DNA of 64,000 nucleotides, taken from Chelativorans alearensis (GTDB lineage Bacteria > Pseudomonadota > Alphaproteobacteria > Rhizobiales > Rhizobiaceae). The notes under the pieces are model-generated. The model did no database searches. It was not told the DNA's origin and worked only from the letters and a program-made list of their open reading frames with translations. The DNA lies in assembly GCF_010993735.1 (NCBI RefSeq), contig NZ_WQNI01000003.1, positions 310,001 through 374,000 of the forward strand. The letters are read 5' to 3'. The first letter of the stretch is position 1. Each line of letters opens with the position of its first letter. Position numbers and translations under genes: made by a program. This document shows, piece after piece, positions 1-64,000 of the stretch.

Positions 1-1018
1 CGTTTACGGCGATCAGCGCGCCGCCGAGAACGGCTGCAAGCACCAGGATCAGCCGGAAGCCGCCGACGCGCAGCGTGGCGCTGGCGATGAACTTCATGGC
101 GATGGCGCCGAGCGCCGAAGAGAAGGTGAGCATGCCCGATTGGAACGGCGTGAGCCCGAAGCCGATCTGGAACATCAGCGGTAAAAGGAAAGGCACCGCC
201 CCCGCGCCGATGCGAAACAGCGAGCCGCCGATGATCGCCGCGCGGAAGGCGCGGTTGGAAAACAGCCTTAGGTCGAGGATGGGCCGCTCGGCGCGCCGCG
301 CGTGGCGTGCATAAAGCCACGCCATCGCCCCGCCCGCCGCCACCGTCGCCAGGCCCACCGCCGGCGGCAGCGCCGGCAGGCTGATGACCGACAGGCCGAA
401 CACCACGCCGGAGGCCGCAAGCCCGGAGAGCACGAAGCCCCTGCCGTCCAGCCTCTCGTTCTCCTGGGGCTCGAACTCCGGCAGCACACGCCCGGAGAAA
501 TAGATCCCCAAAAGCCCGATCGGCACGTTGATGAGAAAGATCCAGTGCCACGAGAAATAGGTCGTGATGAAGCCGCCGACCGGCGGCCCGACGAGAGGGC
601 CGACAAGCGCCGGCACGGTGAGCCAGGCCATGGCGGAGACGAGCTGGTTCTTCGGCGTCGCCCGCACCAGCACGAGCCGCCCCACCGGCGTCATCATCGC
701 TCCGCCCATGCCCTGCACGAAGCGCGCCATGACGAAGGCGAAGAGCGAATCCGAAAGCGCGCAGGCGACCGAGCCGACCACGAACACGCCGATGGCGAGG
801 CCGAACACGCGCTTGGCGCCGAACCGGTCCGCCATCCAGCCGCTGACCGGAATGAAGATGGCAAGCGCCACCAGATACGTCGTCAGCGCCAGCTTCAGCG
901 TCACAGGGCCCGCCCCGATATCCTCGGCGATCGCCGGCAGCGAGGTGGCGATAACGGTCGAATCCATCTGCTCCATAAAGAGCGCGACGGCAAGGATCAG
1001 CGGGAGCGAGCGGTTCAC
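1..1018 (-). CDS. MFS drug-efflux transporter, EmrB/QacA type (3' end outside window)
   Basis: The minus-strand frame is open from a GTG at 1018 to the window edge, so only the N-terminal ~339 residues are present. The translation is a run of hydrophobic helices. It has the conserved first helix with MEQMDSTVIATSLPAI, a GWMADRFGAKRVF loop typical of MFS motif A, and SWHWIFLINVPIG after helix 5, which is characteristic of the 14-TM DHA2 family (proton-coupled export of toxic compounds across the inner membrane). No ATG lies in frame upstream. The GTG start is the best available but has no strong ribosome site. The substrate cannot be read from the sequence. Confidence 0.85.
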   Translation of the reverse strand, partial: MNRSLPLILAVALFMEQMDSTVIATSLPAIAEDIGAGPVTLKLALTTYLVALAIFIPVSGWMADRFGAKRVFGLAIGVFVVGSVACALSDSLFAFVMARFVQGMGGAMMTPVGRLVLVRATPKNQLVSAMAWLTVPALVGPLVGPPVGGFITTYFSWHWIFLINVPIGLLGIYFSGRVLPEFEPQENERLDGRGFVLSGLAASGVVFGLSVISLPALPPAVGLATVAAGGAMAWLYARHARRAERPILDLRLFSNRAFRAAIIGGSLFRIGAGAVPFLLPLMFQIGFGLTPFQSGMLTFSSALGAIAMKFIASATLRVGGFRLILVLAAVLGGALIAVN

Positions 1019-1184
1019 GGGCGACGTCGGGTTGGCTTCGGAGGATCGGTCAGCGCAGGAGAAAAGCCGGCACGCACCATATCGGCCGAAAGGGCCGCAA
1101 TGTCAAAGGCGGGGAGGGGAGAAGCGTTCGCGCATGTGGCCGGAAAGATGCCGTCGATCTCGCCGGCAAGAGGCGGACCTCCGG

Positions 1185-1547
1185 TCATTTGTCGGATTTT
1201 GGATTACCTCCTCCTTCCCAATGAAAGTAATGCAGCATTCTATGCGCGACCGGGGCGATGATGATCCCGGACATGGCCACGAAGACAAAGCCGGAATAAA
1301 GCGCGAAAAGGCTGGCGAAGAGTTTCGCTCCGGGTGTTTTGGGTATTTCCGCCAAGCCCAGGCCGCTGACCAATGTTGTCGCATGCAGGGCCGCAAGGTC
1401 CCAATCCATCCTCTCAAGCACAACGAAACCGATCGCCCCAATCAGGATCGATCCCACCAGCAGGCAAAGCGCAGCCAGAACGTGAAGGAACACACGTCGC
1501 CGAAATCGGCTAAAGGGAATCAGCGGCTCACTGCGTCGCTCATACAT
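1185..1547 (-). CDS. Small two-TM membrane protein, channel-like
   Basis: This protein has about 120 residues. After a basic N-terminus there is one TM helix (FLHVLAALCLLVGSILIGAI), a short loop HATTLVSGLGL, then a second TM helix ending IIIAPVAHRMLHYFHWE. The TM–pore loop–TM layout resembles the ion-channel-2 family, but the filter reads SGLG rather than TVGYGD, so potassium selectivity is not supported. The ATG at 1547 is chosen because the residues before it in the longer frame do not look like protein. It is divergent from the GNAT gene. Confidence 0.6.
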   Translation of the reverse strand: MYERRSEPLIPFSRFRRRVFLHVLAALCLLVGSILIGAIGFVVLERMDWDLAALHATTLVSGLGLAEIPKTPGAKLFASLFALYSGFVFVAMSGIIIAPVAHRMLHYFHWEGGGNPKSDK

Positions 1548-1624
1548 GCAGGGTATTTTCGTTGGTTTTCTTTTCAAGGCAATGCAATGTTCAAAAAGGC
1601 TCAATCGAGCCGAGGAGGCCGAGA

Positions 1625-2134
1625 TTGCTGATCCGAAACGAACGTCCCGGTGATGAAGACGCCATCCACAGCCTTACGGTGGTGGCCTTCGAACCGATGG
1701 CGTTCAGCGACGGATCGGAAGCTCCGATAATCAGATCTCTAAGGAAGTCCGGCGACCTGACGTTATCCTTGGTCGCCGAAGAGGGCGGGGCAATCATAGG
1801 GCATATCGCATTCTCTCCGGTCACGATCGACGGCACCCACTTCAATTGGTTCGGCCTCGGCCCTGTGTCGGTACAGCCGGAAATGCAGCGGCAGGGTATC
1901 GGAAAAGCCCTGATCCTAACCGGGTTGGAAATGCTCAAGGAGCGCGGTGCTCATGGTTGTGCGTTGATCGGCAACCCCGAAATCTACAGCCGCGTGGGTT
2001 TCGAAAGCGACGGCCGGCTATCGTATGGGAACCTGGACAGCAGCTACGTCCAGAGATTAGTCCTCGCCGGCCCCGCGCCGCAAGGCGAGCTGAAATTTGC
2101 GCCGGCATTTGAAGCCGAGGGCCATGCCGGCTAG
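1625..2134 (+). CDS. GNAT family N-acetyltransferase (YhbS-like)
   Basis: The protein has 169 residues. The acetyl-CoA-binding motif A is visible as SVQPEMQRQGIGKALI, preceded by the beta strand FGLGPVSV. The later strand GCALIGNPEIYSRVGFE is typical of the YhbS/N-acetyltransferase subgroup. The frame is open further upstream, but a TTG at 1625 preceded by GAGGAGG at a good distance is the likely start. The upstream part overlaps the divergent gene and looks non-coding. The substrate is unknown. Confidence 0.75.
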   Translation: MLIRNERPGDEDAIHSLTVVAFEPMAFSDGSEAPIIRSLRKSGDLTLSLVAEEGGAIIGHIAFSPVTIDGTHFNWFGLGPVSVQPEMQRQGIGKALILTGLEMLKERGAHGCALIGNPEIYSRVGFESDGRLSYGNLDSSYVQRLVLAGPAPQGELKFAPAFEAEGHAG

Positions 2135-2149
2135 CTCAGGTGAGCGTGC

Positions 2150-3208
2150 CTATCGCGCATCGACCTCCGCCGCGTGGCGCTCGATGTCTTCGATGCGGTC
2201 GGGCGTTGCCGGATGCGTGGAGAAGAAATCGTTGCGGTCGTCGTCACCGTGGTCGTCGCGCAGCACCTTAAAGAGGCGCGCCAGGCCGGCCGGCTCCCGT
2301 CCCGCCTTCGCCATCAGTTCGACGCTGTAGCGGTCGGCCTCGCTCTCCTGGCCGCGCGAATAGGAAAGCGTCATCAGGCCCGAACCCTGGATGAGAACGT
2401 CCTCCACACCCGATCCGACATCGCCGCCGATGAACATGATCAGCGCCGTGACGCCGGCCGCCCGGTAGAGGCGGCGCAGGCTGTGCTGGTGGACCACATG
2501 GCCGATCTCGTGTGCCAGAACGCCCAGCACCGCATCCTCGTCGCCCGTCAGCCGCACCAATTCGTCGGTGAGGATGATTGTCCCGTCGGGCAGGGCGAAG
2601 GCATTGGGCCCGATGGGTCCGCCGCGGCGGAATTGCAGGTCGAAGGCGTCGGCGCCCTCGGGCGTGTGCGCGGCAAGGGAGCGGAAATCCGCCGTGATCG
2701 CCTGGCGCCGTCCAGCTTCCAGGCCCGAGGGATCGAGGATCGTCTGGTCGAGGGAAGCAAGCGCGCTCTGGCTTATCAGGCGCGGCGCGGCGGGCGGCGT
2801 CACTGCCACCGCCACCTCCACCGCGATCGGCAGGGCGTAGCGATAAAGCCCCACGCACAAAACGGCCACCACAGCCACCAGCAGGATAAGCCGCGGATGG
2901 AAGCGTTCCAGCCCGTGCACGAGCCCCACCCGCCATCCGCGATGCGCCTTGAGCCAGCGGTCGACGGCGTCGTTCTCCTCCGTCTCGAAGACGCTTCCAT
3001 CCGCAAAGGTGACCCGGCGCGGGATCCGGCCGACGCGATTGGAGACCGACAGGCCGGCAATGGCGCCCTCGGCAAGCCTCTCCCCGCCCTCCGCGCCCTT
3101 CACCGTCGCCGTGCCGCCAGCGAACGTGAGGCTGGCCGCCTCCGTCCGGCTTGAGCGCGGCGGGTGCCAGACGCCGGAAATGGCGGGATGAGGCGTGTCA
3201 GAACCCAA
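2150..3208 (-). CDS. M48 family zinc metallopeptidase, membrane-anchored
   Basis: The protein has 352 residues: a cytoplasmic N-terminal part, one TM segment around residues 105–130, then a peptidase domain. It carries the zinc motif HEIGH and the downstream ligand in ESEADR. It ends with DFFSTHPATPDRI, a hallmark of the Oma1/YcaL branch of M48, which degrades misfolded envelope proteins. It overlaps the upstream yjgN-like gene by 11 bp, so the two are probably one transcript with coupled translation. Confidence 0.85.
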   Translation of the reverse strand: MGSDTPHPAISGVWHPPRSSRTEAASLTFAGGTATVKGAEGGERLAEGAIAGLSVSNRVGRIPRRVTFADGSVFETEENDAVDRWLKAHRGWRVGLVHGLERFHPRLILLVAVVAVLCVGLYRYALPIAVEVAVAVTPPAAPRLISQSALASLDQTILDPSGLEAGRRQAITADFRSLAAHTPEGADAFDLQFRRGGPIGPNAFALPDGTIILTDELVRLTGDEDAVLGVLAHEIGHVVHQHSLRRLYRAAGVTALIMFIGGDVGSGVEDVLIQGSGLMTLSYSRGQESEADRYSVELMAKAGREPAGLARLFKVLRDDHGDDDRNDFFSTHPATPDRIEDIERHAAEVDAR

Positions 3209-4304
3209 AATCGAAGCCTTCCATATCCATGTATTCGGCGCCGATCGCCGGTCCCGTCTCCTCGACCTGGTTCAGATAGTCGTCGAGCGTGCCGCTGACA
3301 GTGAGCGCCGTGGCCGAGGCGACGTAACGCGCCATGCGCACCGCCGCCCAAGGCCGGGCGAAGCCGAGCGTGAGGATCGTCGCCACGAAGTTCGAGATGG
3401 CGATCCAGGCATAGCGCCGCCGCCCGAGGCGCGAGGCGAATTCGTGGCGGCCGTCGAGCACGGAGGCATTGAAGGCGACGTTGCGCACGCCCGCCCGGTA
3501 GAACAGCCCGGCGAAGCCATAGATGGCCATCAGACCGATGACGACGAGATAGATCGCAGCGGCGGCGTTCTCCTCGCTGCCCGCCAAACCGCTGCTCGCC
3601 ACGCCGAACATGGCGATCCCGAGCACGGTGAGCGGCGCCGCGCCGATCAGCACCACCAGCGCCGGCATCCACCACTGGCTGTAGAGCGCCTTCAGTTGCG
3701 GCTCGCAGGCGACCTTGCGCCCGCCATAGCTGACATTGCCCAGCGTGTAGCGCCACATCCAGCGCGAGGCCAGCGGCGCGAGAATGCCGAGCGTGAGTGC
3801 GGCAAGGGCCGGGCCGATCAGATAGGCCACCGCGGCGCCCCAATAGCCGCCGTGGAAGTCGAGGCGCACATTGCGGTAGCTGGTCACCCGCGCGTTGAAC
3901 CGCAGGCCCCGTTTGAAGAGCCACGGCATCGCGATGAGCAGCAAAATGGGCAGGACCAGGTTCGCCACCACGAACAAGGCCAGCATCTCCATGAGAGCGA
4001 GTACGGACGGCAGAGCGGTGTAGGCGATCAGCGCCACGAGAACGACGATCCGTCCGATGAGGATCTGCAGCCCCCGGGCATGATAGTCGAAGCTGTGCCC
4101 GGCAAGCCGCGTGTTGCCGTAGAAATAGCGCTGCCGGCGCACCTTCGCCCAGGCCGAGTAGATGCCGAGCGTGATGATCGTCAAAAGGATGTTGACGATC
4201 CAGATCCCGAAATACTCGCGGCCGGTGCCCGTAAAGGAGAACGGCTCGACGTGCCGTCCCTCCGGCTCCTCGCCCCTCTGACGAATTTGTGCAGCATCGT
4301 TCAT
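3198..4304 (-). CDS. YjgN-like DUF898 inner-membrane protein
   Basis: The protein has 368 residues. It is polytopic, with repeated segments of the form ITLGIYSAWAKVRRQRYFY and ILTLGFARPWAAVRMARYV, the signature of DUF898/YjgN. The function of the family is not established. The ATG start is at 4304. The 3' end overlaps the M48 peptidase gene, suggesting that the pair acts together in the envelope. This is the usual pairing for the family as I recall it. Confidence 0.85.
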   Translation of the reverse strand: MNDAAQIRQRGEEPEGRHVEPFSFTGTGREYFGIWIVNILLTIITLGIYSAWAKVRRQRYFYGNTRLAGHSFDYHARGLQILIGRIVVLVALIAYTALPSVLALMEMLALFVVANLVLPILLLIAMPWLFKRGLRFNARVTSYRNVRLDFHGGYWGAAVAYLIGPALAALTLGILAPLASRWMWRYTLGNVSYGGRKVACEPQLKALYSQWWMPALVVLIGAAPLTVLGIAMFGVASSGLAGSEENAAAAIYLVVIGLMAIYGFAGLFYRAGVRNVAFNASVLDGRHEFASRLGRRRYAWIAISNFVATILTLGFARPWAAVRMARYVASATALTVSGTLDDYLNQVEETGPAIGAEYMDMEGFDFGF

Positions 4305-4433
4305 TGCAATACCCCCAGCCTAAGGAATCCCAGCCTAATGGAATCAATGTCAATCAATGGGCGGCGAGCATCGCCGCAATCAGCCATCTTTTCAATTCTT
4401 GACGGACGTGGTACGAGCCAGCGCCAATCCTGA

Positions 4434-6014
<1,581 letters not shown>

Positions 6015-6060
6015 AGCAATTCCAGGAAAAGTGGAAACCGGTTTTCCGTCCGGAATTGCG
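6015..6060. repeat. 46-bp palindromic intergenic repeat, copy 1
   Basis: The repeat begins AGCAATTCCAGGAAAAGTGG and ends CCGTCCGGAATTGCG. The ends form an inverted repeat around a central AAACCGGTTT. An identical copy is at 13491–13536. It starts directly after the guaB stop. From memory, this element is dispersed widely in Rhizobiales intergenic regions. Confidence 0.9.
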
Positions 6061-6091
6061 TGAAATCAAAAGGATCTAAGTGCCAAAAAGC

Positions 6092-6120
6092 AAGAGGCCC
6101 CGGAAAATCCAGGGCCTCTT
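6092..6120. terminator. Bidirectional terminator between guaB and aqpZ
   Basis: This is a perfect 9-bp stem AAGAGGCCC/GGGCCTCTT with an 11-nt loop. On the minus strand it is followed by GCTTTTTGG, and the two flanking genes converge on it. It can end both transcripts. Confidence 0.75.
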
Positions 6121-6127
6121 CGTTTGT

Positions 6128-6835
6128 TCAGGCCTTCGCCTTTTTCACCGTCCCGGTACTGCCCATCTCCTCGAACACACCCGCCTTGTAGAGAAGGCCG
6201 GCGATGGCGCCGCCGATGAGTGGGGCGACGATGAAGAGCCACAACTGGCCGATCGCCGCGCCGCCGGAAAACAGCGCCGGCCCGATGGAGCGCGCCGGGT
6301 TTACCGAGGTTCCGGTGACGGCGATGAGACATATGTGGATCGCCGTCAGCGTCAGGCCGATGACAAGCCCCGCCATGACAGTGCCGTGCTTCTCCGACGT
6401 CACGCCGAGGATGACCATGACGAAGACGAACGTCGCCACCGCCTCTGCGATGAATGCGGCGCCGGTGGAATAGTCGCTCCACCCGTTCGCCGCCAGGTTG
6501 GCGGGCGCGCCCGCGGCAGAGCCGGAAGCGATGAGCCACAATACGACGGCGCCGATGATGCCGCCGATCACCTGGGCGGCCATGTAGGGCACGACCTCCT
6601 TCGCCGGCAGCCGGCCGGCAAGATAGACGCCGAGCGTGACCGCCGGGTTGAGATGCGCGCCCGAGACGGGACCGACCGCATAGGCCATCGCCACCACGGC
6701 GATACCGAAGGCCAGCGCGATACCCACGGCGCCGCCCGTCGGGATAAGATCCCCGAAGCCGCCGAGAACGACGCTCGAACAGCCGATGAAGACAAGGCAA
6801 AAGGTGCCGAACAGTTCTGCAATATAAGCTTTCAT
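6128..6835 (-). CDS. aqpZ: Aquaporin Z
   Basis: The protein has 235 residues with six TM helices and both half-helix NPA motifs (GAHLNPAVTLG and GTSVNPARSIGPALF). The NPAR-S form and the short loops fit the water-selective AqpZ branch rather than GlpF. The start MKAYIAELFGTF matches the family. Four extra codons are open upstream. It is convergent with guaB. Confidence 0.93.
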   Translation of the reverse strand: MKAYIAELFGTFCLVFIGCSSVVLGGFGDLIPTGGAVGIALAFGIAVVAMAYAVGPVSGAHLNPAVTLGVYLAGRLPAKEVVPYMAAQVIGGIIGAVVLWLIASGSAAGAPANLAANGWSDYSTGAAFIAEAVATFVFVMVILGVTSEKHGTVMAGLVIGLTLTAIHICLIAVTGTSVNPARSIGPALFSGGAAIGQLWLFIVAPLIGGAIAGLLYKAGVFEEMGSTGTVKKAKA

Positions 6836-7004
6836 AATGCGAATCACCCCGCAATTGGATTTATCTATCGAGTTTCCTACAACTTGTCATTGAAGGCAAA
6901 TAACTTATGCGGGTCCTGCAGTGGCTAAGACCCAATGATTACACGCGGCGAAATCCCAAGGAGCGTGGTTTGCGGACCTTCGACCGATGCGATAACACTT
7001 CTGC

Positions 7005-7400
7005 ATGCGTGAACCTGATTTCGACTTGGATGGCTGGTGCTTAGATGATGGGGAGGAATACCATCGTGCGGCACCAGACACATTTTGGATTCCTGATCGC
7101 GTGGCTAGGGAAGGATTACAGCCGGGCGACTTGGCCAAGCTGATCTTCCGCATCAGCGTCGGTGATCCGGAAGCGCCTGTTGCGGTGGAACGCATGTGGG
7201 TGCTTGTTCGCGAGCGTATCCCCGGCGGCTATCTCGGCATCTTGGACAACGATCCAGTCGCCATAGAGGAAAACGAGGAGTTCTGGAGCGGCATCGAATT
7301 GCCATTCGCGGCCCATCACGTCGTCAACATCAATGAGCGGAACGAGAACACTATCGCACTCGCGGCTCAAGAGCCCAAGCGTCACTGGCCTAAATCTTGA
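7005..7400 (+). CDS. Small DUF2314/DUF2185-like protein
   Basis: The 131-residue acidic protein has no TM segment or signal peptide. The pattern FRISVGDPEAPVAVERMWV followed by GYLGILDNDP resembles the DUF2314/DUF2185 fold, which is common among immunity proteins of polymorphic toxins. The family assignment is from motif resemblance only. It lies beside the repeat protein/membrane protein pair at 7458–9479, which may or may not be relevant. The region has lower GC than its neighbours. Confidence 0.5.
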   Translation: MREPDFDLDGWCLDDGEEYHRAAPDTFWIPDRVAREGLQPGDLAKLIFRISVGDPEAPVAVERMWVLVRERIPGGYLGILDNDPVAIEENEEFWSGIELPFAAHHVVNINERNENTIALAAQEPKRHWPKS

Positions 7401-7457
7401 GGGACGAATATCGATGATTTGACGGCTTCGCCAGTGGCGCTGTCGAACGCATTCATC

Positions 7458-7832
7458 TCACCACCATCCATTCACACGGGCGAGACCGATGATCAACATT
7501 GCGACGGCGAAGCCAATCGGCTCCAACGGGTTTGGCCGCGTATAGACTGGGTCAAGGGCTTCAAGCCTATGTCGATAACCGAATAGATAGCCATAGAGAG
7601 TAAGGATGAGCGCAGGTAGTGTGAGTAGAAAGAAATATCCGGCAACCTTGTTGAATGACCATCCCGGCTCTCGAGAGAATTGCCCAAAAACCGCTTCATA
7701 GGCAAACGCTGCCCACAAGCAACTGGCAAAGAACGCCATTAACGCCTTCTTCCTCGGCATCTCCTTTCCGTATCGGATGTAGAACCAGAAGAGCCAGATG
7801 ACCCAAGCTCGGAGCTTTGCATAAAGTGCCAT
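7458..7832 (-). CDS. Small multi-TM membrane protein, possible immunity protein
   Basis: The 124-residue protein has three to four hydrophobic segments (AWVIWLFWFYIRY, ALMAFFASCLWAAFAYEAVF, VAGYFFLLTLPALILTLYGY and IGFAVAMLIIGLARV). It starts 9 bp after the stop of the large repeat protein, so the two form an operon. An inner-membrane protein directly after a large protein with glycine-zipper helices is the layout seen for pore-forming toxins and their immunity proteins. This is inference from context; I do not recognise the family. Confidence 0.55.
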   Translation of the reverse strand: MALYAKLRAWVIWLFWFYIRYGKEMPRKKALMAFFASCLWAAFAYEAVFGQFSREPGWSFNKVAGYFFLLTLPALILTLYGYLFGYRHRLEALDPVYTRPNPLEPIGFAVAMLIIGLARVNGWW

Positions 7833-7841
7833 CGGGGTGGC

Positions 7842-9479
7842 CTACTTGAACACCCCGACGATGGTGGTGCTGAGCCGGGACAGGGCATCGTTGGTTCTCT
7901 CAATAGCTCTACCGGCAAGTTCAAGCCCTTTGTCAACGCCTCTGGCAATTGTCGGTGTCCAACTATCGATGTGCTGGTCGAGCTTCTTGTTGACTTCCCA
8001 GCTGTCATAAAGTCGTTCGGTCGTAACTGCCATCGCCGTTCCAGCAACTGCGGGCCCGGTTCCAAATGTCACCGGTGCGGTAGGCGAAGCTACTACAGCT
8101 CCTCCAAAAGCACCAATTGCTGCCGCCGTGGTGTTATCGATCTGCTTCGCCGCGCCCGTGATGGTCCTGGCGATCTGCATGCCGGTGGTATCGTCCTCTT
8201 CGATCGACAGGTAGCCCCCTGCCGCGCCGATGGCCGGGCCGATGGCCCAACCGCCGATCCTGGCGGCCTTGCCGATGCTGGCGGCAAGCTTGTTGTTCTC
8301 CAGCGCCTCCGCAATCGCTTTCGAGGAGGCCGCGTCCGGGCCGGCCGGCAGGTTGCTGGTTCTGGCCGCCCGCTCCAGCGCCTCCACCGTGCCGTATTTC
8401 TGGTAGGCCTCCATATGGCTGGCCCAGTTGGCGGGATGGCCCGCAGGCGTTTTGCCGATGAGTGCATCGGCCTTGGCCGCATTGGCCGGCAGGTTCCCGG
8501 CATTGCCACGCGTCAGAATTCCCGCGGCGTCGGTGCGAATACTCCAGGCCGCCTGCTGGTCGATAGCATTGCCAGCACCGACCGCAAACGCCCCGGTCAC
8601 CGAGGGCAGGCCGCCCAGCGTTTCGATGGCTTGCCCGACGACGCCCCTTTCCTCGGCCACCGCCTCATCGGCGCGATAGCGGCTCAGCGCCTCAATGCTG
8701 TCGATCTCGGCCTGGCGCTGGGTGGCGGCCAGGTTGACCTCGCGTGCGGTACGCGCCCGTTCCGCTATGTGCTGTGCCTCCAGCGCCCGCATGCTGGCCG
8801 TCTCCGCCTGGCGGGCGCTTGGCGTCGTCGGCAGGTTCGCCATGATCTGCGAGCGGGTGTAGGCGGCCATGCTGGCCACCTCCGCTTCGCGGGCGCTGGG
8901 CTGTCCGTCCGGCGGCGCGACATGGCTATAGTCCTTCGGCGCGTCGCCGGAAAGCGACGCCCTGGCCGCCTCCAGGCTGGCGGCAAAGTCCGCCCGCGCT
9001 TGCGCCTCGGATTGCGCCGTCTGGGCGTTGCGATAGGAGGCCATGCTAGTGCGTTCGGCATCGCGATGGCTGGGCATGCCGCTATAGGCCGTGCGAGACG
9101 CCGAAGACGGGCTCGCGCTGGGCGAGAACGAGGACCGGCTGGACCTGCTCGTGCTACGGGAGCTGTTATAGGAGGCCATGCTGGCGTCCTCCGCCGAACG
9201 ATGGCTTGGACTGCTGGCGCTGTAGCTCGATGAAGATCGGGTGCTGGAGGAGCGGCTATAGCTGTCGTAGGAGGCCATGCTGGCGTTTTCGGCAGACCGC
9301 GCCGAGGGGGAATAGCTGCTGGTGCTGTAGCTCGATGCGGTACTGGAGGACCCGCTGAAGCTGTTCGAGCCGCTGAAGCTGTTGAAGCCGCCGACCGAGC
9401 CTGTGCTGGAACTCCGGCCGGAACTTTCCGACGGCGAGAAGCCGTTCGTGCCTGCCGATCCGGACACCGCGCCGACCAT
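7842..9479 (-). CDS. Ser-rich repeat protein with C-terminal glycine-zipper helices, possible toxin
   Basis: The protein has 545 residues from an ATG at 9479 that follows GGAGG. The N-terminal ~170 residues are dominated by Ser, Gly and Tyr. Six repeats of the form (A/H/Q)-R-x-A-E-x-x-S-(M/I)-x-(A/S)-(Y/L) follow, such as HRSAEDASMASY and AREAEVASMAAY. The C-terminal part has two hydrophobic Gly/Ala-rich segments (GGWAIGPAIGAAGGYL and AAAIGAFGGAVVASP). No signal peptide is seen. I do not recognise a family. The glycine-zipper tail and the adjacent membrane protein suggest a membrane-inserting effector, but this is speculative. Confidence 0.6.
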   Translation of the reverse strand: MVGAVSGSAGTNGFSPSESSGRSSSTGSVGGFNSFSGSNSFSGSSSTASSYSTSSYSPSARSAENASMASYDSYSRSSSTRSSSSYSASSPSHRSAEDASMASYNSSRSTSRSSRSSFSPSASPSSASRTAYSGMPSHRDAERTSMASYRNAQTAQSEAQARADFAASLEAARASLSGDAPKDYSHVAPPDGQPSAREAEVASMAAYTRSQIMANLPTTPSARQAETASMRALEAQHIAERARTAREVNLAATQRQAEIDSIEALSRYRADEAVAEERGVVGQAIETLGGLPSVTGAFAVGAGNAIDQQAAWSIRTDAAGILTRGNAGNLPANAAKADALIGKTPAGHPANWASHMEAYQKYGTVEALERAARTSNLPAGPDAASSKAIAEALENNKLAASIGKAARIGGWAIGPAIGAAGGYLSIEEDDTTGMQIARTITGAAKQIDNTTAAAIGAFGGAVVASPTAPVTFGTGPAVAGTAMAVTTERLYDSWEVNKKLDQHIDSWTPTIARGVDKGLELAGRAIERTNDALSRLSTTIVGVFK

Positions 9480-9578
9480 GCTGCACCCTCCGCGTGCGCG
9501 CCCCCACGCGCACAACCATCAATGCCGCAAAGGGCGCCCCCCGGTCAAGGCTATTGCGCAAGGAAGCGCCATCACGAT

Positions 9579-10475
9579 CTAAGAGCCGCGGCGGGCGTCC
9601 TCGATTGCCTCGCCGAGCGCGGCAAAGTCCGCCTGCCGCGGGTTGGTCTTGCGCCAGGCAAGGCAGACGGTGCGCGAAGGTTCGGGTTCGGTGAAGGGCA
9701 GAACGCGCACGCCGGGCAGAAGCTCCGCCGCCTTCCGCGCCATCTCCGGTATCAGCGTCACCCCGAGGCCGTGCGAGACCATGTAGAGAAGGGTGGCGAG
9801 GCTCGTGGCGCCGAAGCTTGCCATGGTGACGGGCTTGACCATGCCGCAGACGGCAAGCGCCTGGGCACGCATGCAGTGCCCGTCTTCCAGAAGCATCAGC
9901 CGCTCCAGCGCCATGCTTTCCTGGGCCACCGGCGGAGCGATGCGCTCGGCCTCCTCCTCCGGCACGGCAAGGAAGAAGCGGTCCTCGAAAAGTGCCGTGC
10001 TCTGAAGCCGCGGCTCGTCCAGCGGCTCCGCGGCGATCGCGGCGTCGAGGCGCCCGTTGCTGGTCTCCTCCAGCAGCGTGGCGGTGACGGCCTCGCGCAC
10101 CTCCAGCCGTAGCGCCGGAAAACGCCTTTTGAGGAGAGGGAGCAGCTGCGGCAGCAGATAGGGCGCCACCGTCGGGATGACGCCCAGCCGGAAGCGGCCG
10201 TCGAGGACATCGCGTCCCCGGCGCGCCACGCTCTCCAGGTCCTCGACCTCGGCCAGGATGCGGGCGATGCGCGGGCGCAGCGCCTGTGCCTCCGCCGTCA
10301 GCCGCACGCCGCCGCCGCGCTCGAACAGCTTGTAGCCAAGCTGCGCCTCCATCTCGGCGATCTGCGCGGAAAGGGCCGGCTGGGTGACGCCGGCCGTCTC
10401 GGCCGCGCGCCCGAAATGCAGCTGCTCTGCCAGCCGCTCGAAATACTGCATCTGACGAAGGGTTACCCGTAGCAT
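9579..10475 (-). CDS. oxyR: LysR-family peroxide sensor OxyR
   Basis: The 298-residue protein has an N-terminal winged helix (LRQMQYFERLAEQLHFGRAA, then TQPALSAQIAEME) and a LysR substrate domain. The redox pair is visible as GHCMRAQALAVC, two cysteines separated by eight residues, exactly as in E. coli OxyR (C199/C208). This makes OxyR far more likely than a generic LysR protein. It should activate peroxide-defence genes once the disulfide forms. No catalase gene is adjacent. Confidence 0.9.
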   Translation of the reverse strand: MLRVTLRQMQYFERLAEQLHFGRAAETAGVTQPALSAQIAEMEAQLGYKLFERGGGVRLTAEAQALRPRIARILAEVEDLESVARRGRDVLDGRFRLGVIPTVAPYLLPQLLPLLKRRFPALRLEVREAVTATLLEETSNGRLDAAIAAEPLDEPRLQSTALFEDRFFLAVPEEEAERIAPPVAQESMALERLMLLEDGHCMRAQALAVCGMVKPVTMASFGATSLATLLYMVSHGLGVTLIPEMARKAAELLPGVRVLPFTEPEPSRTVCLAWRKTNPRQADFAALGEAIEDARRGS

Positions 10476-10621
10476 AAGAGAAACCTATCATGCAGGGCAT
10501 AAATGGCAATCAGAGATTATGGTAATGTACGGCCGCGCGCCCTCGCGAATCTAAACCTTGCCTCCCGCGCCCACAGGCCCTAGCAACACTGCGAGACGGG
10601 TAAACCGAAAAGGCAATGATC

Positions 10622-11908
10622 ATGCGCCTCGGCGGCAGGCTGGCGGCAGCCATCGACATTCTCCAGGACATCGAAAAACGTCATCGCCCCGCCGCGGATG
10701 CCATGCGGGACTGGGGCCTGTCGCACCGCTTCGCCGGCGCCGGCGACCGCGCGGCCATCGGCAACTTCGTCTATGACGGGCTGCGCCGCCGCCGCGCCGC
10801 AAGCTGGATTTTCGATGCCGACACGCCGCGTTCCCTCGTCTTCGGCGGCTACCTCCTGGAAAACGGGGCCGGGCCGGAAGCCCTCGACGGCGCCTTCACC
10901 GAGGACCGTTTCGCCCCGCCGCCGCTCGACGAGGCGGAGCTTGCCGCCCTTCGCGCGCGCCTCGGAAAACCCCTTCCCGACGCCGCGCGCGCCAATGTGC
11001 CGGAGTGGTGCGCGCCGCTGGCCGCACGTGCCTTCGGCGAGGCATGGGTGGAGGAGTGCGCCGCTCTCGCCGGCCGGCCGCCGCTCGATATGCGCGCCAA
11101 CACGCTGAAGGGGGAGAGGCGGAAGGTCCTCGCCGCCCTTGCCCGGGCAGGCGCCAAGGCCTCCCGCATCGCCACCAACGGCATGCGCGTCCCCCCCGTC
11201 GAAGGCGACGGGCGGCACCCCAACGTGCAGGCCGAGCCGGCCTTCCGCAAGGGCTGGTTCGAGGTGCAGGACGAGGGCTCGCAAATCGTTGCCGAGCTTG
11301 CCGGAGCGGCCCCCGGCCGCCAGGTGCTCGACTTCTGCGCCGGCGCCGGCGGCAAGACGCTGGCGATGGCGGCGATGATGGAAAATCGCGGCCAGATCCA
11401 CGCCTACGATGCGGACCGGCAGCGCCTCGCACCGATCTTCGACCGCCTGAGGCGGGCAGGCTGCCACAACGTCCAGGTGATCGCCGAGGACGCGGCGCTT
11501 GCCCGGCTCGAAGGGCAGATGGATCTCGTGATCGTCGACGCTCCCTGCACCGGCTCCGGCACCTGGCGCCGCCGGCCGGACGCGAAATGGCGCCTGACGC
11601 CGCAGCAGCTCGATGCGCGCCGGATGGAGCAGGCGGCGATCCTCGATACGGCGAGCCGTTATGTGAAGCCGGGCGGGCGGCTCGTCTACATCACCTGCTC
11701 CATTTTCCGGGAGGAGAACGCCGACCAGGTGCGCGCCTTCCTCGACCGCGCGCCCGCCTTCCACGCCCTCGACCATCGCGCCGTCTGGCAAGAGCGCTTT
11801 CCCGCCCACCCGCAGGCCGCGCACATCGAAGAGAATGACGGCATCACGCTCACGCCGGCAGCCACCGGCACCGACGGCTTCTACTTCGCCGCCCTCGAGC
11901 GCCGGTAG
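10622..11908 (+). CDS. rsmB: 16S rRNA m5C methyltransferase, RsmB/Sun family
   Basis: The protein has about 428 residues: an N-terminal NusB-like RNA-binding region, then a SAM-dependent Rossmann domain. Motif I is LDFCAGAGGKTLAMA, motif IV is DAPCTGSGTWRRRPDAKW, and motif VI with the catalytic Cys is YITCSIFREENADQV. The two-cysteine arrangement is that of RNA m5C methylases (C967 of 16S rRNA for RsmB). Starts at 10616 and 10622 are both possible; the second has better spacing from AAAAGG. rsmB lying between guaB and guaA is a common Rhizobiales arrangement as I recall it. Confidence 0.88.
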   Translation: MRLGGRLAAAIDILQDIEKRHRPAADAMRDWGLSHRFAGAGDRAAIGNFVYDGLRRRRAASWIFDADTPRSLVFGGYLLENGAGPEALDGAFTEDRFAPPPLDEAELAALRARLGKPLPDAARANVPEWCAPLAARAFGEAWVEECAALAGRPPLDMRANTLKGERRKVLAALARAGAKASRIATNGMRVPPVEGDGRHPNVQAEPAFRKGWFEVQDEGSQIVAELAGAAPGRQVLDFCAGAGGKTLAMAAMMENRGQIHAYDADRQRLAPIFDRLRRAGCHNVQVIAEDAALARLEGQMDLVIVDAPCTGSGTWRRRPDAKWRLTPQQLDARRMEQAAILDTASRYVKPGGRLVYITCSIFREENADQVRAFLDRAPAFHALDHRAVWQERFPAHPQAAHIEENDGITLTPAATGTDGFYFAALERR

Positions 11909-11938
11909 CAGCCCCGGCTATCGCATATGAACTTTATT

Positions 11939-12061
11939 AGGCTTCGCCGGGACCCCCACCCCTAACCCCTCCTCCCAAGGGGGAGGGGGACGATGGCGTG
12001 CTCGGCCGCACCTCCCTCCCCCTTGAGGGGAGGGATTGAGGGTGGGGGTCCGGCGAAGCCG
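11939..12061. repeat. Long palindromic GC-rich intergenic repeat, copy 1
   Basis: The ends GGCTTCGCCGG-ACCCCCACCC and GGGTGGGGGTCCGGCGAAGCC are inverted. Inside is a second dyad of CCC-AAGGGGGAGGGGG and CTCCCCCTTGAGGGG. A related copy is at 12729–12843. This is probably a non-coding chromosomal repeat able to fold as a long hairpin. Confidence 0.85.
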
Positions 12062-12151
12062 AACAAGGACTCCACCCATATGTGGCACCCCCTGCATTGC
12101 CCATCACCGCCCGCTTTGCCATAAACATGCCGGCCCACGAGGAAGAAGAAG

Positions 12152-12604
12152 ATGGCGGAACGACGGTTTGCCGAGGGGGATTTCGAGGCGCGGGTGCGCG
12201 CCAGCTTCGCCCGCCAGAAGGCGATGGAGACCATCGGAGCGAAGCTCACCGTGGTCACGCCCGGCGTCGTCGAGATCGAGATGCCCCATGCGGAGCGCTT
12301 CACCCAGCAGCACGGTTTCCTGCATGCCGGCGTCATCTCCATGGCGCTCGATTCGGCCTGCGGCTACGCGGCCTATTCGCTGATGCCGGCCGATGCCGGC
12401 GTCTTGACCATCGAGTTCAAGGTCAACCTTCTGGCGCCGGGCAGGGGAGAGCGCTTCCTCTTCCGCGGCACGGTCACCAAGCCCGGCCGCACCATCATCG
12501 TCGCCGACGGCCAGGCCTATGCCTACGACGGAGAAGCCAAGCTGATCGCCACCATGACCGGCACCATGATGAGCGTGGTCGGCCGGCGGGGCATCGAGGG
12601 CTGA
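12152..12604 (+). CDS. PaaI-family hotdog thioesterase
   Basis: The 150-residue single-domain hotdog protein has the active-site region FTQQHGFLHAGVISMALDSA; HGG-like sequences at this position are diagnostic of PaaI/YbgC-type acyl-CoA thioesterases. The second conserved strand is VLTIEFKVNLLAPGRGERF. It is likely to hydrolyse short or aromatic acyl-CoA in the cytoplasm; the substrate is not readable. It stands alone between two copies of the palindromic repeat. Confidence 0.85.
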   Translation: MAERRFAEGDFEARVRASFARQKAMETIGAKLTVVTPGVVEIEMPHAERFTQQHGFLHAGVISMALDSACGYAAYSLMPADAGVLTIEFKVNLLAPGRGERFLFRGTVTKPGRTIIVADGQAYAYDGEAKLIATMTGTMMSVVGRRGIEG

Positions 12605-12999
12605 GAGCCCGTGCGCCGGACGGGGCTCCCGCGGATGGAAGCAGCGCTGGAGAGGAAGGGTGCCTTTCGCCACGGCCGGCGTTTCCTCTCCCCCATTTCG
12701 GGCAGGGCAATTGTATATGAGTCACTCTTGCCGGCTTCGCCGGGACCCCCACCCCCACCCCTCCCCACAAGGGGGAGGGGGATTCTGAGGCGTCGGCGCC
12801 CCCCTCCCCCTTGAGGGGAGGGGTGAGGGGTGGGGGTCCGATCAAGGACTCAAAATCCATAGGAAGAGGCAGCCCGCGAAGCGGGACGAGCGGGGGCCGA
12901 ACCGCCATTTGCGATTGCCTGGCGCGCCGGGCGCCCCGGCGTGAATGTCGGCGTCGATGCGGTCGCTGCCCTGCCATTCGCGCGAGGAGCAAATCCGCC
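12605..12999. repeat. Gene-free stretch with palindromic repeat, copy 2 (about 12729–12843)
   Basis: The repeat begins CCGGCTTCGCCGGGACCCCC and ends GGGTGGGGGTCCGATCAAGG. Its outer arms are less perfect than in copy 1. The remainder of the stretch shows no believable gene or strong promoter. Confidence 0.75.
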
Positions 13000-13335
13000 T
13001 CACAGGTTCTCCTGCACGATCGCGTCGCTGGGATGGATGCAGACGAGCTCGAGCCGTTCCGCGCCGACATTCTCGAAGCGGTGCGGAACATTGGCGGCCG
13101 CGACGACGATGTCTCCCGGATAGCCCCGTGTCTTGTCGTCGCCCACGGTGAACTCGGCCTCGCCTTTCCTGACCACCCAGGTCTCCGAATAGGGATGGAC
13201 ATGCAAGCCCGATCCCCGGCCAGGCTCGGCATCGACCAGGAAGAAAGACACCGGCCCGCCAAGGTCGCGCCCCTCGAAGCGAACCGTGCGGCTCTGGCCG
13301 GGCTGTGGCTCCCGGTGACGAAGGATCCTGAACAT
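13000..13335 (-). CDS. Small cupin-domain protein
   Basis: The 111-residue single cupin barrel has motif 1 GLHVHPYSETWVVRKGEAEF (metal ligands H, H, E) and motif 2 PGDIVVAAANVPHRFENVG. It may be a metal-dependent enzyme or small-ligand binder; nothing more specific can be read. It is divergent from the MarR gene at 13602, with three operator-like repeats in the shared upstream region. It is therefore probably the regulator's target. Confidence 0.8.
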   Translation of the reverse strand: MFRILRHREPQPGQSRTVRFEGRDLGGPVSFFLVDAEPGRGSGLHVHPYSETWVVRKGEAEFTVGDDKTRGYPGDIVVAAANVPHRFENVGAERLELVCIHPSDAIVQENL

Positions 13336-13372
13336 GCCGTGTACCTCCTTCTCGCGCTGTCGCGGGTCAAAA

Positions 13373-13445
13373 TTATCTTCTCGGGAAGATATATCCATGG
13401 GAATTGTCTTCCTGTCAAGATAATATTTCTTCCTGTCGAGATATC
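13373..13445. promoter_or_regulatory. Three MarR-type operator repeats upstream of the cupin gene
   Basis: The perfect dyad ATCTTC-TCGG-GAAGAT is at 13375–13390. Two related sites follow: TTGTCTTCCTGTCAAGATAA near 13404–13422 and TTTCTTCCTGTCGAGATAT near 13427–13444. All share the half-site TCTTC and lie between divergent genes, as expected for MarR autoregulation. Confidence 0.65.
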
Positions 13446-13490
13446 TTGCTGGCAGTCCCGCAAAGTGTATGCTTTGCCTGCGGCAACTGG

Positions 13491-13536
13491 AGCAATTCCA
13501 GGAAAAGTGGAAACCGGTTTTCCGTCCGGAATTGCG
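13491..13536. repeat. 46-bp palindromic intergenic repeat, copy 2
   Basis: This copy is identical over 46 bp to the copy at 6015–6060. Here it separates the operator region from the MarR gene. Confidence 0.9.
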
Positions 13537-13601
13537 ACAAGACAAGGAGTTGGACCAGTTCATCGATTCCGTGAAACGATGAACTGGTCTAAGGCAGGGT
13601 G

Positions 13602-14153
13602 ATGGACGAAACCGAAGGAAACGAAGATTGGGCGGAGGATCACGTCGACCGGCTGCGCTGGCAGTGGGCGCGGGAATTGCCCGATCTCGACACCGAGCCG
13701 ATGGCGATCCTGGGGAGGGCCTTCCGGCTGTCGAACCTCGTGCGCCCCAGCATCGAGGCAACCTTCGCCGGTTTCGGTCTCGACCGTGGCGAATTCGACG
13801 TGATCGCAACCTTGCGCCGTTCCGGCCCGCCCTACCGGCTGACGCCGACGCAGATGTATTCCTCCCTCATGATCTCCTCGGGCGGCCTTACCCACAGGCT
13901 CGACCGGCTGGAGAAGGCGGGGCTGATCCGGCGCGAAAAATCGCCGCACGACGGGCGCAGCGTCCAGGTGGCCTTGACCGAGGCCGGCGTGGCACGCGCC
14001 GAAGAAGCCTTCCGCACGGACATGGCGAACGAAACCCCGTTTCTGCAGGCTCTGGACGCGAAAGAGCGCGAGGCGCTCGCGGGCCTGCTGCGAAAGCTGA
14101 TTGTCGGGATCGAGAATGACCTGGCGCAAAGCGGAGCGCCGGGCCCAGGCTGA
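13602..14153 (+). CDS. MarR-family transcriptional regulator
   Basis: The protein has about 183 residues. The winged-helix core reads LTPTQMYSSLMISSGGLTHR (recognition helix) followed by LDRLEKAGLIRREKSPHDGR (wing), the classic MarR signature. The ATG at 13602 follows an AAGG; a GTG one codon earlier is also possible. The divergent operators at 13373–13445 suggest that it controls the cupin gene and itself. Confidence 0.85.
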   Translation: MDETEGNEDWAEDHVDRLRWQWARELPDLDTEPMAILGRAFRLSNLVRPSIEATFAGFGLDRGEFDVIATLRRSGPPYRLTPTQMYSSLMISSGGLTHRLDRLEKAGLIRREKSPHDGRSVQVALTEAGVARAEEAFRTDMANETPFLQALDAKEREALAGLLRKLIVGIENDLAQSGAPGPG

Positions 14154-14193
14154 AGGGAGATTGGAGCCAGCGCGAATTCCCTCCGCAGCCGCG

Positions 14194-14514
14194 CTATTTC
14201 GGCAGGCTTTCCGAATTTCCAAAGACGATACGCTTCAATTCCGCCCGGCGCTCCCCGTCTGCCTCGACATAGGCGATCCTCCCCGGCGCATAGCGGTCGA
14301 GCATCCAGCGGGCGCTCGGCCCATCGTGCCAGTCGACCGCATAGCTCTTCGCTTCCATGCGCCATGAGCCCGTATAGGCCGTGCCGTCAGGCAAGAGCAT
14401 ATGGGCGGTGTCTTCGTCTTCGTAATAGATGACGGCCTCCTTGCCGCCGACGGAAAGGACGTGCGTGGTGCCCACCAGGAGGAGGGCGAGGGCAGTGTTT
14501 TCCAGAACGGGCAT
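14194..14514 (-). CDS. Hypothetical small exported protein
   Basis: The 106-residue protein starts with a short hydrophobic stretch (ENTALALLLVGTTHVLSVGG) that may be a signal peptide. It then has a compact region rich in Trp, Tyr and acidic residues, including GTAYTGSWRMEAKSYAVDWHDG. I do not recognise the family. It is divergent from the second MarR gene and shares a dyad operator with it. Confidence 0.6.
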   Translation of the reverse strand: MPVLENTALALLLVGTTHVLSVGGKEAVIYYEDEDTAHMLLPDGTAYTGSWRMEAKSYAVDWHDGPSARWMLDRYAPGRIAYVEADGERRAELKRIVFGNSESLPK

Positions 14515-14561
14515 GTGCTTTAACTCCTGGACGATGAGAACGATCTTGCGTCACGATTGAT

Positions 14562-14578
14562 AGTCAAGATACTTGACT
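14562..14578. promoter_or_regulatory. Perfect 7-3-7 operator dyad
   Basis: The sequence AGTCAAG-ATA-CTTGACT lies 19 bp before the second MarR gene and 47 bp before the divergent exported-protein gene. It is a likely binding site for the MarR protein itself. Confidence 0.7.
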
Positions 14579-14597
14579 TATAGGTGAGGCGATAAAA

Positions 14598-15071
14598 ATG
14601 GTCAAGAGACTTGATGAAAGATCAGCATGGCCGGATCACATCGGCTGGCGCCTTTGGGAGGCGAGCCGCACCTGGCAGCGCGAATTCGTTGCCGAAATGC
14701 GAAAAGCCGGCCATCCCTGGTTCACCGACGCGCGCGCCACGCTGATGGGGCACATCGCCCGCCGGGGCACGCGCCAGGCCGATCTGATCGAGCGCATGGG
14801 CATCACGAAGCAGGCGGTGCAGCAGCTTATTGACGGGCTGGAGGCCGAAGGCGTTCTCGCCCGGATGCCCGATCCCCGGGACCGGCGTGGGCGCATCGTC
14901 GTCCACACAGAAAAGGGCCTCTCGGCCCTTCGCGATTCCAACGACGTTAAGAAGAAGATCGAAGAGCGCTATCGGCGCCTGCTCGGTGAGGAACGCTTTA
15001 AAGCGCTCAGCGATGCGCTGAAACATTTGCTGCCGGCCACAGAGAAAGATCCAGACAAAACCTCCGCCTAG
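14598..15071 (+). CDS. MarR-family transcriptional regulator, second copy
   Basis: The 157-residue winged-helix protein has the recognition segment GITKQAVQQLIDGLEAEGVL and the wing RMPDPRDRRGRIV. It is the last host gene before the prophage. The phage inserted 80 bp downstream of its stop, so the gene is intact. Confidence 0.8.
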   Translation: MVKRLDERSAWPDHIGWRLWEASRTWQREFVAEMRKAGHPWFTDARATLMGHIARRGTRQADLIERMGITKQAVQQLIDGLEAEGVLARMPDPRDRRGRIVVHTEKGLSALRDSNDVKKKIEERYRRLLGEERFKALSDALKHLLPATEKDPDKTSA

Positions 15072-15150
15072 GCCATCGCATCCGGAGGGGAGGGTTTGAG
15101 GGTGGCGGTCTCAATGACATGATACATGTCCCCGCATCTCACTGGACAGG

Positions 15151-15155
15151 CGTAG
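15151..15155. repeat. Target-site duplication CGTAG, left copy
   Basis: CGTAG directly precedes the phage terminal TGTAG and matches CGTAG at 61386–61390. A 5-bp duplication is what Mu-type transposition makes. Confidence 0.92.
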
Positions 15156-15160
15156 TGTAG

Positions 15161-15202
15161 CGCGCAATTTCAGTTGGCACGGTCGCGCAAGTTTAGTTGG
15201 CA
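15161..15202. promoter_or_regulatory. Tandem transposase-binding sites at the phage right end
   Basis: The two sites are CGCGCAATTTCAGTTGGCA at 15161–15179 and CGCGCAAGTTTAGTTGGCA at 15184–15202, with 17 of 19 bases identical. Their inverse form recurs at 61226–61244 and 61362–61380. The spacing of 23 bp is close to R1–R2 in Mu. Confidence 0.88.
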
Positions 15203-15548
15203 TCGATTTGATGTGACCATTTGATCCGTTGAAGGCCTCTTCAACACCAATCGCACCAGATTGCGCCCCACCTTCTCCAAGGGTGCGCCAGGCCTTCACC
15301 AATCAAGATTGAACCCACGCTGGTTCTGTCGACAAGAATGACGGCGAGCGTTCGGTCAAGCGCCCCGATGCCCGCGTGGCTGCGATGCATTCATCCGCGC
15401 ATTGGCCCTCGGTTTGGGATGCGTGGAGATCGGCCAAGCGGATTTTCTCATCGGGAGCGGACGCCAGCCGGCTTCAGCCCCACTTGACCATTCCCATCTC
15501 GCCAAAGCTAATATTTAAGGTCATCGCAAAAGGGGCAAGGACGGAAAC
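15203..15548. other. Gene-free phage end region
   Basis: No credible ORF is seen. The stretch is less GC-rich than its neighbours. AT-rich sequence around 15510–15525 (GCTAATATTTAAGG) could hold the promoter for the rightward HEPN/nuclease operon, but no clear -35/-10 pair is visible. Confidence 0.5.
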
Positions 15549-15638
15549 GTGTGCAATCTCTACAACGTCACGACCACACGTAAGGCGATGCGGCAGTTCA
15601 TCGGGCTGATCCGCGACGCCGAAAAGGCGATCAACTAG
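15549..15638 (+). pseudogene. N-terminal fragment of an SRAP (YedK/HMCES) DNA-abasic-site protease
   Basis: From a GTG, 29 codons read (V)CNLYNVTTTRKAMRQFIG and then end at a TAG. Family members start M-C-N-L-Y-x-x-T-T or M-C-G-R and use Cys2 to bind abasic sites, so the first ~20 residues match well. The remaining ~180 residues are missing and were not found elsewhere in the window. The stop overlaps the start of the HEPN gene (TAGTG). It may now serve only as a leader peptide coupling translation of that gene. Confidence 0.55.
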
Positions 15639-16444
15639 TGCCTAGATTTCCAGAACCGCTGTCGGATCACGAGCGGCTGAAACTGGCAAAGTTCAGGACG
15701 GCGCGCTTGATCGACCACATTTGCGGGTTGTTTCAGATGCATGAAGCGAACGTCTATGCCGTCTATAGCGGGAGCCTCGCACGTCAGATTCCGCGCTCCT
15801 ACGCGGGGCATGCCTTCAACCAGTTCCAGGCCAGCATGCACCTCTTCGAGGTCATTCGCCTCACCGCCCTGTGGGACGCCCCGCGAGTTGATCGCGAAAG
15901 CATTCCGACCATCATCAAACTGATCGACAAGGCCGAGATCTTCGACGCTGTGATCGACAACACGCGGGCCTATTACCTCAACGACATGCTGATGGCCGAT
16001 CTCAATCCCGTCGAAGACCCACTACTCATCGAGGCAAAGCAGCACTGGCTGCAATCCTATCGGGGTGAGCGGGCGCAAATGGAGGTTGGCAGGACGGGAG
16101 AACGCTTTCGCGCGGCCATCGATGGGTGCACCGCCGTCGTGCGCTCGGAACAGCTCGGGGCGATTCGTTCGTACCGGGATCGCCACATCGCCCACAATCT
16201 GGATCTGCCCGATGCCAAGCTCGGCGAACAAGCCGAGGTCCGACGCGCCGCGAAATACGGCGACGAGACCTGGGTGCTCGAAAAGACGGTCGAGATCGCC
16301 GACAACCTGCATCTTGCGCTCAACGGTTCGAGCTTCGATTGGGAAGGTTCGCGCGATATTGCCAGGCGCTGCTCGGAACAATTGTGGAGCAACTGCCGGT
16401 TCGACATTCCGACGCGCCCGCGCCAACGGTCAGGCGACGGTTGA
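15638..16444 (+). CDS. HEPN (AbiU2-like) protein, first gene of a putative defence operon
   Basis: The protein has 268 residues, predicted all-alpha. The segment RSYRDRHIAHNLDL (around residues 177–190) contains R180-x5-H186, the HEPN RNase motif in the form usual for AbiU2-type abortive-infection proteins (R-x-K/R-x-x-A-H). It starts with a GTG that overlaps the stop of the SRAP fragment. Its own stop overlaps the next gene's ATG (TGATG). The tight coupling to a PD-(D/E)XK nuclease gene and the position at the phage end suggest a defence pair. Alternative: a non-catalytic HEPN scaffold. Confidence 0.7.
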   Translation: MPRFPEPLSDHERLKLAKFRTARLIDHICGLFQMHEANVYAVYSGSLARQIPRSYAGHAFNQFQASMHLFEVIRLTALWDAPRVDRESIPTIIKLIDKAEIFDAVIDNTRAYYLNDMLMADLNPVEDPLLIEAKQHWLQSYRGERAQMEVGRTGERFRAAIDGCTAVVRSEQLGAIRSYRDRHIAHNLDLPDAKLGEQAEVRRAAKYGDETWVLEKTVEIADNLHLALNGSSFDWEGSRDIARRCSEQLWSNCRFDIPTRPRQRSGDG

Positions 16445-18039
16445 TGAGCGCGGATCGCTCAGCGGCTGCTCTCGCTATGCGGCGCGATCGCGCGCGGAAG
16501 AAGCTCGCAAAAATGCTGTCGATGGCCTTTCCAGACGAATTTCTGACAATGATCTGGGCCGGCGCCGCAATCAAGTACGGGCATGTCGACAAGGGGCTTG
16601 CACAGTTTCAAATCGCACCACCAGAACTCATCGAAGGCCTGAAGAAGCCGGCGGCATTGAACTTCTGGACACTCGAGACGCTCGTCAACGAGTATCTGAC
16701 GACGCCAACGCGCCTGAACAGTCAGCGTGTCCACGTCCTCAATTGCAAGGACTTGAACAATCTAGGGGGATTGCATAACAGAATAATGGAACTCGAAAAC
16801 GCAGACGATAGCATTTTCCTCAGCCAGAACCATGTGCTGTCGGGGATGGCCCGCATCGCGCAGCGCCAGTTCTCCTGGCAGCGCGACAACTGGAACCGAA
16901 CGTCGCTGTTCAGGTCAACGATGCTGTTTCATTTCCCGGAGGCGGAGGAGCATTTTCGCGCCAAGCACGGGATATCCATGGGCGACTTTTCAAGGGTTGG
17001 CCTCCTTGCCTATAGCCACCTCAAGGCATATCCAGCCATCGCTTTGAACGTCGACGCCAAGCCAGTTGGGCTATCCGACGAAACGCGCGATGCCGCATTC
17101 ACGATCCTGTCGGAAACGGTGCTCTCGGCCCGAAAAGAAGCAACTTCGATGAGGGCGGCACATCCCTATGTGGCGTACAAGCCCAGCAGGTTGCGCGAGA
17201 AGCCTTGCCTGATCTCCAAAGACGGGCGGCGCATCTTTGCGCCGATTCCCGAGCTCGTGATGGAGCGCTACACGCGGGGCCTGTACTACGATCTGGTTGA
17301 TGGTGGCGGACGTTTGAACGACAAGCTCGGCAAGAATTTCGAGAACTATTGCGTCACCCTTTTGCGCGGGAGCCTGGAGCGCATCACTGTCCATCCTGAG
17401 ACCATTTACAAGAAGGGACAGCAGCGGACGCCCGACATCCGGTTGATGTGCGGCGAAGAGGTGCGCGTGGTCATCGAGTGCAAGGCCAAGAAGGCACCCT
17501 TCCTGGCCAAATTCGGGGAGATGGACGCGGTGTTGAAATCCGCCGGTCTAGACGAGCTGGCAAACGGCGTGATGCAGATTTGGCGGTATTTCGCCGATGC
17601 GCGGTGCGGTGACATCCAAGATGCTGGGCCCACTCATGAGAATGCGCTGGGGATGGTCCTGACACTGGACAGCTGGGCCGACATGTCGCGCGAGATGCGG
17701 GAAGAAATCATGAGGCGCGCGCGGGTGCGGGCCGCCGAAAAACTTCCCCACGCGATCGACGAAGACTTTCGGGCGGTGCTGATCAAGTATGTCGACGACC
17801 TAGAGATCGTTCTTGATACCTGCACGGACGATAGTTTTCTGTCCGCACTCGATAAGGGCGCCGCTGACGATCTTGCGGACTGGCACCTTTCCAGCCTGCA
17901 CGATCAAGTACCAGGCCGCAGCGCAGTGGAAAAACCCTTCCCGTTCCAGGCTGAATGGCCCGAGGTGATGTCGTGGTGGGAGGATTGGCTGAGAGACATT
18001 CGCCCCAAATTCGCCAAGCCGGGAAGTCGTGATTCATGA
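16444..18039 (+). CDS. PD-(D/E)XK nuclease-domain protein, second gene of a putative defence operon
   Basis: The protein has 531 residues. The N-terminal ~290 residues are uncharacterised and mostly helical. The C-terminal part has a restriction-endonuclease-like core: E300 in LGKNFENYCVTLL, D331 in RTPDIRL and E345-x-K347 in VVIECKAKK. These are spaced as in PD-(D/E)XK enzymes that recognise and cut nucleic acid. The start at 16444 is fixed by overlap with the HEPN stop; the open frame upstream is a shadow. It is convergent with the methyltransferase gene 56 bp away. The specificity and trigger are unknown. Confidence 0.75.
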   Translation: MSADRSAAALAMRRDRARKKLAKMLSMAFPDEFLTMIWAGAAIKYGHVDKGLAQFQIAPPELIEGLKKPAALNFWTLETLVNEYLTTPTRLNSQRVHVLNCKDLNNLGGLHNRIMELENADDSIFLSQNHVLSGMARIAQRQFSWQRDNWNRTSLFRSTMLFHFPEAEEHFRAKHGISMGDFSRVGLLAYSHLKAYPAIALNVDAKPVGLSDETRDAAFTILSETVLSARKEATSMRAAHPYVAYKPSRLREKPCLISKDGRRIFAPIPELVMERYTRGLYYDLVDGGGRLNDKLGKNFENYCVTLLRGSLERITVHPETIYKKGQQRTPDIRLMCGEEVRVVIECKAKKAPFLAKFGEMDAVLKSAGLDELANGVMQIWRYFADARCGDIQDAGPTHENALGMVLTLDSWADMSREMREEIMRRARVRAAEKLPHAIDEDFRAVLIKYVDDLEIVLDTCTDDSFLSALDKGAADDLADWHLSSLHDQVPGRSAVEKPFPFQAEWPEVMSWWEDWLRDIRPKFAKPGSRDS

Positions 18040-18095
18040 CAAATTGCCTAGCAGTCCCGTCCAAGAGAGAATTTCTGCGCCCAAGGTTCCTTCAC

Positions 18096-19004
18096 TCATC
18101 CGCCCCCAAAATGGGCAGCCTTGAGAGTTCGCCACGCATATGCCGCAGCCAGGCTGACCACCCCGTTACCGGCAGCCTGGGCGCGGTCCATCCGATCGGC
18201 CATCCCATCAGCCAGTCCGAGAAGTTCGGGTTGAAGGTCAGGTCGCCGGCCGAGTATCTCGCCCCAGCGGTCAAACTCAAATGGAGCGGGTGCGAAGAGC
18301 GGAAGCTGAAAGCCTTCGGCCTGTCCGCGCAGCTCGTCACGATCAGCCAGATCATCGTCCACAGCTTCGCCGCCTTGCCGATCGCCACCTGGCTGCCCGT
18401 CTGGCCGGGATCGTCGCGCAGCTTCATCCCCTCGGCCGACAGCTCCATCTCGATGCGGTTGCAGTAAAGGCTTCTCGTCGGCGTGGGCCACAATGAAGAA
18501 GCGCCGGCGGAAGTGCGCCGCGCCGACTTCGTGCGCCGAGAACAGGCCCGCTTTGACGCTATAGCCCAGGTCCTGAAGGTCGCCGACGACCTTGGCGGCG
18601 CCCAGATCGAGATGGCCCTCGACATTCTCGAAGAAGCACCATTCCGGCCCGATCTCCGAGACGACGCGGCGGATTTGCGGCCACAGATGCCGCGGGTCGC
18701 GCGCGCCGCGCTTGCGGCCGGCATAGGAGAAGGGCTGGCAGGGATATCCGCCAGAGACGAGATGAACCTTGCCGCGCCACGGGCGGCCGTCGAAGGTAGC
18801 AAGGTCGTCCCATAAAGGCGCGCGATCCAGGGCCTGGTCTTCCATCCTGGCCACGAGGGCGGCCGCGGCGAAGGCTTCCCGTTCGACGAAACATACAGTT
18901 CGATATCCGGGTTCCGCGATATGGAGACCGAGCTCCAGTCCGCCAACGCCGGCGCACAGTGCGATGCCAGCAAGTTCATCGTTTCGGGGGGCAGATAGAG
19001 CCAC
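18096..19004 (-). CDS. C5-cytosine DNA methyltransferase
   Basis: The 302-residue protein has motif I ALCAGVGGLELGL, motif IV GGYPCQPFS with catalytic Cys89, motif VI FFENVEGHL and motif VIII RRRFFIVAH. The target-recognition part is short. It starts at a GTG preceded by AAGGGA, inside the end of com, with a 29-bp overlap. In Mu this slot is held by mom, whose translation needs Com, so this methylase probably replaces Mom in protecting virion DNA from host restriction. No cognate restriction enzyme with the usual layout was seen nearby. Confidence 0.88.
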   Translation of the reverse strand: MALSAPRNDELAGIALCAGVGGLELGLHIAEPGYRTVCFVEREAFAAAALVARMEDQALDRAPLWDDLATFDGRPWRGKVHLVSGGYPCQPFSYAGRKRGARDPRHLWPQIRRVVSEIGPEWCFFENVEGHLDLGAAKVVGDLQDLGYSVKAGLFSAHEVGAAHFRRRFFIVAHADEKPLLQPHRDGAVGRGDEAARRSRPDGQPGGDRQGGEAVDDDLADRDELRGQAEGFQLPLFAPAPFEFDRWGEILGRRPDLQPELLGLADGMADRMDRAQAAGNGVVSLAAAYAWRTLKAAHFGGG

Positions 19005-19167
19005 ACGAGCTTTCCCTTGTCCGACGCTCCTGGCGTTCGGGTTCGGGCTCGGCGGGCCTCAAATGATTGATCGCGCCGCAGCGGCGGCACTTGATCTCGA
19101 TTTCGCTCCTATCGTTGTTCGCTCTGAAGAGCAAGGCGCGGCATCTGCCGCATCGGAAATCCTTCAT
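18976..19167 (-). CDS. com: Com-like zinc-finger translational activator
   Basis: The 63-residue protein starts MKDFRCGRCRALLF and contains C6-x2-C9 and C27-x2-C30 in KCRRCGAINHLRP, the four-Cys finger of phage Mu Com. Mu Com binds mom mRNA and exposes its start site. Here the overlapping downstream gene is a C5 methyltransferase with a weak GTG start. The arrangement and overlap are those of com–mom, with the target enzyme exchanged. Confidence 0.82.
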   Translation of the reverse strand: MKDFRCGRCRALLFRANNDRSEIEIKCRRCGAINHLRPAEPEPERQERRTRESSCGSICPPKR

Positions 19168-19282
19168 TCGGGCTTAACCGCGTTTCGGCCACCTTCCGCC
19201 CGCCCGGCCTTGAGCCGGGCAGCGGGTGCGGCGGTGATCTTCGGTGGCCGTCGGGCGGGCTTGGTTTGGCGATCGACCCGCC

Positions 19283-19305
19283 GCCGGCGCTTAAACAGCG
19301 CCGGC
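19283..19305. other. Strong hairpin between the tail operon and com
   Basis: The 9-bp stem GCCGGCGCT/AGCGCCGGC has a 5-nt loop. It lies between the last tail gene and com (a 170-bp gap). There is no U-run on the minus strand, so it could be a Rho-assisted terminator or RNA processing site. Confidence 0.5.
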
Positions 19306-19337
19306 CATCCGTGGTCAGGGCGGCATGGGCGTCATCG

Positions 19338-20081
19338 TCATTCCTGCGGCACCGTGGGCATGAAGTAGTGGATGGCGATGCGGACGGCGCCGCCGGTGAA
19401 GTTGCCGCCGTTCGCCGTCAGGCGGATGGGCGTATCCGCATAGAAGGCCTGCGGGCCGATGACGCCGGCGTTCGTGCCGCCGGCCGAGATCGAGAGCGAA
19501 CCGCCGAACTTCGACGGCTCACCGGCAATCCCGCAGTCGTAGGAGGTGGCGCCGGTGACCGCCGTCACCGTGCGTGTCGATACGCCGAAGACGATGCCGC
19601 GGTTGGGGATGACGATGGAGGAGTCGACGGTGGCGCCGGAAAGACCCGACAGCAGCTCCTCCTCAATGACCATCGAATTGCGGCTGCCGGCGGCGTCTTG
19701 CGAGACCACAGTGGAGGGGCCGAGCTGGATCAGCCCCAGCGTGCTGGCGAGCGGCGCCCAGGCGCCGCCGACGTAAATCACCAGGTCCGCCTCGTCGGCT
19801 ACGAAGGCGCGCCAGCCCGCGCGCGGCACCAGCTTCACCCAGGCGCCGCCGGTATAGACGGCGACGTTGAAGTCCCAGCCCGCCCAGGCGCCGGTGCTGC
19901 CCGCGGCCGGAATATAGCGGTCGCCGTCGTCCGGTGCGCCGGGCGCCGCGGTGAGTTGCCGGCTGATGACGGAGAGCTGCACGAGCTGGTCGAGGATGGT
20001 GAGCGCCTCGTTGTGGGTAACGTGCTTCTGTGCCTGGCTCGCGGCGATCAGGGGCAATCCCAGGTGGGTGGTGTCAGCCAT
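19338..20081 (-). CDS. DUF2793 phage tail-fibre/appendage protein
   Basis: The 247-residue protein begins ADTTHLGLPLIAASQAQKHV with EALTILDQLVQL, the conserved N-terminus of DUF2793 proteins found in siphoviruses and gene transfer agents of Alphaproteobacteria. The C-terminal half is Gly/Thr-rich with beta-strand pattern and probably forms the receptor-facing part. It overlaps the central tail protein gene by 8 bp. No invertible G-segment as in Mu was seen. Confidence 0.75.
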   Translation of the reverse strand: MADTTHLGLPLIAASQAQKHVTHNEALTILDQLVQLSVISRQLTAAPGAPDDGDRYIPAAGSTGAWAGWDFNVAVYTGGAWVKLVPRAGWRAFVADEADLVIYVGGAWAPLASTLGLIQLGPSTVVSQDAAGSRNSMVIEEELLSGLSGATVDSSIVIPNRGIVFGVSTRTVTAVTGATSYDCGIAGEPSKFGGSLSISAGGTNAGVIGPQAFYADTPIRLTANGGNFTGGAVRIAIHYFMPTVPQE

Positions 20082-23000
20082 AGACGGTGATCCTCTCTCC
20101 TATGCCGCGGCCAAAGCTCTCCGAGAGCTGGTAGACGATCACGTCGAAGGGTGGCGCGATGCCGTCGGCGGTCTGGTCGGCTTGGGCGTAGGTGGCGGCG
20201 GGGGCGGCGACGGCGATGGTGCGCACGACATCTTCGGCGCCGTTCAGCACGTCCACCTCGTAGGCTTCCGTCTCCTCGCCCAGGGGCACCTCGACCTGCG
20301 CCCAGCTATCGCCTCCAATGCGGGTGCGGCGCACCCACGTCAGTTCCGCATCGCCGGTGGCTGCCTCGATCGCACCGCGCACATGCACCGGCGAGAGCGG
20401 CCGGGCGGCGCGGGCGGCGATCGCCAGCGATTGGGCCTTGTAGGTGTTGTCCGCAACATCGCGGTTGGCCGGGCCGATGCGCCAGTTCAGCACCGTGTCC
20501 TTGTCATCCCGTGTCAGGCCGGTTTGCCTGAGTGCCGTGTCCAGCACGACGACGCGGGCGCCGGCGGCGACGGGAGCGCGCATGGCATGCTCGCTCCCCT
20601 TCTGGCCGCGCAAGAGGCGTGTCAGCCTGTAGCGGCCGGGCTGCATCAGCTCGGCATCGGCAAATTGGACGATCTCCCATTCGCCGTCCGCATTCTCAAC
20701 GGCCAGTGCGTTGCTGCCGGCGAAGACGGAAAGCGCATCGGCCGAGGCGAGCTGCCGGCCGGCAATGTCCACCCACAGCTCGTTGCCGTTGTCCCAGCGC
20801 GATACGGGGCCGGCATAGAAGTCGAAGGCGAGCCGCCCCATGCCGGCGGGTTCGCTCACCAGCGTGTCGAGGGTGAAGCCGGTTTCCTCCGGCGAGCGGT
20901 AGAACGCCACCCCGCCGCGCCAGGGCCTCGCGCGGGCTGCCACATAGGCGCCCCAGGGGCTGTCGTCGTCATTAAGCAGCGGCCCGTCGATGAAGGCGTA
21001 GGCGGCGGCGCCCGTGGCAAGGTTGGGCGAGGTTCCGCGCTCGCGCTTCGGCCCGCTTCCCGGCGCGAACATGTCGCTTTCCGACCGACCCGCGCGCATG
21101 CGGCGGTATTCGGCGTCGGTCAACTCGGCAATGCGGTAGGTCTCGCCGTCCGCCGCAAAGCGGATCATGTCGCCCGGCTCCAGCGCCTTCATGGAGGGCG
21201 GCAGCCCGCAATCGATAGTCTCGCGGCCCCACCATTGGTCGCGCAGGATACGCTCGACGGCGCCCTGCGCCTTCGACGCCGGCATGGTGACGGGCGCCTG
21301 CAGGGGCGCGGTGCGGCGCGATGTCGTCGTCTGTCGGATGGCGCGCACGGCACCCGGCTGGTCGTCTGAGACCGGCTCGGAATAGGTCAGGCTCACCTCC
21401 GCCGGCAGGTCCGTCTCCTGCATGCGCGTGCGCGTCAGCTCCTCGCCCTCCTCGGGGCGCACGATGTCGTCGAGGGCGAGCGTCGCCCGCGTCGGCAGGC
21501 CAAGGCGCGATTCGACGCGGATCACGTCGCCGCTCTCGACGGCCTGGAGGGCGTGGACGGAGGCGAGCGCCTCGATCAACGCGCGCGGCGACATCACCTG
21601 CTCGGCCGCCACCGCGTCCACCACGCTGCCGATCGGCCTGACGTCGTAGTCGGAAAAGCCCGCGCGCTCGAAGATGTCGATCACCGTCTCGCGCGCCGGC
21701 GCCGCGCCCAGGCGTCCGGAAAGCCAGTGGCCCAGCTCCCAATTGTCGGCATCGCCCCACGTGCGCCCGTCCTGCGGGAAGCTCGGCGCCGGCCGCGCGT
21801 CCCACGACCACAGGAAAAGCCGGTTCGTTTCGATCATGCGGCCGGCGTAAACGCCGCTTGAAGGGTTGTTGGAGAGGTCTTCCCAATAGGTGATGACGGC
21901 CTCCAGGAAGGCGCGCTGGATGGCATCGTCGCGCACGCCGGAGGAGAAATACGGGACCGCGCTCTCGCTCGATTTCGGGTCGGCGAAAACGTTGGGCTGG
22001 TTGGCGCCCTTGTCGACGGCCGGGCACCCCAATTCGGTGAACCAGATCGGCTTTCCCTCGGGCACGAAGGCCGTTGCCGCGGGATCGCGCACGCCGTCCG
22101 GCCGGTTGTGGTGCGCACCGCTCCACCAGCTCTTCATGTCCTTCTGGCGAAAGGCCCACGGCTCCCCATAGGCGCCGTCCGTGATCGCCGTCCGGGCCTG
22201 CGCGTCCCGATCGGCGTCGGAGGCATAATACCAGTCGAAATATTCCCCGCCCTCGATGTTGCCTCTCAGATAGTCCTGGTCGTAGGTGGTGGTCGGCCCG
22301 TCCGGGTCGTAGTCGGCGTGCTCGGTGCCGTCGCGCCAGTCGGCGATCGGCAGGTAGTTGTCGATGCCGATGAAGTCGATCTCCGGGTCCGCCCAAAGTG
22401 GGTCGAGATGGAAGAACACATCGCCCGAGCCATCGGCCGGCCGATGGCTGTGATACTCGCTCCAGTCGGCCGCATAGCCGATCTTCGTCGCCCCGCCGAC
22501 GATCGCGCGCACGTCTCCGGCCAGCGCCTGAAGATGGGCGACGAAGGGATAGGTCGACGCCGTGTCGCGCACGGTGGTGAGCCCCACCATCTCCGAGCCG
22601 ACGACGAAGCCGTCGACACCGCCGGCGCCTGCGCAAAGCTGCGCATAGTGCAGGACAAAATTGCGGTAGCCCCATGTGCCGTTGAAGAAATCGTCCACCT
22701 GGCCGCCAGCGGAAGCCGTCTTGTCGGGCGTGCCAGTGAAGCCGGGTGCGGGCGAACAGGTGATGCGACCGCGCCAGGGATAGGCCGGCTGGCCCACGGT
22801 GCCGGCATTGTTCGAATAGGGGTCGGGCAGCGTGTTGCCTTGTTCGATGTCCATCATCACGAAGGGATAGAAGATCACGGCAAAGCCGCGGTCCTTCAGG
22901 TCCTTTATGGCGGCGATGACGCTGGCATCGTTCGGGGTGCCGCCGAAGGCTGGTGCGCCGTCGACCTGGCTCATCACGTCGACCTCGGCCCGCGTCAGGC

Positions 23001-23970
23001 CCGCCACCTCCCAGTCGAAGGGTTCTGAACCCTTGAGCGTGACGCGGTCGGCGCTCTCCACCTTCGGCTTGATCTCGCAGGCGGCGCAGCGCAAGTCGTT
23101 GCCGAACCAGGCGACGACGAAGAGGACGGCCTGGCAGGCCGGCGCCAGAGCTTCCAGCGTGTCGAGCGAATCGTGCCAGTCGGACGGCCCGGTGAGCGCG
23201 TGGCGGTTCTCGCTTTCGGTGTCGCCTTCACCCACCTCCCGCACCACGGCCTCCGGCTCGTAGCCGAACTCGGTTGCGCCCGGAATCAGGCAGACGCCTT
23301 TGACCAGCGGCTCCAGGTCGCCCACCGAACGAAATACCTCGACGGTGATCTGCGGGATGCGCCGTCCGTACTCGTTCAAGGGCAGCCGCTCGAAGACGAC
23401 GTAGGCGAGCCCGCGATAGGCCGGCGCGTTGCCGGCGCCCTCCTTGGCCTCGATCAGCGAGTCGGGCATCTGCTCCTCGTCGCCCAGATACTTCCGCACG
23501 GTGATCTCGGTCTGGTCGACCTCCTTGCCGTCGGCCCAAATGCGGCCAATGCGCGAGACCTTCCCCTCACACAGGCCCACCGCAAGATTGGCGTAGTAGA
23601 GATAGGTCGTGGTGGTGACGGAGACCTTGCCGCCGCCCTTGCCGCCCGATGTCTGGGTCTCCTTGGAAATCTCCTCCTCGAAGCGCGTGGCCCAAATGAT
23701 CTGGCCGCCCAGCCGCCGGCGCCCCTGAAGGCGCGTGATCGCGGTCCCCTCGGCGGACGAGGTGATGGTGGCCGTGTTGAGCCTTGCGCCCTTCTGCTCG
23801 GCCCTGACGTTCTGGGCGAACAGCGTCTGGTCGATGAAGTAGCCGGCCGCCGACCCGATGGCACCGCCGATGGCGGCACCCGAGATGGTGGCGCCGAACA
23901 GGCCGAAGGAGCCGGGGAAGAGCGCGGCGCCGATCGCCTTGCCCGCGACGCCGAGGAGCAGCGAGGCCAT
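20074..23970 (-). CDS. Large baseplate/tail-tip protein with GTA-type TIM-barrel domain
   Basis: The protein has 1,298 residues. Hydrophobic helices near the N-terminus (ALFPGSFGLFGATISGAAIG) are followed by a large domain with the glycoside-hydrolase-like TIM barrel of Rhodobacter GTA gp15 (IDFIGIDNYLPIADWRDGTE and KPIWFTELGCPAVDKG), then a tail-fibre-connecting domain. It corresponds to the central tail hub of lambda-like tails. The preceding NlpC/P60 gene and following DUF2793 gene complete the GTA-like tip order. Confidence 0.85.
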   Translation of the reverse strand: MASLLLGVAGKAIGAALFPGSFGLFGATISGAAIGGAIGSAAGYFIDQTLFAQNVRAEQKGARLNTATITSSAEGTAITRLQGRRRLGGQIIWATRFEEEISKETQTSGGKGGGKVSVTTTTYLYYANLAVGLCEGKVSRIGRIWADGKEVDQTEITVRKYLGDEEQMPDSLIEAKEGAGNAPAYRGLAYVVFERLPLNEYGRRIPQITVEVFRSVGDLEPLVKGVCLIPGATEFGYEPEAVVREVGEGDTESENRHALTGPSDWHDSLDTLEALAPACQAVLFVVAWFGNDLRCAACEIKPKVESADRVTLKGSEPFDWEVAGLTRAEVDVMSQVDGAPAFGGTPNDASVIAAIKDLKDRGFAVIFYPFVMMDIEQGNTLPDPYSNNAGTVGQPAYPWRGRITCSPAPGFTGTPDKTASAGGQVDDFFNGTWGYRNFVLHYAQLCAGAGGVDGFVVGSEMVGLTTVRDTASTYPFVAHLQALAGDVRAIVGGATKIGYAADWSEYHSHRPADGSGDVFFHLDPLWADPEIDFIGIDNYLPIADWRDGTEHADYDPDGPTTTYDQDYLRGNIEGGEYFDWYYASDADRDAQARTAITDGAYGEPWAFRQKDMKSWWSGAHHNRPDGVRDPAATAFVPEGKPIWFTELGCPAVDKGANQPNVFADPKSSESAVPYFSSGVRDDAIQRAFLEAVITYWEDLSNNPSSGVYAGRMIETNRLFLWSWDARPAPSFPQDGRTWGDADNWELGHWLSGRLGAAPARETVIDIFERAGFSDYDVRPIGSVVDAVAAEQVMSPRALIEALASVHALQAVESGDVIRVESRLGLPTRATLALDDIVRPEEGEELTRTRMQETDLPAEVSLTYSEPVSDDQPGAVRAIRQTTTSRRTAPLQAPVTMPASKAQGAVERILRDQWWGRETIDCGLPPSMKALEPGDMIRFAADGETYRIAELTDAEYRRMRAGRSESDMFAPGSGPKRERGTSPNLATGAAAYAFIDGPLLNDDDSPWGAYVAARARPWRGGVAFYRSPEETGFTLDTLVSEPAGMGRLAFDFYAGPVSRWDNGNELWVDIAGRQLASADALSVFAGSNALAVENADGEWEIVQFADAELMQPGRYRLTRLLRGQKGSEHAMRAPVAAGARVVVLDTALRQTGLTRDDKDTVLNWRIGPANRDVADNTYKAQSLAIAARAARPLSPVHVRGAIEAATGDAELTWVRRTRIGGDSWAQVEVPLGEETEAYEVDVLNGAEDVVRTIAVAAPAATYAQADQTADGIAPPFDVIVYQLSESFGRGIGERITVYG

Positions 23971-24620
23971 CAGGAACCCTCCTGCCTCACGGCCGCACCA
24001 CCGCCTGCCGGCGGCTGGCCTCCGGCGGGGCGCGCAAAAGTGCGCGACGGCCGGTCGGCCTTGCGGGCTCCGCCCGATGGTGCCTGCCCTTCGGCCGCAG
24101 GCCGAGGCAGCGACCGCTGCCCGCCCGACGTTTCGGGCGCCCTGTCGGAGGCCAGCCGCGAAGCGGCGGTGCGGCCGCGAGGCAATTCAAACGGAAAGGC
24201 GAAGGCGGCGACGATGCGCCGGCGCCACCAGTCGCCAAGGGCAACCTCGCAGACGGGCGACGCCTCCCATGCGTGGATGAAGCGGCCGTCGCCGGTGAGG
24301 ATGCCGCAATGCCGGGCGATGCGGCCGCGGCGGACGCGAAATGCCACCACGTCGCCGGCTTGCGCCTGTGCGGGCGGGATTTCGACAAGATGCCGACGGG
24401 CAGCCTCCAGCACCGTCTCGGTCCCCGTCACGTCGCCCCAGTCGCCGGTGTAGGGCGGCACCTTTTCCGGTTCGACGCCGCCGATCCCGCGCAGCACGCC
24501 ACGCACCAGGCCGACACAGTCGCAGCCGGCGCCCTTGGCGCTCGCCTGGCCGTGATAGGCCGTGCCGATCCAGCTCCGTGCCTCGGCGACAATTGTCTTT
24601 CTCCACTCGTCTTGCGTCAT
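23970..24620 (-). CDS. NlpC/P60 tail peptidase
   Basis: The 216-residue protein has the peptidase core AYHGQASAKGAGCDCVGLVRG with the nucleophile in GCDCVG, then ARHCGILTGDGRFIHAWE with the catalytic His. Such tail-tip cysteine peptidases cut cell-wall peptides during DNA entry. The last ~60 residues (about 24000–24180) are low-complexity and encoded by a copy of the prophage's dispersed GC-rich repeat. The repeat appears to have extended this protein beyond its usual ~150 residues. Confidence 0.85.
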   Translation of the reverse strand: MTQDEWRKTIVAEARSWIGTAYHGQASAKGAGCDCVGLVRGVLRGIGGVEPEKVPPYTGDWGDVTGTETVLEAARRHLVEIPPAQAQAGDVVAFRVRRGRIARHCGILTGDGRFIHAWEASPVCEVALGDWWRRRIVAAFAFPFELPRGRTAASRLASDRAPETSGGQRSLPRPAAEGQAPSGGARKADRPSRTFARPAGGQPPAGGGAAVRQEGS

Positions 24621-24731
24621 CGTGCTCCTCCGAACCGGGCGAAGCCCGCCAGGCCGACCGGCCGTCGCGCACTTTTGCGCGCCCCCGCGGAGGGCCAGCC
24701 GCGAAAGCGGCGGCGCGGCCCGTGAGCGAAA
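24621..24731 (-). repeat. Dispersed prophage repeat, copy A
   Basis: This copy fills the gap between two tail genes. It ends with the shared core CGGCCCGTGAGCGAAATC next to the stop of the next gene. Other copies are at 28830–28934, 32008–32133 and 44910–45027, with a variant inside the peptidase gene. All are in the same orientation and contain GC-rich hairpins. Confidence 0.75.
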
Positions 24732-25625
24732 TCAGTTAAAAAAGCTGCCGCCATCGTGGTCTCCTTCGCCGGGAACCGCGTAGGTGAAAACGCTGTCGTT
24801 GCCCGGCATGTGCGGAAAGCCGCGGTGGTTGACGACATTGTCGAACTTCGCCTTGCAGGTGGGAAAGCTCTTGTCGCAGCCGGCCGTGACGGTGAAGGTG
24901 TCGGCCGCGACGATGTCCTGCGGCGCCTTCTCGACCAGCGCCAGGTTCACCGTTCCATCGGCCTTCGTGTGGACGAGTACCTCCGTCCTCAGCCCCTGGT
25001 TGGCGCCGGTCTCCCAGCTCAGCACGCCGCCGGCGAACCAGCCGTCGTCGAACGCGTCGAGGCCGGATGCCGTCAACAGGCGGTTGTCCGAGACGGCCGT
25101 CACCGTGCCGGTGCCCTTGAAGGAGGGGTCGTCGAGGTCGACCTGGCAGCGGCCGTCGCCCAGAACAGCGTCGCAGGGATGACCGTAGATACGGCCGACC
25201 TCCTGGTTGAGCACATGCGCCAGCCCGCGCAGCTCGGCGCGGAAGGCGAAGCGGCCGCGGCTCACCTCGCCGATGGAGGCCTTGCCCATCAGCGCCCGGT
25301 TTTCCGTGTCCGACCAGTCGACGAGGTAGATCTCCACCGCCGCGTCATCCCACAGGCCCTTTTCCAGGTCCTCCTCGGTCAGCGCCTCGGATGTCAGCGC
25401 CCCGTCGGCCTCCACCGTGTCGATCGCCAGCCCAAGATTGTGCGCCCATTCCGACGCCTTCAGCCCGCTCTCGGCCTCGAAGTCGACGCCGTCGAAGGAG
25501 AGTTGCCGGTTATGGTCGGTGAAGCCCAGCACCGCGCCGTCGCGTCGGGTCAGCTTCCAGCAGGTGCAGAGCGTGGTTACGCCCGATTGCAGGAGCACTG
25601 TTAGGCCCGGTGGAAAGGTCTTCAT
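24732..25625 (-). CDS. DUF2163 phage tail protein (GTA-type)
   Basis: The 297-residue protein contains CTCWKLTRRDGAVLGFTDHN near the N-terminus and a C-terminal zinc-ligand-like GCDKSFPTCKAKFDN, both marks of DUF2163/BR0599 proteins of the GTA-like tail tip. The start overlaps the upstream stop (ATGA), so translation is coupled. Confidence 0.85.
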   Translation of the reverse strand: MKTFPPGLTVLLQSGVTTLCTCWKLTRRDGAVLGFTDHNRQLSFDGVDFEAESGLKASEWAHNLGLAIDTVEADGALTSEALTEEDLEKGLWDDAAVEIYLVDWSDTENRALMGKASIGEVSRGRFAFRAELRGLAHVLNQEVGRIYGHPCDAVLGDGRCQVDLDDPSFKGTGTVTAVSDNRLLTASGLDAFDDGWFAGGVLSWETGANQGLRTEVLVHTKADGTVNLALVEKAPQDIVAADTFTVTAGCDKSFPTCKAKFDNVVNHRGFPHMPGNDSVFTYAVPGEGDHDGGSFFN

Positions 25626-26251
25626 TCGCGTAGCTCCTGGAGGAAGATTGAAGGGATGTCGCCGATCGCCGCCGTGCGCAGCGAGATCTGGTCGAGCTTG
25701 CAATCGAACCTGACCGGCACGTGGAACTGGCCGCCCCAGGTCAGGTCCGCGCCCTCGGCCGGTGCGGCGTCGAAGGTGACGATGCCGGTGGCCCGGTCGA
25801 TGGTGTAGCCGGACGCCTGCGCGACGCCGTCGATCGCCACCAGGATCGTGCCGTAGGGCCGCGTGACGACGCGCTCGAAGGTCTCGCCCATGACGGTATA
25901 GGTCTTCACGAGCTGGAAGGCCGTCGTCTCGCCGTCGCCCGTTCCCAGCCCTTGGTCGAGGGGGGTGGGCGCCTTGCCGGGCGGGCCCGATCGGTAGTCG
26001 GTCCAGTCGAGGAAGCGGAAGCCGCGAAGCCGGCCGCGGGCGACATGATAGAGGGAAAGCACCTCGTAGAGCTCATCCGGCGTGCGCACGCCGTATTTCG
26101 CGTCGTAGCTGCGCAGCGGTGCCGACCAGCGTGTGTTGCGCTCCTCGTAGCCCGACGACTTTTCGACGACCTCGGCCGGCCAGTCGGGGCCGCCGGGCGA
26201 GCCCCGGCTGACGTGGATCGGAAAGACGATATCGTCCATGAAGGGCGTCAT
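25622..26251 (-). CDS. DUF2460 phage tail protein (GTA-type)
   Basis: The 209-residue protein has hallmarks IVFPIHVSRGSPGGPDWPAE, then RGRLRGFRFLDWTDYRSGPP and FHVPVRFDCKLDQI. It is the usual partner of DUF2163 and NlpC/P60 proteins at the tail tip. The start is fixed by a TGATG overlap with the tape-measure gene. Confidence 0.85.
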   Translation of the reverse strand: MTPFMDDIVFPIHVSRGSPGGPDWPAEVVEKSSGYEERNTRWSAPLRSYDAKYGVRTPDELYEVLSLYHVARGRLRGFRFLDWTDYRSGPPGKAPTPLDQGLGTGDGETTAFQLVKTYTVMGETFERVVTRPYGTILVAIDGVAQASGYTIDRATGIVTFDAAPAEGADLTWGGQFHVPVRFDCKLDQISLRTAAIGDIPSIFLQELRE

Positions 26252-28059
26252 CAGCCGTACCTCGCCGCGCGGTTGACGAGGCGGGCGCCCGACCGCGAGA
26301 CCGAAATCGCGCTCTCGGCGAAGGCGCGCGGGCTGGGCGTCTCGATGTAGAACTGGTTGACGGTGGCAGCGCCGCCATATTTGCGGCGCAGGTCGTCCGG
26401 CCAGCCCACCTCTTCGCCCGCCATGCCGATGAAAGGCACCTCGCCGGATTGGAGCGAGCCGCCGCCGTGAAGGCGCGGGGCGCCGATGAAGACGGCAGGA
26501 TCGACCGTCTGCGTCGCCGTGCCCGCGGCACCGATCATCGCGCCGGTATGGCCGATCGGCACGGTGACGGAGCGCAGGCCGGCCCACGGATCGGCGGGGG
26601 CGAACAGGCTTTGCACGAAACCGCCGAGCGCGCCGAGGTCGTTGCCGCCCGACCCGAACAGGAACTGGTCGACGAGGCGCAGCGACGCATCGAGCAGCCG
26701 GTCCGATACCGAGAGCATGACCTGCTCGAAGGACGAGGCCGCATTGCCGGACCTGATGAGCGTCGAACCGAACTGGTGCATGGAGCCCTGGAGGACGCGG
26801 AGCTCGCTGGAAAGCGCCGCGAAGGTACCCGCGCCCCCCGCCGCCCCCGAGCCTGTCGACGGGCCAACGAAGCCGCCACCTTGAAAGCCGCCCACGCCGC
26901 GGCGGATCGCCTCCAGGTTGGCGACGCCGATGCGCGCCGTCGACGCGGCGTCAAAGACGAACTCCTGACCGTGCACGACGCCGGCGATCTGGCTTTCCGG
27001 CACGTGGCCGGTGAAGCCGCCGGCGGCGAAGGAGCCGCCCTGGCCGGGCCCGACGCCCGCCGGCACGCCGACGCCCGCAACCTCTCCGCGGCTGCCGATC
27101 GACGCGAGCAGCGCGTCGTAGCGCTCCAGGAACGGCAGTGCGCCGGCGGCCGCTTCGCCGCCCAGCTCGAATTTGTCGGCCGAGCCGCCGAGCGCCCGCG
27201 CGGCGGCCTCGGCGTCGCCGGTGAGGCCCCGGAAAAGATCGACCGAGCGGTTGAGCTCCTCCGCCAGCCCGGCCGCCCGCTCCGTGGTCGCCAGGATGTC
27301 CTCGGCGATCCTGCGGAAGCCCGAATCCTCCGGCAGCCCGGAAGCGATCTCCGATATCCTGTCGCGGAAGGCGATGATGTCGCCGCCGCCCTCGCGGATT
27401 TCCCGCCTGAGGGTCTCGACCTCCTCCCGGAAGGGCCCGAGGGAAGCGCCGCCGGCGCGCTGGAGCGCCTCGTTGAAGGTGCCGCCGCGGCCGACGTCGA
27501 GCTCGTCGCGGCCGAAGAGCGCCAGCTCGTCCGTGAGGTCGCGCGTCAAGCGGCCGACGTCCTGCTGGGTCTGGAAGGTCAGCAGCGCGCGGCTCTCGTT
27601 GCCGTATTGCGAGGCCGCGCCGCGCGCCTCGTCGTAAGCACCCTTGATGCGGGCGACCAGCGCCTCGTGGCTTTTCAGGTCGCGCTCGATCCGCGGCGTG
27701 TTCGACAGGATTTCCGTGAAGAATTCGCCCGCCGCGCCCGCCGCCGCGGTGAAGCCCGCGGTAACGAGCCCGATGCCGATGCCGGCGGCCAGGCCCCCGC
27801 CGAGGGCGAGGATCGCGCTGCGGAAGCCGCCGAACTTGCCGCTGGCCGTGGCGGCGGCGTTGCCGGCCTGGTCGATCCCCTTCGCCGCTTGCGGCGCCTC
27901 GCGCGCCGCCTCGCTCAAGCCTTCGCTGACGTCGCGCACGGGCTCGGCCGAGCGCTCGGCCTTTTTACCGAGCGTCTCGATGCCGCTGCCGGTTTCCTCG
28001 AGCGCCTTCTTGGCGCCTTCGGCATCGCCCTCGATGACAAGCCGGGTCCGTAGCGCCAT
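26251..28059 (-). CDS. Tail tape-measure protein
   Basis: The 602-residue protein has an N-terminal coiled coil with Ala/Gly-rich helices, a hydrophobic block (RSAILALGGGLAAGIGIGLV), and a C-terminal region with a Gly-rich ATG-type TMP end (GFTGHVPESQIAGVVHGQEF). It sets tail length and is ejected into the cell. By the usual ~1.5 Å per residue it predicts a tail near 90 nm. It contains a copy of the short STGSG-encoding repeat at about 26847. Confidence 0.85.
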   Translation of the reverse strand: MALRTRLVIEGDAEGAKKALEETGSGIETLGKKAERSAEPVRDVSEGLSEAAREAPQAAKGIDQAGNAAATASGKFGGFRSAILALGGGLAAGIGIGLVTAGFTAAAGAAGEFFTEILSNTPRIERDLKSHEALVARIKGAYDEARGAASQYGNESRALLTFQTQQDVGRLTRDLTDELALFGRDELDVGRGGTFNEALQRAGGASLGPFREEVETLRREIREGGGDIIAFRDRISEIASGLPEDSGFRRIAEDILATTERAAGLAEELNRSVDLFRGLTGDAEAAARALGGSADKFELGGEAAAGALPFLERYDALLASIGSRGEVAGVGVPAGVGPGQGGSFAAGGFTGHVPESQIAGVVHGQEFVFDAASTARIGVANLEAIRRGVGGFQGGGFVGPSTGSGAAGGAGTFAALSSELRVLQGSMHQFGSTLIRSGNAASSFEQVMLSVSDRLLDASLRLVDQFLFGSGGNDLGALGGFVQSLFAPADPWAGLRSVTVPIGHTGAMIGAAGTATQTVDPAVFIGAPRLHGGGSLQSGEVPFIGMAGEEVGWPDDLRRKYGGAATVNQFYIETPSPRAFAESAISVSRSGARLVNRAARYG

Positions 28060-28506
28060 CTAAGCCCCTCTGTGGCTTGCGTTCAGTGCGTCGCGGGCGC
28101 CCATCTCCATCACCTGGATGCCCGAAAGCAGCCCGGCTGACAGCGCGAGCCCGCGGGCGGAAAGGGCGACGGCCATGCCGGCGTAGTCCAATCCGATCCA
28201 GAGCGTGCGCGGCCGGCCGGCCTCGAAGGCAAGTGCAGTGCGCCACTGCGAGGCGCCGCCCACAAAGGCATCGACGGTTTCGCGGTTCTGCGGCCACACG
28301 CCGGAAAAGCCGGCCTCCGATCTAGAGCCGCCAAGCACCACCCTCAACGCCTCGATCTCGGTCTCCGGAAGGCCCCAGCGCCGCGCGTCGCGCACCGCTT
28401 CTTCCTCTTCGTCAGCTTGTCGATGGGCCCCCGCCGCGGTCAGTCCCGAGCTTTTCGAGGGATCAAGAAGCGTCCCTGCCGCCCAGGCCCGCGCGGCGGC
28501 CCTCAG
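28060..28506 (-). CDS. Frameshifted C-terminal part of the tail-assembly chaperone (DUF1799)
   Basis: This frame has no good start of its own and begins exactly where a -1 slip at 28506–28512 would place ribosomes, continuing LRAAARAWAAGTLLDPSKSS. The protein contains RRWGLPETEIEALRVVLGGS and VFGGSQWRTALAFE-like sequence (ASQWRTALAFEAG), typical of DUF1799, which is known as the gpGT-like extension of tail chaperones. The fusion product would be about 256 residues. It directly precedes the tape-measure gene, whose product it should chaperone. Confidence 0.72.
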   Translation of the reverse strand: MRAAARAWAAGTLLDPSKSSGLTAAGAHRQADEEEEAVRDARRWGLPETEIEALRVVLGGSRSEAGFSGVWPQNRETVDAFVGGASQWRTALAFEAGRPRTLWIGLDYAGMAVALSARGLALSAGLLSGIQVMEMGARDALNASHRGA

Positions 28507-28829
28507 TTTCCCGCAAGCGCCTCGGAAAAGGCGCGGTGGTAGGCGGCGATCAACGCGGTGCGGACGTGGGGGACATTGCACAGATGATCGTGCACCGCCT
28601 TTGTGTAGCGCAGCGGCGAGCCATCCTTCGCCTCCACCTCGTCGATGTCCTTTAGCACCTCGTCGAGCAGCACCTTGGTGCCCTCGGGGGTGGAAAGATC
28701 GTGCGCGTTGAACGCGTCCACCGTCAGCGCCCTGAACTTGGCGCGGAAGGTCTCGGTCTCTCCACCTTCGCCCGGACTGCGGACGTTGACGGGGGTCCAG
28801 AACTCGGGTGCAGGGTCGAGCCGGTACAT
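28503..28829 (-). CDS. Tail-assembly chaperone (gpG-like)
   Basis: The 108-residue protein begins MYRLDPAPEFWTPVNVRSPG and has the pattern FRAKFRALTVDAFNAHD that is usual for GTA/Mu-like tail-assembly chaperones. Its last codons GGA AAC before TGA form the slippery heptamer G-GGA-AAC, in the correct frame for programmed -1 frameshifting into the DUF1799 frame. Confidence 0.75.
   Translation of the reverse strand: MYRLDPAPEFWTPVNVRSPGEGGETETFRAKFRALTVDAFNAHDLSTPEGTKVLLDEVLKDIDEVEAKDGSPLRYTKAVHDHLCNVPHVRTALIAAYHRAFSEALAGN
28506..28512 (-). promoter_or_regulatory. Programmed -1 frameshift site GGGAAAC
   Basis: On the minus strand the heptamer reads G GGA AAC directly before TGA. It fits X-XXY-YYZ in the zero frame of the chaperone gene. 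Slipping by -1 gives CTG AGG GCC and enters the downstream open frame. Confidence 0.75.
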
Positions 28830-28934
28830 GTCTTCTCCTTTTTCCTCTTGAGGCGGCGACTGCCGCCCGTTCGACGTTTCGAACGCGCCCGCGCAGGGAC
28901 AGCGCCGAAGGCGCGGTGCGGCCCGTGAGCGAGG
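28830..28934 (-). repeat. Dispersed prophage repeat, copy B
   Basis: This copy fills the gap between the tail-tube and chaperone genes. It contains CGGTGCGGCCCGTGAGCGA, as in copy D, plus internal dyads such as GCGCCGAAGGCGC. Confidence 0.75.
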
Positions 28935-29867
28935 TTATGTCAATGTCAGCGTCCATTGGTCGTTGCCCTCAGCGGGGAGCGGCACCAGGCGCAGCGGCCA
29001 TTCCATGATGTTCTGCGCGTTTTCCAGCCCCTGCGGCCGCTGGAGCTGCGCCTGGGCAAAAGAAAGCGTGGCGGTGCGGCCGGCGGCCGTGCCGTGGACG
29101 AGCGTCAGCGGCACCTCGTCCTGGTCGATCGCGGCCTGGAAGGGATCGAATGTCGAAAGCGGCACCGCTTCCACCTGGACGGTCGCCAGCTCCGACTTGT
29201 CGGTGATCAGGATACTCTCCGAGCCGACCAGGAAGCGCGGCTCCACCTGATTGCCGAGGTTGAGCGAGAAGTTGCGCATGACGAAGTCCTGCGCGTCGAT
29301 CTGGAAGGTCGGCGTGTTGGCGTTGGTCACCAGGTCGGGCTTCAGGAAGGCGGAGAGGTCGGGCACCGGCCGCGCCTGTTCGGCGGGCTGCGCGAAGAGA
29401 CCGCTGAAGTCGAACTCCAGATAGGGGATGCCCTGTGCGTCTGCACGGATGACGCATGTGCCGCGGCTGCCGCGCGCCACGAAGCGCGTCCCGCCGACCC
29501 AGAAATGGATGGTGACGCTCTCGTGGTCGTCGGTGATCGGGTTGTAGACGACGTCGACGCCGGCCGAGACGGTCTCGGCCACCGCGCAGGCGCGCAGGAG
29601 CGGTCCCCAGGCGGGCACCGTGCCGGCCGCCCCAGACGGCACGAGTTCGACGCGAAACTGGAGGCGGATGTGGAGGCCCGACGGAATGGTCGCCTGGGCG
29701 GCAAGCCACGGCAGCTCCAGCTCGCGCGAGACATCCTGGCCTTCCATCGGGGTGAGCACGATGTTGGTGGCGAGGATGGCGTTGTCGCCGCCGGTCGGCG
29801 CGGCATCGGTGCCGTAGGTCGCCTCGGGCTTCGCCAGCAGGATTTTCGAACGCCATTTGATGGGCAT
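28935..29867 (-). CDS. Phage tail tube protein
   Basis: The 310-residue protein opens PIKWRSKILLAKPEATYGTD, the conserved N-terminus of tail tube proteins of Mu-like siphoviruses and GTAs, followed by beta-rich sequence. A good ribosome site (AAGGAG) precedes the ATG. A flexible-tail tube instead of a Mu contractile sheath shows this phage is a siphovirus with a Mu-type genome. Confidence 0.8.
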   Translation of the reverse strand: MPIKWRSKILLAKPEATYGTDAAPTGGDNAILATNIVLTPMEGQDVSRELELPWLAAQATIPSGLHIRLQFRVELVPSGAAGTVPAWGPLLRACAVAETVSAGVDVVYNPITDDHESVTIHFWVGGTRFVARGSRGTCVIRADAQGIPYLEFDFSGLFAQPAEQARPVPDLSAFLKPDLVTNANTPTFQIDAQDFVMRNFSLNLGNQVEPRFLVGSESILITDKSELATVQVEAVPLSTFDPFQAAIDQDEVPLTLVHGTAAGRTATLSFAQAQLQRPQGLENAQNIMEWPLRLVPLPAEGNDQWTLTLT

Positions 29868-29868
29868 A

Positions 29869-30054
29869 TTATTGCTCCTTTATCGCGTCTTCCGCCTTCG
29901 CTTCAGGGGCTGCGGCGGATAGATCGGGCGCGGCGCCAGGCGGCCTGGTGCCGGCGACCTGGCGCAGGCTTCCGTCCTTCTCCCGCGTGAAGCTTCCGCC
30001 GCCCGCCGGCAGGGGCAGCTTCCGTCCGGGCGTCGATTTCGGCGATTTCGTCAT
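29869..30054 (-). CDS. Small basic phage protein
   Basis: The 61-residue protein is rich in Lys, Pro and Gly (TKSPKSTPGRKLPLPAGGGS). It lies between the DUF1834 gene, which it overlaps by a few bases, and the tail tube gene. This position usually holds a short DUF2635-like protein in Mu-type phages. Its function is unknown. Confidence 0.6.
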   Translation of the reverse strand: MTKSPKSTPGRKLPLPAGGGSFTREKDGSLRQVAGTRPPGAAPDLSAAAPEAKAEDAIKEQ

Positions 30055-30539
30055 GCGATGATCCTCACCTGGCTAAGCAGCCCGAAATCGAGCTGGTAGA
30101 TGACGGCGCCGGCCTCGGCCGACAGGAGCTGCCCGCGCGACAGGTGGAAGACGCCGATGGCCTCCGAGCCTGTCGAGGAGTCCGGGCCCCAGCCGCACAC
30201 GCCGTTGACGACGGCCCACAACACCTCATCGATCGTAGGCAGGGCCTTGCCGCCCGTCACGTCGCCGGCCGCCCGCGCGAAGATGACGACGGCGTAGGCC
30301 TCCTCCACAGCTTGCGTGAAGGCGCCGGCGGCTGCGTCTCCGGAGCTCTGCGGGCGCAGGCCGAGCGGCAGCACGAAGGCGAAGGGAGAAGCCTGCGGCA
30401 GCGCCTTGCGGCGGACGAGCTCCGACAGCTCGGCCGCCGTCTGGACGCGCCCGGAAAGCTGCGGCACCTCAGCCTCGATGCGGGCCTGGAGGTCAGCTAC
30501 CAGCAACGCCGCCTCCCGGTGGTGAGCTTGTCGAACCAT
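30051..30539 (-). CDS. DUF1834 (Mu gp37-like) neck/tail protein
   Basis: The 162-residue protein contains GGKALPTIDEVLWAVVNGVCGW and ends LDFGLLSQVRIIA, matching DUF1834/Gp37 proteins located between the tail terminator and tube genes. The first ten codons (VRQAHHRE) derive from a copy of the short GTTCGACAAGCTCACC repeat, so the original start may have been different. Confidence 0.7.
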   Translation of the reverse strand: MVRQAHHREAALLVADLQARIEAEVPQLSGRVQTAAELSELVRRKALPQASPFAFVLPLGLRPQSSGDAAAGAFTQAVEEAYAVVIFARAAGDVTGGKALPTIDEVLWAVVNGVCGWGPDSSTGSEAIGVFHLSRGQLLSAEAGAVIYQLDFGLLSQVRIIA

Positions 30540-31038
30540 CGTCGTTCTCCACGCCCAGCCAGTCGGCCGAGAGCTGGATGATTTCCGCCTCGTCGTCGGC
30601 GTCGAGACCGAGGAAGGCGCGCCGCGGCATCGTCACCTCCTGCTTGGTGACCCACTGGCCGTTGCCGGCCGATCGGAAACGCAGGCCCTTGGGCGTCTTC
30701 GCGCGGATCGTGCCGCCGGTCTGATGGATGCCGGCGTAGATGACATTCGTGCCGACCGCGACGGAGCTCTCCGTCGCCTCGTGCGTGATGGAGGAGACGA
30801 GCCGGGCCGTCATGGTCAGCGTGCGGCCGCCTTCCAGCAGCGCGCGCAGAGACGCCGGCCAGGGGTTGCCCTCGGGATCTTCCTCGCGTTCGAAGCGGGC
30901 TTGCGTCGAGACGACGAGCGAGGCGCCGACCGCGTCGAACAGGCCGCGCTTGTCCTCGGTCCTGTCGATCGTCCGCGCCAGCACGGCGAGCGCCTCCTCG
31001 GCGCCGTCCAGCGTCACTTCGAAGCGCGCGCCGGCCAT
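30493..31038 (-). CDS. Phage virion morphogenesis / tail completion protein (Mu gpG-like)
   Basis: The 181-residue protein has a core SLVVSTQARFEREEDPEGNP then THEATESSVAVGTNVIYAGIH, the signature of Phage_tail_S/gpG proteins. The ATG at 31038 is chosen because it overlaps the upstream stop. Confidence 0.8.
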   Translation of the reverse strand: MAGARFEVTLDGAEEALAVLARTIDRTEDKRGLFDAVGASLVVSTQARFEREEDPEGNPWPASLRALLEGGRTLTMTARLVSSITHEATESSVAVGTNVIYAGIHQTGGTIRAKTPKGLRFRSAGNGQWVTKQEVTMPRRAFLGLDADDEAEIIQLSADWLGVENDDGSTSSPPGGGVAGS

Positions 31039-31466
31039 CAGATGAAACCCTTCATGCTCTTGACCGTCATCGGCCGCTCGCACTCGCCGACGCGCACCTC
31101 GGCGGCGCCCGAGCCTGGCGGCTCGACGCCGTCGATATCGAGCTTGATGAGGCCCTGGGCGATGCGCTTGAGGGTGGCCAGCGCCTCCTCGTAGTCGCGC
31201 TTGATCTTCTCCTCCGCCACATGGGCATGGGCGTAGTAGATGGAGACACGCAAGGAGAGATCGCGCACGAGGTGCGGCACGCTTGCAAGCGGCAGCCGGT
31301 AGCGGGCGGCGAGATACCCATCGATCAGCGCATCGGCGTCGGCGATCGCGCGGGTAATCAAGTCCCCGTCGATCGTGCCCGTAGGCGCGTCGCCGCGGTC
31401 GGAGATGTCGATCAGCATCCGCTCCGAATAGCGCTCGATCAGCTCTTGAAGCGTGCAGTAGGCCAT
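31038..31466 (-). CDS. DUF1320 (Mu gp36-like) head–tail protein
   Basis: The 142-residue protein begins MAYCTLQELIERYSERMLID and contains DADALIDGYLAARYRLPLAS, the DUF1320 pattern. It is probably a head-completion/connector protein. The start at 31466 removes a non-conserved upstream extension. Confidence 0.85.
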   Translation of the reverse strand: MAYCTLQELIERYSERMLIDISDRGDAPTGTIDGDLITRAIADADALIDGYLAARYRLPLASVPHLVRDLSLRVSIYYAHAHVAEEKIKRDYEEALATLKRIAQGLIKLDIDGVEPPGSGAAEVRVGECERPMTVKSMKGFI

Positions 31467-31473
31467 CGGCGCC

Positions 31474-32007
31474 TCAGACGAGCTCCACCTTGAGCTTCGG
31501 CTCGGCGAGGAGCCGCTCCAGCTCATCCACCGTGAAGCGGCCGGCCGGATGGTCCGTGGCCGCCTTCGGGTGACGCATACCACAGCGGCGGAAGCCGTCG
31601 CGCCGGGCGGCGATGCGGATCGTCGGGTTCAGGGCCTCGGGTTTCTCGGCCCGGCCCCACGCCTCCAAGGCAGCCGCCAGCCGGGGATAGCGTTCGAAGA
31701 ACTCTTCGCGTGTCATCGCCTCGGGAAGGACGAGGCCGCCTCCGTCCGTGTCTGTCGTGGGGCCGGCCTCGTCCCCATCCGGTTCGGGACCGGCATTTTT
31801 CCCTTCCAGGTTGGCGCCGGTCCCTTCCACTTGCGGAGCGGCGGGATGAACTCCTACGCGCGACCTTTCCAGGGACGCCGCCCCACTGTCGGTGCTGGGG
31901 GCCTTGCGAGCCGCACCAGGCCCCTCCTTCTCGATGGAGTCCGTTTGCGGCGCCGCGGCCGGCCTGGCGGCCCCCGCAGTTTTCGCTTTGCTTGCACGCT
32001 TCGCCAT
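31474..32007 (-). CDS. Mu-like HI1506-type protein
   Basis: The 177-residue protein has a low-complexity Ala/Lys/Glu N-terminal part and a compact C-terminal part, TREEFFERYPRLAAALEAWG then HPAGRFTVDELERLLAEPKL, resembling HI1506-like proteins found after the capsid gene in Mu-type phages. Its function is unknown. Confidence 0.65.
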   Translation of the reverse strand: MAKRASKAKTAGAARPAAAPQTDSIEKEGPGAARKAPSTDSGAASLERSRVGVHPAAPQVEGTGANLEGKNAGPEPDGDEAGPTTDTDGGGLVLPEAMTREEFFERYPRLAAALEAWGRAEKPEALNPTIRIAARRDGFRRCGMRHPKAATDHPAGRFTVDELERLLAEPKLKVELV

Positions 32008-32133
32008 TTCGTTTCCTTCCGCGAGTTTCCGCCCCGGCCTGAAGGCCGAGGCCGCGACTGCGGCCCGGCGATCGTTCGCCGCGCCCGCGCAGGGCCCGCC
32101 GCCATCAGGCGGCGATACGGCCCGTGAGCGAAA
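32008..32133 (-). repeat. Dispersed prophage repeat, copy C
   Basis: This copy sits between the capsid gene and the HI1506-like gene. It ends ACGGCCCGTGAGCGAAATC beside the capsid stop and contains the dyad GGCCGCGACTGCGGCC. Confidence 0.75.
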
Positions 32134-33027
32134 TCAAGCCAGCCAGGGTGACACGAGCAGCTCGGCCGTGTTGCGGTAGGTGTTGGTCGCGCCGGCCGCG
32201 TCGCGCTCGGCCTTCAGCACGTCGAAGGCCGGCCCCTCGTTCGACGGCGAGACGACCAGGAGATTGGGGCGCAGGCCGAGCGGCCGGCCGTAGTCGCCCT
32301 TCATTTCCATGATGGCCACGCGCGCCGCGATATACCGCTCCTTGGTGAGCGGCTGCGACGAGGCGAAGACCATCTGCCAGAAGCCATAGCCCACGTTGCG
32401 GCGGCAATCGACGCCGTACATGAACTCCTTGTTCGTGAACACGTTGGAGTCGCGCGGGTTGTCCTTGGCGACGAACATCGGTTTCTTGCGTTCCTGGAAG
32501 ATGTAGGGCTTCAGTGAGCGCCCGGTCGCCATCAGGAACCACGGTGCCGCGCCGCCCTCGTCCGTATTCGACACCGAATAGGGCGTGCCGTCGGCATCGA
32601 GCACCGGATGATCGCCGTCGTAGAAGTTCTGGCCGTCGTAGCACTCGCGCGACCAGCCTTCCTTGGCGGCGTCCCACACGAGCAGATCGGGTTGGGCTGC
32701 GACCGACTCGCCCGCCTCGACGAACATCGGCTCGTAGACGCCGAGATTGTCGTCCTCGATCTCGTCGCGGTCGACCCCGTAGGTCAGCTCCCAGGAGATG
32801 TTCTTGATCGCGTAGTCGTGCTCGGCAATGCCGTGCACGGCGCGCGGGCCGACCCACTGTCGCAGGTTCGGCAGCTTGCCGAGCCAGCCGTACTTGTTCT
32901 CCCTGGTGGTCGAGGGGACGGTGGTGGCGATCTGTCCGTATTCGCTCTCGGCCTGGCCGAGGCCGCGCCGGAAGGCGGTGGAGAAGCCCACCCTGATGGC
33001 ATCGAGATTGGCGGTGTTGATGATCAT
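32134..33027 (-). CDS. Major capsid protein (Mu gpT family)
   Basis: The 297-residue protein begins MIINTANLDAIRVGFSTAFR and contains NKYGWLGKLPNLRQWVGPR and NFYDGDHPVLDADG, all typical of Mu gpT major heads. The length fits the family (~300). It is preceded by the decoration and protease/scaffold genes, in Mu order. Confidence 0.92.
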   Translation of the reverse strand: MIINTANLDAIRVGFSTAFRRGLGQAESEYGQIATTVPSTTRENKYGWLGKLPNLRQWVGPRAVHGIAEHDYAIKNISWELTYGVDRDEIEDDNLGVYEPMFVEAGESVAAQPDLLVWDAAKEGWSRECYDGQNFYDGDHPVLDADGTPYSVSNTDEGGAAPWFLMATGRSLKPYIFQERKKPMFVAKDNPRDSNVFTNKEFMYGVDCRRNVGYGFWQMVFASSQPLTKERYIAARVAIMEMKGDYGRPLGLRPNLLVVSPSNEGPAFDVLKAERDAAGATNTYRNTAELLVSPWLA

Positions 33028-33069
33028 GAATGCGTCCTCGGTGAAAACTGTCCTGAGCTTGTCGAAGGG

Positions 33070-33501
33070 TCAGGCGAGCCGGGCCATCGCCTCGTCGAAG
33101 CGCACCCAGACGCCGAGATCGTCGAGGTGGTCGACGAAGCCGGCGGGAGAGCGCGTGCCGGTGCCGTCGGTCTTGGCTACCGTCTGGTCGTCGACAGCAA
33201 AGCAGGGCGCGCCGATGTCGGCGATCGTGATCTCGTCGGCGGCGGCCGAGTTGGCGAAGCGGAAGGTGCCGGCCCGGTACTTGACCGAAATGTCGCCGTC
33301 GGCCCCGGCCGCATTGTCGGCGCGCTTCTCGGCCCGGCCGACGCCGTAAAGGCCGGCGGCCGTCTGGCCCTCGACCAGAAAGCCGGCGGCGTCGCGCATG
33401 ACGATCGCGCCGGCATAGATCAGCGTCGAAGCGGCGACGCCGCCTTCGCGCATGTCGCCAAGGGCGGCGGCGGTGTTCCTGTCTTGGGTCAGAGCAGTCA
33501 T
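33070..33501 (-). CDS. Capsid decoration-like protein
   Basis: The 143-residue protein begins MTALTQDRNTAAALGDMREG and has beta-rich repeats like other DUF2190-type head decoration proteins found between protease and capsid genes. It overlaps the protease stop by one base. A copy of the short CCTGAGC-TGTCGAAGGG repeat lies just after its stop (~33047–33072). Confidence 0.7.
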   Translation of the reverse strand: MTALTQDRNTAAALGDMREGGVAASTLIYAGAIVMRDAAGFLVEGQTAAGLYGVGRAEKRADNAAGADGDISVKYRAGTFRFANSAAADEITIADIGAPCFAVDDQTVAKTDGTGTRSPAGFVDHLDDLGVWVRFDEAMARLA

Positions 33502-34628
33502 CAGAGCGCCTCCTGGTTGGCCTCGCGCTCGGCCTTGAGCGTCTCGGCGTAGTCCTTCGGGTCTTGGCCGAGCATGCGGCAGACGGCGAGTTCCTCAGCC
33601 TGGAGTGCAATCTCGCCCTCCTTCGCGGGCGGCTCGGTCGGCACCAGCACGTTGTTCGCGCCGAGCGTCGGCAACGCGCCGATCTCCTTCTCGACATCGG
33701 CCGGATTCTGCATGTGGCGGGCGACGTAATGGTCGCGCATCGGCTTCACGCCGACGCGGCCCGATTTGATCGCCCCGTCCACGAAGGCCTCGGCCGCCTT
33801 CCTCGCGCTCGATTCCTTCAGCGTCTTCAACTCGCCGGCCACGGTCGTGAGTTCGGCCTGGAGCGCCTTCACCGTGTCGCCGCCCGTCTCGCTCCCGCCG
33901 CCGGCCTCCTGAGCCTGTCGAAGGGTCTCCACGCCGGCGAGCACGGCAGCGGCGCCCGCGTCCTCTTTCAGCCCCGCCGCTTTGGCGATCGGCGCCAGTG
34001 CGGCTTGCAGCGCGGTGGCCTCCTTCGCCTGGCGCGCGTTAAGCGCCGTCACCGTCTCCACGAGCTTGTCGGCGGTGGTCTCGGCCGGCAGGCCGAGCGA
34101 TTTCACGAGCTGTTCGAGCAGTTCGTCCATGTCGGTCTCCTGATGAAGCGCGGTGAGCCCGCGCAGGTTGGGACGGTTGACCAGCGAGGCGCGCAGGATG
34201 GCAAGCACCTCGCCGTTCTTGGTGTGCTGGATGACGGGGGAAATGCCGCGATAGGCGCGGCCCTCGACGAGGCGCTGGCCCTCCTCGGTCCATTCGACGC
34301 GGCCCCAGACGCCGTCGCCACGCGCCTGGAGTTCGACGATCCAGCCGCGCGCCGGTGCCGGCAGCCCGTTGGGGGCGGCAAGGTCGGTCGAATGGTTCTC
34401 GTCGATCGGCAGTCGTCCACCGTTCGCGGCTGCGATCACAGCGGCGGCGTCGCGCACCCGGTACGGCCCGCGGCCGTCGCCCGTCGCGATCTCTCCCGCG
34501 GGCAGCAGGTGGACCCAGTCAGGCGCGCCCGAGCTTGCCTGCGGGAGGGCCAGGTCGGCACACAGCGCCACGTCCCCGGCCGGGGCGGCGGCGTGCATGG
34601 CAAGGAAGGTGCGCAGGCGGCGAAACAT
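33501..34628 (-). CDS. Mu gpI-like prohead protease/scaffold
   Basis: The protein has 375 residues from an ATG at 34628. The N-terminal protease-like domain has RLPIDENHSTDLAAPNGLPA (conserved D-x-x-H) and RAYRGISPVIQHTKNGEV. A long Ala/Glu/Lys helical C-terminal half then acts as scaffold, as with Mu I/Z. The open frame continues 18 codons upstream without conservation. It is the first gene after the CRISPR array on the same strand. Confidence 0.85.
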   Translation of the reverse strand: MFRRLRTFLAMHAAAPAGDVALCADLALPQASSGAPDWVHLLPAGEIATGDGRGPYRVRDAAAVIAAANGGRLPIDENHSTDLAAPNGLPAPARGWIVELQARGDGVWGRVEWTEEGQRLVEGRAYRGISPVIQHTKNGEVLAILRASLVNRPNLRGLTALHQETDMDELLEQLVKSLGLPAETTADKLVETVTALNARQAKEATALQAALAPIAKAAGLKEDAGAAAVLAGVETLRQAQEAGGGSETGGDTVKALQAELTTVAGELKTLKESSARKAAEAFVDGAIKSGRVGVKPMRDHYVARHMQNPADVEKEIGALPTLGANNVLVPTEPPAKEGEIALQAEELAVCRMLGQDPKDYAETLKAEREANQEAL

Positions 34629-34830
34629 GGCGGCAGCTTCGCCGCGATGCGGGCGCGGAACCATGCCCGTGGACGCGGGCATGTGTCGGGTTTCAGACGG
34701 GGGCCCTCTAGAAGAGACCGCCGCGACCGGCGGACGCCAAGGCTGTCACGCCGCCGCCGGGGTGGTCAACCATTCAAGCCCGGCAAGCACTTACTCTTCC
34801 TTGCGGCCTCGTCAACACCTCCTATCAGGA

Positions 34831-35260
34831 GGTGAAGTACCCGTCATCCAGGGGTGTTCTCCAGCTCCGCGCCCTGAAGGGAGAGCGGGATGGGTGGTGC
34901 AGTCCCCTGTCATCCAGGGGTGATCTCCAACGCCGCGCCCTCTCTGCACAAGGGAAGGAGGGGTGCAGTCCCCCGTCATCCAGGGGTGATCTCCAACCGC
35001 TCTCAAGGAGACCGAAGATGGCAAGTGGTGCAGTCCCCCATCATCCAGGGGTGATCTCCAACAGTCTACAAGGAGACCGAAGAATGAAAATCGGTGCAGT
35101 CCCCCGTCATCCAGGGGTGATCTCCAACCCGAAATCATGGCGCTGTTTGCAAACACGAGGTGCAGTCCCCCGTCATCCAGGGGTGATCTCCAACGTGCTG
35201 TGGCTGTTCTTCGGGTTCGCCGTGGGTGCAGTCCCCCGTCATCCAGGGGTGATCTCCAAC
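34831..35260 (-). CRISPR. Type VI-A CRISPR array, 7 repeats and 6 spacers
   Basis: The repeats are 36 bp at 34896–34931, 34962–34997, 35027–35062, 35093–35128, 35159–35194 and 35225–35260. A decayed 35-bp repeat at 34831–34865 marks the trailing end. The spacers are 29–30 bp. On the minus strand each repeat starts GTTGGAGATCACCCC and ends GGGGGACTGCACC; CCCC and GGGG can pair around an 8-nt loop. From memory it closely resembles the R. capsulatus Cas13a repeat (ATCACC...GACGGCGGACTG), which sits 5' of the spacer. The array is thus read leftwards, like cas13a, and the decayed repeat is last. Single-base variants occur in the 34896 and 35027 copies. Confidence 0.97.
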
Positions 35261-35296
35261 CGCATATCGCAGAACCCCTTGTTTCGAGCAACGAAT

Positions 35297-38200
35297 TCAC
35301 GCTCGCCGGTGCCGATTCTTGTGCCCACGATTGGCCTTTCGCGCGCGTCCCGTCGGTTTTTTTCCACCCCCGTGCTTCTTCTGTTCCCGTTGCCTGCTCC
35401 AATCGATGGAATCGAGGCGGAGTTCGCTGACGCATCCTTTCCCCCGCCATCTATCCGAGACGCGGCCGCCGAAGAGCTCCGCCGCCATCTCGACAAAATC
35501 CGCTCCATGCAGGTCCTCCATGATGAAGAAACCCTTGCCGTCACGCCCGTCCCCGCTCACGGGAAATAGCCGCAACTTGCCAAGATGTTGCGCCTGGCGC
35601 GAAGACAAGACGGCTTCGGCCAGATCGTGCGCTCCCGCGCGCGTGTGCACGGCCCACGCAATATTGAGACCCTCGCGCGCCAGGAGATCGATAACGGATT
35701 TCGATACGGCGTTCTTCAGCTTGCGGTCGTGCTTCATCAGCTGTCGCGCCCGGTTGATGCATTCGGTTAGGTTCGGCGGCTGGGCGGCTCGAAGCATGTT
35801 GAAATGCGCGAAGGCGTTGCGGATACCGCCGATCGGGTCGCCCCTCTTGAAGGCGCTGCCGAAATGGGGGAATAGGCCCGAGCGGAGAGCGGACGCGTTA
35901 GAGGAACCGTTGAGCTTCCGAAGAGCATAGACGATCTGTCCGTTACGCAACAGATCAATACCTTCATTCTCGAACACCTCCCGTGGCGTCTTCCCGGCGC
36001 GGTGAAGCAGCGCGAGTGTCGCGAAATACAAGTCCCGCTCCCATAGACCGGAGAAATCCGCGAGCCGGCCAAGCACCGCCATCATCAGACGGTGCAGGCG
36101 CACATGATTGGTCAGCGTCACGTGAGCGGCGAGATGGCGGTGGCGGACAATTTCGGCCAGCGCTTCGACATAGGCCCGCCGATCTTCCGGGCCAAGTCCT
36201 TCCTTCTTGGCCTCCACCCATTTCGCGTGCAGTTCCTCGCGCCTTGCCTGCAGCCGCGCGATCTCCGATCTGCCGCCCGCGTCGGCTACTTCGGCACGCC
36301 GGTACCGCTCGATATTCGATTTCGTTGCCGGGCGGCGGCCATAGATCGAAAGCAGCGGCGGCAAGTCGCCGAACCGCATGATTTCGCGCAAACCCCTCAA
36401 GGGAACGCGGCGGTCCTCCTCATACCCCTGTTGCGGTGGAAAGATCGTGTCGAAGCCGTCGCTTTCCTCGAACAGCTTTCGGAACGGCTCGATGCCGGTG
36501 AGCGCTTCGCCACCCTCGAATTTGGCGTCGTGGAGGTCGAGATAGAGGGTGAAGACGCGCTGTACCTTATCGACGAGTCTTGCCTGGCCCCCATCGGCAA
36601 CGGGCGCAGTGCGGTCATGGGCGAGCAGGTCCCACTTCCGCATCTGGTGCAGCAGCCTGCCGATCTCGTCGACGGGCACCAGGTGCACCAGGAAATAAAG
36701 CACGGCCTCCCAATCCTCGGCGTCGGTGTCGACCGCGGGATCGGGGAGCTCCGCGGGATCGAACCGGTGCGCTTCAGCTATTGCCGCTTCCGGATCGAGC
36801 GTGCGCAGAAAATCGAAACCCTCTGTCTCGAGAAAGCTGCGATAGGCGAGCCCGACCACATCGCATTTGAGGTCTTCGATATATTCCGCCTGTTGGCGCG
36901 CCCTTTCACCGTCGCTCTCATAGGCTTGCTGAACACGCATCTCGCTTGCCGTCTCGGCCGACAGCTCGAAGAAGAAGCCGTGAATGTCGCCGCCGTCGGG
37001 AACCTTCCCAAGCTTTTCGGCGCGCGCGACGATGATGTCGCGCCAATCGTCGCTTTCCTTCGTGTTGAGGGTTCTCGCCGCATCGCTCGCCCTTGTTACC
37101 GCACGGTAGATAAATCCGTTGAGTTTCGCGGCGCTGCGGCCCTCCAGCCAGCGCCGGAACGGGCGCTCGTAGAGAAGCTTCAGCCCGGTATACTGGCAAA
37201 GTCGGCCACGTTGCTCCAGATCGAGGCGATTGACCGGCGGGGGCAACACGTCCTCGGCTTCCCACGCACCCTTGGCGCGCCGCAGCACGCGCGAGAAGCG
37301 CGGCAGCGGCAGGCTACCGGGCTCGGCCCCGGTCACCGCACGATAGATCGCCTCGACCTGCCCCTTGGAGAGATAGACACCGAAATGCGCACCGACCATC
37401 GTGGCGCGCACCTGCCGCGATTGGTCTTCGATGTCTTCGACGAGGAGGGTCCGCAAGGCCCGCGTCACGTCCGGGAAGCGATCGATCTCATTGAGCCCGC
37501 CGATGCCCTCAAGCGCCTTGACGAACCCGCCCCGGCCGGCGAAGTGAAATGACTTATGGCGCAACGCCGCCATGCCCTTAATAGCCGTCTTCAGCACCGC
37601 CTTCTTGAATGCCAGGTCGGGCGCAGCGGTGAAATGAGAAGCGCGCTTTCCGAACAATAGCGCGCATTTCCGGTTGAAGGCGGCTTCGTCGAACTTGGCG
37701 CCCGTTGCGTCGTTTGCCTTGCCCAGAATATCGCTTCCGATCTCACCGTGCGGGTCGCCCCAATCCGTCAGCGTCCGGGCAGCGAGCACCACCACATGGC
37801 GCCAGACACGCACAAAGGCTTCGTTGCGCTTGATCTCCGCCTGGCCGGCGCTGGTCCAATAGTGGCTGCCCGCCAGATCGCCCGGCCAGTTCTCGGTGAT
37901 GCTTTCCGGATGGTCTGCGTTCGGGTCGGACGCGGTATAGTGGATGACCTTGCCCAGCCGCACCAGGGCATTGAGGTCGCGATTGCCGCGGCCGGATATG
38001 ATCCGTGCGAACAGTTCGTCCATATCGCGCGGCAGCACCTTGCGGATCGGGCTCACGTCGCCGTTTTCCCGCTCACGGCGGCCCGGTGCCTTCTTTTTGT
38101 GGTGCTTCAGGATGCGCGCATAGCAATCCTTCACGGCCATGTGCAGGGCGAAAAGGCCGGGTTCCTTCTCAATCGCTTCCCGGATAGAAAGTGCCTTGCC

Positions 38201-38974
38201 GTCGGGACCGGGGAAGATTCTCGCCCAATGCTCGAAGAGAACGCCGCCGGCGACGCTATTCGTCACGCGCTTGGTACCGGCGCCATCCCTGCCGTTTTCG
38301 CGGCTCAGCGCGGCGTCCCATATCTGTTTGGCAACGTCGGCGACGCGATAGGCCTGGAGATCCCGGTCGCTCCATTCAGGCTGGCCGCAGGCGGAGGAAT
38401 CGGCCGGCCGCAATACGTTGACGGCGATGCTCCTGGCGCGCGCGGCGATGCATCCGTCCGGCTTCCTCCCGTCGCCGCTGATCCGGTATTCGGCGTCGTA
38501 AAGATGCTCATGTATCTTCGCGGCGATTTCGCCCGCGTCGACATCGGCGACATCGGCCTCGCCGGCGAAGGCGCCATACCATCGACCCTTTGCGCTCGCG
38601 GGTCTCTCATTGGGTCTAAGATCGCCATAGGGCGCGATCTTCCTCCTCCATATCTTGGCCAGCCTGTCCGCACGGTCTGCGTCCGCCAGCCCCGGCAACA
38701 GTGCGTTGCGCACCAGAAGCGCCCAGGCGGCCTTGCCGATACGATCCCTGAAGGCGCGCTGTTCTTCAGTCGCGCCTTTGCGCGGGCCAGGCTTGGCGGC
38801 GATCTTGTCGATGGTCGATACCCACTGCGCAACGACGAGCTCGTCGTGATCTCTGGCAAACGCCTCGATATCGAGCTTGCTATCATGGTCCGGACGCAGC
38901 GTGAGGACGCGTTTCCGTTCGCCGGCCCCGTCGTGTTCGACAAGGGTCCGGCCGTAAGGCTTGATGATGCGCAT
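35297..38974 (-). CDS. cas13a: Cas13a (C2c2), type VI-A CRISPR RNA-guided RNase
   Basis: The protein has 1,225 residues, within the Cas13a range. It has two R-X4-H HEPN motifs: RHKSFH (R472/H477) in the middle and RNAFAH (R1052/H1057) near the C-terminus. In Cas13b they lie at the extreme ends, so this spacing and the repeat favour VI-A. The C-terminal tail is very basic (KKPTGRARKANRGHKNRHRR). Cas13a processes its own crRNA and, once target RNA is paired, cuts target and bystander RNA. GGGGGAG precedes the ATG. The stop is 36 bp before the first repeat, so gene and array may share a transcript. No cas1/cas2 is present. The base composition resembles the phage, so it is not a very recent import. 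Confidence 0.95.
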   Translation of the reverse strand: MRIIKPYGRTLVEHDGAGERKRVLTLRPDHDSKLDIEAFARDHDELVVAQWVSTIDKIAAKPGPRKGATEEQRAFRDRIGKAAWALLVRNALLPGLADADRADRLAKIWRRKIAPYGDLRPNERPASAKGRWYGAFAGEADVADVDAGEIAAKIHEHLYDAEYRISGDGRKPDGCIAARARSIAVNVLRPADSSACGQPEWSDRDLQAYRVADVAKQIWDAALSRENGRDGAGTKRVTNSVAGGVLFEHWARIFPGPDGKALSIREAIEKEPGLFALHMAVKDCYARILKHHKKKAPGRRERENGDVSPIRKVLPRDMDELFARIISGRGNRDLNALVRLGKVIHYTASDPNADHPESITENWPGDLAGSHYWTSAGQAEIKRNEAFVRVWRHVVVLAARTLTDWGDPHGEIGSDILGKANDATGAKFDEAAFNRKCALLFGKRASHFTAAPDLAFKKAVLKTAIKGMAALRHKSFHFAGRGGFVKALEGIGGLNEIDRFPDVTRALRTLLVEDIEDQSRQVRATMVGAHFGVYLSKGQVEAIYRAVTGAEPGSLPLPRFSRVLRRAKGAWEAEDVLPPPVNRLDLEQRGRLCQYTGLKLLYERPFRRWLEGRSAAKLNGFIYRAVTRASDAARTLNTKESDDWRDIIVARAEKLGKVPDGGDIHGFFFELSAETASEMRVQQAYESDGERARQQAEYIEDLKCDVVGLAYRSFLETEGFDFLRTLDPEAAIAEAHRFDPAELPDPAVDTDAEDWEAVLYFLVHLVPVDEIGRLLHQMRKWDLLAHDRTAPVADGGQARLVDKVQRVFTLYLDLHDAKFEGGEALTGIEPFRKLFEESDGFDTIFPPQQGYEEDRRVPLRGLREIMRFGDLPPLLSIYGRRPATKSNIERYRRAEVADAGGRSEIARLQARREELHAKWVEAKKEGLGPEDRRAYVEALAEIVRHRHLAAHVTLTNHVRLHRLMMAVLGRLADFSGLWERDLYFATLALLHRAGKTPREVFENEGIDLLRNGQIVYALRKLNGSSNASALRSGLFPHFGSAFKRGDPIGGIRNAFAHFNMLRAAQPPNLTECINRARQLMKHDRKLKNAVSKSVIDLLAREGLNIAWAVHTRAGAHDLAEAVLSSRQAQHLGKLRLFPVSGDGRDGKGFFIMEDLHGADFVEMAAELFGGRVSDRWRGKGCVSELRLDSIDWSRQREQKKHGGGKKPTGRARKANRGHKNRHRRA

Positions 38975-39133
38975 AGCTAAGCTCCCCCATTTTACCCAAG
39001 CTTGAGAAGCCTAGCACAGACGGAGGCCGGTCACTGGAGAATTGAGCCGTTAAACGGGTTTTGAACGGCGTGGAATGCGGCGAGCGCGTCTCAGGCCTCC
39101 AACCCTCTTTGCGCGCGTTCCCCAGCAGGCCCG

Positions 39134-39574
39134 CTACACAAAGGACCAGATTCCCAGAACGAATCGAACACCGGCGACTAGCGCGAAGAAGAGGGAAACG
39201 GCACAGAAAATTGCCACCCATTTCGACCTGAGGACATTCTTCGTCGGCACCCGCGTAGGAAGCGCCGACATGACCCAAATTGCCACGACGAGCGCGGCTA
39301 CTGCATGGGCGGCCGCCCAACGAAGGTGGGCAGCCGTATTTGCGGGAGGCTGCGTGCCAAGGATCGCTGCAAACGCGGCCGTGCCAGCAATTATAATGGA
39401 GGAGGCGGTGAGGATGCCGGTCATCTGTGAGATGATCACTGTCGCTCCAAGCTGACGTTCGTTGGCGTCCGGCTCGTTTCCCCCTTCGCTAGGCCGACCA
39501 CGCCAAAATCCGATGCTGATGGCGATCCATATTGCGAGGAGGAGGAGCTCGACAACCGGCCACTCGGTCAGCAT
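39134..39574 (-). CDS. Four-TM membrane protein upstream of cas13a
   Basis: The 146-residue protein has four hydrophobic helices: VVELLLLAIWIAISIGFW, LTASSIIIAGTAAFAAIL, AHAVAALVVAIWVMSAL and WVAIFCAVSLFFALVAGVRF. Acidic loops follow the first. I recognise no family. It lies 160 bp before cas13a on the same strand, inside the same insertion in the head operon. In type VI-B systems small membrane proteins (Csx27/Csx28) modulate Cas13, so a role as accessory is possible but unproven. A superinfection-exclusion protein is an alternative. Confidence 0.65.
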   Translation of the reverse strand: MLTEWPVVELLLLAIWIAISIGFWRGRPSEGGNEPDANERQLGATVIISQMTGILTASSIIIAGTAAFAAILGTQPPANTAAHLRWAAAHAVAALVVAIWVMSALPTRVPTKNVLRSKWVAIFCAVSLFFALVAGVRFVLGIWSFV

Positions 39575-39592
39575 GTGCGACGTCCTCTCACT

Positions 39593-40147
39593 TTATCGGC
39601 CTTCCGAAACGAGGGGAGCGTCGAACACTGTTGAGAAATAGTCTTCAGGATCCTGTGGCAACGCGTCGACCGCCGCTCTCAGCTTATCGACATCGCCTGC
39701 CTCGACGTATGCCGACAACGCTATAGCATCATCCCCGAGGGCCTCTTTGATGAGAGTGCGCTCTTTCACGTCATAGAATGCGGACATCTGAGCATCCCAG
39801 CTAAACTCCACAAGTGGAGGCTTGTTTGGCCAGAAACACAAAGTGATGAAAGCCGCGCGATAGTCGGAGTCCTGGAGCGCCGCTCGATCGCTTCTGCGAG
39901 CGATCTCGGATGCGATGGTCTGCGCGGCGGCCAGTAAACCGATGTATCTACCCATATCTTCCTGGGTGGCATCCGGCCATTCGATCCCGAGGCGCCCAGC
40001 AAGAGGGTATTCTGCGGCAATCTCCTGAACGCGTTCTGAAATGATAATGGGTGTGAATTCCTGCGTCGGCGTTGCGCGTTCCGTCTGTGCCGAAGCTTCG
40101 GCACTCAGAACAACGAGCACTGCCGCAGCCAACATGGTGGCTCGCAT
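39593..40147 (-). CDS. Hypothetical secreted protein upstream of cas13a
   Basis: The 184-residue protein has a clear signal peptide (MRATMLAAAVLVVLSAEASA, cut likely before QTER). The mature part is helical, acidic and has a single Cys in FITLCFWPNKP. The start at 40147 follows GGGAGG; the larger open frame upstream is a shadow. It ends 18 bp before the membrane-protein gene, so the two are probably co-transcribed and exported or membrane-associated together. No known family is recognised. Confidence 0.65.
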   Translation of the reverse strand: MRATMLAAAVLVVLSAEASAQTERATPTQEFTPIIISERVQEIAAEYPLAGRLGIEWPDATQEDMGRYIGLLAAAQTIASEIARRSDRAALQDSDYRAAFITLCFWPNKPPLVEFSWDAQMSAFYDVKERTLIKEALGDDAIALSAYVEAGDVDKLRAAVDALPQDPEDYFSTVFDAPLVSEGR

Positions 40148-40323
40148 CCCCCCCTCCCTGTTTCGTGCACACACACTGAACGGGAAAATGGTACGATGGG
40201 GCGCGCGTGCAGTCAATGAAACCGCCTCTACCAAGAATTGTCTATACATCGCGCAGAATTGTATACCGATAGTGGTCGCCTCTCGTTGCCGGCGAAACAC
40301 AACGATCTCTGGTGGATGGCCAA

Positions 40324-41031
40324 TCAAGCGGCAAAGCGAAGGCCGACTATGCCCACATTGTAACCAAAGCCCGGATCGATCCCGGCCGGCGTCTCCACGG
40401 GCCGGCCGCGCACGAACCGGATCACCGTGCGCGAGGGAGGCGCTTCTGCCGACACCGCCCAGCGGTAGCGCGCCACGTCGCGCTCCGACAGCGACTGCAC
40501 GTAGCAGCGGCAGTTGAATCCGTTGGGCGGGTAATGCGTCAGCCACCACTCGTGATCGACCGGCAGGATGACGCCGTTCCATTCGGCGTGCTCGTGGCGG
40601 GAGCCCGGTTGCATGAGGTTCGGGTCGACATGGACGTAGCGCAGATAGGGGCGGACCCGCTTCAACCGCTGGATTTGCCGCCAGCGGCCGGCGGCGTAGG
40701 CCTGTGCAGTGAGCACGCGGAACGTGAGCGCGGCGCGCCGGCCATGGGGATCGTCTCCCGAGCCCGTCGAAGAGGACCAGCCGTGGCGCTCGACCAGTTC
40801 GTCCCATGCCTCGAGGAACGGCGCGAAGCCGGTTCCTTCTTCTACGGACTTCAAAACCTCGCGCAGGATGTCCGTCGCCAATGCCGCGGACATGCCGGCG
40901 GCACGCTCGCGCGCGGCCGCGTCCACTTCGCGTGCCAGCTCCTCGAAGCGGCCGGGCGGGATTTCCAGCCGTCGGCGCAGGAAGCCGATGGCCTCCTCGT
41001 TGCGCACGGACTGGACCTCGGCGCTAGGCAT
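40324..41031 (-). CDS. Mu gpF-like head morphogenesis protein
   Basis: The 235-residue protein contains GVILPVDHEWWLTHYPPNGF followed by NCRCYVQSLSERDVARYRW, the Phage_Mu_F signature with its Cys pair. It is shorter than Mu gpF (~400+ residues) and may be a minimal form. It overlaps the portal stop. Downstream, the head operon is interrupted by the accessory block (secreted protein, membrane protein, cas13a, array) before resuming with the protease gene. Confidence 0.85.
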   Translation of the reverse strand: MPSAEVQSVRNEEAIGFLRRRLEIPPGRFEELAREVDAAARERAAGMSAALATDILREVLKSVEEGTGFAPFLEAWDELVERHGWSSSTGSGDDPHGRRAALTFRVLTAQAYAAGRWRQIQRLKRVRPYLRYVHVDPNLMQPGSRHEHAEWNGVILPVDHEWWLTHYPPNGFNCRCYVQSLSERDVARYRWAVSAEAPPSRTVIRFVRGRPVETPAGIDPGFGYNVGIVGLRFAA

Positions 41032-42610
41032 CGCCGCGGTCGGCCTCGACGGCCTCACCCGAAAGCCAGGCGAGCATGATGGCCTGGCGCATGGCCGCGA
41101 CCAAACCCGGCGAGGCCTCCTTTTCCGCCGCCGCCCGCTCAAGGGCGGCCGCCGCCTCGTCCAGGCCGCCGGCGCGTTCCACGATGCCGCGCACCCTCTC
41201 CACGAGCGCCGCGATCGCCGGGCCGGCCGCGCCGAGCGCGGCATCAGCGATCATGTCTTCGCTCACCTGCGGCGGCGGTTCCAGCCGCTGTTGAAGGGCC
41301 GGTTCCGGAGCACGTGTCGGCGGCTCCGCGGCGGGCGCGGGCGAAGCGGGCGCCAGCACCTCCGCCCCTTTCTCCGGGTCGGAGAACCCGAATTTGTCGC
41401 GCACCTCGCTCGCCTGCACGCGCAGGCCCACCGGCACCAGCCGCGCCAGCGCATTGGACAATAGGTCCAGGTCCTCCTCGTCCGGCCGGGCGATGCGCAC
41501 GCGTGGATAGAGCCCTCCTGAGCCTGTCGAAGGGGGCCCGTATTCGAGGTCCATCCACACGCGGATGAGGTCGCGGTTGATGATGGCCGAAAGCGCCTTC
41601 GAATCGGCACGCTCGATATCCTCCTGCACCTGCCGGTGCTCGCGCGAGACCGCGTGGCCGCCCGACACCGCGTCCGTTGTGGTCGTCTGCCCGAGCACGC
41701 CCTTGGACACCTGCTGATCCAGCCAGTCCGCGCGCTCCTTGTAGTTGGAGTGCCCGGTGCCGAGGTTCTTGGCCTCCTGGAACTCGATCGACATGCTTTC
41801 CGGCATGATCGCCGCGCAGTCGCCGGCAATGTCCGCCACGGCGCGGTAGAGCTTGTCGCGGTCCTCCTGGGTGGCGCCGGGGCCGTACTTGCCGATGCGG
41901 ATCGGCTGGCCGTAGGTCTGCGTGAAGATCGCCCAGTCGCGCTGGGTGAACGCCTTGAACATCCAGGCCCACATCACCACGCGCGCCAGGCCCGAGCGGA
42001 TCGGCAGGCCGGACTTGGCGCGGATCACCGCCGTGATGAACTTGCCGCCCGGCAGCGGCGTCTCCTGGCCATGATCGTCCAGAAGCAGCGGCGTCGTCAG
42101 GTCCTTTCGCGCCGGGCGGAACCAGCGCGGATCGCGCCATTCCAGCCGCGCCGGCCGCCACTGGCCCTCGGAGGTGTCCCAGATGATCTCAGTGAAGGAA
42201 TAGCCCTTGCCGACGGCGTCGAGGATGTCGAACAGCTCGTCGGAGAGTTCGTCGCGCGTCAGCCAGTCGCGCACCATATCCGCCTTGGCAACGTCCTCCT
42301 TGTCGTCGGATGCCGCGTCCACGGTGATATCGATCTGCGAGACCGAGCGGCGGCGCGTGCCGAGCACACCGACATAGTGCAGGTCGCGCTCCTCGATCGT
42401 CTCGGCGAGCTCCAGATAGCGCAGCGGGCCGCCCTGGTCGGCCTCGCGCAGGATGCGCGCCAGCCGGTCGGGTGTCAGCCCGTCTCCCGGATAGCCGGTG
42501 ATGGGCGAACGCACGCCGGTGGTCGTGGGGGCGGCGATCTCCTCGGTCAGCGTCCTCTTCTCGATCGGCCGCCCGTTGGCGTCGGTCAGGCCACGATAGA
42601 ACTCCGGCAT
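41024..42610 (-). CDS. DUF935 portal protein (Mu gp29-like)
   Basis: The 528-residue protein has hallmarks YLELAETIEERDLHYVGVLG, RRSVSQIDITVDAASDDKED and GLARVVMWAWMFKAFTQRDW, diagnostic of DUF935 portals. It forms the dodecameric head vertex through which DNA is packaged. It overlaps the terminase stop by one base. It contains a copy of the STGSG-encoding repeat near 41514–41536. Confidence 0.92.
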   Translation of the reverse strand: MPEFYRGLTDANGRPIEKRTLTEEIAAPTTTGVRSPITGYPGDGLTPDRLARILREADQGGPLRYLELAETIEERDLHYVGVLGTRRRSVSQIDITVDAASDDKEDVAKADMVRDWLTRDELSDELFDILDAVGKGYSFTEIIWDTSEGQWRPARLEWRDPRWFRPARKDLTTPLLLDDHGQETPLPGGKFITAVIRAKSGLPIRSGLARVVMWAWMFKAFTQRDWAIFTQTYGQPIRIGKYGPGATQEDRDKLYRAVADIAGDCAAIMPESMSIEFQEAKNLGTGHSNYKERADWLDQQVSKGVLGQTTTTDAVSGGHAVSREHRQVQEDIERADSKALSAIINRDLIRVWMDLEYGPPSTGSGGLYPRVRIARPDEEDLDLLSNALARLVPVGLRVQASEVRDKFGFSDPEKGAEVLAPASPAPAAEPPTRAPEPALQQRLEPPPQVSEDMIADAALGAAGPAIAALVERVRGIVERAGGLDEAAAALERAAAEKEASPGLVAAMRQAIMLAWLSGEAVEADRGDA

Positions 42611-44316
42611 CAGAAGCCTCCACGGATGCGGGCGCCGAGCGGCGGCCGGTAGGAATCGCGGCCGTCATGGTCGCCATCGTCGGGCGGCAGCCAGAAATCG
42701 CGGTCTGAGCCACCCCTCATCCCGAGCTTGTCGAGCGATTGAAGGGGCGTTGAAACGGGTGTGTAGCCGAACTCGTGCCACTGCATGCGGCTTGCGAAAT
42801 GGGCGAGCCCCAGCGCCACGGCGAAGTCGCCGTGCCGCTTCTTCGCCACCACGCCCTCGCGCTCGGCCGGGATCGACGGGATGCCGCGGATGATCTTCAC
42901 CAGGCGCAGGTCGGCAAGGTGGTCGGCGTCCTTGGCGAGCGCGATGGCATCGTCCTCGAAGGCGGCCTTCAAGGGCGGGAAGTTCTCGTTGTACCAGCTT
43001 TGCGTGAGGCTGATCATCCAGACGAGGCCAGGGCCGTTCTCCTCTTCCCGCAGGCCGAACTCACGGCCGAGGTCTTCCGCAAGGTTCATGCCCATGCCCG
43101 TGGCATCGAGCGCCGCCCCGATCAGCCGCGGCGCGCGCATCAGGAGCCGCAGCACGTCCTTCTGCTCGGCGAAGGGCACCTGGCGCATCTCGACGGTCAG
43201 CGCCGAGCGCCGCTTCAGCCGCTTTGCGATGGAGAGCAGCTCGGCCACCGCCGGGTCGGCCTTGCGCGCCGGGTCGTAGCCGAGCGCATGCAGGAGCTCC
43301 GGGTCGAGCCGGCCGAGCGCCTCCTCGATGGCCTCGAAGTGCGGCGCCATGAGGCTGCGCTGTTCGAGCTTGTCACGGTGCAGGAAGTCCGTCGGCAGCT
43401 CGATGCGGATGATCGGCGCCTCTTCCTCCGAGAGCGTCATGCGCGCCTCGATCAGCGGCGCCGGCAGCCAGGTGCCCGAGCCCTGGGCGGGAACGCAGAA
43501 CAGCTCCTCGTCGGCCGCGTCGCGGTAGTCGTCGATGATGCCCTGGCGCCACTCGGCCTCGCCCTCCGGCGTCCACTCCTCGCCGGTGACCAGGCAGATG
43601 CGCTCGTAAAGCCCCTCTTGAAGCGCCTGGTCGAAGTCGCACCGGAAATGCGCGTAGCTCGACCGCTCGCCGAGGATGTCCTGGACCTGGACGTTGAACT
43701 CGTTCTCCGCGCCGTTGTGGGTCGAGCACACGCACACCTGGCCGGCCCACATCAGGAAGGCGAGTGCGGCCTTCAAGAGCTCCGCCAGATTGTCGACGAA
43801 AGCCGCCTCGTCGATAATCACGAGCCCCTGCTTGCCGCGCAGCGTCCTGGGCGCGGAGGAGAGAGCCATGATCTCGAAGCCGGAGGCGAACTTGATCCGG
43901 AAGGCCTGTATCTTCCGGGTGTCGGCCGGGTCGGCCGGGTTCACATCGTCGAAGAGGTATTCCTCCGCGTCGAAGGCGGCGACGGCGAAGGCGCGCGCCC
44001 ACATGGCACAGGCGTCGATGAACTCGCGCGTCATCTCGCGGTCGTAGGAGATGTAGAGCACGTCCATGCCACGCGCCTCGCGCGCACGGCCGGCACGCAG
44101 CACGGCCGCTGACGCCAGTCCCCAGGTAAGCCCGATGCGGCGGCTCTTCTCGATGAAGAGCACTCGGCAAGCGCTGGAATCGAGCAGCCCCACTGCGCGC
44201 CCCTGGTAGGGAAGCAACACGTTGGGCAGCCCGACAGAGGCGATGACGCGGTCGAGGTTCGCCTGGCTCTTCCGGCGGAGCTTCGCCCAGTCCTCCTGGC
44301 CGATCGGCGCCGTCAT
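42610..44316 (-). CDS. Phage terminase large subunit (Mu gp28-like)
   Basis: The 568-residue protein has an ATPase region with CRVLFIEKSRRIGLTWGLAS (Walker A-like, as in Mu gp28) and Walker B GLVIIDEAAFVDN. The nuclease domain has ALDATGMGMNLAEDLGREFG. It packages phage DNA by headful cutting from the integrated copy with host flanks, as in Mu. Confidence 0.92.
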   Translation of the reverse strand: MTAPIGQEDWAKLRRKSQANLDRVIASVGLPNVLLPYQGRAVGLLDSSACRVLFIEKSRRIGLTWGLASAAVLRAGRAREARGMDVLYISYDREMTREFIDACAMWARAFAVAAFDAEEYLFDDVNPADPADTRKIQAFRIKFASGFEIMALSSAPRTLRGKQGLVIIDEAAFVDNLAELLKAALAFLMWAGQVCVCSTHNGAENEFNVQVQDILGERSSYAHFRCDFDQALQEGLYERICLVTGEEWTPEGEAEWRQGIIDDYRDAADEELFCVPAQGSGTWLPAPLIEARMTLSEEEAPIIRIELPTDFLHRDKLEQRSLMAPHFEAIEEALGRLDPELLHALGYDPARKADPAVAELLSIAKRLKRRSALTVEMRQVPFAEQKDVLRLLMRAPRLIGAALDATGMGMNLAEDLGREFGLREEENGPGLVWMISLTQSWYNENFPPLKAAFEDDAIALAKDADHLADLRLVKIIRGIPSIPAEREGVVAKKRHGDFAVALGLAHFASRMQWHEFGYTPVSTPLQSLDKLGMRGGSDRDFWLPPDDGDHDGRDSYRPPLGARIRGGF

Positions 44317-44909
44317 GGGGCCACCCCGAGGATCTGCGCCTTGATCGCCTCGACCGTCTCGGCCGTCAGCCCCTTCACCTTTGCCACCTTGTCGACGGCC
44401 TCGTCGACCTGGTCCGCGAACGCCGCCTCCACCTTCTGGCGCCGTGCTGTCGACACGCCCTGCGCCTGCGTCGCCGCGCGCAGCGCGTTGGCAAGGTTCA
44501 TGGCCCCCTTGGGGTCGATGCCGGCCTCTCCGCCGGCCGTCAGAAGCTCGAAGACCAGCGTCTTGATCGCCTCGGCCGCGATCAGGGTGAGCTCGTCGGA
44601 AGCCTCGGCGTCGAAGCGCTCGGCAATCGCCCCGGCGATCTCGCGGGTATCCTTGATGCGCTGGGTCATCGCGGCGAGCTTGAGTGAGTGCCGGTTGAAG
44701 GCGGAGAAGCTCGGGATCGTGAAATCCAGCTCGCCACGGTGCTCACGCTGAAGCGCTTCCAGTCGCGCGTAGAACTCCTCGTAAATGTCCGTCTGGGTCC
44801 GGTCGTCGCGCAACAGCTCCTGCGCGGCCCAGGCAACGATCGGCGCACAGGGTTCGGGCAGGAGCTGGATGCCCGACTTTCGGCCGCGTCCCGCGCGCTT
44901 TCCGCTCAC
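44313..44909 (-). CDS. Terminase small subunit (DUF3486, Mu gp27-like)
   Basis: The protein has 198 residues from a GTG at 44909. It begins SGKRAGRGRKSGIQLLPEPC, then a helix-turn-helix-like region (RTQTDIYEEFYARLEALQRE) and a long helical part. It overlaps the large-subunit start (ATGA). The longer open frame upstream is built from repeat copy D and is not coding. Confidence 0.8.
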   Translation of the reverse strand: MSGKRAGRGRKSGIQLLPEPCAPIVAWAAQELLRDDRTQTDIYEEFYARLEALQREHRGELDFTIPSFSAFNRHSLKLAAMTQRIKDTREIAGAIAERFDAEASDELTLIAAEAIKTLVFELLTAGGEAGIDPKGAMNLANALRAATQAQGVSTARRQKVEAAFADQVDEAVDKVAKVKGLTAETVEAIKAQILGVAP

Positions 44910-45027
44910 GCCCGCCTCCAATACGCCCAAAGTGCGAGCGCGCGACCGCGCGCCGGCCGCGTTCGGCCGCCCCCGCGGAGAGCCAGCGCCGAAGGCGCGG
45001 TGCGGCCCGTGAGCGAAAGAAGCTCCA
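44910..45027 (-). repeat. Dispersed prophage repeat, copy D
   Basis: This copy fills the gap between the small terminase gene and the preceding gene. It contains CGGTGCGGCCCGTGAGCGA, identical to copy B over 19 bases, and the dyad GCGCCGAAGGCGC. Confidence 0.75.
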
Positions 45028-45330
45028 TCAGGCCACCGGCTGGCCGGTGCGCTTGACGCCGGCGAGAAAGCGCTGGTGGGCAAGGTGCTCCTTGCCACGC
45101 GGCTGGAGCGTGGCGATCTTCACGGAGCCGGCCGGCGTGAGGCGCACGGCGCCCATCTCCTTCAGCCAGTCGAGTTCCTGTTCCACCCACTCGCGTTCGC
45201 GCACGATGGCGAACATCTCGGCCAGAAGCTCGCGCAGCGCGCTGGAGGTCGCCGATTCGTTCGGCTGCTCGGCGAGCGAACGCAGGATGATGAGGCGCGC
45301 TTCTTCTCGGATGATGCGGTCGAGGCTCAT
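45028..45330 (-). CDS. Small phage protein with winged-helix pattern (Mu gp26-like position)
   Basis: The 100-residue protein begins SLDRIIREEARLIILRSLAE and contains WLKEMGAVRLTPAGSVKIAT, an ArsR-like winged helix seen in a conserved protein just before the terminase genes of Mu-type phages. Its function is unknown. Confidence 0.65.
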   Translation of the reverse strand: MSLDRIIREEARLIILRSLAEQPNESATSSALRELLAEMFAIVREREWVEQELDWLKEMGAVRLTPAGSVKIATLQPRGKEHLAHQRFLAGVKRTGQPVA

Positions 45331-45686
45331 TTATCCCTCTCGAATTCCAGTTCCTGAAGCCGCGTGGCGATCGCCTGGACGGGCTGGAGCCTCTCGTTGA
45401 GCGTCTCGATCCGGCCGGACAGACGCTCGTCCAGCGTGCCCATGCGGCCGGAGAGCTTCTCCATCGCCAGCTCCAGCCGATGCCACTGCTCCCGGTCGGG
45501 CAGGTGCGCCACCTCGTTCTCAAGGGCCTGGATGCGCCGGTCCTGCTCCTTCAACGTGCCGTCGACTTCCGCGAGCCCCTTGGCATTGGCGTCAGAGCGG
45601 GAGGTGAGGACCGCGTAAACGGCGGTGCCGATCGAGATGAGCGTGTTTACGGCGATCAGCCACGGCAGCATGGTTGCGACTTCCAT
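45327..45686 (-). CDS. DUF2730 membrane-anchored coiled-coil protein
   Basis: The 119-residue protein has an N-terminal TM helix (MLPWLIAVNTLISIGTAVYA) followed by a long coiled coil (ENEVAHLPDREQWHRLELAM onward), the DUF2730 layout seen in Mu-like phages. The start at 45686 is fixed by a TGATG overlap with the zinc-finger gene. Confidence 0.75.
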   Translation of the reverse strand: MEVATMLPWLIAVNTLISIGTAVYAVLTSRSDANAKGLAEVDGTLKEQDRRIQALENEVAHLPDREQWHRLELAMEKLSGRMGTLDERLSGRIETLNERLQPVQAIATRLQELEFERDK

Positions 45687-45913
45687 CAGGCCCGTCTCCG
45701 CCCCTTCTCGATTCCCATCGCGCAATCCACGCACTTGTCGGTGTTTGGGACGGCGCGCCGCCGCGCCTCGGAGATCGGCTCCCCGCAGTCGCAGACGGTG
45801 CGCAGCACGCCGGACGTGCCGGCGAGTGCTGCGCGTACCCGTGCCACACCGGCCTCCACCTCTTGCGCCACCCGCCGCTCCGACAGCTCGATCGCTGCAT
45901 TCCCTGCCTTCAT
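45686..45913 (-). CDS. DksA/TraR-type zinc-finger protein
   Basis: The 75-residue protein has the finger CDCGEPISEARRRAVPNTDK followed by CVDC, giving the C4 set of TraR/DksA proteins. The short helical N-terminus fits phage TraR-like factors that bind in the RNA polymerase secondary channel. It may tune host transcription during late growth. The start is fixed by overlap with the o-spanin gene. Confidence 0.8.
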   Translation of the reverse strand: MKAGNAAIELSERRVAQEVEAGVARVRAALAGTSGVLRTVCDCGEPISEARRRAVPNTDKCVDCAMGIEKGRRRA

Positions 45914-46197
45914 CGAACGACCGTCCCCCCGAGTTCGCGCCGGCGCGCGGCGCTCGCCGCGCGGTGGCGCCGGCATTCCTCAACGCGATAGACGCCGACG
46001 GCGCACGGCCCGGCGACGGTCAGGTCGATGGCGTCCTGGTCTCCGATCGCCGCGCCCTGGGCGCCGATGATGTCCGTGCCGACGATGGCCCGCACGCTAC
46101 CGGTCGCACTGCCCGGAGCGTGGCCGCTGCACGCCGCCGCGCTCAAAGCAGCGGCGCAAGCCGTCGCGAGCCTCAGCGGCCGTCCTGCCTGCCTCAT
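45910..46197 (-). CDS. o-spanin (Rz1-like) lipoprotein
   Basis: The 95-residue protein has a signal peptide ending in a lipobox (ATACAAALSAAAC, LSAA/C-S-G). It begins inside the i-spanin-like gene in another frame, the overlapping Rz/Rz1 layout. It is probably the outer-membrane half of the spanin that fuses the membranes at lysis. The cysteine in GPCAVG could form disulfides. Confidence 0.7.
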   Translation of the reverse strand: MRQAGRPLRLATACAAALSAAACSGHAPGSATGSVRAIVGTDIIGAQGAAIGDQDAIDLTVAGPCAVGVYRVEECRRHRAASAARRRELGGTVVR

Positions 46198-46375
46198 GGT
46201 CCTGCCTTTCGATCTTGTTGAGGGCCTCGTCGGCGCCCTGCCGCTTCAGCCAGGTGATGCCGCCCGCAAGCCCGGCGACGGCCACGCCGACGAGGAGTGC
46301 CGTCCCGAGGCTGCGCGCCGCGGCCTCGTCCAGGCCCAGCACACGCATGAGGAGGCCGACGAGGAGCGCGCTCAC
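46097..46375 (-). CDS. i-spanin/holin-like small membrane protein
   Basis: The 92-residue protein starts at a GTG overlapping the muramidase stop (GTGA). It has two hydrophobic stretches (ALLVGLLMRVLGL and ALLVGVAVAGLAGGITWL) followed by a soluble helical part with Glu/Lys (ALNKIERQDHEAGRTAAEAR), the topology of an Rz-type inner-membrane spanin. A holin role is possible given the two segments. Confidence 0.6.
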   Translation of the reverse strand: MSALLVGLLMRVLGLDEAAARSLGTALLVGVAVAGLAGGITWLKRQGADEALNKIERQDHEAGRTAAEARDGLRRCFERGGVQRPRSGQCDR

Positions 46376-47448
46376 GCCGGCGCCTCCACGGTCTGCCGGC
46401 TCTTCAGCCAGCCGCGTGCCCACAGGGCCAGCCCGCCCAGCACCAGCAAGACCGAAACCACGGCAAGCCCCGCCGACAGCCATTCGAGCCCCGGCACGAA
46501 GGCCAGCCGGTCGGCCGCCTGGTCGAGCTGCAGCCGCGCCGCCTCCAGCACCGCGCCGCCGGCGAGGCCGCCGACGCCGGTCTTCGCCTCGGGCAGCTCC
46601 ATCGGGCCGACATCGCCCGGCCGGTCGCCGGCGCCCTGGCGGAAGCGGTCGAGCGCGGCCAGCGTCTCGGGCCCAGCCACGCCGTCGACGGTCAATCCCG
46701 CCACCTGCTGAAAGGCGCGCACGGTCTGGTGCGTCGCCGGCCCGAAGTCGCCGTCCACCTTGAGCGACTGCCCGGCGCGCACGAGCAGCGCCTGGAGCTC
46801 GCGCACGCGCGCGCCCTTCGAGCCCAGCCGCAACATGCCTTCGGCCGAGAGGACGGCGGGGGACTTTCCGGGGTAGCGCCGATAGCTTGCTGCGAGCTTC
46901 GTGTGATAGCCCAGCTTCTGAAAGGCAGGCCCGTTGTAGCCGCGCGCGAACGACGCCCAGTCGCGGCGCTTCAGCGCGTCGGCAAGCCCGGCCTTGTCGA
47001 TATAGCGGCACATCAGCGTGATCTGGCCGAACACGCTGCGGCGTGCAGTATTGACGAGTTCGTCGACGCTATCGAAGCCGAGCCAAGACCAGTGGGCGCC
47101 CATCACCTGGCCGACGCCCCAGGATGTCGATTCCAGCGCGGCCGCGGCGTCGATCAGGATCGCCCGTTCGAGCACGCGCCAACGCGCGGCCTGGCTGGGC
47201 GGGTTCTTGACAACGCCGGCGTTGGGATCGGCAAGCCCCTCGGTCACCGCCCGCGCGCGGGCCTCGCCCGTCAGTCGCCGATAGAAATAGTGCCCCTCGA
47301 ACCGGATGAGGGGCTGCCGCCGGTCGCCGACGATCGCGTACACGCGGCCGCCGCTCTCAACCTCCACCACCGCCGCGAGCGCGGCCGCCTCCACGCCGAG
47401 GCGCCCGGCGTGGTGCTTGATCGCGGCGAGGGTCTCTTGCGTGAACAT
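46372..47448 (-). CDS. N-acetylmuramidase endolysin with PG-binding domain and C-terminal TM helix
   Basis: The protein has 358 residues. The N-terminal DUF3380-type muramidase has VEVESGGRVYAI (catalytic Glu) and LIRFEGHYFYRRL. A peptidoglycan_binding_1 domain follows (LRLGSKGARVRELQALLVRA, DGDFGPATHQTVRAFQQ). A TM helix near the C-terminus (LAVVSVLLVLGGLALWARGW) is uncommon for an endolysin. It could delay activity until lysis or mark this as an exolysin. It opens the late operon after the Mor gene. Confidence 0.88.
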   Translation of the reverse strand: MFTQETLAAIKHHAGRLGVEAAALAAVVEVESGGRVYAIVGDRRQPLIRFEGHYFYRRLTGEARARAVTEGLADPNAGVVKNPPSQAARWRVLERAILIDAAAALESTSWGVGQVMGAHWSWLGFDSVDELVNTARRSVFGQITLMCRYIDKAGLADALKRRDWASFARGYNGPAFQKLGYHTKLAASYRRYPGKSPAVLSAEGMLRLGSKGARVRELQALLVRAGQSLKVDGDFGPATHQTVRAFQQVAGLTVDGVAGPETLAALDRFRQGAGDRPGDVGPMELPEAKTGVGGLAGGAVLEAARLQLDQAADRLAFVPGLEWLSAGLAVVSVLLVLGGLALWARGWLKSRQTVEAPA

Positions 47449-47613
47449 GACGGCCTCCGTTCCTGATGGAGCGGCCGGCGCTCTCCGGGGCGGTGGGGAG
47501 CGCCAGCCGTGTTTTCCGCCTCCCGAGCCCGTCGAAGGGCTGCCAGGGCGGATCAGGTGGGAGGATGGGCGGAGGGCGGGCGTTAGGCCATGCCCGCCGG
47601 CGCGGGCAACACA
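47449..47613. promoter_or_regulatory. Gap after the Mor gene, probable late promoter region
   Basis: This is the largest gap between early and late genes and follows mor directly, the position of Pm in Mu. It contains a dyad GGCGCTC (47477–47483)/GAGCGCC (47498–47504), but I cannot point to a defined -10. A copy of the short GAGC-CGTCGAAGGG repeat lies near 47525. Confidence 0.45.
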
Positions 47614-48003
47614 TCACGTGGTGGGGAAGAGCTCGCCCTGCCGCGGATCGCGGCTGCCCTTCACGGGCTTGTTCGGCATGGCGTTGAAGAGTCTGTCGAC
47701 GCCGCTCTCGCTCATGCCGAGCCTCTTCGCGATCTCCGCGTTGGAGTGGTTGGCCGCGCGATAGTGCCGGGCGCGCAGTTCGCGCGCAAGGGGCACACGG
47801 ATATAGTCGCCGCCATAGCGGCGGCCGAGCTTGCGCGCCGCCTCGGCGCCGACCTGGCGGGCGAGCTCCGAGCCATCGGCGCCGGCAGGGTGGCACACAT
47901 AGAGCCTCGTGCCGCCCTTCCATTCGGCAAGCCGCACCAGGCCGTCCGGCCCGAGCAGGTCTAGGAGGACCGCCGACAACCGCTTTTCCTTCGCGTCGTT
48001 CAT
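47614..48003 (-). CDS. mor: Mor-family transcription activator
   Basis: The 129-residue protein contains RKLGRRYGGDYIRVPLARE and an HTH, HSNAEIAKRLGMSESGVDRL, the Mor/C fold of phage Mu. Only one member is present, so it probably activates the lysis–head–tail genes directly, without a separate C protein. The start overlaps the upstream gene's stop. Confidence 0.88.
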   Translation of the reverse strand: MNDAKEKRLSAVLLDLLGPDGLVRLAEWKGGTRLYVCHPAGADGSELARQVGAEAARKLGRRYGGDYIRVPLARELRARHYRAANHSNAEIAKRLGMSESGVDRLFNAMPNKPVKGSRDPRQGELFPTT

Positions 48004-48218
48004 CGACGGTCCATCACGGCGCATTCGAGGCGGAGCTGACGCGCGCGCAGCGCCTTGAGGCGCGCCTGGAGCTCCACGCGGTAATGCGCGTGAGGCTTGA
48101 GCCTCGAAATCCGCACGGCGAGCGTGTGCGCCTCGTGCTCCAGCCGCTCAAGCTCGGAGACCTCGCGCCAAACGAAGAGCGGCGCTGCCGTCCTCGCGGC
48201 CGGTCCCCGGCGCGCCAT
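48000..48218 (-). CDS. Small coiled-coil early protein
   Basis: The 72-residue basic protein has a continuous helix from VSELERLEHEAHTLAVRISR to ALRARQLRLECAV. Starts and stops overlap both neighbours. The function is not recognised. Confidence 0.55.
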   Translation of the reverse strand: MARRGPAARTAAPLFVWREVSELERLEHEAHTLAVRISRLKPHAHYRVELQARLKALRARQLRLECAVMDRR

Positions 48219-48826
48219 CAGCCGTCCCGCCGTTCTTGCCGAGGGCGGCGGTGGCGCCTATCCTCATTGCCATGCGCCGCTTGCTTCTCACCGCCGCCTT
48301 CGCCGCGCTCGTCGCATCGTCCGGAGCCCGTGCCGACGACCGTGCGCTGGGCGTCGCCATGGCGATCGCCGCCGCCGGCGAGTGCGACGGTATCGCGCTC
48401 GACCTCGACGCGGTGGCCCGTTTCATCGCCCGCGAGGAGGCCGCCGCTCCCGGCTTCGAGGCCCGCGCCACTGGCGGTCTCCTGGAAGGCGCCATCCTGC
48501 GCTTCCGCACCGCCACCCCGGTCGACAAGGCCGCCGACTGCGCCGCCATGGAGCGGGGCATCGCCGCCGCCGGCCTCGGCCGGTGAGTCGTCGCGGGAAC
48601 GGCCCGACGGCCAACCCGGCTTCATAGCGGTCGTAAGAGCCACCTCACGAGCGCGGCGTCGCAGGACCAGTTTCACGTTCTCGATCGTCACCGCGACGGC
48701 GCCCAGCCGCGCGCCGTTCGCCACACGACCGGCCAGGTGCCGCCGCACCGCCTTGACGTCGAGCCCGTGCGCGCGCTCCAGGTAGCGCAACACGGCGTGG
48801 TCGGTGACGCGGATGCGGGCCATCAT
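48218..48826 (-). CDS. Early phage protein with conserved N-terminal domain
   Basis: The first ~70 residues (RIRVTDHAVLRYLERAHGLD, then VTIENVKLVLRRRAREVALT) match a small domain common in phage early operons, usually alone at ~70 residues. Here the frame stays open to 202 residues with Gly-rich, low-complexity sequence. It overlaps the plus-strand gene at 48272–48586. The true end may be earlier, but the stop at 48218 overlaps the next ATG (TGATG), which argues that it is used. Confidence 0.5.
   Translation of the reverse strand: MMARIRVTDHAVLRYLERAHGLDVKAVRRHLAGRVANGARLGAVAVTIENVKLVLRRRAREVALTTAMKPGWPSGRSRDDSPAEAGGGDAPLHGGAVGGLVDRGGGAEAQDGAFQETASGAGLEAGSGGLLAGDETGHRVEVERDTVALAGGGDRHGDAQRTVVGTGSGRCDERGEGGGEKQAAHGNEDRRHRRPRQERRDG
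48272..48586 (+). CDS. Possible small secreted protein, antisense inside the early operon
   Basis: The 104-residue protein has a convincing signal peptide (MRRLLLTAAFAALVASSGARA) and a mature part with two Cys (GECDGI, ADCAAM). Codon third positions are almost all G/C, as in real genes here. It lies opposite the minus-strand frame, and no Shine–Dalgarno precedes it. Either this is a genuine opposed gene or a shadow made possible by GC bias. Confidence 0.4.
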   Translation: MRRLLLTAAFAALVASSGARADDRALGVAMAIAAAGECDGIALDLDAVARFIAREEAAAPGFEARATGGLLEGAILRFRTATPVDKAADCAAMERGIAAAGLGR

Positions 48827-49482
48827 CCACGCGCCGCCCTATGGACAGCCGCGGCATTTCCGAGCGCCTTCACCCTCCGCACCTCGACGCCGAGACGCTT
48901 CGTGATCCCGTCCCATTCACGCGGCTTGATCCGGGGAAGCGGGTTGAAGGCGTGGCCCTCCACGAAAGCCTTGAAGGCGGCGAAGTCGATGCCTCCGGAG
49001 CCTGTCGAAGGGTGAACGATGCGCCACTGCGCCACTGCCACCTTGGCCTTAGGATTGCGCGCCCAGCCCGGCGTATCAGGGCCCACATGCCAGTCGACGC
49101 CCGCGTCCCGTGCCATGCGCGCCTTCAACGCCTGGATCACCTTGTCGGCCTGCGCCGCCTCGACAAGCCAGCGCGTGTGGTCGATGTCCGTCTGGCGCCG
49201 TACGAAGCCGGCGAGCGCCGCATCGGCTCGGTCGGGCACGACGCCCAGGTTCCAGGCCGCGATCCAGAGCGCGACGATCTTTCTCGCGAACGGCCCTTCA
49301 AGGCCCCTTTTTGCGGGGTTGAAGCCGCGCTGCCGGAGCGCCTCGACCACGCGCACCCGCTCGCTGTCGCTCATGACGCCGGCAGAGGTCTTGCCGGTGA
49401 CGCGCTTCAAGAGCGCCCGGTAAGTGTCGTCGTCGAGCCCGAGCTGCTTCTTGGCGACATGGATGGTGGCGAGCGCGTTCAC
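48823..49482 (-). CDS. gemA: GemA-like early regulatory protein (Mu gp16 family)
   Basis: The protein has 219 residues from a GTG overlapping the upstream stop. The N-terminus NALATIHVAKKQLGLDDDTY and the segment MSDSERVRVVEALRQRGFNP are the GemA signature. In Mu, GemA alters host gene expression and supercoiling. An STGSG-encoding repeat sits in the coding region near 49000. Confidence 0.85.
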   Translation of the reverse strand: MNALATIHVAKKQLGLDDDTYRALLKRVTGKTSAGVMSDSERVRVVEALRQRGFNPAKRGLEGPFARKIVALWIAAWNLGVVPDRADAALAGFVRRQTDIDHTRWLVEAAQADKVIQALKARMARDAGVDWHVGPDTPGWARNPKAKVAVAQWRIVHPSTGSGGIDFAAFKAFVEGHAFNPLPRIKPREWDGITKRLGVEVRRVKALGNAAAVHRAARG

Positions 49483-49757
49483 GACCCGCCGCCCAAATGG
49501 CGCCGCGCCGCCGTCTGCCAACTGCGCAGCGCCTGTACAGGACCTTTCCGCGACAGGCCGACGAGCCCCGCGAGGTCCAGCTTCCAGGGCGAGATGGGGT
49601 CGCCCTCCCGCCACACAGCCCCGTGTTCCGCAGCCAGCATATGGAGCACGTTGAGTGCCAGGTGGTCGGCCGCCTCCGCCTCGTCTTCGCCGGCGTCGAG
49701 CGGCATCTCCAACATGCCGTCGATGAACTCGATCAGTTCTTCAAGGTCATGTGCCAT
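49479..49757 (-). CDS. Small early protein
   Basis: The 92-residue acidic N-terminal helix (HDLEELIEFIDGMLEMPLDA) is followed by DHLALNVLHMLAAEHGAVWR. It lies between DUF3164 and GemA genes. The start at 49757 removes a non-conserved extension. The family is not recognised. Confidence 0.6.
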   Translation of the reverse strand: MAHDLEELIEFIDGMLEMPLDAGEDEAEAADHLALNVLHMLAAEHGAVWREGDPISPWKLDLAGLVGLSRKGPVQALRSWQTAARRHLGGGS

Positions 49758-49761
49758 CGCT

Positions 49762-50421
49762 TCACGCCTTCGCCAGGTCGATCGTGACGGCGCGCCATTC
49801 GGCGTCCGGCCGCTCGCGCATGGCGAAGCGCACATACTCCTTGCGCCCGGTGATCCGCATAGCGTCGCGGATCGCCGCCATCGCCCGCCGCCAACGCGCG
49901 TCCGCGATCTCCAGCCGCAGAAGCATGAAGATCTCCGACCGGTTGATGCGGCCTTCCTTGTCGGTATTGAAGGCGCGGGTGACGATGGTCTGTATTTCCG
50001 GCCCGCTTTCGGCCGACCACTCGTTCAGGCACTCGTCGATCAGGCCCTTTGCCACCTGTAATTCCGGACCGAAGTCGATGAAGTCGGCCACCTGCACCGT
50101 GACCTTCATCAGCCCGTTGAAGGTCATGTAGGTGCGGTTGCCCTTGCCCTTCCGGCCCGTCTTCACGAAGCCGTATTCCTGCTCAAGCAGACCGTCGAGC
50201 GCCTCCAGGTCGGCCATCGTATGCGCCTTGAAGCGCTCGATCTGCGCTGAAAGCTCCAGCGCGAACCGAATAATCTTGCGCACCGTCTCGTCGACGAGCT
50301 TATCCTGGGGCTTCACCAATTCCTCGCGGATGTAGTTGCCCTTGCCGTCGATCCAGCAAGTCCGGCCGTTGACGACCTCGGTGCTGGTGCCCGGCTTCTC
50401 CTCAAGAATCACTGCCTGCAT
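49762..50421 (-). CDS. DUF3164 family early protein
   Basis: The 219-residue protein begins MQAVILEEKPGTSTEVVNGR and contains RTYMTFNGLMKVTVQVADFI and RWRRAMAAIRDAMRITGRKE, typical of DUF3164, found in nearly all Mu-like phages between MuB and GemA. The biochemical role is unknown. AAAAGGAG precedes the ATG; it overlaps the upstream gene by 20 bp. Confidence 0.85.
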   Translation of the reverse strand: MQAVILEEKPGTSTEVVNGRTCWIDGKGNYIREELVKPQDKLVDETVRKIIRFALELSAQIERFKAHTMADLEALDGLLEQEYGFVKTGRKGKGNRTYMTFNGLMKVTVQVADFIDFGPELQVAKGLIDECLNEWSAESGPEIQTIVTRAFNTDKEGRINRSEIFMLLRLEIADARWRRAMAAIRDAMRITGRKEYVRFAMRERPDAEWRAVTIDLAKA

Positions 50422-50743
50422 GTCCTTCTCCTTTTCGGTTCGTTCCCCGGCGCGGGACGAGCGGCAACAGTCGAACGTTCGAACCAGGCCGCATGATCTC
50501 GGCCGCAAGGTCGGTAGCGCTGCCGCGTGCGGGGCCTGCCTGCATGGCGCCGCGGATCGCGTCGCGCCGGCGCAGGCGCGCCACCTCGTATTCCAGCGCT
50601 CGCGCGCGGAGCGTCAGAAGCAGGAGCTGCTCACGCAGGCGGCGCACGCCCTTGCCGGAAATCCTGGCGCCGCGCTCCTCGAACGCCTTGAAGGCGCGCC
50701 TCACCGCCGCGAGCCCGTCCGAGACCTTGTGCACCTTGGTCAT
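50402..50743 (-). CDS. Small helical early protein
   Basis: The 113-residue protein begins MTKVHKVSDGLAAVRRAFKA and has a coiled-coil-like middle (VRRLREQLLLLTLRARALEY). The start overlaps the upstream stop (ATGA). Its function is not recognised. Confidence 0.6.
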   Translation of the reverse strand: MTKVHKVSDGLAAVRRAFKAFEERGARISGKGVRRLREQLLLLTLRARALEYEVARLRRRDAIRGAMQAGPARGSATDLAAEIMRPGSNVRLLPLVPRRGTNRKGEGHAGSDS

Positions 50744-51162
50744 GTCGCCGGTCCCTCCAGGGATTTGAGCTTGGAGTGCGGACAGCCCGCGCGGCAGGCG
50801 CGGTAGACGGCGACACGGATCGACGACGTCGCCGCGAACGGCTTCTTCTGCCAGACCAGGCACTGGTCGCGGCCGATCTCACCCAGGACCGGACATGGCA
50901 CGACACGCCCCATCAGAGCCCCGCGCACGCTCTCCTCCACGCGGCCCATGTCGCCGCGGTAGCGGTTGTTGATGACGGTGGAGATGGCGCTGGCCGAGTA
51001 GTTGACACGCTTTTCCGCCCCACGCAGACCCTCGCGGTCGGCAAGGGCGGCCAGCTCCGCCACCCAGTCGGGCAGGCCGGCGCCCCAAGCCTCAAGCGCC
51101 TTCTCGCTCATGGTCTTCTCCGTGCGTCCCAAGGGGGCGCCTGGCGCCGGCCCGCGGTTCAT
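50740..51162 (-). CDS. Small phage regulator-like protein with Cys-rich C-terminus
   Basis: The protein has 140 residues; a start at 51111 (MSEKALEAWG) is also possible. The middle has an HTH-like region (NYSASAISTVINNRYRGDMG). The C-terminus has cysteines in VPCPVLGEIGRDQCLVWQKK and ACRAGCPHS, possibly a metal site. It is conserved in Mu-like alphaproteobacterial phages as far as I recall; its role is unknown. Confidence 0.6.
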   Translation of the reverse strand: MNRGPAPGAPLGRTEKTMSEKALEAWGAGLPDWVAELAALADREGLRGAEKRVNYSASAISTVINNRYRGDMGRVEESVRGALMGRVVPCPVLGEIGRDQCLVWQKKPFAATSSIRVAVYRACRAGCPHSKLKSLEGPAT

Positions 51163-51800
51163 GCGTGCTCCTCCTCGGCGATCACGTCGCCCACGATCTC
51201 TTCACGGTTACGGTCGAAGACGAGAGGGGCCGTCATCATGGAGGGCGAGCGCGGCCCGGTGTTCATCGACGGCTTCAACCGCCACAGCGCTAACCGGCCG
51301 GGGCCGCCACGGTCGAGCTGCTTCAGGTAGCCCGCGGCCGAAAGCCGGTGTACGAAGTTCCTGGCGGTCGAAAGACGCACCGGCACCTCTTCCGTCGACC
51401 CGTAGGTGACCAGGTCCTGCGCCGTGAAACCACCGCGCGAGAGTGGACCCCGCATGACGTTCCACATCTGCTGCTGCGCCAATCCGGCGACGATCCGGCC
51501 GTCCTGGGTGACGATCGGCGTTGCCGAAGGCGCCGCAGTCAGCCGATAGAGCGGCACCCGGCCACGGTGCTTGCCCGGTGCGGTCTCGCCGGTCTTCTCT
51601 GCGATCCCGGCGCTCTCCAGCCGCAGAACGAAATTCTGCACCGTCGATCGCCGCGCCCCGTTGGACTGGCCGTGGATCGCGCTGATCGTGAAGGATTCGC
51701 CACGGCGGTGCGCCTCCCGCATCAGCTTCCAGTAATGGTCGTTGCCGCGCAGGAGGGGAACGGCGGCGGCGAGTTTCAGCTTGAGCGCCCCCGCCATCAT
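51159..51800 (-). CDS. Protein with two winged-helix-like halves
   Basis: The 213-residue protein has two halves that resemble each other: RRSTVQNFVLRLESAGIAEK then RLSTARNFVHRLSAAGYLKQ. Each looks like a recognition helix plus wing. It is probably a DNA-binding early regulator arising from a domain duplication. It is translationally coupled to MuB by a 4-bp overlap. Confidence 0.65.
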   Translation of the reverse strand: MMAGALKLKLAAAVPLLRGNDHYWKLMREAHRRGESFTISAIHGQSNGARRSTVQNFVLRLESAGIAEKTGETAPGKHRGRVPLYRLTAAPSATPIVTQDGRIVAGLAQQQMWNVMRGPLSRGGFTAQDLVTYGSTEEVPVRLSTARNFVHRLSAAGYLKQLDRGGPGRLALWRLKPSMNTGPRSPSMMTAPLVFDRNREEIVGDVIAEEEHA

Positions 51801-52549
51801 GCAGCCTTCCGGAAGCGCTTCGGCGTCTCGCCCGTGAAGATGCGGCCGGCGTAGTTGGCGGCGTCAAGCCTCGTCAGCCCATGGTTGCCCGCGAATTGCG
51901 AGGCCGCGTTCAGCGTCGTTACGATGCGCCTGGCCTTGCCCCCGGTCTCGCGCACGATCCGCTCAAGCAGATCGTTCGAGATGTCGAGCTTGGGGTAGAT
52001 GAAGTCCGCCAGCGTGCGCGCGTCTTCAAGGTCGCAGGGTTGCGCCAGTTCCCAATCGAGGACGCGGTTATGCACCCGTTCGTGGGCTTCAAGTTTCTGC
52101 GGCAGCAACTCCTCGCCAACGAGCAGCACCGGCACCTGGGCGGCCTTGTTGATGTCGCGGACGAGCTCGATCATCCCCTTGTCGACCAGCTTGTCGGCCT
52201 CGTCGATGATGACCGGGCGCGCCGGATCGTCGCCCAGCCGGACGATGATCTCGTCCATCATGTCGCCGATGGTGCCGCGCGGCCTGGCCACCCCGAGCTC
52301 GGCCAGCATCGCCTTGCAGAAGCTCTTGCGCGTCCAATAGTCGAAAATCTCGACGAAGTACGCGCCCGTCCGGTTCCAGACATACTGCGCGGCCATCGTC
52401 TTTCCGTAGCCGGAGAAGCCCGAGAAGACACCGATGTTCGGCAGATGCGCCGGCCGGTGGATGAGCGTGTCGACGAGGGCTAGGCAGGACGCCACGTTCT
52501 TGAGTGGCGCAACCGAGCCCGCCCCGACCGGTTGAGTGTTGCCTGACAT
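51797..52549 (-). CDS. Transposition target-capture ATPase MuB-like
   Basis: The 250-residue AAA+ protein has Walker A IGVFSGFSGYGKTMAA, Walker B RPVIIDEADKLVDKG, and a C-terminal helical domain. It binds target DNA, confers target immunity and stimulates MuA. The start follows AGGAGG. It is immediately downstream of the transposase. Confidence 0.92.
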   Translation of the reverse strand: MSGNTQPVGAGSVAPLKNVASCLALVDTLIHRPAHLPNIGVFSGFSGYGKTMAAQYVWNRTGAYFVEIFDYWTRKSFCKAMLAELGVARPRGTIGDMMDEIIVRLGDDPARPVIIDEADKLVDKGMIELVRDINKAAQVPVLLVGEELLPQKLEAHERVHNRVLDWELAQPCDLEDARTLADFIYPKLDISNDLLERIVRETGGKARRIVTTLNAASQFAGNHGLTRLDAANYAGRIFTGETPKRFRKAA

Positions 52550-52598
52550 TACCTACCTCCTAATTTCGCCGCACCCGGATCAATGGTCACCTTTTTGC

Positions 52599-54755
52599 CT
52601 AGAGGCGCATGGCCTCACGGCCGAACTCCTCCAGCATCGCCTTCATGGCGCGATATTCAGAGCCGGCCTGGTAGCCGCCCAGCCAAAGGAGTTCCTCGTC
52701 CGCCAGCCGCTCGCCCATAGCCCGCCGGTCTTCGAGCTTCAGCGCCCGGCGGAAGCGCTGCTCGCGCGTCTCCGGCAGCCGCGCGACCACTGGCGCGCTC
52801 GCCTCGGCTTCCGGCGCTGCCGGTAATGCCTCTGCCTGCAACTCCCGATGCACTTGCGCGGCTCGCTCTCCGAGCTCGCCTGGAGCGGTAGGCCGCGCGG
52901 CATCCGCTGCCGCTGAGAGTGCAGGCGTATCGTGGCCCTCCGACCGTCCGGGGAAGGCGACGAGGGTGCCCGCGCGGCGGTCCGCCTGGTTGCGCATCGC
53001 ATCCGCCACGGCGCGCGGTCCGATCTTCCTCATCTCGCGCCGGATGTCCTTGATGCGGCCGTCCACATGCGCTTTCTGCGCGGCCTTCACACGGCTGATC
53101 GTCTCCACCGGGTCGAGGCCGGCGAGTTCCGGACACACGGCCTCGCCCAGGAAGGTTTCGCCGTCCGGCTCGAACAGGAGGGCTCGGCCAAGGTCGGCGG
53201 GGTCCATGCGGCAGAAAACCATAGTGCCGGGCATCACCGCGTCCGGCAGGTAGTGAGCGCTGTCGATGCGCACGCCCGTTTTCGTCACTGTGCGGATGCC
53301 GTTGCGGCCGGCAACCGGCGCCAGCAGGATGTCGAGTGCGGCGACGTTTTCGACGCGCCGCACCTGGCCCGGATAGGCCGCGGCTACATCGAACGGTGTC
53401 CGCCGGGCGATACCCGCATGCGGCGTGTGGGCATAAATCTTGTCGCACCAGTCGTCGCACCAGGCCTGGAACTCGGCGAGGCTCATCTCCACCTCGAACA
53501 GTTCCCTCTCGTCGGCGCCCATGCGCTGCGCGAAACTCTTGCGCCCTTCGATCCTCTTGCGGTCGGCAACCGAGTGTCCGATGAAGCCGGGGAGGCCCGA
53601 AAGGTCGCGCTGAAACGTGCCGATCGCCCGTTCCACCATGCCCTTCTCCTTCGGGCTGTAGGGGTGCGAGAAGTCGACCTCGATCGCCAGCGCCGCGAGC
53701 AGGCGCTGGGTCGCGTGGGCGGCGAAATCGCTGCCGTTGTCGATCTTGATGCGCTCGGGCACGCCCCAGGCGATCAGGCACTTGCGCGTCAACATCCCGA
53801 CACCCGCCGCCCGCGGCGTCTTCGTCGCCAGCACCTTCGTGCGCCGTGAGTGGACGTCGATGGCCAGATAGATCGAATGGCGCCCCTCCATCAGCATCAC
53901 GTCGGCGGGCGACGCATCGATCTGCCAGCACTCGTTCAGCCGCTCGGCGCGAGCCGCGTTCACCAGCGCGTATTCGGTCTTGGACCGATAGCCGTCGGGG
54001 TCCGTGAGATACTGCAGCTCGTTGCGGTAGGCCTCGCGCCAGGCCTTGAGCGTCGCTTGAAAAGTGCGCAGCGGCGGCACGGCCATCTCGCCGCCGAAGG
54101 TATCGGCCACCATCGCCCGCACGTGCTTTGCCGAGAGGAATGGCTTCTTGGCGATCGCCGCCAGGATGAACGCCTTCACGCGGCCGTCGAGTGCCCGGTC
54201 GAGCTGCCCGGTCCCGCGCCGCGCCTCGCCGTGGTCGTGGCCGAGCCTCTCCGGGTCTTCGTTCCGCCGGCTCCGCCAGCGTGCCAGCGATCGGGCGCTG
54301 ACGTTCTTCACGCGCGCCGTCACCCAGGCCGGAAGCTCGATTGAAGCCGTGTTGAAGAGGTCTGAAAACAGGCTGTCGGCGGCGGCGACCGACAGCGCCT
54401 GGTCGCGCCGGAAGCGGTCGGCCAGGCGCAGAAGCACCAGGCGGGCATCGCGTGTCTCACGCGCGCGGCCCGTCAGTCCGTCGGCCTCGGTGACCGCCGG
54501 CCGCAGGTCCTCGGCCTCGACGTGGAAGTGTCTCGCCGCAAGAGCGATCCGGCTCGACAACGAAATGTTGTCGATGTGGTACTCCATGCCACCGCCGCCC
54601 TTACGGCCGGCCCGCGGCCGCGCAAGGCCACGGTGGTCGTCCCAGCCCTCGCGGCGGATGAGCTTCAGCATGCCGGCCTTGGTGGCGGGCAGGTCGGACA
54701 ACGCGCCTGCCGCGGCCAGGTCCGCAAATTCCTGCGCCGTCAGCCAGACCTTCAT
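52599..54755 (-). CDS. Mu-type DDE transposase (MuA-like)
   Basis: The protein has 718 residues from an ATG at 54755. The N-terminal Mu-type HTH is MKVWLTAQEFADLAAAGALS. The RNase-H core has D in CWQIDASPADVML, D in IKIDNGSDFAAH and E in YSPKEKGMVERAIGTF. The C-terminal helical part (KLEDRRAMGERLADEELLWL) should bind MuB. It should bind the 19-bp sites at both prophage ends and duplicate 5 bp of target, which agrees with the observed CGTAG duplication. Confidence 0.95.
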   Translation of the reverse strand: MKVWLTAQEFADLAAAGALSDLPATKAGMLKLIRREGWDDHRGLARPRAGRKGGGGMEYHIDNISLSSRIALAARHFHVEAEDLRPAVTEADGLTGRARETRDARLVLLRLADRFRRDQALSVAAADSLFSDLFNTASIELPAWVTARVKNVSARSLARWRSRRNEDPERLGHDHGEARRGTGQLDRALDGRVKAFILAAIAKKPFLSAKHVRAMVADTFGGEMAVPPLRTFQATLKAWREAYRNELQYLTDPDGYRSKTEYALVNAARAERLNECWQIDASPADVMLMEGRHSIYLAIDVHSRRTKVLATKTPRAAGVGMLTRKCLIAWGVPERIKIDNGSDFAAHATQRLLAALAIEVDFSHPYSPKEKGMVERAIGTFQRDLSGLPGFIGHSVADRKRIEGRKSFAQRMGADERELFEVEMSLAEFQAWCDDWCDKIYAHTPHAGIARRTPFDVAAAYPGQVRRVENVAALDILLAPVAGRNGIRTVTKTGVRIDSAHYLPDAVMPGTMVFCRMDPADLGRALLFEPDGETFLGEAVCPELAGLDPVETISRVKAAQKAHVDGRIKDIRREMRKIGPRAVADAMRNQADRRAGTLVAFPGRSEGHDTPALSAAADAARPTAPGELGERAAQVHRELQAEALPAAPEAEASAPVVARLPETREQRFRRALKLEDRRAMGERLADEELLWLGGYQAGSEYRAMKAMLEEFGREAMRL

Positions 54756-54774
54756 CGTGAGCCCCGTCGAATGG

Positions 54775-55230
54775 TCATCGGCCCGCCCTCCATCGGGCCT
54801 CGGCCGCTTGCTTGCGCCGCTGCACCTCGCGCTCGTGCTCATCGAGCAGGTGCAGCTCGATCAGGGACGCATAGCGCTCGGGCACAACCACGTAGCCGTA
54901 GAGCTCGGCCACGAAGCCGAGCAGGTCGTGGCAGCCGGTCGCCTCCACCAGGGCGATGAAGCGCTCCAGCGTGATCTTATGACCTTCCTTCGCTTCCGAC
55001 GCATAGGCGTCGAGCATCGATTCGGAGACCGGATAGCCGAGCTCGTCGCTCATGCGTGCAGCGACCTCGGCACGGGAGAGGCTGCAATCCTTCAGCGCCA
55101 GCGCCACCGCCCGGCTGATGCGCGAGGCGAGCCGATTGCCCGGTAGCTGATCCTTGGCGAAGCCGACGGCGACCTGCGGTGGCTGCCAGTCGAAGAGTTC
55201 GAGCGTGAGGGTGTCGCGGCGCCGGCTCAT
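54775..55230 (-). CDS. Early phage protein next to the transposase
   Basis: The 151-residue protein begins MSRRRDTLTLELFDWQPPQV and contains LGYPVSESMLDAYASEAKEG, a helical domain found in a conserved protein just upstream of MuA in alphaproteobacterial Mu-like phages. Its function is unknown. The start overlaps the ParB-like stop. Confidence 0.65.
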   Translation of the reverse strand: MSRRRDTLTLELFDWQPPQVAVGFAKDQLPGNRLASRISRAVALALKDCSLSRAEVAARMSDELGYPVSESMLDAYASEAKEGHKITLERFIALVEATGCHDLLGFVAELYGYVVVPERYASLIELHLLDEHEREVQRRKQAAEARWRAGR

Positions 55231-56078
55231 CGAAACCATCCCCGCTTCTTCGCGTGCTCGCGGATCGCGGTTTCTTGCGCGTCGAGGAAGTCGGCGCGCT
55301 GGCGCGCCGTCAGCCTCGCCCAATTTCCAACGGTCGAGGCGAAGAGCTTCTCGCCGGTCGACAACAGACGCCGACCCTCGGTGATCGCCAGTGCGTCGGC
55401 GACGGTGGACGCCTCCGGCGGCGTGGCAAAGAGGACGTCGCAGATGCGTTCCTGGCACTCCGGCGCCTGTTGCGATAGCAATTTCAAGCCGGCCTGATGG
55501 TCTTCCAGCCAGGTTTCCCTGACGCGCGCCTTGGTCGCTTCGGACAGCCCGCGGACGATCCCCACCGCCACCTCGACGGCGCGGCGCGAGAGCCCGGTCC
55601 TCTCCGCCGCCTCGGAACTAAACGAAAAGATTTCGCTTTGGTCGGCGCGCGCCGCCTTGGCCTTGGCGCTGCGCCGGTCGCCGCCCCTGCGGCTTTGCGG
55701 GTAGAGCGCCTCGTGAACCCGCTTCAGCTCGACGAGGTTCTCCGCCCTTTCGAGCTTCGTCAGTTCCTCGCGGTTGAGGTTCTCCGTGATCTCCAGAAGA
55801 CGGCGCCGTTCCGGAGTAAGCACGGATGCCGGGATCACGCGCGCATCGATCTCGGCCGAACCGCCGAGGTCGACCGCGGCCAGGCGCGTCGCGCCGGAGA
55901 TCAGTGTGAAGCGGCCGTTCTCCTCGGCCGCGACATTGATCGGATGCTGTGGCTGGCCGCCGTCGCCGATCTCCTTGCGTAGCGTCTCGACGCGCCACGG
56001 CTTGACCTGCCGGAGCCGGTTCGCCGGAACGTCGATCAGCGCGATCGCGACGCGCTTGAACGCGACCGCCTCCATCAT
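55227..56078 (-). CDS. ParB/Spo0J-domain protein
   Basis: The 283-residue protein has an N-terminal ParB nuclease-like fold with RLRQVKPWRVETLRKEIGDG, LISGATRLAAVDLGG and LEITENLNREELTKLERAEN (boxes I–II). An HTH follows (GLSRRAVEVAVGIVRGLSEA). No parA is adjacent. In transposable phages such proteins probably act as CTPase clamps or regulators rather than in partition. Confidence 0.85.
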   Translation of the reverse strand: MMEAVAFKRVAIALIDVPANRLRQVKPWRVETLRKEIGDGGQPQHPINVAAEENGRFTLISGATRLAAVDLGGSAEIDARVIPASVLTPERRRLLEITENLNREELTKLERAENLVELKRVHEALYPQSRRGGDRRSAKAKAARADQSEIFSFSSEAAERTGLSRRAVEVAVGIVRGLSEATKARVRETWLEDHQAGLKLLSQQAPECQERICDVLFATPPEASTVADALAITEGRRLLSTGEKLFASTVGNWARLTARQRADFLDAQETAIREHAKKRGWFR

Positions 56079-56314
56079 GCCGCGCTCCCGGCGCTGTCCC
56101 GGCGCTCGGCCATGTAGGCCCGGATCGCTGCCTCGTGCTCCTGGCAGAACATCAGGGTCGCGAGGACCGCTTCCATCCGCGCCTTGCAGAGGTCCGCCTC
56201 GGCTTGGCGCATCTTTCCTGCCGCGATCAGACGGGGATAGGTGTTCGCCCGCAGCGCCAGTTCGCGCCGGACCTCGGCCACCTGCGAAGCGATAGGGGCT
56301 TTTGCCTTTCCCAT
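56075..56314 (-). CDS. Small early helical protein
   Basis: The 79-residue protein begins MGKAKAPIASQVAEVRRELA and contains AEADLCKARMEAVLATLMFC. The start at 56314 follows GGAGG. It overlaps the ParB-like gene. Its function is unknown, but the position is typical of DUF-type small Mu early proteins. Confidence 0.6.
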   Translation of the reverse strand: MGKAKAPIASQVAEVRRELALRANTYPRLIAAGKMRQAEADLCKARMEAVLATLMFCQEHEAAIRAYMAERRDSAGSAA

Positions 56315-56433
56315 CACACGACCTCCGGAACGATGAAAACGTGCGCGCCCGCCGCCAGGCGGGAGGGTGCGGCGGGCGCGCTGGCCGTGGCGCCAGGGGG
56401 GCGGTGGGCCACGGTTTCGGCTGTCGCCGTCAT
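56314..56433 (-). CDS. Possible 39-aa early peptide
   Basis: This short frame starts with an ATG overlapping the previous stop (ATGA) and ends with a TGA overlapping the next ATG (TGATG). Coupling on both sides is the only evidence. The product is Ala/Pro-rich and ends GAHVFIVPEVV. Confidence 0.4.
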   Translation of the reverse strand: MTATAETVAHRPPGATASAPAAPSRLAAGAHVFIVPEVV

Positions 56434-56735
56434 GGCCGGTTCCTCCAGGCGGAGAAGCCGACGACGGCGATGGTGGCCGGCAGCGCGAAGAGCGCCGGCC
56501 AGCGGACGATCGCTTCAAGGGTCGGTACAGCCCAGGGCAGGACGCCGCCGGGCAACATCATGTCGAGGCAGACAGCTCCGAGGAGGAGGATCGAGACGAT
56601 CAGCGTGGCCGAGAGGAGCGCCGCGTAGGGGGCGCCGCCGGCGCGGCGCTCGGGCGGCAGGAACGGGTTGCGGGCTTCCGGACCGTTGGGGCGGCTGTCA
56701 GCGGAAAACGGATTCGCGGACCGGCGGAGCTTCAT
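56430..56735 (-). CDS. Small two-TM early membrane protein
   Basis: The 101-residue protein has a basic N-terminus (MKLRRSANPFSADSRPNGPE), then two TM helices (AALLSATLIVSILLLGAVCL and PALFALPATIAVVGFSAW). The start overlaps the ner stop. It may be a superinfection-exclusion or host-takeover protein; no family is recognised. Confidence 0.6.
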   Translation of the reverse strand: MKLRRSANPFSADSRPNGPEARNPFLPPERRAGGAPYAALLSATLIVSILLLGAVCLDMMLPGGVLPWAVPTLEAIVRWPALFALPATIAVVGFSAWRNRP

Positions 56736-57037
56736 CGGGCCACCTCGCTGTCCGTGGATGGGCGGCTGTTTTGACTCGCCCCCGATACTTGCGGTCTGGT
56801 AGAACCGGAGCGCCGTCGCCCATTCGGCCAATACCGGTCGGGCCACAATGTTTGTACCGGAATGCCCAGCGCGACCGCGATCGCCTTCTCCGCCTTCGGA
56901 TAGGGGGAGCCGAGCGCGGCTGAGATTTCGCCGGCGGTGAGACTTACGTGGCGGGCGAGCGCTCGCGACGAGCCGAAGCGCCGCCTGATCTCGGCCAGGA
57001 TGGCGTGACGGTCCCAGTTGGTCGTGTGCTTCTGCAC
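56732..57037 (-). CDS. ner: Ner/Nlp-family DNA-binding protein
   Basis: The protein has about 101 residues from a GTG preceded by GGGGAG; a TTG at 57088 would add 17 codons. The HTH core TNWDRHAILAEIRRRFGSSR, then AALGSPYPKAEKAIAVALGI and LWPDRYWPNGRR, is the Ner signature. In Mu, Ner shuts down repressor and early transcription as lytic growth proceeds. It is the first leftward gene, divergent from the repressor. Confidence 0.88.
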   Translation of the reverse strand: MQKHTTNWDRHAILAEIRRRFGSSRALARHVSLTAGEISAALGSPYPKAEKAIAVALGIPVQTLWPDRYWPNGRRRSGSTRPQVSGASQNSRPSTDSEVAR

Positions 57038-57087
57038 CGGCTGCTCCCCGCGATGATCGACCCGGCCCGCCGGCCGGTTCGGTCGCA

Positions 57088-57156
57088 AATCAGTTCTGAT
57101 TAGTCAGACTGCTCCAGATTTGGAGCGATTGTCAACGGAGTGCTCCAGTTTTGGAT
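57088..57156. promoter_or_regulatory. Repressor/Ner operator region
   Basis: The dyad AATCAG-TT-CTGATT is at 57088–57101. Two repressor-type sites are CTCCAGATTTGGAG at 57112–57125 and CTCCAGTTTTGGAT at 57143–57156, 31 bp apart (three helical turns). The last abuts the repressor ATG, so the repressor likely blocks both early promoter and its own gene. Confidence 0.7.
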
Positions 57157-57795
57157 ATGGATAAGTTGGGGGAAACCGGTCAGGACGACGCCGGGCAAGA
57201 GCCCTGGCGGGTCTGGCTGCGCAGCGTCGTGGGCTCGCATGGTGGCGTGACGGCCGTTGCGCGGTTGGCAGAGGTGCCCAAGCAGACGCTCGACAACTAT
57301 TTGTCCGGCCGTACGAAGAAGCCGAATCTCGACTATCTCCATCGCATCGCCGCTGCCTGCGCCGTGGAAATGACCTGGCTCAAGGCGAGCGCGGATCAGG
57401 CCGCCGAGGCGACGGTGGGCTTGGACGAGCCGGAGGTCATTCCTTACGAGGGGCCGTCAATCGCCTTCCAGAACAGGGTTCCGGCGAACAGGGGGCGGTG
57501 GACGGTGAAGACCCGCGCCCTCGACCTCGCCGGCATCCTTCCCGGCGACGTGATGGAATTCGAGATGGGCCGGGAGCCGCAGGTCGGTCAGCCGGTCGTG
57601 GCCCAGGTCTATGACGATGAAGGCAGCGCCACGACGGTGCTGCGCCTCTTCTATCCGCCCTATCTGATGGTCCGGTCCTCCGATCCGGGCATCGATCCGC
57701 GTCCTCTGGACCTTGATCCGCCGGAGCTGCGCGTCAAAGTCATGGGCGCCTTCGTTCGGCTCTGGCGCCTGGCCGGCGGCGATCCCGCCGCTTGA
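57157..57795 (+). CDS. Phage repressor (S24/LexA-like C-terminus)
   Basis: The protein has 212 residues. The N-terminal HTH is GGVTAVARLAEVPKQTLDNY with SGRTKKPNLDYLHRIAAACA. The C-terminal half has the S24-type barrel (LDLAGILPGDVMEFEMGREP, PVVAQVYDDEGSATTVLRLF), but no obvious Ser/Lys cleavage pair is visible, so RecA-triggered self-cleavage is uncertain. It is in the position and orientation of Mu c. The ATG at 57157 is preferred to the TTG at 57151. Confidence 0.85.
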   Translation: MDKLGETGQDDAGQEPWRVWLRSVVGSHGGVTAVARLAEVPKQTLDNYLSGRTKKPNLDYLHRIAAACAVEMTWLKASADQAAEATVGLDEPEVIPYEGPSIAFQNRVPANRGRWTVKTRALDLAGILPGDVMEFEMGREPQVGQPVVAQVYDDEGSATTVLRLFYPPYLMVRSSDPGIDPRPLDLDPPELRVKVMGAFVRLWRLAGGDPAA

Positions 57796-58375
57796 CCGCA
57801 CCGACCCTCCACATCGTCGGGGTGTTTGGCAGCTCCCACGCTTTCGCGGCGGTACTGATTAGAGATGAAAGCTGAAGCTTGGTCCCCGGCGCGGATGACC
57901 ATTCGCAGGTGGATTGCGGAATGTCTGCTTTTCGGACGAACCTAATAGAAAGCAGACGTCACCCAATCGGCCCGTTCGAGGCCGTAAATAGACCGGCAGC
58001 CTTTGAGTTGCGATTAATAGAACGTTGCCGTTCGTACGGCCTGGAATGATCGAACGAAACCTGCTACCATCAAAATATAAGTTCGCGTTGAACGGGAGGT
58101 ATATTTCTCACCAGTCACGCAATTTTTTGTCCACGCTACACCCTTGAACCTGCGCCCGCTCTTATCGGCTGAATAGCGACTAGTAGCGGCATTGGAACTG
58201 TACCCTCCCTACCACTTAGTCTCGAAACAGCTGATGGCTGGTCAATTTGCCTGCAACTTTGCCTCGGATGCAAAGAATGGCAAACTCGTTGGGGGATGGA
58301 GAAATATCGCTTTCCTATACATCAAATTACCCATACGAAAATATCGCTAAATCAACTTTCTGGGTGGGGGCGGCA
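57796..58375. other. Gene-free stretch between repressor and the SIR2–STAND gene
   Basis: GC drops sharply from about 57,900. Short inverted pairs such as GAACG...CGTTC occur around 57,970–58,090. No ORF looks real here. It probably holds the terminator of the repressor and the promoter of the defence gene. Confidence 0.5.
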
Positions 58376-60853
58376 ATGCTTAGAGAAATTGTTAATGCGT
58401 ACCGAGATGGGCGCTTGATGCTGATGCTAGGCGCAGGTGCCTCCGCCACTAGTACAGATAGCACTGGCGTACCGCTTCCTCTAGGGAAAGTCCTTGCGTT
58501 AGAACTCGCGTCCGTAGCTAAACTATCATACGCTGAGGAACCACTTTCAGTAGTCTATTCCGCTGCGGCAGAAACAGATGAGAGTGGCTTACACGATATG
58601 CTGCGCAGGAGGCTCACTAGCACGAAGCCCGGCCCTGAATTGATAAGGCTAGTCAGCTACCGCTGGTCAAGAATTTATACTCTCAACATTGACGACGCTA
58701 CTGAAGCCGCAGTTCGTAGGGCGCGCACACAGAAGTTGAAGGTGCATCTACGAAATAGCAGCCTAGCTCCCGCCGACCCGGTGTTCGATGAGGTTCAACT
58801 AATCAAGCTAAATGGCTCTGCTGACCACCTCGATGAGGGTCTCATATTCTCTCCCGAGGAGTACGGAGCAGGTTCATCCAATGTGCCGCCATGGTACCGG
58901 GAACTTGGGCAGGATTATAGCAGTCACAACTTTATCTTTATTGGAAGTAGCCTGAATGAGCCGCTACTACAACATGTTATGGCGGATGCTCGTAGGGGCT
59001 CAAATAGGAAGCCGCAACGTGGCTACTTGATTAGCCCCAAGGTTTCTCCAATCCAACAGCGTCACCTTGAAGCGTCTAACATTGTCCACGTTCCAGGCAC
59101 TTTGGCCGACTTGGCAGACTACCTTAAAGCTGAGTTGGGTGACGCCCCCACAGGATGGGAGTTGGCCACCGCGAAACGACCAGAGCTAAAGAGGCTAAAT
59201 ACTGGCCTTCCCGCTCAGCAGCAACGCGCGCTAAACTCAATCCTTGTAGTCGGAAGAAACACAATGCCGAAAGGCGCAGTGGCGCCGGGCGCGATACGCA
59301 ACTTCTATAGAGGCTTTAAGCCGTCCTGGATGGACATCATGGATGGCGTACATGCACCATTAAAGTCGCACTCCGACTTTCTCGCCCAACTTCGATCTTC
59401 AAGTGCCCAAGGCAAGATCATACCCCTTTTAGGCCCAGCAGGTAGCGGCAAAACCACCTTGCTTATGGCAACTGCACTTAGCTTAAGCGAGGCAGTTACT
59501 GAACCCGTGTACTGGCTGAGAGAATCAGTTTCAGATATAGACGAAGTCATTTTGACTATCGAGGAAATTTCTTCGTCGCCGTACTATCTCTTCATTGACA
59601 GAATAGACGCAATGGTTAGACAGATTGCTGATGTTTTTAGCAGCAAAAAGGTGCAGAGAGGAACAATTGTCTTTGCAGAGCGTCAAAATATATGGAAGCG
59701 GCGAATTGCAGACAACGTATCGGAATTTGTCCATAGCAAGTTTAGCACAGATCGCATCGATAAAGTGGATGTAGATGTGATTTTGGGCAAGGTCCAGAAG
59801 TACGGGCCTTGGACTAGACTTGCACAACTTAGCCCACGCGATCAACGTAAAGAAATATATAATAGATCATCTCGTCAGCTCCTTATTGGCTTGTTAGAGG
59901 CAACTAATGGTTTGGGTTTCACTGAAATTATTCGAAGAGATTACGCTGAGATTGGTGACGATGACCACCAGAAACTAGTTGTTTTAGTAGGGCTGGCCAC
60001 TATTCATCAATCGGGGATTACAAGAAATTTAGTTGGCAGGGCATTATCTAAGTGCGGAGTAAAGTCTGACATAAATAAAATCGCCGAAGAGGTTCAGGGT
60101 ATCGTTGATTATACGTCTGGAGTTCTTATCGCTCGGCATCCAGTGTACATACGGGAACTTTTTGAACGGATTGTTGATCCAGAACTAATCAAGGAGTGTT
60201 TAATCGCTCTTCTAGACGCATTCGCAGACTACACTGCTCCAGTCATTCAGAACGCGCCCAAGTCAGAAGGCGTTGTTTTTAAGTCGATAATGAACCACCG
60301 CTTCCTGCGGCAAATTCTACGCGATAGCGAACATCGTGTGCTAGAAGTTTACCAGAATTTCGAGACTACCTTCCACGTGGACGGGTTGTATTGGCTCCAA
60401 TACGGGCTTGCACTTAGAGGTTTCAGCCGGCATTCAGACGCCCTGAACATGTTCAGAACTGCTCGTGACGCCTACACATCTCCGCAAATTGAACATGCAT
60501 ATGCTCAGCAACTATTGATTCTTGCAGAGGATGCATCGATTTGGTCAGTGGCAGAGCCTCTGTTACAAGAAGCAGTCAATAACCTGCGAGCACAAAAACA
60601 GGAGACCTTTGAGACTGACAGCTATCCTATAGTTTCTCTCGCAGAAGGACACGTGAGGGTTCTTAGAAAATTCCGCTCTGACGAGGAAGCTAGAGAGATG
60701 GCGCGAACCTATGCAAACGAGTTGCAACGACTTCGCCGCAAGATAAGCAATGAACGATTGGAAGAGGCAGCCAATCAGTTGACTACCTATGCCACAACCG
60801 GAGTGTGGGGAGATTCTAAGCGGCAAAGTGAAGTAGATCGGGATGCCCTTTAG
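58376..60853 (+). CDS. SIR2–STAND (Avs-like) antiphage NTPase
   Basis: The protein has 825 residues from an ATG at 58376; the frame is open 43 codons further upstream. The N-terminal SIR2 domain has LMLMLGAGAS, TLNIDDATE, IKLNGSADH and FIFIGSSLNE, suggesting NAD+ hydrolysis. The central P-loop NTPase has IPLLGPAGSGKTTLL and a Walker B-like YYLFIDRIDA. The C-terminal part is helical, TPR-like (LRGFSRHSDALNMFRTARDA), and likely senses the phage trigger. GC is about 45 %, far below the rest of the phage, and codon use is AT-rich, so it was acquired recently. It sits between the repressor and the phage left end, on the repressor strand, so it can be expressed during lysogeny. Confidence 0.85.
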   Translation: MLREIVNAYRDGRLMLMLGAGASATSTDSTGVPLPLGKVLALELASVAKLSYAEEPLSVVYSAAAETDESGLHDMLRRRLTSTKPGPELIRLVSYRWSRIYTLNIDDATEAAVRRARTQKLKVHLRNSSLAPADPVFDEVQLIKLNGSADHLDEGLIFSPEEYGAGSSNVPPWYRELGQDYSSHNFIFIGSSLNEPLLQHVMADARRGSNRKPQRGYLISPKVSPIQQRHLEASNIVHVPGTLADLADYLKAELGDAPTGWELATAKRPELKRLNTGLPAQQQRALNSILVVGRNTMPKGAVAPGAIRNFYRGFKPSWMDIMDGVHAPLKSHSDFLAQLRSSSAQGKIIPLLGPAGSGKTTLLMATALSLSEAVTEPVYWLRESVSDIDEVILTIEEISSSPYYLFIDRIDAMVRQIADVFSSKKVQRGTIVFAERQNIWKRRIADNVSEFVHSKFSTDRIDKVDVDVILGKVQKYGPWTRLAQLSPRDQRKEIYNRSSRQLLIGLLEATNGLGFTEIIRRDYAEIGDDDHQKLVVLVGLATIHQSGITRNLVGRALSKCGVKSDINKIAEEVQGIVDYTSGVLIARHPVYIRELFERIVDPELIKECLIALLDAFADYTAPVIQNAPKSEGVVFKSIMNHRFLRQILRDSEHRVLEVYQNFETTFHVDGLYWLQYGLALRGFSRHSDALNMFRTARDAYTSPQIEHAYAQQLLILAEDASIWSVAEPLLQEAVNNLRAQKQETFETDSYPIVSLAEGHVRVLRKFRSDEEAREMARTYANELQRLRRKISNERLEEAANQLTTYATTGVWGDSKRQSEVDRDAL

Positions 60854-61225
60854 CTTGCTGTTCCAGCTTTGCCTGCAATGGAGCCACAGAAGGAACTATC
60901 CCAATGAACGCCCAAAAAGCTCTTTTTAGGAGTTCGGCTTACGGGAAATGGTTGTTCTGACTTGCATGGCAGGAATGGGGGTCGCGACCGGTCCTACGCA
61001 CATCGGGTTCCATGGGTTAATTCTTCACCACGAGGTCGGTACGCGAGTTTACACCTCGGCCGGCGGCACCTGCGGCATAGAAAGGCGGGGGGCTTATCGT
61101 CAAAGGGTTTTCACGAGGTGTAACCAAATGCGGGCGGCTGGCCTTCCGGTTCCCACCTGGCTGCGCCGCCCCCCCGAATTCCCGCATTCTCCGGCTCGCG
61201 CTGCCCACTCCCGCGCTGGTCGTCC
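60854..61225. other. Gene-free phage left-end region
   Basis: GC returns to the phage average. One 95-codon frame (60948–61235) crosses a transposase site and has no protein-like composition, so it is not called. Confidence 0.5.
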
Positions 61226-61380
61226 TGCCAACTGAAGTTGCGCGCCGGTCGGGTCACCCGTCTGCCAGTGATCCCGTCCGCATCACCGTAAAGGCTTGCG
61301 ACCCCGCGCTTTTTCGCCTGTTCCCGACTGTTCCCACCTATTCCCGGCAAAAGTCTCGTTCTGCCAAGTGAACTTGCGCG
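61226..61380. promoter_or_regulatory. Transposase-binding sites at the phage left end
   Basis: The sites are TGCCAACTGAAGTTGCGCG at 61226–61244 and TGCCAAGTGAACTTGCGCG at 61362–61380, inverted relative to the sites at 15161–15202. The 136-bp spacing resembles L1–L2 of Mu, which also has a long gap. Between them (61316–61350) is TTCCC repeated three times at ~10-bp intervals. Confidence 0.85.
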
Positions 61381-61385
61381 TTACA

Positions 61386-61390
61386 CGTAG
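61386..61390. repeat. Target-site duplication CGTAG, right copy
   Basis: CGTAG directly follows the terminal TTACA and is identical to 15151–15155. Confidence 0.92.
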
Positions 61391-61966
61391 CGCCGTCATC
61401 ACTGCAGGCGCCGGTTACCCCTCACCGCGGGGATAAAATCGGCGGTCGGAATCTGCCAACCCATTGATCTCCCACAACCTGCAAACTTTTTTCGCGGGAA
61501 AATACGCCCCCCTGCCCAGCCCACCCTTAAAATCCTCCCCATCGCCCTCACGGGAACCTTGGTCCGGACCGGGGACACGGGGAGGGCGGCGGAGACCTCT
61601 TCCTGCGGGCTGCCGGTGCCCGCAGGCGTGAGGGCCCGCGACAGGCCGGCGGTGCCGGGGTGCTGGGTTTCAGACAGCGCCACGGAGGCCGCGGAGAAGC
61701 CGCTAGGGTTTCGCATGGCCCGGCTAAGACCACCCCGTAATTGGGTGCAGCCGGGAAAGATGGAACCCAAGTGACCGGCCGACCGTCGGGACAGCCTCCG
61801 GTGGGGCGCGTCGGACGCGCCTTATTTGAGGCGCCCCCAAAGCGCCTCGTGGGTGCCGAAGACGCGCCCCGCTTCCCACCTACTCAATGGCCAGACGCGA
61901 AAGCGGGCGTGGCAACGATGAAACACGCCCCTTGCACGGAATCGATTCCTTCCCTAAAGGCTCGCC
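61391..61966. other. guaA upstream region with structured elements
   Basis: No gene is called, although an antisense frame is open. A perfect 9-bp hairpin CCTGCGGGC/GCCCGCAGG lies at 61602–61626. Just before guaA are two strong hairpins: GGCGCG-TCGGA-CGCGCC (61805–61821) and GAGGCGC-CCCCAAA-GCGCCTC (61828–61848). It could be a non-coding RNA followed by its terminator, or a guaA leader. I cannot assign a known RNA family. Confidence 0.4.
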
Positions 61967-63541
61967 ATGAGTATCACGACCCATCCCGACACCGTCCTCA
62001 TCGTCGACTTCGGCAGCCAGGTCACGCAGCTCATCGCGCGCCGCGTGCGCGAGGCCGGCGTCTACTCCGAGATCACCCCCTTCCAGTCCGCCGACGAGGC
62101 TTACCAGCGCCTCAAGCCCAAGGCGGTGATCCTGTCCGGCAGCCCCGCCTCGACCGTCGAAATCGGCAGCCCGCGCGCGCCCGACATCGTTTTCAAGTCC
62201 GGTGTGCCGGTACTCGGCATCTGCTATGGCGAGCAGACCATGTGCGCCCAGCTCGGCGGCAAGGTGGAAGGCTCGGACCACCGCGAGTTCGGCCGCGCCT
62301 TCCTGGAGGTCGAGGAGGATTGCGCGCTTTTCGAAGGCGTGTGGGCGCCTGCCACCCGCCACCAGGTGTGGATGAGCCATGGCGACCGCGTGACCGCCAT
62401 CCCGCCCGGCTTCAAGGTGGTGGGAACCTCCTCCGGCGCGCCCTTCGCGGCGATCGCCGACGAAACCCGCAAATATTATGGCGTTCAGTTCCACCCCGAG
62501 GTCGTGCACACGCCCGACGGGGCCAAGCTGCTTTCCAACTTCGTGCACAAGATTGCCGGCCTTAAAGGCGACTGGACGATGGCCGCCTACCGCGAGCAGG
62601 CGGTCGACGCCATCCGCAGGCAGGTGGGTTCGGGCAAGGTGATCTGCGCCCTCTCGGGCGGTGTCGATTCCTCCGTCGCCGCCCTTCTCACCCACGAGGC
62701 CGTCGGCGAGCAGCTCACCTGCATCCTCGTCGACCACGGCCTGATGAGAAAGAACGAGGCCGCCGAGGTGGTGGAGATGTTCCGCGGCCACTACAACGTG
62801 CCGCTCATCCTCGTCGATGCGTCCGACCGCTTCCTGGGCGCGCTCGAAGGCGAGAGCGACCCGGAGAAGAAGCGCAAGACCATCGGCCGCCTCTTCATAG
62901 AGGTCTTCGAGGACGAGGCGAAAAAGCTCGCCAAGGACGCAGAACCGGCCGCTTTCCTGGTGCAGGGCACGCTCTATCCCGATGTCATCGAGAGCGTCTC
63001 CTTCACCGGCGGCCCCTCCGTCACCATCAAGTCGCACCACAATGTCGGCGGCCTGCCCGAGCGCATGAAGATGAGCCTGGTCGAGCCGCTGCGCGAGCTC
63101 TTCAAGGACGAGGTGAGGGCGCTCGGCAAGGAACTCGGCCTGCCCGACCGCTTCATCGGCCGCCATCCCTTCCCGGGCCCGGGCCTTGCCATCCGCTGCC
63201 CCGGCGGCGTGACCCGCGAAAAACTCGACATCCTGCGCGCGGCGGACGCGATCTACCTCGACGAGATCCGCAAGGCCGGCCTCTACGACGCCATCTGGCA
63301 AGCCTTCGCCGTCCTCCTGCCGGTGCAGACTGTCGGCGTAATGGGCGACGGCCGCACCTACGAATACGTCTGCGCGCTGCGCGCGGTAACCTCCGTCGAC
63401 GGCATGACCGCGGATTTCTACCACTACGACATGGATTTCCTGGGCAGCGCCGCAACCCGCATCATCAACGAGGTAAAGGGCATCAACCGCGTCGTCTACG
63501 ACGTGACGTCAAAGCCGCCGGGAACGATCGAGTGGGAGTGA
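61967..63541 (+). CDS. guaA: GMP synthase (glutamine-hydrolysing)
   Basis: The 524-residue protein converts XMP to GMP with ATP and glutamine. The N-terminal class-I amidotransferase has the nucleophile in [13 protein letters not shown] and the His/Glu pair in [10 protein letters not shown]. The ATP pyrophosphatase has the P-loop [10 protein letters not shown]. The C-terminal dimerisation domain has [14 protein letters not shown] and ends KPPGTIEWE. It is complete, so the prophage insertion did not disrupt it. Confidence 0.97.
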
Positions 63542-63875
63542 GGGGGCAAACGGCGGCAATAGCGTAGGTCGGCGGCGATTTTCGCCGCCGTGCTGCTGCC
63601 GTTCCTGCCTCCCGCTGAGCGGCATAGTCTGCCTCTCAAAATTTGCAGATTCGATCTGCGTCCAATCCTCGGACGATGTAAAGCAGCTTCAAAGAGCGAG
63701 AGGACTGTAGCGTAGAATAGCGTGCACATAGGCGGGTCTCCTATATGCGCCACCATGCACGAACCCGCTTCGCGGGAGGGGCGCCACGGCCTGAGATGGC
63801 TTAGTATGCATAGCCTTTGGGCGGGTAGCGGCGGGTACGCCGATCATGAGTTCCCTTCAACGAGAGGAACTCGCC
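63542..63875. other. Gene-free stretch after guaA
   Basis: There is a small hairpin CCCGCTTCGCGGG near 63767 and no credible gene. It probably contains the edge of an insertion element whose recombinase starts at 63876. Confidence 0.4.
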
Positions 63876-64000
63876 ATGGCTACCCCGTCGACCGATACAC
63901 CGATCTCGCCGCTTCGCCAGCGCATGCAGCACGACATGCTCATGCGGGGCTTGGGCTCCCACACACACAGCAGGACTATGTTCGCCACGTCCGCCGCTTC
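63876..64000 (+). pseudogene. Tyrosine recombinase/integrase, frameshifted 5' end (runs off window)
   Basis: After AGAGGAACTCGCC, the ATG opens ATPSTDTPISPLRQRMQHDM and LMRGLGSHT, the N-terminal core-binding domain of IS91-associated/tyrosine integrases. At the run CACACACACA (63960–63969) the expected continuation HTQQDYVRHVRRF is found only in another frame, as if one extra AC pair had been inserted. The gene is probably inactive, or phase-variable through the repeat. Confidence 0.6.

Follow-up and report, generated by a model that had tools for sequence, protein, structure and literature searches.

A type VI-A cas13a locus in the head operon of a Mu-like prophage of Chelativorans alearensis, with start-site-like motifs in some of its spacers

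A cas13a gene and CRISPR array among Mu-like head genes

A type VI-A cas13a gene and a compact CRISPR array lie side by side in the window (the whole stretch of 64,000 nucleotides of Chelativorans alearensis DNA analysed here), and together they occupy a slot in the head operon of a Mu-like prophage, with the F-like head gene on one side and the I protease gene on the other (Table 1). The product of the effector gene aligns with family NF038188 over the entire model (positions 1-1192 of 1192) at 874.6 bits, the cut-off being 150, which places it in the VI-A family. The closest solved chain found with phmmer is a Cas13a (7os0), which we take to be the Rhodobacter capsulatus enzyme. The two R-X4-H motifs expected of the HEPN domains are present (RHKSFH at 472 and RNAFAH at 1052), with R472, H477, R1052 and H1057 invariant among the six sequences aligned. 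No cas1, an optional adaptation module, was found in the host genome with PF01867, a model that was positive in 9 of 14 control genomes.

Head and transposition genes of the Mu type occur together on one element (PF06074, PF04233, PF10123, PF10124, PF11985 and PF09299), which identifies it as a Mu-like prophage, and the virus contig recorded for it in IMG/VR is identical to the window over the part compared (29300-44974). The terminase of the prophage is not of the gpA type, and a PF05876 search of the host genome found no terminase of that type. In the slot equivalent to that of the cas13a locus, Rhodobacter phage RC1 and Rhodovulum phage RS1 carry small hypothetical genes and Thiobacimonas phage ThpS-P1 has 126 bases. 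Third-position GC content (GC3) is 0.756 in cas13a versus 0.83-0.91 in five flanking late genes. The contents of the slot in other Mu-like phages and the lower GC3 of cas13a therefore fit cargo gained by the phage. The hydrophobic protein encoded upstream of cas13a, whose gene has a similarly low GC3 (0.667), is possibly part of this cargo.

Table 1. Features of the prophage and of the cas13a locus, in window coordinates
Feature	Position	Strand	Evidence or remark
Virus contig extent in IMG/VR	18036..57795	.	UViG_2889914905_000002, 39,760 bases, converted to window coordinates
Mu-like gpT major head protein	32134..33027	-	PF10124
Mu-like I protein (protease), next late gene	33501..34682	-	PF10123
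Degenerate terminal repeat, trailer end	34831..34865	-	35 nt
Spacer 1	34866..34895	-	Target strand GGAG-ATG, weak start signature; alternative open frame RALKGERDG
Six near-identical 36-nt repeats, five spacers between	34896..35260	-	crRNA strand GTTGGAGATCACCCCTGGATGACGGGGGACTGCACC
Spacer 2	34932..34961	-	Target strand ends in AAGGGAAGGAGG, no start codon inside
Spacer 3	34998..35026	-	Target strand AAGGAG-7-ATG, strong; probable stop/start junction
Spacer 4	35063..35092	-	Target strand AAGGAG-8-ATG(A), strong
Spacer 5	35129..35158	-	No SD-start signature; sense match inside gpA-type terminase large subunit gene, frame EIMALFANT
Spacer 6, cas13a-proximal	35195..35224	-	No SD; frame VLWLFFGFAV
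cas13a, 1225 aa, type VI-A effector	35297..38974	-	NF038188, 874.6 bits; phmmer to 7os0
146-aa hydrophobic protein	39134..39574	-	159 bases upstream of cas13a, same strand; no family over cut-off
Mu F-like head protein, upstream late gene	40324..41244	-	PF04233
Mu portal protein	41024..42610	-	PF06074
Terminase large subunit, not gpA type	42610..44316	-	phrog_2; no Pfam match
Mu-type transposition genes	51797..54842	-	AAA ATPase 51797-52549, transposase 52599-54842; PF13401, PF00665, PF09299

The array (34831-35260) consists of six 36-nt repeats, one degenerate 35-nt repeat that marks its cas13a-distal end, and six spacers of 29-30 nt; the host genome holds no second copy of the repeat with up to 3 mismatches allowed. 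The hairpin of the repeat folds at -12.2 kcal/mol on the minus strand and -11.8 kcal/mol on the plus strand, energies so nearly equal that folding alone does not fix the strand. In three relatives (L007, L015 and L075) the repeat ends in GGGGGACTGCACC on the cas13a strand, downstream of cas13a. As the repeats of these relatives follow the cas13a strand, which is the minus strand here, the crRNA is assigned to the minus strand and the target RNA to the plus strand, and the idea that the spacers were being read on the wrong strand was rejected. The array thus adjoins its effector gene and its hairpin repeat lies on the strand of that gene, as expected of a VI-A locus. The first-pass annotation had the coordinates and letters of all six spacers right, as well as the logic of crRNAs antisense to a plus-strand target. 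We regard the anatomy of the locus, its strand, its intact motifs and its prophage setting as established.

Start-site signatures and target matches of the six spacers

Read on the target strand, several spacers resemble translation start sites, with a Shine-Dalgarno (SD) core followed by a start codon. We scored a 30-mer as carrying such a signature when a 4-8-nt match to TAAGGAGGTGA stood 2-12 nt before an ATG, GTG or TTG. As a null we used 66,133 30-mers taken from five annotated Mu-like phages along their main sense strand, a set in which a few opposite-strand genes are read antisense (the main strand being taken as sense) and two members, RC1 and RS1, have closely similar gene maps. Signatures occur in this null at 7.3% (weak), 2.3% (middle) and 0.65% (strong), and among the window spacers in 3/6 (P=0.0065), 2/6 (P=0.0072) and 2/6 (P=0.0006), respectively; the lowest threshold tried gave 3/6 with P=0.023. 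No signature was found on the crRNA strand (0/6). Dinucleotide shuffles gave P=0.004 for three signatures at the weak threshold, and two strong ones were reached in 0 of 4000. An SD hexamer anywhere in the spacer was seen in 3/6, versus 1.9% of the null (P=0.00013; reached by 3 of 2000 shuffles), and an SD 5-mer also in three of the six (P=0.014; 229 of 2000 shuffles). All of these P values are uncorrected, several definitions having been tried and the motif having been chosen after viewing these same spacers.

The individual spacers differ in how far they bear out the start sites that the first-pass annotation had read in them. Spacers 3 and 4 do carry SD-ATG sites, with strong AAGGAG and ATG signatures. 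Spacer 1 has the GGAG core and the ATG that had been taken for a start site, but its signature is weak, and spacer 2 does end in an SD (AAGGAGG) but with no start inside. Spacer 6, likewise proposed as a start site, has neither an SD nor a start signature. Spacers 3 and 4 have 15 identical nucleotides in common (CAAGGAGACCGAAGA); in random draws a shared 14-mer came up with a frequency of 0.004, and two pairs with 9 nt in common with one of 0.003. Nine nucleotides (CCGCGCCCT) are also common to spacers 1 and 2. When spacers 3 and 4 are merged as one unit, the signature P values become 0.046 and 0.032. The annotation's claim that at least four of six spacers with an SD would be very unlikely by chance is therefore too strong, since the P values are uncorrected, the motif is post hoc and two of the spacers share 15 nt: the comparison with shuffles and with phage 30-mers leaves a nominal excess (3/6), which shrinks to the 0.03-0.05 range after merging.

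Searches for the targets gave no full-length protospacer, the best matches covering 26 of 30 positions for spacer 4 and 24 of 30 for others. Searches with the whole array reached at best E=2 in INPHARED phages and E=0.1 in PLSDB plasmids. Among 151 relatives, at least 47 places in at least 40 genomes reached E<=0.1, the array itself included, and the best foreign hit among the best four candidates scored per genome (E 0.002) is chance-like. Sixty gpA-type terminase or lambda-type portal loci of relatives contained no spacer site, the mean best match lying within 0.7 bases of the reversed-spacer control for each spacer. In IMG/VR, 20-nt pieces of spacers 1 and 2 matched the prophage itself only, and a degenerate codon pattern of spacer 5 matched only itself.

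Spacer 4 agrees at 26 of 30 positions (BLAST E only 2) with an annotated ATGA overlap between two hypothetical genes of Klebsiella phage KMI8, and two related Klebsiella phages also appear at an E of 2 among the matches listed. Twenty-two nucleotides match exactly in UViG_2903377991_000002 (L031), at a junction between a lambda-type portal gene, whose last codons read KETEE-stop, and an S49 peptidase gene that begins with ATGA; this phage has a gpA-type terminase. A difficulty for an anti-phage role in the present host is that the portal of L031 is closest to those of Aeromonas phages and that KMI8 infects Klebsiella. The core common to spacers 3 and 4, extended by TG, is present in 16 other IMG/VR contigs. 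Taking as a junction a Lys-Glu frame open for at least 90 codons before the core and at most 35 after it, plus a frame opening at the ATG, we judged the core to lie at a stop/start junction in 8 of these 16 (L023, L027, L028, L029, L031, L032, L033 and L034, with L029 counted although its contig runs out after 15 codons); L035 gives an ambiguous picture and the other seven lack such an arrangement. Because of these eight contigs and the junction matches in KMI8 and L031, spacers 3 and 4 probably correspond to overlapping stop/start junctions.

Spacer 5 tells a different story. Apart from the prophage's own record, IMG/VR has two contigs with an 18-base piece of it. In both, the piece falls on the sense strand, in the frame IMALFAK and at an equivalent site of two related proteins that are 56% identical across 191 residues. 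The sites are at about codon 107 of a gene that Pfam assigns to the gpA-type terminases and at about codon 98 of a related fragment. Spacer 5 thus has sense-strand matches in gpA-type terminase genes, and as these are internal, its ATG is not the start that the first-pass annotation had made of it. The search against phages that the annotation had put forward as a check therefore speaks for its reading in the case of spacer 4, found at stop/start overlaps, and against it in the case of spacer 5, found mid-gene. For spacer 6, a match in L038 was set aside, the site being antisense to an open reading frame, as was another in L039. Two further matches (L041 and L047), also set aside, occupy equivalent positions in two chromosomal membrane proteins that resemble each other, presumably RND pumps.

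The SD-like appearance of the spacers could be a by-product of sense coding, with AAGGAG standing for Lys-Glu (as in ALKETEDGK, RALKGERDG and RALSAQGKE) and the ATGs fortuitous. Spacers 1-3 indeed have a frame open through the SD, one of the contigs with the core (L024) holds it within a long frame, and in the annotated phages of the null a true start lies within only about 45% of strong and about 19% of weak signatures. Set against this are the eight of 16 contigs with the core at a junction, and spacer 4 itself, whose Lys-Glu frame ends at a TGA overlapping the ATG just as in KMI8 and L031. We consider this explanation possible, if doubtful.

Start sites in other VI-A arrays

Selection for ribosome-binding sites might act because the crRNA-Cas13a complex blocks initiation there or sees RNA best there, with SD-bearing guides being retained. 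To score spacers of other VI-A loci in the same way, we assembled 54 distinct spacers from L007 (7), L015 (13), L016 (2), L018 (6), L073/L075 (16), L156 (6) and L157 (4). For L016 an irregular gap beside a degenerate repeat was left out, for L073/L075 the 16 are those distinct among 23 spacer instances (two overlap by a 5-base shift), and the repeat edges of L157 are uncertain by a few nucleotides. The degenerate repeat of L016 (near 5850-6130, in the array of genome G274) stands well apart from the regular repeats. A scan of L017 (genome G339) found no VI-A-like array.

An SD followed by a start codon is no more frequent than expected among these 54 spacers, with 5/54 on the target strand (P=0.36) and 6/54 on the crRNA strand; the middle signature is found in 2/54 (P=0.35) and the strong one in 1/54 (P=0.30). 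The comparison with other Cas13a arrays that the first-pass annotation had called for thus finds that SD-plus-start is not shared, and a VI-A-wide preference for complete SD-start sites was rejected. The SD hexamer (2/54, P=0.27) and 4-mer (22/54, P=0.11) are not in excess either. The bare SD 5-mer is, at 13/54 on the target strand versus 9.7% (P=0.0016), a count reached by 3 of 2000 shuffles (mean 5.9), with 4/54 on the crRNA strand; as the excess concerns one of three core lengths, we treat it as a lead that falls short of a result. A pool of the window with all of these loci except L156 and L157 (50 spacers) gave signature P values of 0.004-0.03, which are low because the window spacers drive them. 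Searches of the L075, L015 and L007 arrays against phages returned no protospacer, nearly all hits of L075 being to its own portal gene or beside it.

Selection for ribosome-binding sites is hence unlikely to have shaped the array. It would explain the nominal excess in the window and its restriction to the target strand, and the 5-mer excess elsewhere; moreover, dead Cas13 is described as a translation-level repressor in bacteria (PMC11193725). Its difficulties are that spacer 5 lies mid-gene in a terminase, that spacer 6 has no SD, that spacers 3 and 4 share much of their sequence, and that the other arrays show an excess at one motif length only. As reported in the T4 experiments of PMC9712115, LbuCas13a restricted the phage alike with early-CDS, mid-CDS and RBS guides. 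Cleavage could suffice, because the window Cas13a keeps both R-X4-H motifs. The first-pass annotation's suggestion of an array directed at ribosome-binding sites is accordingly not supported, given spacers 5 and 6 and the 5/54 found elsewhere. The data hint at SD-like cores in VI-A spacers, not at a start-site rule.

Spacers 1-4 might instead sample one homologous junction, the portal end and protease start, across phages with gpA-type terminases, as the nucleotides shared within the two spacer pairs and the match of spacer 4 to this junction in L031 would suggest. We find this improbable: among 31 portal loci given, 22 yielded the junction and L031 alone held the core, seven junctions of four annotated phages are without it, the best match of spacer 4 is the unrelated KMI8 junction, and spacers 1 and 2 found no match. 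That the array regulates genes of the prophage or the host, as its position in a phage late operon and on the same strand could suggest, is very improbable, as the matched targets are foreign head genes and the 5.7-Mb host genome gave no convincing second spacer site: among the best 4 of 29 candidates, a number that could let a weak self match be missed, the one site at E<=0.1 is a 21-nt hit (E 0.097) lying about half within the repeat.

Phage-borne Cas13a and its possible role

The window locus is not alone in its association with phage genes. A relative of its Cas13a, with an array, adjoins a P2-like portal gene in L073 and L075, two contigs of one metagenome. L073 also has a gpP-like terminase, and its cas13a, the 5' end of which is cut by the contig, is accompanied by 11 repeats. 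The two arrays (L073 2820-3520 and L075 1530-2400) have seven spacers in common at one end but not the same ones at the cas13a-proximal end, and their first spacers overlap, offset by 5 bases, a pattern that suggests spacer turnover in this phage-borne VI-A locus. A second Cas13a beside Mu-like genes (L074/L155) was not counted as phage-borne, because a tRNA-Met gene lies between and no array was present in the stretches read. In genome G404, a VI-A array of six spacers accompanies a partial cas13a match, and about 1.4 kb separate this array from a second one, of 107 repeats, whose repeat is different (L156, 27-7114 and 8558-8989); a full cas13a adjoins Mu-like genes on another contig of this genome, where an array was not found. 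Cas13a is rare, being detected in 5/385 genomes of the class, 1/398 of the phylum and 4/394 of the family (the own genome counted in each, and one of the family matches below the cut-off), and it was found in neither INPHARED nor PLSDB. Our literature search found no report joining Cas13a, Mu-like and prophage.

Several known systems share parts of this arrangement. The VI-A locus of R. capsulatus, as described in PMC11089165, resembles that of the window in having Cas13a with an array directly downstream and six spacers in all, but it is chromosomal, with cas1 and two arrays, whereas the window locus lies in a Mu-like prophage and has no cas1 by PF01867. CRISPR systems encoded by phages have been reported before (PMC7162821, PMC12676247). 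The compact arrays of PMC7162821 have a median of six repeats and some of their spacers match core structural genes of other phages, as here, but they come from huge phages, unlike the Mu-like phage of the window. The position of the L073/L075 locus beside a P2-like portal recalls the defence hotspot beside portal gene gpQ of P2-like phages; the E. coli P2/P4 hotspots, in the account of PMC9122126, hold short systems and no CRISPR-Cas, whereas L073 has cas13a with 11 repeats.

A close parallel for the strand of the guides is the type VI-B system of Flavobacterium columnare, whose natural spacers match the mRNA strand of the phage only (n=15, later n=19), a strand that spacer 5 of the window also matches. 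Freshly acquired spacers match the mRNA strand about half the time, and the authors invoke selection after acquisition (PMC8092290). Besides its type, the F. columnare system differs in borrowing Cas1 from a II-C locus of its own genome (PMC8092290). Sense-strand guides, some of them near starts, are therefore what selection of this kind would leave.

We consider it probable that a Mu-like prophage carries the VI-A cas13a gene and its array as cargo, with sense-strand guides directed against other phages. The phage, integrated as a prophage, carries the effector and six-spacer array in its head operon, without adaptation genes. The array would be transcribed on the cas13a strand and its crRNAs would anneal to sense RNA from other phages, upon which the HEPN nuclease of Cas13a would cut RNA and halt the infected cell, so that lysogen and prophage would be protected from competitors. 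A guide may be retained when it matches a sense transcript that is accessible; of the six, two are probably on overlapping stop/start junctions and one is mid-gene in a terminase. A bolder version, in which VI-A arrays keep guides to SD-like RNA that ribosomes can reach and the Cas13a of the Mu-like phage guards its lysogen through the stop/start junctions of rivals, one guide touching two genes, seems to us quite unlikely.

The setting, with cas13a in a Mu-like head operon and a relative beside a P2-like portal, is a stronger find than the start sites. Targeting of start sites would tell which region of an mRNA is most visible to Cas13 under natural conditions. Should Cas13a indeed be carried by Mu-like and P2-like phages, RNA-targeting immunity would spread between bacteria as phage cargo, and prophages would fight their rivals by an RNA-triggered route.
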